In this document: one piece after another, positions 1 through 33,632 of the stretch
Layout: each line of letters opens with the position of its first letter
How positions within the stretch are numbered: position 1 is the stretch's first letter
NCBI GenBank assembly: GCA_040756475.1
Contig: JBFLZB010000004.1
Location: 1 to 33,632 of the forward strand
Reading direction: 5' to 3'
DNA from: Thermodesulfobacteriota bacterium
Lineage (GTDB): Bacteria > Desulfobacterota > Deferrisomatia > Deferrisomatales > JACRMM01
Length of the DNA: 33,632 bases
Notes under the pieces: generated by a model
Databases searched by the model: none
Told to the model about the DNA's origin: nothing
The model's input: only the letters and a program-made list of their open reading frames with translations
Position numbers and translations under genes: made by a program

Positions 1-33
1 CAGGGCCGCCGGGGGCTGGTCGGCTCGTCCCCC

Positions 34-67
34 GGCGGTGAGGGTCCTCGATGGGACCCTCACCGCC
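34..67. terminator. Long perfect hairpin after the catabolic operon
   Basis: A perfect 14-bp inverted repeat (GGCGGTGAGGGTCC and its complement) with a 6-nt loop TCGATG lies 65 bases past the stop of the minus-strand aldehyde dehydrogenase. It is placed where transcription of the long minus-strand locus should end. No T-run follows on either strand, so it is not a textbook intrinsic terminator. It may act with Rho or protect the 3' end of the transcript. Confidence 0.45.
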
Positions 68-131
68 TTCGTCGTCGACCGCCGCGTGCGGGACGGGTGA
101 GCCCGGGGGGCGTCAGACGGCGCCCGTAGGG

Positions 132-1610
132 TTACACCCAGCGGGCGGTCACGGTCTTTTCGTCGAGGAACAGGCGCATGGAGGCCATGCGGCTCTTGGC
201 GCTGCCGAGGAAGGAGGTCTTCTTCGACCCCAGGGGGAAGAACGCGTAGGGCTGGGGCACCGCCACGTTGATCCCGATGTTGCCCACCTGGGCCTCCCGG
301 GTGAACTTGCGGGCGGTCTTCCCGCTCTCGGTGAAGATGCAGGCCGAGTGGCCGTACTCGGTGCCGTTGATCCAGCCCAGGGCCTCGTCGAGGCTCTGGG
401 CCCGCATGAGGACCGCCACGGGCCCGAAGGCTTCCTCCACCGAGGTCGGCATGTCGGGGCGGCCGTTCTCCAGGATGGTGGGGGCGAGCCAGTAGCCCCC
501 GGGATAGCCCTCCACCTTGGCGCCGCGGCCGTCGAGCACCATCTTCGCCCCTTCGCCCAGGGCCCGCTCGATCCAGTCGAGCACCTTGTCTCGCCCCGCC
601 GGGGTGCACATGGGCCCCTGGCCCACCGACTCGTCCAGGCCGTACCCGAGCTTCATGGTCTTGGCCGCGGCCACGAACTTCTCCTTGAGCTCGTCGTGGC
701 GGTCGCCCACCACGATGACGTTGTCCGAGCCCAGGCACCGCTGGCCGTTCATCCCGTAGCAGGAGCGCAGGAGCCAGACGGCGGCCTGGTTGAGGTCCGC
801 GTCGGGCATGATGACCACGTTGTTCTTGCCGTTTCCGTTGAGCGACGAGGGCTTGCCGAGCTCGCCGCACTGGCGGTGCAGATCCCACCCGGCGGAGGTC
901 GAGCCGATGAACCCAACCCCCTGGATCTCGGGCTGGCGCAGGATCTCCGCGTTGATGTGGCGCCCGCCGTGGATGAGGTTGATGACCCCCTTGGGGAAGA
1001 TCTCGGCGGCCACCCGGGTGATGGCGTCGGCGGCCACCGGGTCCTGGCGGCTCGGGCTCACCACCACCGTGCACCCCGCGGCCAGCGCGTAGGGCACGAA
1101 GGAGGACCAGGCGTGCATGGGGATGTTGCCCGGGGTGACGATGAGGAAGGCGCCCAGGGGCTCCCAGGTGAGCCACTGGTCGATGCCCGTGGCGAGCTGG
1201 TCGAGGTGTTCGTTTTCCTTGACGAGCCCGTAGGCGGCCGAGCACGCGGACTCCACGTTCTCGATCACCCGGCGCACCGAGCCCCGGCTCTCGTCGATGG
1301 TGCGGCCGTGGTCCTGGGTGAGGATGCGGGAAAGCTCCTCCTCCTTCTCGTCGAGCCGTCCGCGCAGGTCGAAGAGGAGCTTGGCCCGGTCGCGCAGGCA
1401 CACGTCCTTCCACGAAAGGAACGCGCGGTGGGCGGCCTCCACCGCGGCCCGGGCCTCGTCCTTGGTGGCCTCGGGGAACTGGGCGATCACCTCGCCCGTG
1501 GCTGGATTGGTCGTCTCCTGGACCACGGTGGAGCGGGATTCCACCCACTCTCCCCCAATCAGGAGCGGGAGCTTGCCGTAGTGCTTCTTTACTTCAGGTA
1601 GGAGGGCCAT
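132..1610 (-). CDS. MmsA-like CoA-acylating aldehyde dehydrogenase
   Basis: 492-residue aldehyde dehydrogenase superfamily protein closest in pattern to methylmalonate-semialdehyde dehydrogenase (MmsA/IolA), which oxidises 2-substituted malonate semialdehydes to acyl-CoA with loss of CO2. The catalytic Cys292 sits in NGQRC, with Arg291 directly before it as in MmsA. The general-base Glu of hydrolytic ALDHs is replaced by Asn258 (segment LNGNGKNN), which fits thioester transfer to CoA rather than hydrolysis. The 104-122 segment (TIDESRG...IENVESAC) is also MmsA-like. The ATG has an AGGAG site 5-6 bases upstream. It is the last gene of the minus-strand locus, 216 bases after DUF1185. In this context the likely substrate is 2-formylglutarate, giving glutaryl-CoA; this is inference. 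A true methylmalonate- or malonate-semialdehyde role is the alternative. Family assignment is firm, substrate is not. Confidence 0.85.
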   Translation of the reverse strand: MALLPEVKKHYGKLPLLIGGEWVESRSTVVQETTNPATGEVIAQFPEATKDEARAAVEAAHRAFLSWKDVCLRDRAKLLFDLRGRLDEKEEELSRILTQDHGRTIDESRGSVRRVIENVESACSAAYGLVKENEHLDQLATGIDQWLTWEPLGAFLIVTPGNIPMHAWSSFVPYALAAGCTVVVSPSRQDPVAADAITRVAAEIFPKGVINLIHGGRHINAEILRQPEIQGVGFIGSTSAGWDLHRQCGELGKPSSLNGNGKNNVVIMPDADLNQAAVWLLRSCYGMNGQRCLGSDNVIVVGDRHDELKEKFVAAAKTMKLGYGLDESVGQGPMCTPAGRDKVLDWIERALGEGAKMVLDGRGAKVEGYPGGYWLAPTILENGRPDMPTSVEEAFGPVAVLMRAQSLDEALGWINGTEYGHSACIFTESGKTARKFTREAQVGNIGINVAVPQPYAFFPLGSKKTSFLGSAKSRMASMRLFLDEKTVTARWV

Positions 1611-1623
1611 TTTGTCTCCTGTT

Positions 1624-1658
1624 TTGCGCGTTGTTTGTTGCGCGTTGCTTGTTGTTAT
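1624..1658. repeat. Heptamer array, family A (TTGCGCG-type)
   Basis: Five 7-bp units in a row (TTGCGCG, TTGTTTG, TTGCGCG, TTGCTTG, TTGTTAT) directly upstream of the aldehyde dehydrogenase start. The units are the reverse complement of the family at 1772-1820, so the two arrays face each other; TTGCGCGTTG here is perfectly complementary to CAACGCGCAA at 1777-1786. Confidence 0.75.
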
Positions 1659-1771
1659 TTTATGCCGCTCGCTAGATACGACTGTGCATTTTCATGTGAC
1701 TTCTGTTGCTTCTACTGCTGTCGCGCCGGGCCATTATGCGGATGTGCCGCGCCCCACAAACGCTCCCCCCA

Positions 1772-1820
1772 ACGTGCAACGCGCAATCCACAACGTGCAG
1801 CCTCCAACGTGCAACCCACA
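1772..1820. repeat. Heptamer array, family A (ACGTGCA-type)
   Basis: Seven 7-bp units (ACGTGCA, ACGCGCA, ATCCACA, ACGTGCA, GCCTCCA, ACGTGCA, ACCCACA), ending 6 bases from the stop codon of the DUF1185 gene. The same family appears at 21230-21257. Confidence 0.8.
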
Positions 1821-1826
1821 ACCCGC

Positions 1827-2405
1827 TTATCTTAAACCGTCCTCCTTCTTCGCTTCTGCGACGGTGAGCCCGCCGACGCGGGGCAGGGGGCGGCCGGAGT
1901 CGGTGACGACCAGGGCCACCACGATCTCGTCGTCCCGGGGGGCGTCCTGCACCCGCACCGGCATGGCGTCGAAGTGGGTGCGCACGAAGGCGGCGTGCTT
2001 GTAGTGGACGGGCACGTCGAGCTCGGTGCCCGGCACCCCCATCTTCTTCGAGGAGGGGATGATGGCCTTGCCTCCCCCAACGGCCTCCCGGAAGGGAGCG
2101 CCGAGCTTGGGGTGGAGGATGGCGGCCGCGTGCTCGAGCTCCCCTGCGGCGCCCACGATGGCTCCCTTGCCGTAGCTCTCGGCCTGGTCGGGGCGGATGC
2201 CCAGGGCCTCGACCGCCCGCTTCCCCAGGAGCGAGCCGAGCTCCTCCCCCGCCTGGACGAGCTCCCCCAGGTCCTCGGCGTAGCGGCCCGCGAAGGGGTT
2301 GGTGATGACGGCCAGGGCCGCCGCCCGGCGCGTCGGCGGGGTCACGGCCCGTCCCGCCTCGGCGCGGGTCTCCTCCACGATGGTCACGAGCTTGCGGATC
2401 TGCAC
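1827..2405 (-). CDS. DUF1185 / 'amino acid synthesis' family protein
   Basis: 192-residue protein that I recognise as the DUF1185 (AA_synth, Pfam PF06684) family: it begins VQIRKLVTIVEETRAEAG and contains the glycine-rich GKGAIVGAAGELEHAAAILHP stretch broken here for length, plus GGGKAIIPSSKK near residue 111. No reaction has been established for the family to my knowledge. The GTG start at 2405 has a strong GGAAGGAGGAG site a few bases upstream; a longer frame reading upstream to 3272 is only a shadow of the neighbouring gene. It lies 47 bases after the UPF0280 gene in the same direction, inside an apparent nicotinate-degradation locus, so a role in that pathway is likely but undefined. Confidence 0.8.
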   Translation of the reverse strand: MQIRKLVTIVEETRAEAGRAVTPPTRRAAALAVITNPFAGRYAEDLGELVQAGEELGSLLGKRAVEALGIRPDQAESYGKGAIVGAAGELEHAAAILHPKLGAPFREAVGGGKAIIPSSKKMGVPGTELDVPVHYKHAAFVRTHFDAMPVRVQDAPRDDEIVVALVVTDSGRPLPRVGGLTVAEAKKEDGLR

Positions 2406-2452
2406 GGTCTCTCCTCCTTCCGGTGATTGCTCTGTTCCATCCCGTGATCCCG

Positions 2453-3358
2453 TCAACATTTCCCGTCCGACATGGCCAGGCCCCCTTCCCCGGGCCAGCC
2501 GACAAAGCGCCAGCGGCCGCGCAGGGACAGGACCGCGCCGCGGATCAGGCCCTCGTCCACCCGGGCTCGGACCCAGGCGGCGCCCCGGTCCAGGGCGGTC
2601 TCGACCTCCCTCTCGGAGAGGGGGCCCACCCGCCGGGTGACGAGCCGGCCGGGGAGGTCGGTCTCCGGGTCGAGGGTCTCGGCGGGCACCCGCTCCACGG
2701 CGGGGGAGTCCACGCAGACCGCGTTGGCCGCGAGCGTCGCGGCGGCGTCGGCGAGGCCCGCCCGGCCGGCGAAGACGGTGGCGGCGTCGGCGATCCCCAG
2801 GGTGAAGCTCCGGCCCCCGAAGCCGCTGGTGGCGACGCCTCCGATCCCGTCCCCGGCGGTCACCAGGACCCGTGCCAGGGGGGCCGGCGCGTCCACCCGG
2901 GGTACCAGCCCCACCGAGGCCGACTCGCCGGAGGCCAACCGCAGGGCCACGTCCCCGCCGTTGCTCACCGCCACCCAGGTGGCCCCCTGCTCGGCCAGGC
3001 AGTCGGCGACGGCGTCGGCCACGACCCCGGCGACGGCGATGAGGGGGGTGACCGCTTCCTCGGCGAAGGGCCGGGGAGCCTCCACCAGGGCCCGGGTTGC
3101 CGGGGGCAGGGCGCCGGGGTTGCGGATGCGCCGCAGGTCCACGGCCAGGAGCCGGCGGTGGGCCGAGAGCTCCTCCAGGACCTCGAGGGCCCGGGCCCCG
3201 GCCGCCTCCAGACCCCCGGGCGGCAGCCCCCCGGGCCGGCGGGCGGCGAGCACCAGGCTCACCGGGCCCCACTCCACCCGGAGCCGCCCCCCGCCCAGGG
3301 GCTCCAGCCGGGGGTCCGGGGCGCCCTGGGCACGCGGCTCAGGGGCGGCGGCGGGCAA
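2453..3358 (-). CDS. UPF0280 family (ApbE-like) protein
   Basis: 301-residue protein of the UPF0280 family, distantly related to ApbE, the FAD:protein FMN transferase. Visible landmarks are FAEEAVTPLIAVAGVVADAV, VSNGGDVALRL (compare the ApbE glycine/Asp motif) and a DGIGGVATSG stretch. The start is a TTG at 3358 with GGAGGAGG 3-4 bases upstream, and the frame overlaps the end of the 6-hydroxynicotinate reductase gene by 20 bases, implying translational coupling. The E. barkeri homologue of that reductase is known to contain covalently bound flavin, so this protein is a plausible dedicated flavin transferase. UPF0280 proteins are not biochemically characterised to my knowledge, so the role is inference; family membership is secure. 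Confidence 0.82.
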   Translation of the reverse strand: MPAAAPEPRAQGAPDPRLEPLGGGRLRVEWGPVSLVLAARRPGGLPPGGLEAAGARALEVLEELSAHRRLLAVDLRRIRNPGALPPATRALVEAPRPFAEEAVTPLIAVAGVVADAVADCLAEQGATWVAVSNGGDVALRLASGESASVGLVPRVDAPAPLARVLVTAGDGIGGVATSGFGGRSFTLGIADAATVFAGRAGLADAAATLAANAVCVDSPAVERVPAETLDPETDLPGRLVTRRVGPLSEREVETALDRGAAWVRARVDEGLIRGAVLSLRGRWRFVGWPGEGGLAMSDGKC

Positions 3359-4853
3359 GGGCCTCCTCCAGGGGTCTTGCGGCCTCCAGGTGGCCTCCCA
3401 TGGCCTCGTAGTCCTCCCAGCGCATGGTGTACTCCACCGGGATCACCAGGGCGGGGGTGGGCACCCAGGAAAACGCCCCCCGGAGCACCCGCTCCACGTC
3501 CACCATGAAGTTGATCCCCCCGCCGGGCAGGAGGAACGCGGGCGCCCCCCCCACGGTGAGGCGGGCCTTGCGGGCGTGCACCGCCCGGGTGAGGCGGATC
3601 GGGTGCCGGGTCACCCCCGCCCGGGCGCTCCCTCCGGTGCCTCCGCAGTAGAGCACCGAGACCCGGCTCTCCTGGCAGGTCTCGGAGATGGCCCCGACCG
3701 CGCGGCGAACGCCCTCTGTCGGCTCCTCGGGGTGGAGGGCGCCGCCCGCTCCCACCCGGAAGTACGCAGACGACTGGCCGGTGGTCTCGGTGACGAGGAT
3801 GCGGGAGCCCGGCCGCACGTTCTCGAGACCGTCCGGGGCGAAGACCTCCCGGGGGTCCTGGATGGACGTGCCGCCCCAGCCGCTGCCGTGGTCCCCGAAG
3901 TACCGGCCGGGGGTGCTCTTGCGAAAGCGCAGCCGCACGCCGGACGGGGTCGCGCCCAGGTACCGGCCCGCCGCGTGCTCCGTGAGCAGCCCGGTCAGGT
4001 GGCTGTCGAGCACCACCACCTCGTCCGCCGCCTCGAGGAGGAGCGGCGCGAAGAGCCCCAGGGTGGCGCTTCCGCACCCCACCCGCATCACCCCGATGGG
4101 CTTGCCGTCCACCACCGGGGCATGCCCGGCCTGGACCTCCAGGCGGCTGCCCCCCTCCACCCGGAGCTTCACCCGCTCCCGGTTGGCGAGCGCGGTCATG
4201 ACCCGGGCGGCCCGGAAGCCGTGGGGCCCCGTGAGGGTGTTGGCGCCCCCCAGGGAGAGGATCTTCGAGCCGTACTCCTCGGTGGTGACGTGGCCGATCT
4301 TCTCGCCCCCGGCGAGCACGGCGGCCCCCTCCTGCCCCAGGTTGGCGTCGGTGTCGATCTTCACCTTGACGCTGCTGTAGGAGAGCGGGGTCTCGGTGAC
4401 CACCGTCACCACGTCGACCCCCTGGCTCACTCCCCGGACGATCACGGGGGCGGGCCGGCAGTCGGGGTAGGTGGTGCCGGCGCCGATTCCCGTTACCAGG
4501 GGCTCGCGCACGGCGGGCTCCCAGTCGGGCCCCACGACCTGGCGCACGTCCTCGAAGGTGCGAAGGGGCGCGTTGCGCACCAGGGTGCCTCCCCGGTTGG
4601 CGTAGCGCTGGCACGCCCCCGTGCCCCCCTCGGGGACCCGGCACGCCACCGGGCAGGACCCGCAGGTGATGCGCGGGTCGTCGGCGGGGAGCTCTTCGGC
4701 CACCGCCCCCTCGGGGCACACCCGCAGGCACACCCGGCAGTCCACGCACTCCGGCGAGATCACCGCCACCCGGTCCACCAGGGCCACGCACTCCAGGGGG
4801 CAGTTGGCGACGCACTTGCCGCAGGCGGTGCAGCGGTCAGGGAGAATCTTCAT
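3339..4853 (-). CDS. hnr: 6-hydroxynicotinate reductase
   Basis: 504-residue iron-sulfur protein matching 6-hydroxynicotinate reductase of the Eubacterium barkeri nicotinate pathway, which reduces 6-hydroxynicotinate to 1,4,5,6-tetrahydro-6-oxonicotinate. The N-terminus carries two ferredoxin-type clusters (Cys8/11/14/18 and Cys36/39/42/46), followed by another Cys set (64, 67, 71, 81; CGSCPVAC then GACQRY). The long C-terminal part contains the family stretch TETPLSYSSVKVKIDTDANL and EEYGSKILSLGGANTLTG. The ATG at 4853 is chosen because it starts right at the first cluster; a frame 30 residues longer merely translates a tandem repeat. Covalent flavin is known in the E. barkeri enzyme. No perfect ApbE target motif is visible; partial ones are GSAT (Thr264) and LGAT (Thr302). 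The gene overlaps the UPF0280 gene. Confidence 0.88.
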   Translation of the reverse strand: MKILPDRCTACGKCVANCPLECVALVDRVAVISPECVDCRVCLRVCPEGAVAEELPADDPRITCGSCPVACRVPEGGTGACQRYANRGGTLVRNAPLRTFEDVRQVVGPDWEPAVREPLVTGIGAGTTYPDCRPAPVIVRGVSQGVDVVTVVTETPLSYSSVKVKIDTDANLGQEGAAVLAGGEKIGHVTTEEYGSKILSLGGANTLTGPHGFRAARVMTALANRERVKLRVEGGSRLEVQAGHAPVVDGKPIGVMRVGCGSATLGLFAPLLLEAADEVVVLDSHLTGLLTEHAAGRYLGATPSGVRLRFRKSTPGRYFGDHGSGWGGTSIQDPREVFAPDGLENVRPGSRILVTETTGQSSAYFRVGAGGALHPEEPTEGVRRAVGAISETCQESRVSVLYCGGTGGSARAGVTRHPIRLTRAVHARKARLTVGGAPAFLLPGGGINFMVDVERVLRGAFSWVPTPALVIPVEYTMRWEDYEAMGGHLEAARPLEEALARRRP

Positions 4854-4858
4854 GGGGG

Positions 4859-4893
4859 GTCCGTTGTCCGTGGTCAGTGGTCCGTGGTCCGTT
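4859..4893. repeat. Heptamer array, family B (GTCCGTG-type)
   Basis: Five 7-bp units (GTCCGTT, GTCCGTG, GTCAGTG, GTCCGTG, GTCCGTT) immediately upstream of the 6-hydroxynicotinate reductase start. On the opposite strand they read as the ACGGACA units found at 16188-16218. Confidence 0.8.
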
Positions 4894-4900
4894 GGGGCAT

Positions 4901-4939
4901 CGGACCGATCGGACCGATCCGTCGGATCCGACCGATCGG
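4901..4939. repeat. Nonamer array (CGGACCGAT-type)
   Basis: Four 9-bp units (CGGACCGAT twice, CCGTCGGAT, CCGACCGAT) plus a partial copy, in the 114-base gap between enamidase and 6-hydroxynicotinate reductase. In frame they read as repeated Asp/Arg/Ser residues, which explains a spurious N-terminal extension of the reductase frame. Confidence 0.8.
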
Positions 4940-4942
4940 TCA

Positions 4943-4970
4943 CCCTTCACGTTTCACCCTTCACCTTTCA
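4943..4970. repeat. Heptamer array (CCCTTCA-type) running into the enamidase stop
   Basis: Four 7-bp units (CCCTTCA, CGTTTCA, CCCTTCA, CCTTTCA) adjoin the nonamer array. The last unit contains the complement of the enamidase stop codon (4968-4970), so the array begins exactly where the gene ends. Confidence 0.75.
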
Positions 4971-6134
4971 CCCCTTCGTCACCGCTGCGTCTCGCTTGGC
5001 CGGGGGGGTGTTGCGGCTCTTCTTGACCACGATCTCCCCGTCCACCAGCACGATGCTCACCCCGGGGGTGTCGCCGGCCCGGTAGGCGGACAGGAGGTCG
5101 TCCCCCACCGAGCCCATGGGGGCGTCGCAGAAGACGAGGTCTGCCGGGGCGCCCACGGCGATGCGGCCCTGGGGGAGCTTGTGGCAGCGGGCGGTGTTGC
5201 CCGTGGCCCAGGCGATGGCCACGGCCGGGTCCACGTCCGCGAGGCTCGCCAGGTGGGCGATCACCCGCTGGACCCCCAGGGGGATGACGCCGGTGCCCGA
5301 GGGCGCGTCGTTGCCCAGGACGACCCGCTCCAGGGCGCCCGCGTCCACCGCCTCGCGGGCCGCGTGGACGGCCATCCGGGGATTGCCGCAGTGGACGATC
5401 TCCACGTAGACCCGGCCGTCCCTCACGATGGTCGCGATCTCGCCGGGGCTTACCGCCGTGGGGCCCCCGTTGGTGTGGCACGCCACGTCGGCGCCCGCGG
5501 CCAGGACCTCCTGGGCCGTCACCGTGGAGGAACCCGGGATGGAGGTGCCCCCCATGTGCATGAGCACCGTCATGCCCTGGGCCTTCGCCCACGCCACCAT
5601 GGGGCGGGCTTCCTCGGGAGTCTTGATGGCGCCCAGGCCGATTTCCCCCACGGTGCGCACCCCGGCCCGGGCCATCTCGGCGAAGTCTGCCTCGGTCAAG
5701 CCGGGCTCGAGGATCACGGCCCCCCCCACGACCTTCATCCCCCCGGGCCGGAAGGCCGCGAAGGACCGGGCGGCGAGGATGGCCAGGGCCTTGACCCCGG
5801 CCGGGTCCTTGGGGCGGCCGGGCAGGTGCACCTCTCCCGCGCTGATCGCCGTGGTCACCCCCCCGTGGACCTCGCTCTCCAGAAACCCCACCTGGTGCTG
5901 CCGGGGGGTGTAGTCGCCCAGCACCGGGTGGACGTGGGAGTCGATGAGGCCGGGCGTCACGGCGCAGCCCCGGGCGTCGATCACCCGGTCCGCCGCCGAG
6001 GCCGCCACGTCGGCTTCCCGGCCCACCGCGGCGATCCTGCCGCCCTCCAGGAGCAGGGTGTCGGCGTCGAGGAGCGGCGCGCCCACGTCCCCCGAGACCA
6101 CGAGCCCCACGTTCAAAATTTTCGTCAGAGACAT
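4968..6134 (-). CDS. ena: Enamidase-type amidohydrolase
   Basis: 388-residue amidohydrolase-superfamily enzyme matching enamidase of anaerobic nicotinate degradation, which hydrolyses tetrahydro-6-oxonicotinate to 2-formylglutarate and ammonia. Metal-site features are GLIDSHVHP near residue 60, a His-containing VLMHMGGTS segment, VACHTNGGP, and the late Asp in VVLGNDAPSGTG. It has no signal peptide and should be cytoplasmic. The ATG at 6134 has GGAGGAG just upstream. The gene follows the molybdenum subunit with a one-base gap and precedes the reductase whose product it would use, so the pathway order supports the assignment. A dihydroorotase- or imidazolonepropionase-like role is less likely given the neighbours. 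Confidence 0.86.
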   Translation of the reverse strand: MSLTKILNVGLVVSGDVGAPLLDADTLLLEGGRIAAVGREADVAASAADRVIDARGCAVTPGLIDSHVHPVLGDYTPRQHQVGFLESEVHGGVTTAISAGEVHLPGRPKDPAGVKALAILAARSFAAFRPGGMKVVGGAVILEPGLTEADFAEMARAGVRTVGEIGLGAIKTPEEARPMVAWAKAQGMTVLMHMGGTSIPGSSTVTAQEVLAAGADVACHTNGGPTAVSPGEIATIVRDGRVYVEIVHCGNPRMAVHAAREAVDAGALERVVLGNDAPSGTGVIPLGVQRVIAHLASLADVDPAVAIAWATGNTARCHKLPQGRIAVGAPADLVFCDAPMGSVGDDLLSAYRAGDTPGVSIVLVDGEIVVKKSRNTPPAKRDAAVTKG

Positions 6135-6135
6135 C

Positions 6136-8391
6136 TCACTCCTCCGGATTCCCCTGTCCGTCCAACGCCTCGAGCACCCGCTCGAGGCTGGCCGGCAGGT
6201 CGCAGATCCTCTTCCCGCAGGCCCGGCTCACGGCGTTGACCACCGCCGGGGCCGTGGGGATGAGGGCGGGTTCCCCGACCCCCTTGGCGCCGTAGGGGCC
6301 CGTGGGCTCGCGGCACTCCACGAACATGGGGGTGAGTCGCGGCACGTCCAGCGCCGTGGGGACGAGGTAGGTGTCGAGGTTTCGGTCCTGGCCCGGGCGA
6401 AACTCCTCCATGAGTGCTGCGCCCAGGCCCATGGCCACTCCTCCCGTGATCTGGCCGAGCACTCCGGGGGGGTAGAGGGCCCGGCCCACGTCGTGGGCCG
6501 CCGCCAGGCGCTCCACCCGCACCTGGGCGGTGGCGCGGTCCACCGCGACCCGGGCCACCTGGGCAGCAAACGCGTAGGTGCCGTAGGGGCGGCCCTGCCC
6601 CGTGCGGTGGTCCAGGGCCGAGGTGTCGGGGTCGAAGCTCCCGGCCTCCCTCGGGGCTTCCCCGGCGGCGGCGAAGGCCTGGGCAAGCTTCGGGAGCTCC
6701 ATCTCCCATGTCGGCTGGGAGCGGCTGCGCACCCGCCCGTCCGCCAGCTCGAGCTGCGCGCCGGGCACTCCCAGGAGCTCCCCGGCCCGGGCCAGGAGCC
6801 TGTCTCGCAGGCGGCCGGCGGCCTCGAGGACCGCGCCTCCCGAGATGTAGGTCTGGCGGCTGGCGGAGGTGGCCCCCGCGTTGGTGGTGCGGCCGGTGTC
6901 GCCCCGCACCAGGCGCACGCGGTCGGGATCTTCCCCCAGGGCCTCGGCGCAGATCGCCAGGAGCACCTGGTCCGAGCCCTGGCCGATGTCGGCCGCGCCG
7001 GTGAAGAGGGTGAACCGCCCGTCGGAGCCGAGCTCCACCTGGGCCGTGGAGGGGTTGGAGACGCCCGTGTTGCCGATGCCGTAGAACATGGCCCCCACGC
7101 CGATGCCCCGGAGGAAGTCCCGGTCGCTCCGGCAGGCGCGGCTCCAGCGGTCGCGCACCGCGTCGATCTTCTCCAGGCAGGGGACGATCCCCACGCTGTG
7201 CGTGAGCACCTGCCCGGTAACCGTAGCGTCGCCGGGCCGCAGGGCGTTGCGAAGGCGCAGGGAGACCGGGTCCATCCCCAGGGCCTCGGCCAGCAGGTCC
7301 ATCTGGCTCTCGTGGCCGAACGCGGCCTGGGGGGTGCCGAAGCCGCGCATGGCCCCGGAGAAGGGGTGGTTGGTGTATACGGCGCGGGAGCGGATGCGGG
7401 CGTGGGGTACCCGGTAGGGTCCGGCGGCGTGCACGGCGGCCCGCATGGCCACCGCCAGCGCGTAGGAGGCGTAGGCGCCGGTGTCGGCCAGGAGGTCGGC
7501 CTCCACGGCCAGGAGGTTCCCCTGGGCGTCGGCGGCGCTGCGGTAGCGCATGGCGAAGGGGTGGCGCTTGCCCGACGCCAGGAAGGACTCCTCCCGGGAG
7601 TACACCAGGCGCGAGGGCCGGCCCGTGTGCCAGGTAGCCAGCGCCACGTAGAGCTGGGCCGAGAGGTCGAGCTTGCCCCCGAAGCCGCCGCCGGTGGGGG
7701 CCTGAACCACCCGGACGCGCTCTGCCGAGAGCCCCAGCAGCCGGCACAGGTCGTCCCGGTCGTAGTGGGGGTTCTGGGTGGAGCAGGTCACCGTGAGGAC
7801 GCCCTCCTCCATCCAGGCCACCGCCGCCTCGGGCTCCAGATAGGCGTGCTCGACCCAGGTGGTGCGGTAGGTGCGCTCCACCACCACCGCCGCGCGGGAA
7901 AAGGCCGTCTCCACGTCGCCCCGCTCCACACGCTGCTCGAAGCAGAGGTTCCCCTTCTCATGGATGGGAGCCGCGTCGGCGGCCAGGGCGGCAATCGGGT
8001 CCCGGAGCACCGGCAGGGGGTCGTAGACGACCGAGACCCGGCTCGCCCCCAGGGCCGCCGCCTCCGGCGTCTGCGCCGCCACCAGGGCCACGGCGTCCCC
8101 GACGAACCGCACCCGGTCGGTGAGGAGGGGCTGGTCCGCGGTGAGGCGGATGATGCCGTAGCGGTTCTCCCCGGGCACGTCGGCGGCGGTAAAGACCCGC
8201 ACAACTCCTGGGACCGCCAGCGCCGGCGCGGCGCGCACCTCGGCCACCCGGGCGTGGGCCTCGGTGGAGCGCACCACCGCCAGGTGCAGCACCCCTCCCA
8301 CCTTGAGGTCGGCGGTGAAGCGAAGCGTCCCCAGGACCTTCTCCAGGGCGTCCCGGCGGGGCCGCCGGGAGCCGATGGCGCGGGCGCTCAT
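6136..8391 (-). CDS. Nicotinate dehydrogenase-type molybdenum subunit
   Basis: 751-residue molybdopterin-binding subunit of the xanthine dehydrogenase family, probably hydroxylating nicotinate at C6. An N-terminal a/b hammerhead domain (residues about 15-125) is followed by the molybdopterin domains with APTGGGFGGKLD, MRGFGTPQAAFGHE, and the C-terminal GAKGVGEPALIPTAPAVVNA, whose Glu is the catalytic base in this family. In Eubacterium barkeri the equivalent subunit is split in two; here it is one chain. The ATG at 8391 overlaps the FAD-subunit stop by 4 bases. The substrate is inferred from the neighbouring 6-hydroxynicotinate reductase and enamidase genes. Whether the enzyme carries labile selenium like the E. 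barkeri one cannot be seen. Confidence 0.85.
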   Translation of the reverse strand: MSARAIGSRRPRRDALEKVLGTLRFTADLKVGGVLHLAVVRSTEAHARVAEVRAAPALAVPGVVRVFTAADVPGENRYGIIRLTADQPLLTDRVRFVGDAVALVAAQTPEAAALGASRVSVVYDPLPVLRDPIAALAADAAPIHEKGNLCFEQRVERGDVETAFSRAAVVVERTYRTTWVEHAYLEPEAAVAWMEEGVLTVTCSTQNPHYDRDDLCRLLGLSAERVRVVQAPTGGGFGGKLDLSAQLYVALATWHTGRPSRLVYSREESFLASGKRHPFAMRYRSAADAQGNLLAVEADLLADTGAYASYALAVAMRAAVHAAGPYRVPHARIRSRAVYTNHPFSGAMRGFGTPQAAFGHESQMDLLAEALGMDPVSLRLRNALRPGDATVTGQVLTHSVGIVPCLEKIDAVRDRWSRACRSDRDFLRGIGVGAMFYGIGNTGVSNPSTAQVELGSDGRFTLFTGAADIGQGSDQVLLAICAEALGEDPDRVRLVRGDTGRTTNAGATSASRQTYISGGAVLEAAGRLRDRLLARAGELLGVPGAQLELADGRVRSRSQPTWEMELPKLAQAFAAAGEAPREAGSFDPDTSALDHRTGQGRPYGTYAFAAQVARVAVDRATAQVRVERLAAAHDVGRALYPPGVLGQITGGVAMGLGAALMEEFRPGQDRNLDTYLVPTALDVPRLTPMFVECREPTGPYGAKGVGEPALIPTAPAVVNAVSRACGKRICDLPASLERVLEALDGQGNPEE

Positions 8392-9260
8392 GCCGGCACC
8401 TCCCCGCGTCCCGCGGCAAAGGCCTCCAGGGCCTGGCGCAGGGCCCGGGTAACGCAGCGGCGCGCCACGGGCAGCTTGTAGGCCATGGAGGGGCGCCCCC
8501 CCGAGACCCCCCGCACGGCCGCTTCCGCCGCGCGCCCGGCCTCCTCCAGGAAAGGCTCGGAGAACCCCCGGTGGAGCACCTCCTCGGCGCCGGTCAGCCG
8601 CTGGGGCCGCGGGAAGACCGCCCCCAGGGCGACCCGGGCGAGCCCGGTCTCGGGGTTGGCCATGGCCGCCACCGAGAGGCGGCTGATGGCCGCGGCGCGC
8701 CGCCGCCCCACCTTGAGGAAGGCCGCTCCGTGGGGGGGCTCCAGGGGGATGCGGATGGCCGTCAGGAGCTCGCCGGACGCGAGGCACGTCGCCCCGGGGC
8801 CCCGGAAGAAGTCCTCCAGGGGCACGCGCCGCTCGCCCCCGGGGCCCGCCACCTGGAAGCGGGCGCGAAGCACCGCCAGGGCGGGCAGGGTGTCGGCGGC
8901 CACGGAGGCGTTGACGGCGTTGCCCCCTACGGTGCCGAGGTTGCGGACCTGCACCGATCCCACCGCCGCGCAGGCCTGGGCCAGCACCGGCGCCAGCCGC
9001 CGCACCAGGGGGCTCTCGGCGGCCTCGGCGTGGGTGATCGCGGCGCCCAGGAGCAGCGTGCCGTCCTCTTCCTCCCGGACCTCCCGGAGCTCGGGCACCC
9101 GGGTGACGTCCACGACCGCCCGGGGCGCGGCCTTCCCGTGGCGCACCGCCACCAGGAGATCCGTGCCCCCGGCCACGGGGCGCCCCCCTTCGCCCTCGCG
9201 CTGGAGGGCGGCCAGCGCCTGCCCGAGGCTGGCCGGCCGCAGGTAGCGAAAGCCGGTCAT
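8388..9260 (-). CDS. Molybdenum hydroxylase FAD subunit
   Basis: 290-residue FAD-binding subunit (CoxM/NdhF-type) of the molybdenum hydroxylase. FAD contacts typical of the family are visible: PVAGGTDLLVAVR near residue 29 and GSVQVRNLGTVGGNAVNASVAADTLPAL near residues 99-126. The C-terminal part is the CO dehydrogenase flavoprotein C-domain. It passes electrons between the 2Fe-2S subunit and an external acceptor. The ATG at 9260 shares ATGA with the stop of the 2Fe-2S subunit, and its own stop overlaps the start of the molybdenum subunit, so the three subunits are made by coupled translation. Confidence 0.88.
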   Translation of the reverse strand: MTGFRYLRPASLGQALAALQREGEGGRPVAGGTDLLVAVRHGKAAPRAVVDVTRVPELREVREEEDGTLLLGAAITHAEAAESPLVRRLAPVLAQACAAVGSVQVRNLGTVGGNAVNASVAADTLPALAVLRARFQVAGPGGERRVPLEDFFRGPGATCLASGELLTAIRIPLEPPHGAAFLKVGRRRAAAISRLSVAAMANPETGLARVALGAVFPRPQRLTGAEEVLHRGFSEPFLEEAGRAAEAAVRGVSGGRPSMAYKLPVARRCVTRALRQALEAFAAGRGEVPA

Positions 9261-9751
9261 CGGGGGGCCTCCCCCCCACCGCCGATTCGGGCCGCGGCGT
9301 GCACCGCGTCCACGATCTGGTTGTAGCCCGTGCACCGGCAGAGGTTTCCCGAGAGGGCGACCCGGATCTCCTCCCGGGTGGGCCGGGGGTTGCGGTCCAG
9401 GAGCGCCTTGGCCGAGAGCAGCATGCCCGGCGTGCAAAAGCCGCACTGCACGGCACCCTTATCGACGAACTTCTCCTGGAGGGGGTGGAGCGCCTCGGCC
9501 CCCCCCAGCCCCTCCACCGTGACCACGTCTCGCCCCTCGGCCTTCCCGGCCAGCACGAGACACGCGTTCACGGCCCGGCCGTCGACGAGCACGGTGCATG
9601 CCCCGCACTCCCCGACCCCGCACCCCTCCTTGGCGCCGGTGAGGTCGAAGTGCTCCCGCAGGAGCCACAGGAGCGAGCGGTGGGGCTCCACCTCGGCCCG
9701 AACGGACCTGCCGTTCAAGGTGAATGCGACGGAAATTCGGGTGTCGTCCAT
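9257..9751 (-). CDS. Molybdenum hydroxylase 2Fe-2S subunit
   Basis: 164-residue small subunit (CoxS/NdhS-type) with two [2Fe-2S] clusters. The plant-ferredoxin-like cluster is GCGVGECGACTV with a further Cys in NACLV; the second cluster uses CGFCTPG and CRCTGY in the alpha-helical domain. It shuttles electrons from the molybdenum centre to FAD. The order small, medium, large is common for this enzyme family. The start ATG at 9751 follows the MttB-like gene by 38 bases, suggesting one transcript for methyltransferase and hydroxylase. Confidence 0.9.
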   Translation of the reverse strand: MDDTRISVAFTLNGRSVRAEVEPHRSLLWLLREHFDLTGAKEGCGVGECGACTVLVDGRAVNACLVLAGKAEGRDVVTVEGLGGAEALHPLQEKFVDKGAVQCGFCTPGMLLSAKALLDRNPRPTREEIRVALSGNLCRCTGYNQIVDAVHAAARIGGGGEAPR

Positions 9752-9789
9752 GGGCGCTTTCGCTCTCCGGTGGCGTTTCGGTCCGGTTC

Positions 9790-11232
9790 CTACGCCGTCA
9801 GTTCCCGGTCCGCCGCCGCCACCAGGGCGTCGAGCTCGGCGCAGACCTCGGGCGGTGCAACCGGCGGCCGCTCCTGCGCCGTGAGCGCGCGCATCCGTTC
9901 CAGGGCCCGCGCGGCGAGGTCGCTGCGGCCCTTGGCCTCCCAAGCCGCCAGGCCGTCCCGAGTGAGCAGGCGCGGCCGGTAGGCTTCGCGGCAGTGGCGC
10001 AGGGTGTGCTTGCGCCGCAGGAACTCCGCGCCGGGCTCCGTGGCCAGGAGGTCCGCCCAGCCCAGCGTCTCGTCGTCCACGGCGAGCTCCTGGCGGAAGC
10101 GGCGCAGCCACTGGGCGATCTCTTCGTCGAGGACGAGCTGCACGGGGCTTACGGTGGTGGCGACCTCGAGCTGGCCGGCGCCTCCGAGGATGTCGGCGCC
10201 CGCCGCGGCCACCGCCCCGGCCAGGAGGGTACTTTCCAGAACGGACTGGTCCCCGGGCACGGGGCCGTCCGAGCCGAACCCGTAGGTGTGGGTCGGCAGG
10301 CCGAAGGCGGCCTTGAGGAACGCCACCGCGGCGGCTTTGCCCTGCACCGCCTCGACGCTCGACTGGACGCTCGAGCCCGTGGCCATGTCTCCGAAGAAGA
10401 TCAAGGGCGTGGCGATCACGGGCGCGCCCGGCTGGAGGGTCTGGGCCACGGCCGCCATGACCACGATCTCGGCCGCGGCCAGGAGGATCGTGCCCGGGAT
10501 GGTGATGGGAGCCGTGGTGCCCGCGCTGGGCAGGCTGCACGCGTGGAGCGGCACCCCCGCGGCGCTCGCCTGGACGATGATCTCCAGGTCCATGCGCTTG
10601 AAGTCCAGCGGGGTGAGCGAGCAGGTGATCATGCTGATGCGGGGGCGCTCCCGCAGGGCGCGCTCGCCCCCGCAGGCGGCCGCCGCCAGGCGCAGCAGGT
10701 GCACGACGCTCTCCCCGCTGTAAGGCTGCACCCACACGTGCTTGCGGGTGTTGCGCAGCATGCACCGCAGCCCGTGGACGTCCGCCGTCTGGACCGGCAC
10801 CCCGCTCGGGGAGGGGAACGGGCAGAAGTCCACCCCGTCGAGGGAGTCGGCGAGCCGGGCCCACAGGGCCAGGTCGTCGGGGGTGACGTTGCGGCGCTCC
10901 CCGGAGTCGGGATCGAGGTAGAAGGGGGCGCCCGTGTTGGAGCGCACGAGGAAGGCCCCGTCCGGGCAGGGAACCGTTCGGTCCCGGGCCGGCTCGGCGC
11001 CCGCCAGAGTGACGCTGCGGGGCGCCCGCTCCAGGGCCCTCTCGAGGAAGGCTTCCGGGAACCGGACGCGGCCCGACTCCCGGTCCACGTCGGCGCCCGC
11101 CCCGGCGAGGCGTTCGAGGACGAGGGGGTGGTCCAGGCGCACGCCGGTGCGGCCCAGGAGCTCGAACACCCGGCTGCGCAGCAGGGCGCGGCCCTCGTGG
11201 GAGAAGTAGGCGTTCTCGGTTCTCGTGCTCAT
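9790..11232 (-). CDS. MttB-family (non-pyrrolysine) methyltransferase
   Basis: 480-residue member of the trimethylamine methyltransferase MttB superfamily (COG5598), which moves methyl groups from quaternary or tertiary amines to a corrinoid protein. Family stretches include NTRKHVWVQPYSGESV, PLIFFGDMATGSSVQSS, HTYGFGSDGPVPGDQS and ADILGGAGQLE. There is no in-frame amber codon, so it belongs with the non-pyrrolysine members such as the glycine betaine enzyme MtgB. ATG at 11232 has AAGGAG nine bases upstream. It sits between a TRAP transporter and the nicotinate hydroxylase genes; demethylation of N-methylnicotinate (trigonelline) would give the substrate of the next enzyme. That substrate is inference. 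No corrinoid protein or reductive activator is encoded in the window. Confidence 0.86.
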   Translation of the reverse strand: MSTRTENAYFSHEGRALLRSRVFELLGRTGVRLDHPLVLERLAGAGADVDRESGRVRFPEAFLERALERAPRSVTLAGAEPARDRTVPCPDGAFLVRSNTGAPFYLDPDSGERRNVTPDDLALWARLADSLDGVDFCPFPSPSGVPVQTADVHGLRCMLRNTRKHVWVQPYSGESVVHLLRLAAAACGGERALRERPRISMITCSLTPLDFKRMDLEIIVQASAAGVPLHACSLPSAGTTAPITIPGTILLAAAEIVVMAAVAQTLQPGAPVIATPLIFFGDMATGSSVQSSVEAVQGKAAAVAFLKAAFGLPTHTYGFGSDGPVPGDQSVLESTLLAGAVAAAGADILGGAGQLEVATTVSPVQLVLDEEIAQWLRRFRQELAVDDETLGWADLLATEPGAEFLRRKHTLRHCREAYRPRLLTRDGLAAWEAKGRSDLAARALERMRALTAQERPPVAPPEVCAELDALVAAADRELTA

Positions 11233-11290
11233 GGTCGTGGACTCCTTGCCGGACGCCGGGCGCAGGAAGGCCAGGGCCCCTCTCCCGTGC

Positions 11291-12589
11291 TCACTTCAAG
11301 ACACTGGGCAGCCAGAGGGCGATCTGGGGAAAGAACATCAGGAGCGCGATATTGAGGTAGATCGGGATCAGGAAGGGCAAAGAACCCTTCACGATGGTCC
11401 CCATGCTGTGTTGCGGCACCACGCTTCGCAGGACGAAGAGGCTCAAGCCGAAGGGGGGCGTGATGGTGCTCTGCTCGCCGGCCATCACGTACACGACGCC
11501 CCACCAGATCGGGTCGAACCCGAGGGCGACGATGATGGGCATCACGAAGGGAAAGGTGAGGAAGAGCATGGACCAGGAGTCGAAGAACATCCCCATGACG
11601 AGGTACATGAGGAAGAAGAGCGCCAGGATGCCGTAGCGTCCCACGGGGAGGGCCACCACGAAGTCCTTGAGCAGCGCGATCACCCCGGCGGAGTTGAAGA
11701 CGTGGGACATGAGCGAGGACATGGCCATGATGAAGAGCGAAAACGACGTGATCTTCACCGTGTCGTAGAGACTCGTCTTGAAGATCTGCCAGGTCAGCTT
11801 CCGGTACCCCAGGGTGAGGACGATGCTCAGGAACGCCCCGAGGCTCGCCGCCTCGGTGGCGGTCATGAAGCCCCCGAAGATGGCCCCGAGGACCCCGAAG
11901 ATGAGCCCTGCGAAGGGCAGGACCTCGAGCACCGCGCCAAACTTCTCCTTCCAGGTGTGGTGCACCGGGGCGGGGGCGAGGCGGGGGTTGATCTTGACCC
12001 ACACGATGATCGTGAGGATGAAGAAGACGGCGAGCAGGACTCCGGGGATCAGGCCGGCGGCCAGCAGGTCTACGATGGACAGCCCCTGCCACGCGCCGAA
12101 GATGATGAGCAGGATGCTCGGGGGAATCAGCGGGGCCAGGATCGTCCCCGAGGCGATGGCCCCCAGGCCGAGCTTGGGCGAGTAGCCGCGGGCCTCCATG
12201 GCCGGCCACGCGATCTTGCCGAATGTGGCGGTAGCCGCGATGGTCGAGCCGCACATGGCGCCGAAGACCGCGTTGCCCCCGATGATGGAGCACGCGAGTC
12301 CCCCCGGGAGCCCGCCGGTCCACTTGTCGATGGCGGCGAAGAGGCGCTCGTTCACCCCGGTGTTGCCCAGGATGGCCCCCATGAGAATGAAGAGCGGCAT
12401 GGCGCTCAACGTGAATGAGTTGAGGGAGCCAAAGGCGGTGTAGGCAAGCTGGTCGATGGGTTGGCCCACGTACCACACGAGCCCGACTACGGCGATGACG
12501 CCCACGGCCCAAGCGATCTCGAGCCCCAGGAGGAGGAGCACGAGGAGCCCGGCCACCAGGGCGAGGCCGAAGAGTCCTTCGGGGCCCAT
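11291..12589 (-). CDS. dctM: TRAP transporter large membrane subunit (system 1)
   Basis: 432-residue DctM-type subunit with about 12-13 hydrophobic segments, which forms the sodium-driven channel of a tripartite ATP-independent transporter. Family signatures include FGAMCGSTIAATATFGKIAWPAM, split here as FGAMCGSTIAAT and IAWPAME, and LIPPSILLIIFG. The start is the ATG at 12589, sharing a base with the small-subunit stop; a 35-residue extension upstream is out-of-frame noise from dctQ. It is followed after 58 bases by the MttB-like gene, so the transported solute is probably the substrate of that pathway (quaternary amine or nicotinate); this is inferred from position only. Confidence 0.9.
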   Translation of the reverse strand: MGPEGLFGLALVAGLLVLLLLGLEIAWAVGVIAVVGLVWYVGQPIDQLAYTAFGSLNSFTLSAMPLFILMGAILGNTGVNERLFAAIDKWTGGLPGGLACSIIGGNAVFGAMCGSTIAATATFGKIAWPAMEARGYSPKLGLGAIASGTILAPLIPPSILLIIFGAWQGLSIVDLLAAGLIPGVLLAVFFILTIIVWVKINPRLAPAPVHHTWKEKFGAVLEVLPFAGLIFGVLGAIFGGFMTATEAASLGAFLSIVLTLGYRKLTWQIFKTSLYDTVKITSFSLFIMAMSSLMSHVFNSAGVIALLKDFVVALPVGRYGILALFFLMYLVMGMFFDSWSMLFLTFPFVMPIIVALGFDPIWWGVVYVMAGEQSTITPPFGLSLFVLRSVVPQHSMGTIVKGSLPFLIPIYLNIALLMFFPQIALWLPSVLK

Positions 12590-13095
12590 CAGACCTCCTT
12601 CTCCCAATCGGGACCCGCGAGCGCCTTCACGAGCTCCGCGAGGAGCTGGAGGGTGAGGAGCCCGGAGCCGAGCACCAGCGAGAGCTGGGGCCACTGCATG
12701 GGCACTCGGAGCCAGCTTCCGCTGCGGGTTCCGAAGAGCATCGTGAAGGAGACGAGGTCGTAGCTCGCCTGGATCATCACGAAGCCGAAGGCCGCGGCCA
12801 CGGCCAGGGTGACCACCCGGAGGACCCGCTGCACCTTGGGAGGAAGAACCGTGACCAGGAACTCCACCCGCACGTGTCCCCGTTCCTTCCAGGTGTACCC
12901 GAGACCCAGAAAGGTGACCGCGACGAGGGCGTACCCCCCCATCTCGTCCGCCACCGCGATGGGCGCCGTCGGCAGCACGTACCGGGTGAAGACCTCCACC
13001 AGGATCAGCGCCATGAGGAGGAAGACCGCCCAGCCCATCAGGTGGCCCACCACGTCCGAGACGAGGTCCATGGACCGAACCAGGCGCCTGACCAT
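12589..13095 (-). CDS. dctQ: TRAP transporter small membrane subunit (system 1)
   Basis: 168-residue DctQ-type subunit with four hydrophobic helices; the family stretch WKERGHVRVEFLV lies after the second helix. The ATG at 13095 has GGGGGAG upstream, and an in-frame extension of 49 Arg/Gly-rich residues is read from the GC-rich hairpin region and is not likely real. It overlaps dctM by one base. Confidence 0.88.
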   Translation of the reverse strand: MVRRLVRSMDLVSDVVGHLMGWAVFLLMALILVEVFTRYVLPTAPIAVADEMGGYALVAVTFLGLGYTWKERGHVRVEFLVTVLPPKVQRVLRVVTLAVAAAFGFVMIQASYDLVSFTMLFGTRSGSWLRVPMQWPQLSLVLGSGLLTLQLLAELVKALAGPDWEKEV

Positions 13096-13115
13096 GCCCA
13101 ACGCTCCCCCGCGGG

Positions 13116-13144
13116 GGGCGGCGGGGGGCGCGCCCCCGCCGCCC
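13116..13144. promoter_or_regulatory. GC hairpin between dctP1 and dctQ1
   Basis: A perfect 12-bp stem (GGGCGGCGGGGG with its complement, loop GCGCG) lies between the stop of the binding-protein gene and the start of the small membrane subunit. No T-run follows. Such hairpins commonly stabilise the upstream part of a transcript, giving more binding protein than membrane subunits; that use is inference. Confidence 0.6.
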
Positions 13145-13151
13145 GCGCGGC

Positions 13152-14222
13152 TCACTTGCCCGTGAAGGCGCGGTACTTGGCGACCACGTCGCGAATCACG
13201 GCGAGGAGCTCGGTGCCCTCCTTGCCGGTCTGCTTGAGCCACTCCGCCTCGACGGGCTTGGCGAGCTCAAGGGCCCGTGCCTGGTCCTCCTTGGAGAGTT
13301 GCACGCGCTTGACGCCGCTCAGCTCCACCGCGTCCACGCTCAGGATGTACTCCGCCGTGGTGGACAGGCTCACCATCTGCTCCACCTCGCGCCCGACGTC
13401 CATCAGGATCTTCTGGAGGTCCGCCGGGAGGGACTCGAACTTCCGCTTGTTGACCACCGTCACGGCGGTCCAGGTGGGGGACAGCGGGGTGAGGGTGAAC
13501 GTCTTGGACGCCTGGGCGAGCCCGATGGAGTACCCGTACCCCAGGCTCGTGAGCACGGCGTCGATGGTGCCGGCCATCATGGCGGGGGCGAGCTCGGAAC
13601 CCGAGATCGTCACGGGGCCCATGCCCAGGGCCCGGAGCCCGATGGTGGGCAGGGAACCCCCTGCCCGCACCTTGAGGCCCTTGAGGTCATCGAGGGTCTT
13701 GACGTCCTTCTTGGCCCACACCCCGTTGGCCGGGTCCCACTGGGTGACGAACCAGTACTTGAGGTTGAGCTTGCCCATGGTCTCGTCGTAGACCTTGCGC
13801 ACCCGGGGGTCCTGGTAGATCGCGAGCTCCTCGGCCAGGCCCTGCACCGGGTCCTCGGCGACGATGCCCGGGATCTCGCCCCAGTTCCAGAGCGGGTAGG
13901 TGCCCGAGTGCCAGGGCATGGGAACGTCACCCAGGTCGGCCTTGCCCTGGGCCACGGCCTGGAGGATGTCGGTGGAGGGGAACATGCGGGAGATGATCTT
14001 GAGCTGCAAGCGCCCGCCGCTGCGCTCGTGGAGCATGCGCTGGAGCACCCCTCCGGGGGCGTACACCTGGGAGGCGCGGAACTTGGGCCCCCAGATGTCG
14101 TTCCAGGCGAAGGTGAGCTCGTGCACCTGCTTGTCCTGGGATTGCGCCGCGGGAGGCGTTGCCGCGAGCCCTCCGAGGATGCACCCCACTGCCAGAACCC
14201 CCAGGCCCCATCGCTTGCCCAT
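13152..14222 (-). CDS. dctP: TRAP transporter substrate-binding protein (system 1)
   Basis: 356-residue periplasmic DctP-family binding protein. An N-terminal signal peptide (KRWGLGVLAVGCILGGLA, cleavage near AAQSQ) is followed by the two-lobed binding fold, including VWAKKDVKTLDDLKGLKVRA with the Arg that usually contacts the solute carboxylate, and a GTIDAVLTS hinge segment. A carboxylate-bearing ligand is therefore likely. The ATG has AGGAGGTG 4-5 bases upstream. It is the first gene of its transport operon, preceded by a promoter and palindrome at 14272-14319. Confidence 0.9.
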   Translation of the reverse strand: MGKRWGLGVLAVGCILGGLAATPPAAQSQDKQVHELTFAWNDIWGPKFRASQVYAPGGVLQRMLHERSGGRLQLKIISRMFPSTDILQAVAQGKADLGDVPMPWHSGTYPLWNWGEIPGIVAEDPVQGLAEELAIYQDPRVRKVYDETMGKLNLKYWFVTQWDPANGVWAKKDVKTLDDLKGLKVRAGGSLPTIGLRALGMGPVTISGSELAPAMMAGTIDAVLTSLGYGYSIGLAQASKTFTLTPLSPTWTAVTVVNKRKFESLPADLQKILMDVGREVEQMVSLSTTAEYILSVDAVELSGVKRVQLSKEDQARALELAKPVEAEWLKQTGKEGTELLAVIRDVVAKYRAFTGK

Positions 14223-14271
14223 CCCACACCTCCTCGTCGTGGCGCTCCGTCGCGGTGAACCGTGCCCTCCG

Positions 14272-14286
14272 TTAACTATTTGTTAA
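14272..14286. promoter_or_regulatory. Palindrome at the dctP1 start site (candidate operator)
   Basis: TTAAC-TATTT-GTTAA is an inverted repeat in an AT-rich island of an otherwise GC-rich locus. It covers the expected transcription start just downstream of the promoter at 14291-14319, a position suited to repressor binding. The XRE-cupin protein at 17374-17946 is the obvious candidate, though the palindrome next to that gene differs in sequence. Confidence 0.5.
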
Positions 14287-14290
14287 GCGC

Positions 14291-14319
14291 AATAAAGCAT
14301 GCCTTAGCGAACGCGTCAA
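14291..14319 (-). promoter_or_regulatory. Sigma-70-type promoter for the dctP1 operon
   Basis: Reading the minus strand, TTGACG (14319-14314) is followed after 17 bases by TTTATT (14296-14291), matching the -35 box in 5 of 6 and the -10 box in 4 of 6 positions. It is inside the 125-base gap between dctM2 and dctP1, so the downstream transport and catabolic genes may have their own promoter. Confidence 0.55.
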
Positions 14320-14347
14320 GCAGAGAGTTGCCCCGCGGACGGCCGGG

Positions 14348-15661
14348 CTAGCGCAGCATCATCCGGGGCAGGTACAGGGCGATGTGGGGAAACAAGGTGA
14401 TCAGCACCACCACCGCGAAGATGGCGAGCAGGAACGGGGCGGCCCCCCGGAAGATCCGCTCCACGGGCACGTCGCCCGCCACCCCCGCGACGGTGAAGAC
14501 GTTGAGCCCCATGGGGGGGGTGATGAGGCCGGCCTCCATCATGAGGACGGCGATGACCCCGAACCAGATGGGGTCGAAGCCCAGCGCCGTGATGACGGGA
14601 AAGATCACCGGCATGGTGAGCACCATCATCGAGATGGCGTCGAGGAAGCAGCCCAGGAAGAGGTACATGGCCAGGATGGCGGCGAGGATCAGGTAGCGGG
14701 AGACCTCCAGGTCGCCCGCCCACATGGCCACCTGCATGGGAATGGTGGACAAGGCTAGGAAGTAGCTGAAGACGTTGGCCCCGGCCACGAGGAAGAGCAC
14801 CATCACCGAGATGCGCACGGCCTCGCGTAGCGCCTGGACCAGGGTCGTCCAATTGAGCGCCCCCTTCACCAAGGCCACCAGGAGCAGCACCGTGGCGCCC
14901 ACGGCCCCGGCCTCGGTGGGGGTGAAGAACCCCAGGTAGATCCCGCCCATGACCAGGGCGAAGAGCAGCAGCGGCTCCCATACCCCCAGGAGCGCCCCGA
15001 AGCGGTCTGCCCACGTGACCGCCTCCGCGCGCCCCGGCGCCAGCCGCGGATTCCACACCACGAGGGCGACGATGATGGCCACGTACGCGAGCGACAGGAG
15101 CAGGCCGGGCAGGATGCCGGCCACGAGGAGCCGGCCCACCGACTGCTCGGTGAGCATGGCGTAGACCACGAAGCCGATGCTGGGGGGGATGAGGAACCCC
15201 AGGGTCCCCCCCGCGGCGACGCTGCCCGTGGCCAGCCCCGAGTCGTATCCGTACCGCTTCATCTCGGGCAGGGCCACCGTGCCCATGGCCGCCGCCGTGG
15301 CCACCGACGACCCGGACACGGCGGAAAAGCCCGCGCAGGCGCCGATCGTCGCCACGCCGAGCCCCCCGGGGAGCCGCCCGAACCACTTGTCGAAGGCCGC
15401 GTAGAGCTCGCGGGTGAGCCCCGAGCTCCCCGCAAACCCGCCCATGACGACGAAGAGGGGGATCACGGTGTAGGGGTAGTAGGAAGAGACCTCGTAGACC
15501 GTGCGGGCCACCACCGGCAGGGCCGCCTGGAAGGAGGCCAGGTAGGCGATGCCGGAAAAGCCCACCAGCATGAGCGCAAACGCGATGGGCATGCCCAGAA
15601 AGAGGAGCAGGAAGACCGCCCCCGTGCCCAGGATGCCCACGGTAACCGGGTCGAGGCTCAT
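14348..15661 (-). CDS. dctM: TRAP transporter large membrane subunit (system 2)
   Basis: 437-residue DctM-type subunit with about 12 transmembrane segments. Signatures are ACAGFSAVSGSSVATAAAMG, ALPEMKRYGYDSGLATGSVA and LGFLIPPSIGFVVYA. The ATG at 15661 overlaps the stop of the small subunit by 4 bases. It is clearly a paralogue of, but not a recent duplicate of, the DctM at 11291-12589, so the two TRAP systems in this locus probably serve different but related solutes. Confidence 0.9.
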   Translation of the reverse strand: MSLDPVTVGILGTGAVFLLLFLGMPIAFALMLVGFSGIAYLASFQAALPVVARTVYEVSSYYPYTVIPLFVVMGGFAGSSGLTRELYAAFDKWFGRLPGGLGVATIGACAGFSAVSGSSVATAAAMGTVALPEMKRYGYDSGLATGSVAAGGTLGFLIPPSIGFVVYAMLTEQSVGRLLVAGILPGLLLSLAYVAIIVALVVWNPRLAPGRAEAVTWADRFGALLGVWEPLLLFALVMGGIYLGFFTPTEAGAVGATVLLLVALVKGALNWTTLVQALREAVRISVMVLFLVAGANVFSYFLALSTIPMQVAMWAGDLEVSRYLILAAILAMYLFLGCFLDAISMMVLTMPVIFPVITALGFDPIWFGVIAVLMMEAGLITPPMGLNVFTVAGVAGDVPVERIFRGAAPFLLAIFAVVVLITLFPHIALYLPRMMLR

Positions 15662-16152
15662 CGCTTCACCAGCCTTCCCGCGGCGTCTCCCAGGTCCAGC
15701 AGGAGCTCGAGCAAGAGGGTGGCCCCGGCCAGGGCCACCAGGAGTTTGAACGGCTTCTGGGGCACCCGAAGCATGTCGGAGACCGCCCGCTCCTCCATCC
15801 CGACCTCCCACCCCTGCCAGGCGAGGACCCCCACGATGCCGATGCTGAGCAGGGTGGTGAGCACGTCGATGGCCGCCGCGCCCCGGGGAGGCAGCCGCGA
15901 GGTGAGCATCTCGACGCGCACGTGGCCCTTGGTCTGTTGGGTGTAGGCGATGCCCAGGAGCACGAAGATCGCCAAGAGGTAGCTCGAGAGCTCCACCGCC
16001 CCGGGGATGGGCCGGGACCAGACGGCCCGGCCCACCACCTCGGCGGAGGTGAGCAGCATGAGGGGCACCAGGGCGAACATGCCCGCAAAGGACAGGCCGT
16101 AGGTGGTCGCGCGAATGGTCCGGCGAAACGGCGTCAGGATCTCCATGGTCAC
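15658..16152 (-). CDS. dctQ: TRAP transporter small membrane subunit (system 2)
   Basis: 164-residue DctQ-type protein with four hydrophobic segments and the family stretch QQTKGHVRVEMLTSRL after the second. The GTG at 16152 is preferred over the ATG two codons later because the AAGGA motif lies about seven bases before the GTG. It overlaps dctM by 4 bases and follows the binding-protein gene after 85 bases that hold a heptamer array and a small hairpin. Confidence 0.88.
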   Translation of the reverse strand: MTMEILTPFRRTIRATTYGLSFAGMFALVPLMLLTSAEVVGRAVWSRPIPGAVELSSYLLAIFVLLGIAYTQQTKGHVRVEMLTSRLPPRGAAAIDVLTTLLSIGIVGVLAWQGWEVGMEERAVSDMLRVPQKPFKLLVALAGATLLLELLLDLGDAAGRLVKR

Positions 16153-16187
16153 CCGCTCTTCCTTGTGATGGGCGCCCTACGACTCCA

Positions 16188-16218
16188 ACGGACAACGGAC
16201 AACGGACAACGGACAACG
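16188..16218. repeat. Heptamer array, family B (ACGGACA-type)
   Basis: Four perfect tandem copies of ACGGACA plus a partial fifth, between dctP2 and dctQ2. This is the most regular array in the window and is the reverse-oriented form of the array at 4859-4893. Confidence 0.9.
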
Positions 16219-16222
16219 AGCA

Positions 16223-16237
16223 GCGCGCTTCGCGCGC
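16223..16237. promoter_or_regulatory. Hairpin directly after the dctP2 stop
   Basis: GCGCGC-TTC-GCGCGC forms a 6-bp stem touching the stop codon of the binding-protein gene. As in system 1, a hairpin separates the binding protein from the membrane subunits, which may protect the dctP part of the message. Confidence 0.45.
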
Positions 16238-17305
16238 CTAGTGCCACTCCTGCGGAAACGCCTCGCACTTGGCGCCCGAGTCCAGGGCGATCTTGTTGTA
16301 CATGACCACCGCGTCCTTGGCCGCCAGGCCCTTGGCCTCCAGGCCCTGCACCCACTTGCGGGTCTCCTCCTGGAACTTCTCGGACCAGCGGGCCTGCTCC
16401 GCGGCGGGGAGCTCGTAGAGGGTGACGCCCTTGTCCTGGATCTCCTGGATCATGGTCTTGTACACGTCGCGGTTGAGCCCGTGGGTAACGGCGAAGGGGT
16501 TGCCGACCACCTCCTCGATGATGGGCTTGAGGTCGTCGGGGGTCCGCTCCCAGCTCTTCTGGTTCATCACCACCCCTTCGGTCACGCACCCGAAGGTGGC
16601 CACGACGCCGTGCTTGACCACCTCGTGGAGCTTGAATGCGAGCACGAGCGGCGAGCAGGTCACGACCCCGTCGATGGTGCCGGTCTCCAGGGAGAGGTAC
16701 ACGTCTCCCAGGGGCATGAACACCGGCTCGGCCCCCAGGGCCTTGATGTAGTTGGTCTGGTGGCCGCCGGGGCTGCGCAGCTTGAGGCCCTTCAGGTCTT
16801 CCATGGTGCGCACCGGCCGCTTGGTCCACACGAAGGACTGGATGCAGCCGTTGAGCTCCAGGACCTTGACGCCCTCGAACTCTTTGTGGAGGACCTCGTC
16901 GTGCATCTTGTTACCGATGTCGGTCGCCACGTCCTTGCCGTCGGTCCAGGTGGCGAGCGAGAGGACGTCGGAGAGGGGAAACCTCCCCGGCGTCCAGGTG
17001 GCGGTGAAGTAGCCCATGTCGGAGAGGCCGTTCTTGACGATGTCGAAGTGCTCCGGCCCCGAGCCCAGGGCGCCGCCGGCGAAGAGGGTGTAGGTGATCC
17101 GGCCGTTGGAGCGCGTCTTGAGCTCTTCGAGCATCGGCGTCCAGACGGTGCGCACCTCGCGGCTCGCCGGGGGGTGCCAGGTGCTGAACTTGACGTGCAT
17201 CTTGGACTCGCTGGCCGCTGCGCCGCCCGCGAGGCCCAGTGCCAGCGCGGCGCCCCCCAGCAAGATGCCCCATCGCCCCGTCCTGTGCTTGGTTTGGCTC
17301 GTCAT
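16238..17305 (-). CDS. dctP: TRAP transporter substrate-binding protein (system 2)
   Basis: 355-residue DctP-family periplasmic binding protein. Signal peptide: GRWGILLGGAALALGLAGG, cleavage near AAASE. The mature protein begins KMHVKFSTWHPPASREV and contains VWTKRPVRTMEDLKGLKLRSPGG with the usual ligand-contacting Arg, and a TGTIDGVVT hinge stretch. The ATG at 17305 has a clean AGGAGGT seven bases upstream; a longer frame to 17437 is not supported. It follows the XRE-cupin gene by 68 bases in the same direction, so regulator and transporter may share a transcript. Confidence 0.9.
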   Translation of the reverse strand: MTSQTKHRTGRWGILLGGAALALGLAGGAAASESKMHVKFSTWHPPASREVRTVWTPMLEELKTRSNGRITYTLFAGGALGSGPEHFDIVKNGLSDMGYFTATWTPGRFPLSDVLSLATWTDGKDVATDIGNKMHDEVLHKEFEGVKVLELNGCIQSFVWTKRPVRTMEDLKGLKLRSPGGHQTNYIKALGAEPVFMPLGDVYLSLETGTIDGVVTCSPLVLAFKLHEVVKHGVVATFGCVTEGVVMNQKSWERTPDDLKPIIEEVVGNPFAVTHGLNRDVYKTMIQEIQDKGVTLYELPAAEQARWSEKFQEETRKWVQGLEAKGLAAKDAVVMYNKIALDSGAKCEAFPQEWH

Positions 17306-17373
17306 CGTCGACCTCCTGTGTGTTGGGGTTGCTCTGCCAGGCCTTCCTGCCTCCGAGAACCCGCCCACCCCGT

Positions 17374-17946
17374 CTACCACGTGGGCGGGGAAACGACCCA
17401 GACCACCTCCACGTCCTCGCTGCCCCGATTCACCCACCGGTGGGGAATCCGGGAAGAGTAGTAAAAGCTCTCCCTCGGGCCGACCTCGTAGGAGGTCTCG
17501 CCCACCGTGACGGTCAGCGTGCCGCGCAGTACGATGCCGAACTCTTCGCCCACGTGACTGTAGGGGTCGTGGGAGCCGCCCCCCGGAGACACGACGGTGC
17601 AGAAGGGCTGCATGAGCTTGCCCTCGGTGGACCCCACGAGCTGCTGGATGCGGGCGCTCCAGTTGCTGAGGAACACGTCCCGGCGGTCGGCCTCGCGGGT
17701 GACCACGGGCTCGCCGATGGCTTCGTCGGCGAAGAAGTCGACGATGTTCACGCCCAGGGCCTGGGCGATCTTCTTGAGGGTTGCGATGGAGGGAGAAGTG
17801 TGCCCGTTCTCGATCTGGGAGAGATGGGCGCCCGTGCAGCCCACCTGATCGGCGAGCTGCTTCAGGGTCAGGCGGCGGCCCTCGCGCAGGATCTTGAGTC
17901 GGGGTCCGATCTCGTCGGGCACGGGCGTCCTCCCAGCTCCCGTCAT
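17374..17946 (-). CDS. XRE-family regulator with C-terminal cupin
   Basis: 190-residue transcription factor. Residues about 14-68 form an XRE helix-turn-helix (LKQLADQVGCTGAHLSQIEN), and residues about 105-188 form a cupin_2 sensor domain (HVGEEFGIVLRGTLTV, then SFYYSSRIPHRWVNRG) that usually binds a small carboxylate or amine ligand. Proteins of this layout (PuuR/SutR-like) control catabolic and transport operons. It is the first gene of the minus-strand locus and is probably its regulator. The ATG at 17946 is followed by an alternative GTG at codon 9. The gene lies just downstream of a palindrome (17951-17968) suitable for autoregulation. Confidence 0.88.
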   Translation of the reverse strand: MTGAGRTPVPDEIGPRLKILREGRRLTLKQLADQVGCTGAHLSQIENGHTSPSIATLKKIAQALGVNIVDFFADEAIGEPVVTREADRRDVFLSNWSARIQQLVGSTEGKLMQPFCTVVSPGGGSHDPYSHVGEEFGIVLRGTLTVTVGETSYEVGPRESFYYSSRIPHRWVNRGSEDVEVVWVVSPPTW

Positions 17947-17950
17947 TAAG

Positions 17951-17968
17951 TAGATGTTACGATATCTA
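17951..17968. promoter_or_regulatory. Inverted repeat upstream of the XRE-cupin gene
   Basis: TAGAT-N8-ATCTA inverted repeat in an AT-rich stretch 5-22 bases before the regulator start. It overlaps the -10 region of a weak candidate promoter (TTGACG at 17992-17987, 17 bases, TTAGAT at 17969-17964, minus strand). This is a typical place for an autoregulatory operator. Confidence 0.45.
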
Positions 17969-18000
17969 AACTCAGGTTTATTTCGGCGTCAAGGGGAAAC

Positions 18001-18107
18001 GAGGGCCGCGATCCACCGCCCGGGTGGTAAGCGGGGTCCGTGAGCCCCTGCGCTCCGCCCCGCAATCCGCGGCAATTGGAGGAGGGGTCCCTTGCGGAAC
18101 CGGTGCG
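18001..18107. repeat. 107-bp direct repeat, copy 1
   Basis: This stretch aligns without gaps to 18212-18318, about 84% identical over its first 70 bases and diverging later. It can fold into a three-way junction: GCCGCG (18005-18010) with CGCGGC, an inner CCACC/GGTGG hairpin, and GCGGGG/CCCCGC capped by GAGC/GCTC. It lies in the 401-base divergent gap between the XRE-cupin gene and the thioredoxin-like gene; no gene is visible in that gap. Confidence 0.75.
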
Positions 18108-18211
18108 CCTGGCTCACCGGTTTCCATGGACTGGGGCGGATCAGTCGATGCGGTACGGGACTACGCTCCGGGGCTCCCGGACCCCGCCCCTAGAAGTTGT
18201 CGTGGATTCTG

Positions 18212-18318
18212 GAGGGCCGCGATCCATCACCTGGGTGGCGAACGGGGTCGGGGAGCCCTTGCGCTGCGCCCCGCGATCCGCGATGTTCGCAGGGAGTCTC
18301 TCCCAGGGAGCCGGTGCG
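18212..18318. repeat. 107-bp direct repeat, copy 2
   Basis: Second copy, exactly 211 bases downstream of copy 1 and ending 29 bases before the thioredoxin-like start codon, so it would lie in that gene's leader if transcribed. In the inner hairpin a C-G pair of copy 1 is a U-G pair here, which keeps the stem. The outer stem is shortened to CGCG/CGCG. Confidence 0.75.
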
Positions 18319-18347
18319 GCGAGGGAAGGGCTGGGGGAGGTGTGAAG

Positions 18348-18851
18348 ATGCCGGGGGTCTCGACGGCGGTGGGAGGTGCGAGCCGTGCGGTGCGGGTGGG
18401 GTGCCCGAGATGCGCCTCTACCAACTGGCTCGAGGCGGATGCCCTCTTGGGGCTCCCCCACTGCGGGCGGTGCGGCAGTCCCTTGTTCGACGGCCGGCCG
18501 GTGCAGCTGACGCGCGCCACCTGGACGACCCACGGCGCGGAGAGCGACGTCCCTCTCCTGGTCCTGTTCGAGGCCCCCTGGTCCGGGGCGTGCCGGAGGG
18601 CGGCGCGGTCCTTCGACGAGGCGGCCGCCCGCCTGGAGCCGCGGTTTCGTTTGGGCAGGGTGAACGTGGAGGAGGAGCAACCCCTGTGCGCCCGCCTTCG
18701 CTCTCGCGCGCTTCCCTGCCTGGCCGTCTTTCGGGGAGGGCACGAGCTCGCCCGCCGGGACGGCCCGGCGGACCTGGAGACGATCGTCACCTGGGCGGAG
18801 GCGGTGGCACGGACCCCAGCCCCAAGCCCCCGACCCCTGCTCTTCAGATGA
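18348..18851 (+). CDS. TrxC-like zinc-ribbon thioredoxin, degenerate active site
   Basis: 167-residue protein with the layout of thioredoxin 2 (TrxC). An N-terminal zinc ribbon (CPRC at 19-22, CGRC at 39-42, then SPLFDGRPV) precedes a thioredoxin fold. The active site, normally WCGPC, is WSGAC (78-82), so the first, nucleophilic Cys is Ser79; Cys82 remains. The cis-Pro loop is LPC (Cys124) instead of the usual IPT. It should not work as a normal dithiol reductase; it might bind targets or use Cys82/Cys124. The ATG at 18348 follows GGAGGTG at good spacing. Its last 8 bases overlap the end of the convergent DsrE2-like gene. Confidence 0.8.
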   Translation: MPGVSTAVGGASRAVRVGCPRCASTNWLEADALLGLPHCGRCGSPLFDGRPVQLTRATWTTHGAESDVPLLVLFEAPWSGACRRAARSFDEAAARLEPRFRLGRVNVEEEQPLCARLRSRALPCLAVFRGGHELARRDGPADLETIVTWAEAVARTPAPSPRPLLFR

Positions 18852-19350
18852 ACAGGGTGAACCGGGACTCGCCGGCGGCCGCGAGGAAGGTGGCAACCCC
18901 CCCCACCTCGATTTCCGGGAAGACGAACTCGTCTCGCCGGATCTCCAGGGCATCCATCGACATCTGACAGGCCACCAGGCGCACCCCGAGCTCCCGGGCC
19001 ATCTCCATGAGCTCGGGGAGGCTGGCGATGCCCTTTTTCTGCATCACCGATTTCATCATCTTGCGGCCCGCGCCGAGCATGTCGAGGCGGCTCAAGGGGA
19101 GCTTTCCCAGGCCGCCCGGGTTCATCACGTCGAGCATCCGCCCCACGGGACTCTTGGCCGGCAGCGCCGACGCCTTCCCCGCTTCTCCCGTGCCGCCCCG
19201 GCGCAGGCAGTTGAGGCCCCAGAAGGTGAAGAAGACCGTGGTCTGCATCCCCATGGAGGCCGCGCCGGTGGCCACGATGAAGGCCGCCATGGCCTTGTCG
19301 AGCTCCCCGCTGAACAGGATGAGGGTGGCTGACTCCGCTCCGTCGGACAT
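18844..19350 (-). CDS. DsrE2-like (DsrE/F family) protein
   Basis: 168-residue protein of the DsrE/DsrF/DsrH-like family, DsrE2 branch, which handles sulfur transfer with TusA and rhodanese proteins in other organisms. Diagnostic stretches are TVFFTFWGLNCLR (Cys48) and VACQMSMDALEI (Cys128). Residues 60-110 form a Met/Lys-rich linker. The ATG at 19350 has AGGAGGAGG just upstream; a longer reading frame upstream is not supported. Its stop overlaps the convergent TrxC-like gene by 8 bases, so the two transcripts are antisense at their ends. No TusA or rhodanese gene is present nearby. Confidence 0.83.
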   Translation of the reverse strand: MSDGAESATLILFSGELDKAMAAFIVATGAASMGMQTTVFFTFWGLNCLRRGGTGEAGKASALPAKSPVGRMLDVMNPGGLGKLPLSRLDMLGAGRKMMKSVMQKKGIASLPELMEMARELGVRLVACQMSMDALEIRRDEFVFPEIEVGGVATFLAAAGESRFTLFI

Positions 19351-19419
19351 GGTGCGCCTCCTCCTGGGACACATGAAGGCCGTACCGTCGAGCCTTTCGG
19401 TCATGGGGCGGGTCTCCGG

Positions 19420-19437
19420 GGAACGGCGCGCCGTTCC
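19420..19437. promoter_or_regulatory. Perfect 18-bp palindrome
   Basis: GGAACGGCGCGCCGTTCC is a perfect palindrome 70-87 bases upstream of the DsrE2-like start codon. Its symmetry without a loop suits binding of a dimeric regulator more than an RNA hairpin. Confidence 0.5.
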
Positions 19438-19686
19438 TGGATTGGGGCGAGGGGTTCCCGGGAGCGCAAGCGTCTCGGTTCGTATCGGCGGACGCCCCTT
19501 CATTCTTGAGCTGCACGAGAGAGATATTGGAGGCCGGCCGGGCGTTCTTGACATCCGCGAAGCGGGGCACGTAGTGTTCCCGAGCCCCGGCGGGGCCCCA
19601 GGTTCCGGTCGCGCGCACTCTGGACTCCAGCGCTCCTGGAAATCCTTGAGGACGCCAAGGCGTCACGTCTTGCTCCCGAGAAGGGG

Positions 19687-19711
19687 TGGGTCCGCTTCGC
19701 TTGAACCACCC
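19687..19711 (+). repeat. Palindromic interspersed repeat, copy 1
   Basis: The sequence starting TGGGTCCGCTTCGCTTGAACC forms an imperfect hairpin 26 bases before the TPR lipoprotein. It matches, in opposite orientation and with about four differences in 25 bases, the hairpin at 22462-22487, so it looks like a small repeated element. Confidence 0.5.
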
Positions 19712-19736
19712 TACGTTTCCGAGCAGAGGAAGACCC

Positions 19737-20237
19737 ATGATTGGTTCGGCACGAAAGCTGACGGCGATGGCGGTGGCGGGGGTGGCGGCTCTCCTCCTTC
19801 TGGGCTGTCCGCCCAAGCTGGAGGAAGGGGAGCGGATGATCAAGGACGGCAACGAGTACTTCAAGGCGGGAAGCTACGAGAGGGCGGAAGCTGCCTACGA
19901 CCGGGCCCTGGAGCTGCGCCCCCGGGAGGTCGGGGTGTGGGTGAACCGGGGCAACACGCGCAAGATGCGGGGCAACACAGAGGGAGCCCTGGCGGACTAC
20001 GAGGCGGCCCTGGCGCTCGATCCGGAGTTCGCCCAGGCCTGGGCGAACCGGGGAATCCTGCGTGACAGCCTGGGGGACGCACAGGGGGCCATTGCCGATT
20101 ATCGCAAGGCCCTGGAGCTCGACCCCAAGCTCGGGGAGCCCCCGAGCATCTGGCGGCGGATCGTGTACAACCCGCCGACCAAGACCATCAAGGACCGGCT
20201 GGCCTACCTGGAGGCGGTGCAGGAGCGCGCCCGGTAG
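19737..20237 (+). CDS. TPR-repeat lipoprotein
   Basis: 166-residue protein with a lipoprotein signal peptide (hydrophobic AMAVAGVAALLLLGC, lipid-attachment Cys24) and three tetratricopeptide repeats at about residues 33-66, 67-100 and 101-134 (for example AEAAYDRALELRP, ALADYEAALALDP, AIADYRKALELDP). It is likely anchored to an envelope membrane and acts as a protein-protein scaffold; the partner is unknown. The ATG at 19737 is chosen because the signal peptide starts there; a longer frame reads through a repeat. No operon partner follows on the same strand: the next 156 bases hold a hexamer array and then convergent genes. Confidence 0.85.
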   Translation: MIGSARKLTAMAVAGVAALLLLGCPPKLEEGERMIKDGNEYFKAGSYERAEAAYDRALELRPREVGVWVNRGNTRKMRGNTEGALADYEAALALDPEFAQAWANRGILRDSLGDAQGAIADYRKALELDPKLGEPPSIWRRIVYNPPTKTIKDRLAYLEAVQERAR

Positions 20238-20282
20238 CGATTGCCGGCGGCCTCGGAATCCGAACCAACCCCCCCCACCCCA

Positions 20283-20336
20283 ATCGCTATCGGTATCGCT
20301 ATCGAAATCGATCCCGATACCGATCCCGATACCGAA
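20283..20336. repeat. Hexamer array (ATCGCT / CCCGAT types), self-complementary
   Basis: Nine 6-bp units: ATCGCT, ATCGGT, ATCGCT, ATCGAA, ATCGAT, CCCGAT, ACCGAT, CCCGAT, ACCGAA. The left half is largely complementary to the right half (TATCGGTATCG against CGATACCGAT), so the array forms one long hairpin between the TPR lipoprotein and the convergent small membrane genes. It could slow or end transcription from either side. Confidence 0.75.
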
Positions 20337-20393
20337 CGGGCAACGGGACAGGGGCCCACATGCCTCGATGGTGTGAGCGCCCCTGCGTCGCCC

Positions 20394-20549
20394 CTACCCC
20401 CGCAGCAAGCCGAGCACGAAGATCCCGATGCCCTGCACGAGCATGATGATGCCCAGGATACGCAGGAGCCGGTTGCCGCCCTTTGCCAGCATCAGGAAGA
20501 CGATCCCGGTCGTCGCGAAGATGGCCGCCAGGATCTGGATGGTTCCCAT
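20394..20549 (-). CDS. Small two-helix membrane protein
   Basis: 51-residue, very hydrophobic protein with two predicted transmembrane helices (residues about 4-22 and 30-49) joined by a short basic turn (KGGNRLLR). The ATG at 20549 has an excellent ribosome site (GGAGAGGAG). It follows the zinc-ribbon membrane protein gene by 23 bases and likely shares its transcript. I do not recognise a family; small inner-membrane proteins of this kind are common and often lack annotation. Confidence 0.7.
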   Translation of the reverse strand: MGTIQILAAIFATTGIVFLMLAKGGNRLLRILGIIMLVQGIGIFVLGLLRG

Positions 20550-20572
20550 CGCTTGCTCCTCTCCTTCGCGGG

Positions 20573-20944
20573 TCAAGGGCCCGGCGCAGGGTAGTTCCAG
20601 ACGAGCCCCAGGAGCGCCACGGCTGCGACGAACAGCAGCAGCAGCAGGGCCCGCAACACCACGGCCACCTTGCGGCCCAGGGGCACCGTTGCCTGGCCGT
20701 CGACCGCCTTGCAGCGCGGGCACAGGTACCTGCGGCCGAACAACCGCCACAGGCTGTAGATGAGGCCCGGGACCAGGAAGGCGATCCAGAACACCGCTTC
20801 CAGCCAGGTCTTTCCGGGAGACTGGGGCTCGGCCGGGCCTTCGTAGCCGCATTGCCGGCAGCGGACGACCACGTCCGGGAGCAGGATGGGGGGCTCGGCG
20901 TCCGGGGTGCCGGGTCCCGGCCCCCGTGGGCGATCGTTGGCCAT
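20573..20944 (-). CDS. Membrane protein with split zinc ribbon
   Basis: 123-residue protein. A CRQC knuckle (after residue 30) and a CPRC knuckle (near residue 78) flank the hydrophobic segment WLEAVFWIAFLVPGLIYSLW, and a second transmembrane helix ends the protein (LRALLLLLFVAAVALLGLVW). Two CxxC pairs around a membrane-inserted segment suggest a zinc ribbon at the membrane surface, as in LITAF-like proteins; function is unknown. The ATG at 20944 has GGGAGG upstream. It is co-directional with the 51-residue membrane protein. Confidence 0.75.
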   Translation of the reverse strand: MANDRPRGPGPGTPDAEPPILLPDVVVRCRQCGYEGPAEPQSPGKTWLEAVFWIAFLVPGLIYSLWRLFGRRYLCPRCKAVDGQATVPLGRKVAVVLRALLLLLFVAAVALLGLVWNYPAPGP

Positions 20945-21129
20945 GGATCCTCCCTTGAGGTGCGCCTGGGTGCGAAGCGCCGACTCACCCCGGGGTCGGC
21001 AGCCCCCGCAGGGCGAAGCAGCCGTGCAAAGGTGCCAGCCCCGCGCCTCCACGGCAAGCAGATAAGCACGCCCGGAGCAAATCTCCGCCAGGTCCCCCGC
21101 CCAGGAGACCCGGGCTCCGGCGTTTCCCG

Positions 21130-21165
21130 CCCATGGGTCCCATTCGTCCCCTTGGTCCCATCCAG
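21130..21165. repeat. Nonamer array (CCCATGGGT-type)
   Basis: Four 9-bp units: CCCATGGGT, CCCATTCGT, CCCCTTGGT, CCCATCCAG. The same family recurs at 27089-27115 inside the start of the NagZ gene. Confidence 0.75.
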
Positions 21166-21181
21166 TGCTCCTGCCTCTCCC

Positions 21182-21210
21182 TTGACTGCCGCTGCCGGTC
21201 CTTCTAGCAT
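21182..21210 (+). promoter_or_regulatory. Sigma-70-type promoter for the murein-recycling genes
   Basis: TTGACT (21182-21187), 17-base spacer, TAGCAT (21205-21210): 5 of 6 and 4 of 6 matches to the -35 and -10 boxes. It is 66 bases before the GTG start of the NamZ-type gene and is the only good promoter seen upstream of it. Confidence 0.6.
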
Positions 21211-21229
21211 CGGCGCGGTCTCGCCCCCC

Positions 21230-21257
21230 CAACGTGCCACCCGCAAGGCGCAACGAG
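21230..21257. repeat. Short heptamer array, family A
   Basis: About four 7-bp units (ACGTGCC, ACCCGCA, AGGCGCA, ACGAGCC) related to the array at 1772-1820, located in the leader between the promoter and the NamZ start. Confidence 0.6.
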
Positions 21258-21276
21258 CCGCCGCAGGGAGGAGACC

Positions 21277-22461
21277 GTGGTCAAGGTGGGCCTGGAGGTG
21301 TTTGCGGAGGCTCCCGAGCGCTGGGTCCCCCGGGGAGCCCGGGCGGGGCTCCTGCTCAACCCCGCCAGCGTGGACGCCGGGTACCGGTCGGCCCGCGAGG
21401 TGGTGGCCGAGGTCCTGGAGGCGGCCGGAAGCCGGCTCGCGGCGCTCTTCGGGCCCCAGCACGGCATCGGCGCCGACGTGCAGGACAACATGGTGGAGTC
21501 GCCCCACGGGGTGGACCGGCGCCTGGGCGTCCCGGTCTGGTCCCTCTACGGGGAGGTCCGAAAGCCCACGCGGGCCATGCTCGAAGGCCTCGACCTGCTT
21601 CTGATGGACCTGCAAGACGTGGGCACCCGGGTCTACACCTTTCCCTGGACCCTGCGCCTGGTGCTGGAGGCCTGCGGCGAGGCCGGGGTGCGGGTCGTGG
21701 TGCTCGACCGCCCCAATCCCCTGGGGGGCGCCCTCGTGGAGGGCAACCGGCTCGGGGTGGGGTGGGAGTCCTTCGTCGGCCTGGAGCCCGTGCCCATGCG
21801 CCACGGGCTCACCCTGGGGGAGCTGGCCTTGTGGTTCCGGGGGGAGCGGGGGGCGGGGTGCGAGGTGGACGTGGTCCCGCTGGAGGGCTGGCGGCGGTCC
21901 ATGCTGTGGCCCGAAACCCGCCGTCCCTGGGTGCTTCCTTCGCCCAACATGCCCACCCCGGAGACGGCGGCCGTCTACCCCGGCACGGTGCTCCTGGAGG
22001 GCACCAACGCGTCGGAGGGCCGGGGCACCACCCGCCCCTTCGAGATCGTGGGCGGCCCCTGGGTGGAGGGAGAGGCGCTGGCGCGGGTCCTGGAACGACA
22101 GGAGCTGCCGGGGGTCGCGTTTCGACCTCTCGCTTTCCTTCCCACCTTCCAGAAGTGGGCCGGGCGGGCATGCGGGGGCGTGCAGCTCCACGTGACCGAC
22201 CCGGAGGCCTTTCGCCCCTACCGCACGGGGCTGGCGCTCCTCTCGGCTTTGTGGAAGCTCTGCCGGGGTGCGGGCTTCGGGTGGCGGGCGCCGCCCTACG
22301 AGTACGAGGCGGAGCGCCTGCCCATCCACCTCCTGCTGGGGAGCGAGGCGCTGCGCGAGGCGTTGGAGGCCGGGGCGGACCCGCGAGACCTGGAGGAGGG
22401 CTGGGGCGAAGAGTTGAAGGGCTGGGAGGAGGAGAGACAGCCGTACCTGCTCTACCGGTAG
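21277..22461 (+). CDS. namZ: NamZ-type exo-beta-N-acetylmuramidase (DUF1343, GH171)
   Basis: 394-residue DUF1343 protein, the family of Bacillus subtilis NamZ, which removes MurNAc from the non-reducing end of murein fragments. Family stretches include LLLNPASVDAGYR, LFGPQHGIGADVQDNM, DLQDVGTRVYTFPWTL, DRPNPLGG, PSPNMPTPETAAVYPGTVLL and EGTNASEGRGTTRPFE, the last with likely active-site Glu residues. No signal peptide is present, so the enzyme should act in the cytoplasm, unlike secreted Firmicute forms. GTG start at 21277 follows AGGGAGGAG. It is the first gene after the promoter, followed by murein-recycling genes that suit it. Confidence 0.88.
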   Translation: MVKVGLEVFAEAPERWVPRGARAGLLLNPASVDAGYRSAREVVAEVLEAAGSRLAALFGPQHGIGADVQDNMVESPHGVDRRLGVPVWSLYGEVRKPTRAMLEGLDLLLMDLQDVGTRVYTFPWTLRLVLEACGEAGVRVVVLDRPNPLGGALVEGNRLGVGWESFVGLEPVPMRHGLTLGELALWFRGERGAGCEVDVVPLEGWRRSMLWPETRRPWVLPSPNMPTPETAAVYPGTVLLEGTNASEGRGTTRPFEIVGGPWVEGEALARVLERQELPGVAFRPLAFLPTFQKWAGRACGGVQLHVTDPEAFRPYRTGLALLSALWKLCRGAGFGWRAPPYEYEAERLPIHLLLGSEALREALEAGADPRDLEEGWGEELKGWEEERQPYLLYR

Positions 22462-22487
22462 GGTGGGTCCAGCGAAGTGGACCCACC
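22462..22487. terminator. Hairpin between convergent genes; palindromic repeat copy 2
   Basis: GGTGGGTCCA, a 6-nt loop, and its perfect complement form a 10-bp stem starting at the NamZ stop codon. The small gene at 22503-22691 runs towards it from the other side, so it may serve both. No T-run follows. It is nearly the same element, inverted, as 19687-19711, so it may be an interspersed repeat put to this use. Confidence 0.5.
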
Positions 22488-22502
22488 ACCCCCCCTGGCT
22501 GC

Positions 22503-22691
22503 TCAGGCGGCCTCGCCCATGCCCCGGAGCTCGCCGACCCGGCGCCACACCCCCTCCCGCCGGCGCGGGGCCAAATCGTGCTGGTCGGCCCAGTACTGGA
22601 AGGCGGCTGCGATTTCGGGCCGCCCCATCTCCCTCCACCATTGGAGGAAGCGTTCGGCGAGGATGTACGGAAAGGCCGCATCGCGATTCAT
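22503..22691 (-). CDS. Small hypothetical protein
   Basis: 62-residue frame starting MNRDAAFPYILAERFLQWW. It is rich in Trp and Arg, is not repetitive, and has no transmembrane segment. I do not recognise a family. It is convergent with NamZ and divergent from Mpl, with a heptamer array directly upstream. The ribosome site is weak. The amino-acid composition looks protein-like, but the length alone could arise by chance in this GC-rich DNA. Confidence 0.4.
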   Translation of the reverse strand: MNRDAAFPYILAERFLQWWREMGRPEIAAAFQYWADQHDLAPRRREGVWRRVGELRGMGEAA

Positions 22692-22706
22692 GGCGCTGTC
22701 CCTGTC

Positions 22707-22741
22707 CTGTGCCCTGTGCCCTGTGCCCTGTGCCCTGTGAA
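22707..22741. repeat. Heptamer array, family C (CTGTGCC)
   Basis: Four perfect copies of CTGTGCC followed by CTGTGAA, with looser copies just before (CTGTCC units from 22696). It lies between the small hypothetical gene and mpl. Confidence 0.9.
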
Positions 22742-22771
22742 CGTTGGTGCATTGTAGACAAGTGAGCTTCG

Positions 22772-24205
22772 ATGTTCAATCTTAGTGAACAAATCTTCCG
22801 GGCGGGCGGCTCGCCGCTCCGGGTCCACTTCCTGGGGATCTGCGGCACCGCCATGGCCGGGGTTGCGGCCGAGCTGCACCGGCAGGGGGTTGGGGTCACC
22901 GGCTCCGACGACGCGGTGTACCCTCCCATGTCCACGTTCCTCGAGGCCCGGGGGGTGCCGGTGGCGGCAGGATACCGGGAAGAAAACCTCACGCCCGCGC
23001 CGGACCTCCTGGTGGTGGGCAACGCCATCTCCCGGGGCAACCCCGAGCTCGAGGCGGCCCTGGACCGGGGACTGCCCTACTGCTCGCTCCCGGAGCTCCT
23101 GCGCTGGGCGTTCCTCCCGGGCAGGACGAGCCTGGTGGTCACGGGCACCCACGGCAAGACCACCACGGCGGCCCTGTGCGCCTGGGCTCTGGAGGCTGCG
23201 GGGCGGGCGCCCTCCTGGCTCGTGGGGGGTGTTCCCGTAGGCCTCCCCGGGGGCTTCCACCTGGGTGAGGGGGAACCCTTCGTCCTGGAGGGGGACGAGT
23301 ACGACACGGCGTTCTTCGACAAGCGCTCGAAGTTCCTCCACTATCTGCCGCGCGTCCTCGTCCTGAACAACGTAGAGTTCGACCACGCCGACATCTTCGA
23401 CGACCTGGAGGGGATCCGGCGCTCCTTCCGCCACCTCCTGCGCACCGTGCCCCGGTCGGGGCGGGTGGTGGCCAACTGGGACGACCCGGAGGTGCGGGCC
23501 CTGGCGGCCCTGGCCCCCTGCCCGGTGGTGCGGTACTCGCGGCGGGAGACCGGGGTGGAGTGGTACGGCGACGCCTCCTCCGGCGGGGGCCGGATGCGGG
23601 TGCGGGGGCCCGGGGGCCGGAGCCTGGACCTCGCCCACGAGCTCTTGGGGACCCACCAGCCCTGGAACCTCCTTGCGGCCGGGGCGGCCCTGGCGGAGCT
23701 GGGACTGTCGGATCGGGAGGTGGAGGGGGCGGTGGCGAGCTTCCGGGGGGTCAAGCGCCGCGCCGAGCTCCGGGGCGAGGTCGGGGGCGTGCGGGTCTAC
23801 GACGACTTCGCCCACCACCCCACCGCCATCCGGGGCATCCTGGAGGGCTTTCGGGAGCGCTACCCGAAGGCGCGCCTGTGGGCCGTGGCCGAGCCCCGCT
23901 CCAACACCATGCGGCGCCGAGTCTTCCAGGAGGCCCTGGCCGAGGCCTTCGGCGCCGCCGACCGGGTGTGCCTGCGGGAGGTGCCCGACCCCGCCAAGGT
24001 CCCCGAGGCCGAGCGCTTGGATGTGGGCCGCCTGGCCGCCGCGCTCAGCGCCCGGGGCGTCCCGGCCCAGGCCTTCCCCGACGCCGCGGCCATCGTCGCG
24101 TACCTCACGCCCCTGCTGGCCCCCGGCGACGTGGTCGCCGTGCTCTCCAACGGCGGCTTCGAAGGGATCCACGACCGCCTCCTGAATGCTCTGGGCCGCC
24201 GATGA
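22772..24205 (+). CDS. mpl: UDP-MurNAc:L-Ala-gamma-D-Glu-mDAP ligase
   Basis: 477-residue Mur-ligase-family enzyme that reattaches recycled murein tripeptide to UDP-MurNAc. The N-terminal nucleotide-binding stretch is VHFLGICGTAMAGVA, the ATP P-loop is GTHGKTTT (125-132), and DDFAHHPTAI near residue 343 is typical of Mpl/MurC. EGDEYDTAFFDKRSKF, just past residue 170, distinguishes Mpl from MurC. The ATG at 22772 has only a weak ribosome site. Its stop shares ATGA with the next gene. The substrate implies a meso-diaminopimelate wall, hence a Gram-negative-type murein. Confidence 0.93.
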   Translation: MFNLSEQIFRAGGSPLRVHFLGICGTAMAGVAAELHRQGVGVTGSDDAVYPPMSTFLEARGVPVAAGYREENLTPAPDLLVVGNAISRGNPELEAALDRGLPYCSLPELLRWAFLPGRTSLVVTGTHGKTTTAALCAWALEAAGRAPSWLVGGVPVGLPGGFHLGEGEPFVLEGDEYDTAFFDKRSKFLHYLPRVLVLNNVEFDHADIFDDLEGIRRSFRHLLRTVPRSGRVVANWDDPEVRALAALAPCPVVRYSRRETGVEWYGDASSGGGRMRVRGPGGRSLDLAHELLGTHQPWNLLAAGAALAELGLSDREVEGAVASFRGVKRRAELRGEVGGVRVYDDFAHHPTAIRGILEGFRERYPKARLWAVAEPRSNTMRRRVFQEALAEAFGAADRVCLREVPDPAKVPEAERLDVGRLAAALSARGVPAQAFPDAAAIVAYLTPLLAPGDVVAVLSNGGFEGIHDRLLNALGRR

Positions 24206-26151
24206 CCCGCCTCCCGTGCGCCCCGTCCACCCCGTCCACCCCGTCCATGGTGTCCACTTCGTCCGCGCTCGTGCTCCTTCTCTTCGCCCTGGCGGCCTGC
24301 GCCCCGGTGCCACGTCCCCCGACTGCCGCCTGGGTGGTGCGCACCGCGCTCGCGACCCCCGAGGGCGTGGATCGGGTGACGAGGGAGGCGCGGGAGGCGG
24401 AGCTCCACACCCTGGCGGTCCAGGTGCGGGGCCGGGGAGACGCCTATTACGCCAGCGACCTGGCCCCTCGGGCCGAGGCCCTGACCGCGGCCGGGGCAGC
24501 CCCGGGCTTCGACCCCCTGGCCCGGGTCCTGGAGGGCGCCGGCGGCGCCCGGGTGCTCGCCTGGATGAACGTCTTCCTCCTGTGGAGCGGCGAGGGCGCC
24601 CCCGCCGACCCCTCCCACGCGGCGCTTCGGGCCGGGTGGGTGCTGCGCGACGCGGCGGGACGGCCGGTCTCCGAGTACTCGGCCCTGGAGCGGTCCCTGG
24701 GGTGGATCGAGGGCGTCTACGCCGACCCCGACTCCTCCGCGTATCGCGAGCACTTTGCCGCCCTGGTGCGGGAGGTGGCGAGCCGCTACCCGATTGCGGG
24801 GGTGCACCTGGACTTCGTGCGATACCCCGGGCCGGGCTACGGCCACGGCGGGGCGCTGGGGGCGTGGTTCGAAGAGACCTGGGGCCTCGACCCCCGGTGG
24901 ATTCCCGACGAGCTGCGCACCCCGGACCTGGGGGCGTGGGTCTCGGGCGCGATGCCGCCGGCCGACCGGGTCCTGGCCACGGCCGCGCTCCTCTGGGCGG
25001 ACCTGCGGGCCTTCCGGATCACGGAGCTCGTGCGGGCCGCGCGGGAGGCCCTGGACGGGGTCCGTCCCGGCCTGGAGCTCTCCGCGGCCGTCTTCCCCGA
25101 CGCGGGCCCCGCCTACGTGGAGAAGGGGCAGGACTGGCGGGCCTGGGCGCAGGAGGGGCTCGTGGACGCCCTCTACCCCATGGCGTACTTCGGCGGACCG
25201 GAGCGGGTGGAGGCCCAGCTGCGGGCCGTGGCCCGGGCGGTTCCCCGTTCCGGTTCGACCTCTGCACCAACGGACCGCCCAAGGACCCAGGTCCGGCTCT
25301 GGGCCGGGCTGGGCGCCTATATCAAGGATCCCGACGCCATCGCCGCCGAGGCGGCTGCCGCCCGGAGGCTCGGGTACGACGGGGTGAGCCTCTTCGACGT
25401 GGGCAGCGTGATGGAAAAGCCCGGGGGGCTGGCCGCCTATGCCCGGGCTGCGGCGGCGCTGCCGGTCCGGGGGGCTGCCTCTGCCGAGCCCGTTGCCCCC
25501 ATGCCCCCGTTTCCCACGGGGCGGACCCGGGGCGGGCGCTGGCTCGTCGAGAGCCTGGAACGGGCCTCCGGGGGCATTCCGCCCCCCGGAACCAGCGTCG
25601 ACGGCCTGGAGGACGCCCTGGAAGCCCGCTGGGCCGAGTTCGAGGCGGCCCGGGCCGGGGTTCTCCCTCGGGTTCTGGCCGCCCTGGCGGCCGAGCCGGT
25701 GAGCTTGCCTGCCTGGGTGGAGCTGCGGGGGATCTTTCGCTACGTGCACCCCCTGGATCCCCCCGAGCGTCGGGCCGAGCAGCGCCAGACCTGTGAGGAC
25801 GCCCGGGCGCGGGTGCTCCGGGGCGAAGAGCTGGCGGCCGTCGCCCGCGAGGTGTCCCAGGGGGGCACCCGGGCTCTGGGGGGCGCCCTGGGCCGGCGCT
25901 ACGTTCTTCCGGGGAGCCCGGCCAACGACGCGCTGCTGGGGACCCAGTCCGGCGCTCTCACCCCGGTCCTCGAGGTCCCCAACGGCTACTGGTTCTACCG
26001 GGTGGAGGCCCGGGGGCCGGCGCGCTCCGCGCCCCTGGGGGAAGCGCCCTGGGATGCCCGGCGCATCGTCCTGCGCCGGGCCCTGGCTGCCGAGGCGGCT
26101 CGCGCCGGGCTCGAATCCGCGACAGTGGTCACCGCGGAGGACACCCCGTGA
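24202..26151 (+). CDS. Lipoprotein: COG1649 GHL10-like domain fused to parvulin-like domain
   Basis: 649-residue predicted lipoprotein (signal ALVLLLFALAAC, lipid-attachment Cys33). Residues about 44-420 resemble the COG1649/GHL10 glycoside-hydrolase-like family: AWMNVFLLWS (120-129), GVHLDFVRYPG (200-210) and DALYPMAYF (322-330) are its barrel strands, with candidate acidic residues Asp204 and Asp322. Residues about 505-605 look like a PpiC-type parvulin domain (LRGEELAAVAREVSQGGTR, GGALGRRYVLPGS, then an NGYWFYRVE end). The ATG at 24202 overlaps the mpl stop. A second ATG at 24247, right before the hydrophobic segment, is a credible start, since the intervening codons are a tandem nonamer array. 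Envelope location near murein fits its neighbours; substrate unknown. Confidence 0.78.
   Translation: MTRLPCAPSTPSTPSMVSTSSALVLLLFALAACAPVPRPPTAAWVVRTALATPEGVDRVTREAREAELHTLAVQVRGRGDAYYASDLAPRAEALTAAGAAPGFDPLARVLEGAGGARVLAWMNVFLLWSGEGAPADPSHAALRAGWVLRDAAGRPVSEYSALERSLGWIEGVYADPDSSAYREHFAALVREVASRYPIAGVHLDFVRYPGPGYGHGGALGAWFEETWGLDPRWIPDELRTPDLGAWVSGAMPPADRVLATAALLWADLRAFRITELVRAAREALDGVRPGLELSAAVFPDAGPAYVEKGQDWRAWAQEGLVDALYPMAYFGGPERVEAQLRAVARAVPRSGSTSAPTDRPRTQVRLWAGLGAYIKDPDAIAAEAAAARRLGYDGVSLFDVGSVMEKPGGLAAYARAAAALPVRGAASAEPVAPMPPFPTGRTRGGRWLVESLERASGGIPPPGTSVDGLEDALEARWAEFEAARAGVLPRVLAALAAEPVSLPAWVELRGIFRYVHPLDPPERRAEQRQTCEDARARVLRGEELAAVAREVSQGGTRALGGALGRRYVLPGSPANDALLGTQSGALTPVLEVPNGYWFYRVEARGPARSAPLGEAPWDARRIVLRRALAAEAARAGLESATVVTAEDTP
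24222..24266. repeat. Nonamer array (CCCGTCCAC-type) at a lipoprotein gene start
   Basis: Five 9-bp units: CCCGTCCAC twice, CCCGTCCAT, GGTGTCCAC, TTCGTCCGC. The array lies across the two candidate start codons (24202 and 24247) of the lipoprotein gene and is read as Pro-Ser-Thr repeats. Confidence 0.75.
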
Positions 26152-27071
26152 GCTCGCTGCCTCCTCCCCGATTCCCCCCCCGGCTCGCCCCCGGCGACAC
26201 CGTGGCACTGGTTGCCCCCGGCGGGGCCGTGGACCCGGAACGCATCCGGGCCGCCGTGGCACTCCTGGAATCCCGGGGCCTTCGGGTGCGCGTGCGCCAG
26301 GACGTCACGTCCTCGCTGCGGTACCTGGCGGGGGACGATGGCCGACGCCGCGAGGAGCTGCGCCAAGCCCTGGGAGATCCGGAAGTGCGAGGGGTCTTCC
26401 TGGCCCGCGGGGGCTTCGGCACCCAGCGCCTCCTGGCTTCCCTGGGGCCCGCAGACCTGGGAGAGCCCCGGGCGGTGGTGGGGTTCAGCGACAACACGGC
26501 GCTCCTGAATCATCTGCGGCGGGCGGGCTGGGCCGTGCTCCACGGCCCCCATCCCCGGGGAGACCACCCGGGGGAGCTCGACGCCGTGCTCGGGTGTCTG
26601 GGCTACTACGGGGAGCCGGCGCGCCCCGCGTTCCTGGGGCTTCGGGTGTGGGCCCGGGGGACGCAGGACCGCGTCGTGGCCGAGGTGGGGGGCGGGTGCC
26701 TCTCGCTCCTCGCGAGCTCTGCGGGAACTCCGGGGGCCTTTCGCGGGGCGGGCCGCATCGTCTTTCTCGAAGACGTCAACGAGCCCGTCTACCGCCTGGA
26801 CCGGATGTTGCTCCAGCTTCGGGCCTCCGGCGCCCTGGAGGACGCCGCCGCGGTGGTCTTCGGCAAACCCGAGACCTTCCTCGCCTCCGGCGAGGATCCC
26901 GGACACCTGGAGGGCCTGCTCGCGGAGTTTGCCGGGTCGGTGCCCTGTGCGGTGCTCTCGGGGGTCGCGGCAGGCCACGGCACCCCCAACCTGCCCCTTC
27001 CCTTCGGCCCCCGGGCCCTCCTCGACCCGGAGCGGGGCAGCCTGGCCTTCATCGAGGGGCTGGTCCCGTGA
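26148..27071 (+). CDS. ldcA: LD-carboxypeptidase (peptidase S66)
   Basis: 307-residue S66-family serine peptidase that trims the terminal D-Ala from murein tetrapeptides, giving the tripeptide that Mpl reuses. The catalytic set is visible: Ser114 in VGFSDNTALL, a Glu in FLEDVNEPVYRLDRML (207-221) and His277 in AAGHGTPNLPLPFG. No signal peptide, so cytoplasmic as expected for recycling. The GTG start overlaps the stop of the preceding lipoprotein gene (GTGA), and the gene overlaps nagZ in the same way, so translation of the series is coupled. Confidence 0.92.
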   Translation: MSSLPPPRFPPRLAPGDTVALVAPGGAVDPERIRAAVALLESRGLRVRVRQDVTSSLRYLAGDDGRRREELRQALGDPEVRGVFLARGGFGTQRLLASLGPADLGEPRAVVGFSDNTALLNHLRRAGWAVLHGPHPRGDHPGELDAVLGCLGYYGEPARPAFLGLRVWARGTQDRVVAEVGGGCLSLLASSAGTPGAFRGAGRIVFLEDVNEPVYRLDRMLLQLRASGALEDAAAVVFGKPETFLASGEDPGHLEGLLAEFAGSVPCAVLSGVAAGHGTPNLPLPFGPRALLDPERGSLAFIEGLVP

Positions 27072-28111
27072 GCCGTCCGCCTCTTGCCTCCCATTCGTCC
27101 CATGGGTCCCATCGGGCAGTGCTTCACCGCCCCGGCCGGCTCCTGATCCTCGGGTACGAAGGCACCACCCCACCCGATGCCCTTTTCGCCTTTGCGGCTC
27201 GCTTCGGCCTCGGGGGCGTCATCCTCTTCGCGCGCAACTGCCCGGACGCAGCCACCGTCGCCGCGGCTACGGCGGCGCTTCGCCGAGGGCTGGCCCAGGC
27301 CGACCCGGGCTCGCCCGCCCTGGTGCTCGTGGACCAGGAGGGGGGCAGGGTGGAGCGCCTGCGCGACGGGGTGCCGCGCTTGCCTCCGGCCCGCGCCTTC
27401 GGCGACGACCCCGAGGGCGAGATCCTCCTCTCCCAGGCCGTCGAGGCCCAGGCCCGGGCCCTGGCCGGCCTGGGGATCACCGTGAACCTGGCCCCGGTGT
27501 GCGACGTGGCCCAGGAGGGGGAGAGCGGGGCCATCGGCGATCGGTCCTTCGGGGGCGACTCGCAGCGGGCGGCGCGCCTCGCCGCGGTCCACGTGCGGGC
27601 GTGCCTGAGGGGCGGGGTGCTTCCCTGCGCCAAGCACTTCCCCGGCCACGGCGCGGCCCGGGCCGACAGCCACCGGGAGCTGCCCCGGGTCGAGCGGACT
27701 CTAGCGGAAATCGAAACCCTCGACCTCGTCCCCTTCCGGGCCGCCATCGCAGCGGGCGTGCCGCTGGTCATGGCCGGGCACCTCCTGTTCCCAGCGGTCT
27801 CCGCCGCCCCGGCGAGCCTGTGCCGGTCCTGGCTCCAGGGGGTCCTGCGGGAGCGCCTCGGGTTCGCAGGCGCCGTCGTCTCTGACGACCTGGAGATGGG
27901 CGCCCTGACAGGCCTCGGCTCACCGGAGGACCTGGCGGTGCGCTCCGTGCGCGCCGGCTGCGACCTCCTGATCTACGGCCGCATGCTCCAGCCCGGCCTG
28001 GATGTGGACCGGGTCGGGCAAGCCCTGTCGCGGGAGGTCCCCCAGGACCGCCTGGCCGAAGCCGAGGACCGGCTGTTGCGTGCACCGGTTCGGCCCGATG
28101 TTGACATATAG
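27068..28111 (+). CDS. nagZ: Beta-N-acetylhexosaminidase NagZ (GH3)
   Basis: 347-residue GH3 enzyme that removes GlcNAc from murein disaccharides and muropeptides. Diagnostic motifs are VDQEGGRVERL (88-98), CAKHFPGHG with the following DSH (His202, general acid loop) and VVSDDLEMGAL (270-280) carrying the nucleophilic Asp. No signal peptide. The GTG at 27068 overlaps the ldcA stop. The first 16 residues translate a nonamer array (Ser-His repeats); a second GTG at 27119 could be the original start. Together with NamZ it would clear both sugars from the non-reducing end of murein fragments. Confidence 0.9.
   Translation: MSRPPLASHSSHGSHRAVLHRPGRLLILGYEGTTPPDALFAFAARFGLGGVILFARNCPDAATVAAATAALRRGLAQADPGSPALVLVDQEGGRVERLRDGVPRLPPARAFGDDPEGEILLSQAVEAQARALAGLGITVNLAPVCDVAQEGESGAIGDRSFGGDSQRAARLAAVHVRACLRGGVLPCAKHFPGHGAARADSHRELPRVERTLAEIETLDLVPFRAAIAAGVPLVMAGHLLFPAVSAAPASLCRSWLQGVLRERLGFAGAVVSDDLEMGALTGLGSPEDLAVRSVRAGCDLLIYGRMLQPGLDVDRVGQALSREVPQDRLAEAEDRLLRAPVRPDVDI
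27089..27115. repeat. Nonamer array (TCCCAT-type) inside the nagZ start
   Basis: Three 9-bp units (TCCCATTCG, TCCCATGGG, TCCCATCGG), related to 21130-21165. In frame they give Ser-His-Ser-Ser-His-Gly-Ser-His, outside the conserved NagZ fold. Confidence 0.7.
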
Positions 28112-28129
28112 AAGTTATTTCAATAGAGT
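28101..28129 (+). promoter_or_regulatory. Sigma-70-type promoter before the DUF4160 gene
   Basis: TTGACA (28101-28106, perfect), 17-base spacer, TAGAGT (28124-28129, 4 of 6). The -35 box lies in the last codons of nagZ. Transcription would begin around 28136, at or next to the apparent TTG start of the DUF4160 gene. The AT-rich stretch stands out from its GC-rich surroundings. Confidence 0.6.
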
Positions 28130-28135
28130 CTGCCC

Positions 28136-28366
28136 TTGACGACAAAGCATCGCTTTCGCAGCCGATACCGGCTCCAGTTGCGGGAAAAGGACCACGTGCC
28201 CATGCACGTGCACCTCGTGGGTGGGCCGGTCAACGTTCGAATTAGCTTGGAGACTCTCACGATCGTGGAAGGATGGTGCCCACGCTCCCTGGAGGCCGAG
28301 GTGCTCACCTGGGTTCGCGGTCACCGCGACGAGCTCATCGAGGAGTGGAAGAAGTGGCATCCATGA
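28136..28366 (+). CDS. DUF4160 family protein
   Basis: 76-residue DUF4160-type protein: MHVHLVGGPVNVRI corresponds to the family's PHVHV core, followed by the EVLTWVRGHRDELIEEWKKWH helix. The frame is closed upstream by TAG at 28124, so the start must be TTG at 28136 (or CTG at 28130), giving little or no leader after the promoter; ATG at 28202 has an AGGA site but would cut off the first strand. It overlaps the following DUF2442 gene by ATGA. This pair recurs in many genomes and is suspected to be toxin-antitoxin-like; that is not proven. It looks inserted between nagZ and the sugar-kinase gene. Confidence 0.75.
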   Translation: MTTKHRFRSRYRLQLREKDHVPMHVHLVGGPVNVRISLETLTIVEGWCPRSLEAEVLTWVRGHRDELIEEWKKWHP

Positions 28367-28818
28367 AACGCCCCAGGTTGCAGGCCGTTGCCGCGCTGCC
28401 CGATCAGCGGCTCGAGTTGACGTTCGTCGACGGGACTCGCCATGTGGTCTGCCTCTCCCAGGACATCCAGCGCCTGCCCGGCCTGGCGCCGCTACGGGAC
28501 CCCGAGGCGTTTGCCGGCGCCCGGGTGGTCGAGGGCGAGGGCTGGACGGTCGAGTGGGAGGCCTTCGACATCCAGATCGGAGCCGATACCCTGCTGCTCG
28601 AAGCCCTGGCACAGCGGGCAACCGACGACAACACGCGCACCTTTCTGTCCTGGCGGGCCCGCAACGGCCTTTCTCTGGCGGAAGCCGGCCGGGCTCTCGG
28701 GCTCACCCCGAGAACGATCAGCGCCTACGGCACCGGAGCCCGCAGGGTGCCGCGCTACATCGCCCTGGCCTGCAAGGGCTGGGAAGCGGAGCGAGCCCGG
28801 CGGCCCGCGGCAAGATGA
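28363..28818 (+). CDS. DUF2442 protein with C-terminal helix-turn-helix
   Basis: 151-residue protein. Residues about 1-80 match the DUF2442 fold (LQAVAALPDQRLELTFVDG, then a WEAFDIQIGADTLLLEA end). Residues about 95-140 form a helix-turn-helix (GLSLAEAGRALGLTPRTISA), so it probably binds DNA. It is translationally coupled to the DUF4160 gene. If the pair is toxin-antitoxin-like, this would be the antitoxin and autoregulator. Codon use is less extreme than in the flanking murein genes, by eye. Confidence 0.78.
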   Translation: MKRPRLQAVAALPDQRLELTFVDGTRHVVCLSQDIQRLPGLAPLRDPEAFAGARVVEGEGWTVEWEAFDIQIGADTLLLEALAQRATDDNTRTFLSWRARNGLSLAEAGRALGLTPRTISAYGTGARRVPRYIALACKGWEAERARRPAAR

Positions 28819-28847
28819 CGGAAGCTGCCCTCCTTGCAGCCACGGCA

Positions 28848-28934
28848 GGGTAGGGACGCCTCGCCGAGGCGTCCGTTCGGGTCCATCGGCGTCACACCCA
28901 AGCGCGCGGCGCGCTCGGCGATCGCGCCCTACCC
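28848..28934. mobile_element. 87-bp element with 8-bp inverted ends (MITE-like)
   Basis: GGGTAGGG (28848-28855) and CCCTACCC (28927-28934) are perfect inverted ends. Inside, GGACGCCTCG-C-CGAGGCGTCC (28854-28874) is a perfect 10-bp hairpin, and a second GC-rich hairpin lies near the right end. It codes for nothing. No target-site duplication is visible, so mobility is unproven; it may be a REP-type structured repeat instead. Confidence 0.55.
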
Positions 28935-28995
28935 AACGCGCCTCCCGTGAAAGGGATGGACACGAAGAAGACGCACTGCTGTCGTCTGCGATCTC

Positions 28996-29019
28996 CTTTG
29001 TGTCTTGGTGTCTTTGTGG
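28996..29019. repeat. Octamer array (CTTTGTGT-type)
   Basis: Three 8-bp units (CTTTGTGT, CTTGGTGT, CTTTGTGG) 39 bases upstream of the sugar-kinase start. Confidence 0.65.
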
Positions 29020-29058
29020 TTGCTTCGGCTTGCCCCTACCGCCCTTTCCAGAGTCTCC

Positions 29059-30102
29059 ATGATCCCACATCCCCAGACGCTTGCCGGCCTTCTGCCCGAG
29101 GGCGACCGCCCCATTGCTCTCGCCCCCCTCCACGGCGACGGCTCGGCCCGCCGCTACTTCCGGGTCCGGGGGGAACGGCGCACCTACGTGCTCCTGGAGG
29201 GCCCGGACCCGGCCGAGAATGCCGCCACGGTGCGGATCGCCCGCCACCTGGAGGCCCGCGGCATCCGGGTTCCCCGGGTCTACGGGGCGGACGAGGCGAG
29301 GGGCTGGGTGCTCCTGGAGGACCTGGGGGACCGCAGCCTCTTCTCTGCCCTGAAGGAGCCCGGGGCCGATCCCTTCGCCCTCTACGAGCCCGTGCTGTGG
29401 CTCCTGGCCCGCATGCAGGTCCGGGGCGCCGAGGGTTTTCGCCTGGAGACCGGCTTTGCCCCTGCGCCGTACGGCCCGGGCCTCATGGTGGAGGAGGGTC
29501 TCTACTTCGCCCGGGAGTTCGCCCAGGGCATCCTGGGCCTGGAGGTGCCCTCCGGGTTTCGGGAGGACCTGGAGCGCCTGGCGGCCCTCGGGGCCCCGGC
29601 GCCGGGGGGCTATTTCCTCCACCGGGACTTCCAGAGCCGAAACGTACAGCTCACCGCCGACGGCGCCGGCCCCGCGCTCCTGGATTTCCAGGGCGCCCGC
29701 CCCGGCCCCCTGGCCTACGACGCGGCGGCCCTCATCCTCGACCCCTACGCCGCCCACCCCCCGGCGCTGCGCGGTCGGCTCCTCAAGCGTTATCGGGAGC
29801 ACCTGGCCCACCTCGGGGCGGCAGCGGGCTGGACCGAGGACGCCTGGCTCGCCCTCGGCGCCTTCCGCCTCCTCCAGGCCCTGGGAGCCTTCGGCAAGCT
29901 CGGCGGGCGAATGGGGAAGTCGGGCTTCCTGGAGCACGCGGGAGCCGCCCTCTCCCACTTGGAGGAGCACCTCGGGGAAGGGGGCCACGCAAATTTCGGC
30001 AGTCTTTCAGCCCTCTCCCGGCGTGCGCGAGATCGGTGGACGGATCGCCGCAGGGCGACGGGGGTGGGGCCGGGTTGGAAGAGGGATGCCCCCAGCCCCT
30101 GA
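29059..30102 (+). CDS. AmgK-like anomeric sugar kinase (aminoglycoside phosphotransferase family)
   Basis: 347-residue kinase of the aminoglycoside phosphotransferase fold, closest in pattern to AmgK, which phosphorylates MurNAc/GlcNAc at C1 in murein recycling. The catalytic loop is LHRDFQSRNV (187-196, Asp190 as base) and the metal-binding LDFQGARPGPLAYDAAAL begins at 208. LLEDLGDRSLF (85-95) and the WLALGAFRLLQALGAFGKL C-terminal helix also fit AmgK. The ATG at 29059 has only a weak ribosome site. NamZ and NagZ release exactly these free sugars, so the context agrees. The partner uridylyltransferase MurU is not in the window. Confidence 0.82.
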   Translation: MIPHPQTLAGLLPEGDRPIALAPLHGDGSARRYFRVRGERRTYVLLEGPDPAENAATVRIARHLEARGIRVPRVYGADEARGWVLLEDLGDRSLFSALKEPGADPFALYEPVLWLLARMQVRGAEGFRLETGFAPAPYGPGLMVEEGLYFAREFAQGILGLEVPSGFREDLERLAALGAPAPGGYFLHRDFQSRNVQLTADGAGPALLDFQGARPGPLAYDAAALILDPYAAHPPALRGRLLKRYREHLAHLGAAAGWTEDAWLALGAFRLLQALGAFGKLGGRMGKSGFLEHAGAALSHLEEHLGEGGHANFGSLSALSRRARDRWTDRRRATGVGPGWKRDAPSP

Positions 30103-30864
30103 CGAGGGCACGATGCTCTCTTGCGTCCCCGTCCAGGGTGCAGGGCATTTTCTCCCGGTATGGGGACAAGGCGATGGACAATTTCACGGCAGAGGCCTGG
30201 ACTCTACCTGGCCCTGTGATAAGATCGGCGCCCAACGGCCGGGGAGGGGTTTATTGCCCGCCGGGGGCGGCACCGGAGCCGGGTACGGCGGGGTGAAGAG
30301 TGTGAAATGTTTTTCCATTCTTGTCCCATGTTTGGAAGGGGATTGACACTAACGCGATATTGTGGTTTCTAGGTGGCGTTCTACTCCGCGGGCATGTTGT
30401 CAGTCGTGCAGCGACGTGTCGTGCGATGCTCTCTTAAGTTCGCAAGCGTCTGAGCCGAATGGGGGAGGCTATGGGTGGGCTGCTTGTTTCCAAAGGAGGA
30501 CTCCCGCCTTGGGCCGTGGCGAACCGCCCGGTCTTGATCTCCCCTGTTTGGAAGAAGCGGTTGCTTTCCCGCCGTCGGAAGGTTGCGGCGCGAATTCGCC
30601 TGGGGCCGGCTGTTGCCTGGCAGCTCCCAGGTCCAGGCCCGTGCTGCCGGGACCAAACCGCCCACCCGCTGCCCATGCGGCCTCGCGACCCTTCGAGTAG
30701 GAGTCGAGGGGCCGCGGCGGCGTTTTTTTGGAGAGGCCGTCCTACCGAAGAAGATCGTGCAACGAATGCGAGAAAGGAGGTCGACTGCAGCGGTTCTTGA
30801 GTGAAGGAGGCTTGCGCGGTTGTCGTTCACAACCCCAGTGGTCATGAACAGGAGGATGAAACGA
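30103..30864 (+). other. Long non-coding leader before the surface lipoprotein
   Basis: 762 bases without a convincing gene. Candidate signals: TTGACA at 30343-30348 with a poor -10; a bulged hairpin GCGG...CCCTTCGA / TCGAGGGG...CCGC (about 30678-30712) followed by GGCGGCG and seven Ts; and three ribosome-site-like motifs (AAGGAGGT near 30775, AAGGAGG at 30804-30810, AGGAGG at 30850-30855). I looked for known riboswitch cores and recognised none. Confidence 0.5.
30678..30731 (+). terminator. Hairpin plus T-run in the lipoprotein leader (possible attenuator)
   Basis: The stem CCCTTCGA/TCGAGGGG, extended by GCGG/CCGC around an 8-base bulge, is followed by GGCGGCG and TTTTTTT. It lies about 135 bases before the lipoprotein start. 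The gap between stem and T-run is longer than in classic terminators, so it may be a conditional attenuator or simply a weak stop. Confidence 0.4.
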
Positions 30865-33549
30865 ATGAAGAAACTCATGCAGGTCATGGCCCTTCTCGCG
30901 ATCGTACCGGCGGTGCTGTTCGGTTGCGCGAAGAGCGACGACGAATCCGTCACCAACCCCAACCCCTCGAAGTTCCAGCCCCGGGGCTCCATCCAGGGCT
31001 TCCTGGTCGATGCCACCACCCAGGAGCCCATCGTGGGCGCCGTCGTGGACATCGGCATGGGAACCGGGACCACCAACGATCGCGGCCAGTTCACGATCCG
31101 CAACGTCCCCGCCACCTATGACGCCGTCAACGGCACGGTCAGCGCGGACTACGACTTCACGATCGACCTCCGGGGCGTCACGAGCCCCGTGAACATGCGC
31201 GACGCGGCCGCCGCTCCCCGCTACCCGAGCTTCGTGTACCCGGGCAGCTACCGCATCGCCTTCACCTCGCTGGACGACACCTCCGGCGACGTGCCCGGCG
31301 CCGGCAGCGGCTCGAACCACGACACGCCGGTGGACGGCCTCATCGGCTCCTTCAACCACTACAGCGTCGGCAAGCTCGCCGCCACCATCAAGGGGTGTGT
31401 GGTGAATGGCACCACCCGCGCCTCGGTGGGCGAGGGCTACGCGGTCCGGCTCGTCTCCTGGGGCAGCGACAACAGCGCCACCGGAGCCAGCGGGCGCGTG
31501 CTGGCCGAGACCGCCACCGACGCAAACGGCGAGTTCACCTTTGCCGGCGTCGAGTCCTTCCAGACCTTCCGGGTAGTGGCCACCAACGGCGCCATGCTCG
31601 GACAGCAGACCGTGAGCGCGGGCGCAGACGGCACGACCGTGGACCTCACCTGCCGCACCGGCGGCTGCGAGGCCGTGCAGGTCTCCTCCGTCGACGACTG
31701 CGCCCCGATCATCACGAGCTGCACCCCCGAGTTCGGCGTCGACCTTGCCCCCACCGCAGGCCAGACGGCGACCTTCACCTTCAGCGAACCCATCAAGGCC
31801 ACCGCCTACGCCCTCGCCCTCACGGAGGACAAGGCGACCATCCAGGGCCTGTGGAACGACCTGCGGGTAAACCGCGGGCAGAAGAGCCTCACCAGAGCCG
31901 GAAACATTGCCCACTCCATGGCCTGGAACGAAGACATGACCGCCGTTACGGTCACCTTCGACACCGTGGGGTCGTCGCGCTACGACGTGTGGTTCGACTA
32001 CGACTTCATCCCCCTCATGGACGGGCAGGGCAACTTCGTCGACTTCGGCAACAGCGTGTGCACGAGCACCGCCTTCACCACCTTCTTCGACGAGCCGGCC
32101 GCCGCCGCGCCCGTGGTCGCCCTGGTGGGCGAGCCCTACGACTACGACTCCCTCCCGACCCTCGACTGGGATCCCGCGGCGGGCGCCAAGTCCTACAACG
32201 TGTACTGCGGCGTGAACCAGGTGTGGGGCGAGGATCAGGTCAACGAGCATCCGATGTCGTTCGTCGGCTCGACCGATGCCTCGTTCTTCCAGGACGGCAC
32301 GCGGTGCAACCGCTTCAGCTCCCCCACCTTCGTGGAGGGCGGCCAGATCCAGCTCACCTTCACCTACGTCGTGAGGTCCGTCGACCTGAACGGCGTGGAG
32401 TCCGAGGCGAGCAACGCCGTCACGGCCGCCGACACCGCAAAGCCCACCGTCGTGGACGGCAGCTTCAACGACTTCAGCCCCAACGCCTACGCGGCCCTGG
32501 CGGTGGGCGAGTCCCTCGACGCCGAGGTCCTGCGGCTCTTCTTCAGCGAGCCCCTGGACGAGGTCTCGGCCGAGACCTTGGCCAACTACGTGTTTGCCGC
32601 CCTGGAGGGCGCGGCCGCCACCGACGTGGTGCCCACGGCGACCAGCGCCGTGTACGACCAGTTCGGCCACTTCGTCGACCTGACCCTCGTGCTCCCGGCC
32701 AAGGCCGCCGGCGCTACCTACTCGGGCAACTGGTCGATCACGGTGTCCGGCATCGCCGACGTGGCCGGCAACGTGATGGACGCCGTCACCGAGATCAACG
32801 ACTTCGTGCCGGCGGCCGACTTCGCCGTCACCACCACCACCAGCCTGGCCACCTTCGGCCGCAACGAAGCGCCCAGCACCCTCGTGCTCGACTGGGCCCC
32901 GGTGAGCGACACGGCTACTTACGAGATCGTGGTCCAGAAGCGCGACCAGACCGGCGCCGTCGTCGGCACGAGCACCCAGTTCACCGGCCTCGCCACCCTG
33001 GGGACGGCGAACCTCGCCGCCTTCGGGCCGCTTTTCGCCAACCCCGACCGGTCCTACTTCACGGTCCAGGTGCGGGCGTTCGAGGACGACGTGTGGGTTG
33101 CGAAGTCCAACATCTTCACCGTGCGCGACGTGGTGGGTCCGGCCATCGTCAACGTGGCGGGCGGCCTCCCGGCGCTCCCGGCGGCCGGGGCGACCGAGAC
33201 GAGCCTCGTGACCGTCAGCTTCAACGAGCCCATGCGCAAGGTCCAGGCCGAGACCGTGGCGAGCTACACTCTCGTTGCCACGGGCACCCCGGCTGCGGAT
33301 GCCCTGACCGGCATCACCATCACCCGAGCCGAGCTCGCGGCGGACAACCAGACCCTCACCCTGACCTTCCAGGTAACCCGGCCGGCGAGTCCCGACGGGG
33401 ACGTCTTCACGGTCGTCCATCCCGACTGGGTCCTCCGGGTCGTGACAGGTCTCGACCTGGTGGACAACGCCATCCGGCTCGGGGCCGACGAGTGGGCCTT
33501 CGGGGTCTTCCCGACCCGCGACCCGGCCGTGACGGCCAACCCCTTCTAA
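30865..33549 (+). CDS. Large multi-domain surface lipoprotein
   Basis: 894-residue lipoprotein: signal MKKLMQVMALLAIVPAVLFG with lipid-attachment Cys21. Domains by eye: a carboxypeptidase-regulatory-like fold (42-100, QEPIVGAVVDIG then NDRGQFTIRNVPA), a second one (171-262, DANGEFTFAGV), then alternating Big_5/SbsA-Ig-like modules (about 280-420, 545-640, 780-890; for example VSFNEPMRKVQAETVASYTL) and fibronectin-like modules (PTLDWDPAAGAKSYNVYCG; STLVLDWAPVSDTATYEIVV). Such proteins sit on the outer surface in adhesion or matrix roles; the ligand is unknown. ATG at 30865 has AGGAGG nine bases upstream; a TTG at 30820 with AAGGAGG is an in-frame alternative. It is transcribed alone. Confidence 0.85.
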   Translation: MKKLMQVMALLAIVPAVLFGCAKSDDESVTNPNPSKFQPRGSIQGFLVDATTQEPIVGAVVDIGMGTGTTNDRGQFTIRNVPATYDAVNGTVSADYDFTIDLRGVTSPVNMRDAAAAPRYPSFVYPGSYRIAFTSLDDTSGDVPGAGSGSNHDTPVDGLIGSFNHYSVGKLAATIKGCVVNGTTRASVGEGYAVRLVSWGSDNSATGASGRVLAETATDANGEFTFAGVESFQTFRVVATNGAMLGQQTVSAGADGTTVDLTCRTGGCEAVQVSSVDDCAPIITSCTPEFGVDLAPTAGQTATFTFSEPIKATAYALALTEDKATIQGLWNDLRVNRGQKSLTRAGNIAHSMAWNEDMTAVTVTFDTVGSSRYDVWFDYDFIPLMDGQGNFVDFGNSVCTSTAFTTFFDEPAAAAPVVALVGEPYDYDSLPTLDWDPAAGAKSYNVYCGVNQVWGEDQVNEHPMSFVGSTDASFFQDGTRCNRFSSPTFVEGGQIQLTFTYVVRSVDLNGVESEASNAVTAADTAKPTVVDGSFNDFSPNAYAALAVGESLDAEVLRLFFSEPLDEVSAETLANYVFAALEGAAATDVVPTATSAVYDQFGHFVDLTLVLPAKAAGATYSGNWSITVSGIADVAGNVMDAVTEINDFVPAADFAVTTTTSLATFGRNEAPSTLVLDWAPVSDTATYEIVVQKRDQTGAVVGTSTQFTGLATLGTANLAAFGPLFANPDRSYFTVQVRAFEDDVWVAKSNIFTVRDVVGPAIVNVAGGLPALPAAGATETSLVTVSFNEPMRKVQAETVASYTLVATGTPAADALTGITITRAELAADNQTLTLTFQVTRPASPDGDVFTVVHPDWVLRVVTGLDLVDNAIRLGADEWAFGVFPTRDPAVTANPF

Positions 33550-33559
33550 CCACCCTTTC

Positions 33560-33593
33560 GGCAGGCAGGGGGCAACCCCTGCCTGCCCCTTTT
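33560..33593 (+). terminator. Strong intrinsic terminator after the surface lipoprotein
   Basis: GGCAGGCAGGGG and its perfect complement form a 12-bp stem with a GCAA tetraloop, followed by CC and TTTT, beginning 10 bases after the stop codon. This is the clearest rho-independent terminator in the window. Confidence 0.9.
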
Positions 33594-33632
33594 CCGGCGG
33601 CGCCGGGGGCCCGGCCGCGGCCGCCCCGGGTA

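Follow-up and report, generated by a model that had tools for sequence, protein, structure and literature searches.

A UPF0280/COG2122 protein paired with 6-hydroxynicotinate reductase is a probable covalent-flavin transferase

Genes for 6-hydroxynicotinate reductase (Hnr) are accompanied, far more often than expected by chance, by a gene for a protein of the UPF0280/COG2122 family, which is very likely a dedicated maturation factor of Hnr. The Hnr of Eubacterium barkeri, a single organism, is said to contain covalently bound flavin. Because UPF0280 nearly always lies beside hnr, including the gene for this reported flavoprotein, it is probably the missing flavin-attaching enzyme. The strong co-occurrence, together with a retained core of Mg2+-site, GGD, and TSG motifs, makes covalent-flavin transfer to Hnr the leading explanation and, as judged from sequence comparisons, a fairly probable mechanism. 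If true, this would explain the source of the covalent flavin in Hnr, and would describe ApbE-type flavinylation in the cytosol, with each enzyme devoted to its own client and recognizing targets by a different rule. Nothing connecting UPF0280 with Hnr was found in the literature searched. The window analyzed here (the whole 33,632-nucleotide stretch of Thermodesulfobacteriota DNA) carries both genes (Table 1).

Table 1. Features of the nicotinate-type gene cluster in the window and motifs or residues discussed in the text
Feature	Position	Strand	Remarks
Aldehyde dehydrogenase, methylmalonate-semialdehyde DH (MMSDH) type	132..1610	-	PF00171; best NCBIfam match TIGR01722, 378.6 bits, below its cut-off
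AA_synth family protein, second conserved unknown of the cluster	1827..2426	-	PF06684, 247.6 bits
UPF0280/COG2122 protein, ApbE superfamily, proposed Hnr flavin transferase	2453..3358	-	301 aa, TTG start
UPF0280 ADAAAT, A203-T208	2735..2752	-	Aligned to ApbE ADALAT
UPF0280 TSG motif, T177-G179	2822..2830	-	Counterpart of ApbE TSG by profile alignment
UPF0280 NGGD motif, N133-D136	2951..2962	-	Invariant; counterpart of ApbE GGD by profile alignment
hnr-UPF0280 overlap, 20 bp	3339..3358	-	End of hnr, start of UPF0280; TTG start inferred
6-hydroxynicotinate reductase Hnr	3339..4853	-	504 aa, ATG start; N-terminal 2x[4Fe-4S] ferredoxin domain and Cys4 [2Fe-2S]-type site
Hnr Thr302 (LGAT candidate)	3948..3950	-	T or S in 27/121, not conserved
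Hnr Thr264 (GSAT candidate)	4062..4064	-	S or T in 116/121
Hnr Cys260, alternative covalent-flavin or catalytic residue	4074..4076	-	C in 121/121, outside the Fe-S sites
Hnr DVVTVVT, residues 147-153	4395..4415	-	Sole conserved [DE]xx[ST]xx[ST] window; proposed acceptor Thr153 at 4395-4397
Enamidase-like amidohydrolase	4968..6134	-	PF01979; profile from the window protein finds E. barkeri enamidase 2VUN
Molybdopterin subunit, nicotinate-dehydrogenase type (XDH family)	6136..8391	-	PF02738, PF20256
FAD subunit, XDH-type dehydrogenase	8388..9260	-	PF00941
[2Fe-2S] subunit, XDH-type dehydrogenase	9257..9745	-	PF01799

Pairing of hnr and UPF0280

The UPF0280 protein of the window matched the NF003322/PRK04334 model with 226 bits (E 5e-67), below the equivalog threshold of 290 for this NCBIfam model. 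The known structure of DVU1097 (PDB 2o34) was recovered both by profile (E 2.5e-23) and as the best Foldseek match of its AlphaFold model (pLDDT 94.9). The assignment of the overlapping gene as hnr holds on the basis of its conserved cysteines and the cluster of dehydrogenase, enamidase, and hnr genes. An alignment of 120 homologues showed 8 + 4 conserved Cys, fitting two [4Fe-4S] clusters and one [2Fe-2S] cluster, and the window Hnr is 48% identical to that of E. aggregans, which in turn shares 98% identity with E. barkeri Hnr. A fold search with the Hnr model returned no PDB match at E ≤ 0.001, and a plausible match only for the ferredoxin part. As the sequence-only reading had stated, the two genes overlap by 20 bases (3339-3358 are common to both ORFs), a figure that is valid only if the TTG start of UPF0280 is correct.

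The E. barkeri genome was recognized by its enamidase and HgdD (full-length matches to PDB 2VUN and 3CKY with no visible mismatch). Its nicotinate cluster (hnr, hgd, ndhFSLM, ena, mgm, mii) resembles the window in having overlapping Hnr and UPF0280 genes (by 17 bp in E. barkeri), an enamidase, an XDH-type dehydrogenase, and AA_synth. Unlike the E. barkeri cluster, the window contains an MMSDH-type aldehyde dehydrogenase, and no hgd, mgm, or mii gene was found in the stretch examined.

A survey of co-occurrence, which the sequence-only reading had called for, covered 104 unique Hnr loci from Bacteria and Archaea with at least 1 kb downstream. UPF0280 was located within about 1.3 kb downstream of hnr on the same strand in 99 of these loci, E. 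barkeri included, and adjoined hnr itself in 95. Among the 65 loci with long flanks, UPF0280 was present in 64, compared with 58 for XdhA, 47 for enamidase, and 44 for AA_synth, and it is kept beside Hnr where both enamidase and AA_synth are absent (e.g., loci L044, L047, L051, L053, L056, and L057). Hnr-type UPF0280 and Hnr were found together in 47 of 48 cases among 297 genomes (Fisher 1.7e-52, a value that ignores relatedness). One Hnr-type UPF0280 occurs without Hnr (G184), and in this protein NGGD is changed to NGED and GRS is lost. Incidental inspection of the loci revealed no fusion of hnr with the UPF0280 gene.

Comparison of UPF0280 with ApbE

The sequence-only reading had proposed kinship with ApbE, and this likeness is genuine but weak at the sequence level. 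Against Pfam ApbE (PF02424), the window protein scored 16 bits, below the gathering cut-off of 25.6, whereas some other Hnr-linked UPF0280 proteins scored above it (E. barkeri: 29.5 bits, L158: 32.1 bits, L174: 27.8 bits). Profile-profile comparison of UPF0280 with ApbE gave an E of 8e-10, with the GGD, TSG, and Mg-site ADAxAT motifs aligned; D204 and T208 of UPF0280 are invariant and match the Asp/Thr ligands of Mg2+ in ApbE. Beyond 2o34, the confident Foldseek matches of the UPF0280 model were exclusively ApbE/FmnB/Ftp proteins, and the model has the double T-fold of ApbE. Earlier authors, cited in PMC5764234, judged the homology to stop short of the flavin-binding region.

Unlike ApbE, UPF0280 does not contain the catalytic-His loop (H-x-x-[DN]-P, with the general-base His), which falls in a gap of the profile alignment with G-G-R-S instead, and therefore chemistry identical to that of ApbE should not be assumed. 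UPF0280 also differs in having a single dedicated partner per clade and no signal peptide. Neither a hydrophobic N-terminus nor a lipobox was found in the UPF0280 of the window or E. barkeri, in departure from the exported or lipoprotein location typical, though not universal, of ApbE, and Hnr likewise has no N-terminal lipobox or hydrophobic stretch. Cytosolic ApbEs exist (PMC12052999), and the one that acts on K. pneumoniae fumarate reductase resembles the proposed UPF0280-Hnr pair in that the flavin transferase and its soluble target both reside in the cytosol (PMC12052999), but it is a true ApbE with a canonical target motif.

Candidate flavin acceptors in Hnr

The target motif and mechanism of ApbE are described in PMC12052999. 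Hnr had been noted to have no perfect copy of this motif, and the strict form (D-x-x-[ST]-G-A-[ST]) is indeed absent from it. The spacing of the ApbE motif, D-x-x-[ST]-x-x-[ST], is present in D147-VV-T150-VV-T153, and the target motif in our proposal is relaxed to [DE]xx[ST]xx[ST], a pattern that occurs once in Hnr (column-shuffle P 0.019). In the alignment, T150 and T/S153 were found in 121/121 sequences and D/E147 in 119/121. Thr153 is a better acceptor candidate than Thr264 (GSAT) and Thr302 (LGAT), the two residues singled out by the sequence-only reading; both are present in Hnr, and neither is supported as acceptor. Thr264 was rejected as an obligatory acceptor due to its replacement by V/I/A in four Hnrs (L067, L171, L172, and L177), all with adjacent UPF0280, and Thr302 due to its poor conservation (Table 1). 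A point against this proposal is that the Thr153 motif is placed in a beta-strand by prediction, whereas ApbE targets generally carry the motif at a loop or helix.

We propose that the UPF0280 protein of the window is an ApbE-derived enzyme of the cytosol whose dedicated role is the maturation of Hnr, and that its conserved NGGD-TSG-ADAxAT core most likely binds FAD/Mg2+. It would attach flavin to a conserved Hnr hydroxyl, for which Thr153 is the best candidate, and the transferred moiety would presumably be FMN, linked by a phosphoester as in ApbE. Placed between the ferredoxin-type clusters of the reductase and the 6-hydroxynicotinate ring, the bound flavin may switch between one- and two-electron transfer.

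Alternative roles and the wider COG2122 family

The sequence-only reading had treated UPF0280 as an uncharacterized family. This description does not apply because UPF0280 is COG2122 (MA1715, DvMF_0044), and genetic work shows that homocysteine synthesis depends on it as well as on DUF39/HcyBio and a ferredoxin (PMC5764234). M. acetivorans MA1715 is needed to assimilate sulfide at low sulfide, and persulfide modification has been proposed (PMC5764234, PMC12068725). MA1715, DvMF_0044, and DVU1097 resemble the window protein in belonging to COG2122 and in being tied to a ferredoxin-coupled reductive enzyme, but their partner is DUF39/HcyBio with NIL-ferredoxin, in homocysteine synthesis. In the tree, Hnr-type UPF0280 proteins, archaeal copies included, form one group (100/100), and the non-Hnr proteins, which are shorter and mostly have GHS instead of GRS, form a separate clade (100/100). 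No neighbor was common to most loci of the non-Hnr clade, and HcyBio and NIL-ferredoxin occur in some. This clean division of clades by partner suggests that one flavin-transferase family may serve two ferredoxin-linked enzymes, Hnr and HcyBio.

UPF0280 might instead help Hnr to mature, or handle its flavin, without being the transferase. It could supply FAD or cleave it, in the manner of the FAD pyrophosphatase Ftp, or act as an assembly chaperone, with autocatalytic flavin attachment to, for example, Cys260 or a conserved His. The lost catalytic-His loop favors this explanation, as do the invariant Cys260 and near-invariant His293 of Hnr and the T. pallidum Ftp, a protein of the same fold that hydrolyzes FAD (PMC4767422). 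Nevertheless, the near one-to-one, partner-specific clades suit a substrate-specific modifier more than a general FAD supplier, and the invariant Mg-site Asp/Thr of UPF0280 point the same way, so that we consider a non-transferase role unlikely, albeit deserving of weight. Sulfur or persulfide trafficking that serves the Fe-S clusters of Hnr would accord with the MA1715 phenotype and proposed persulfide modification, and with the 12 Fe-S cysteines of Hnr, but is distinctly improbable given that Hnr-type UPF0280 has no conserved Cys in the alignment and that 14 of 19 named Hnr genomes keep this protein without HcyBio.

It is very unlikely that the client is the enamidase, the dehydrogenase, or any nicotinate-cluster protein other than Hnr: UPF0280 lies in the same cluster, and XDH-type subunits are as frequent as noted above, but UPF0280 is retained beside Hnr in loci that have neither enamidase nor AA_synth and directly adjoins hnr in most loci. 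Flavinylation of Hnr by a canonical ApbE, with UPF0280 as a bystander or in another role, seems hardly credible. Although the genomes of the window and E. barkeri each carry one canonical ApbE, no strong ApbE match was found in 21 of 48 Hnr genomes (7 of 19 among named genomes), the genome association between Hnr and ApbE is not significant (P 0.21), and Hnr does not have the strict target motif. Moreover, most ApbEs inspected from Hnr genomes, E. barkeri included, have a lipobox or hydrophobic N-terminal stretch and look exported.

More broadly, UPF0280/COG2122 proteins may form a family of flavin transferases that work in the cytosol, each clade serving its own client: Hnr for one clade, the homocysteine-forming DUF39/HcyBio enzyme (L-ASST) for the other, and possibly also ComF/MMP16. 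We put this generalization forward tentatively. If true, it would provide a molecular function for a widespread ApbE-like family that genetics in sulfate reducers and methanogens connects with the synthesis of methionine, and would predict an unrecognized covalent flavin in the biosynthesis of homocysteine, and perhaps also in that of coenzyme M. In that case, an enzyme not yet recognized as a covalent flavoprotein would carry out sulfide-dependent homocysteine synthesis, and the 'sulfur trafficking' phenotype seen in COG2122 mutants would reflect defective cofactor attachment.

Comparison of the two partners gave one co-linear local profile match (Hnr 143-235, HcyBio 43-131; P 0.014) that was reached by 2 of 300 column shuffles, with unrelated families scoring lower. 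This match is suggestive but not significant, and homology between Hnr and HcyBio is therefore not claimed. Both enzymes are ferredoxin-coupled, and each has one conserved D-x-x-T-x-x-T segment. In HcyBio, the [DE]xx[ST]xx[ST] pattern occurs once (column-shuffle P 0.0084), and its DVVTTGT segment, located just before a conserved Cys, is nearer to the ApbE target motif than that of Hnr.

Linkage of UPF0280 to 6-hydroxynicotinate reductase

The gene of 6-hydroxynicotinate reductase (hnr) shares 20 bp with that of UPF0280, as the sequence-only reading had noted, given the TTG start of UPF0280; we infer this length because no ATG fixes the start.

Nicotinate gene cluster and neighbouring genes in the window
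Feature	Position	Strand	Remarks
XDH-type dehydrogenase subunits	9745-6136	-	
Enamidase-like amidohydrolase	6134-4968	-	
hnr	4853-3339	-	
UPF0280	3358-2453	-	TTG start at 3358
AA_synth protein (PF06684)	2426-1827	-	
MMSDH-type aldehyde dehydrogenase	1610-132	-	
MTTB-family methyltransferase (PF06253)	9790-11232	-	
TRAP transporter components	12589-17437	-	DctP 13152-14222 and 16238-17437, DctQ 12589-13242

In full-length alignments, the enamidase and 2-(hydroxymethyl)glutarate dehydrogenase of genome G401 show no visible mismatch to PDB 2VUN and 3CKY; these structures are of Eubacterium barkeri proteins, and we take G401 to be that organism. In the same locus (L346), hnr (11839-10343) and the UPF0280 gene (10359-9514) overlap by 17 bp; hgd and genes of the ndhF/S/L/M type come next. 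The gene pair of the window is therefore also that of the organism from which Hnr was purified. The E. barkeri enzyme reportedly contains covalently bound flavin, one [2Fe-2S] cluster, and two [4Fe-4S] clusters, with which the 8 + 4 conserved Cys of Hnr are compatible.

A single sample of 297 genomes from the phylum of the window was searched for Hnr, UPF0280, the flavin transferase ApbE, and the homocysteine-forming enzyme HcyBio (DUF39, PF01837). Full-length Hnr was present in 48 genomes and Hnr-type UPF0280 (>170 bits to profile A1) likewise in 48, with 47 genomes containing both (Fisher: 1.7e-52, n = 297, not corrected for kinship). In the sole Hnr genome without Hnr-type UPF0280 (G170), Hnr lies at the edge of a contig, where a UPF0280 begins and then runs off the contig. 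The sole genome with the opposite pattern (G184) shows motif loss in UPF0280 (NGGD to NGED, GRS to GHPG), as expected for a gene no longer in use. Beyond the phylum, the linkage was found in named genomes of Firmicutes, Alphaproteobacteria, one actinobacterium, a planctomycete record, and three archaea.

Among 114 unique Hnr loci, 104 had at least 1 kb of downstream sequence, and in 99 of these UPF0280 follows hnr in the same orientation at no more than about 1.3 kb (directly adjoining in 95; median spacing 27 bp between profile matches). In the exceptions, UPF0280 is farther off (L163: 2.3 kb; L173: 1.6 kb), on another contig (L061, genome G144), or elsewhere in the genome (L181, G313); the remaining one (L071, G023) is a second Hnr, a more diverged paralogue (45%) that has enamidase but lacks UPF0280 over the following 6.5 kb. 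In the 65 loci with long flanks, UPF0280 was found in 64, XdhA in 58, enamidase in 47, and AA_synth in 44, and hnr keeps UPF0280 beside it in loci lacking both enamidase and AA_synth. UPF0280 is very probably a dedicated maturation factor of Hnr.

UPF0280 as a putative flavin transferase

The window UPF0280 scores 226 bits against NCBIfam PRK04334.1-2, below the equivalog cut-off of 290. Its AlphaFold model (pLDDT 94.9) confidently matched PDB 2o34 (DVU1097), the only solved relative detected by sequence alone, and after that only ApbE, FmnB, and Ftp structures. Profile-profile alignment with ApbE (E 8e-10) paired NGGD with NxGGD, TSG with TSG, and ADAAAT with ADALAT (the Mg2+ site of ApbE). 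The general-base His stretch of ApbE (H-x-x-[DN]-P) has no UPF0280 counterpart in this alignment. Several Hnr-linked UPF0280s, among them that of E. barkeri (29.5 bits), pass the Pfam ApbE cut-off (25.6 bits); the window copy is below. Because the catalytic His loop, one defining ApbE feature, is missing, we place UPF0280 in the ApbE superfamily without classing it as ApbE proper. It may nevertheless work like ApbE.

Flavinylation of Hnr by a canonical ApbE (PF02424) instead is very unlikely. A strong PF02424 match is absent in 21 of the 48 Hnr genomes (many >90% complete) and in 7 of 19 named Hnr genomes, and there is no significant Hnr-ApbE association among the 297 genomes (P 0.21). An N-terminal lipobox or hydrophobic stretch is present in most of the ApbEs that were inspected from Hnr genomes, and that of E. 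barkeri starts with a lipobox-type signal; UPF0280 and Hnr have neither, and Hnr, as an Fe-S enzyme, is expected to be cytosolic. The family is not uncharacterised, as had been thought, but is COG2122, with a role in homocysteine synthesis known from genetics (PMC5764234, PMC12068725). Homocysteine synthesis in Desulfovibrio vulgaris needs COG2122, DUF39, and a NIL/ferredoxin protein, and the COG2122 and DUF39 fitness profiles are almost the same (r 0.98; PMC5764234). MA1715, the COG2122 protein of M. acetivorans, is important when sulfide is scarce, and a function involving persulfide has been proposed (PMC5764234, PMC12068725). One would not expect a sulfur carrier for homocysteine synthesis where HcyBio is absent, yet 14 of the 19 named Hnr genomes lack HcyBio and have a single strong UPF0280 match, of the Hnr type, in which no Cys is conserved.

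The remaining five, which have HcyBio, all have a second UPF0280 on the contig of HcyBio, close to it in four. A second, weaker-scoring UPF0280 branch follows HcyBio in the non-Hnr genomes of the 297-genome sample (both: 148; one only: 9 and 8; neither: 84). A tree of 59 UPF0280s separates the Hnr-linked copies, including those from archaea, from all others as two groups (support 100/100). Flavin transfer to Hnr by UPF0280, the reading that we favour, is rather probable; the earlier interpretation is partly supported and now sharper.

Candidate acceptor residue and proposed mechanism

ApbE targets carry D-x-x-[ST]-G-A-[ST], with FMN on the final residue (PMC12052999). Across 121 Hnrs, just one [DE]xx[ST]xx[ST] window is conserved, at residues 147-153 (DVVTVVT; Thr150: 121; residue 153: Thr in 115, Ser in 6), and HcyBio likewise has exactly one, DVVTTGT, 5 residues upstream of a conserved Cys. 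Chance probabilities (Hnr: P 0.019, column shuffling; HcyBio: P 0.0084) are guides only because the pattern was chosen after the segment had been seen. An unbiased Hnr-HcyBio profile comparison singles out the same segment, but this comparison alone is not significant (P 0.014; 2/300 shuffles). The acceptors suggested earlier fared worse: Thr264 (GSAT) gives way to V, I, or A in four Hnrs that adjoin UPF0280 (L067, L171, L172, L177), and position 302 (LGAT) is S/T in only 27 of 121 Hnrs. The L071 paralogue keeps DVVTVVT and has Ile at position 264. Thr153, within a predicted strand, is a tentative candidate for the acceptor.

UPF0280, with FAD and Mg2+, would attach flavin, most likely FMN, to Hnr at Thr153, and this flavin would accept single electrons from ferredoxin-type clusters and pass two to 6-hydroxynicotinate. 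The ferredoxin-coupled two-electron reduction in homocysteine synthesis would suit the same logic; extension of flavin transfer to HcyBio is somewhat doubtful. UPF0280 of the Hnr type would then be a divergent ApbE-type protein that is dedicated to a single cytosolic partner and follows a looser target rule, while its sister clade goes with a second ferredoxin-linked enzyme.

Other features of Hnr and its gene neighbourhood

Hnr residues 163-195 match the glycine-cleavage T-protein C-terminal barrel (PF08669) just under the cut-off (25.4 vs 25.9 bits); the catalytic region has no other confident solved fold match and is possibly a new flavoenzyme fold. In alphaproteobacterial and actinobacterial Hnrs (L173, L175, L176, L178-L181), the match to the query begins at about residue 50-62, so the 2x[4Fe-4S] domain is apparently missing there; the Cys4 site is kept. 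Six loci (L044, L047, L051, L053, L056, L057) combine Hnr, UPF0280, and XDH-type subunits but have neither enamidase nor AA_synth close by; they perhaps encode a related reductase for a different N-heterocycle. AA_synth recurs beside UPF0280 in most Hnr loci with enamidase and is possibly linked to that step.

The window aldehyde dehydrogenase is nearest to CoA-acylating methylmalonate-semialdehyde dehydrogenase and could convert 2-formylglutarate to glutaryl-CoA and CO2, a putative exit that differs from the E. barkeri hydroxymethylglutarate route. The TRAP transporter probably imports the pathway substrate. An MTTB-family gene lies next to the nicotinate genes in the window, and the E. barkeri cluster (L346:17686-19827) has one too, along with genes for corrinoid, URO-D family, and CobW proteins; our guess is that this methyltransferase demethylates an N-methylated pyridine (e.g., trigonelline) to supply nicotinate.
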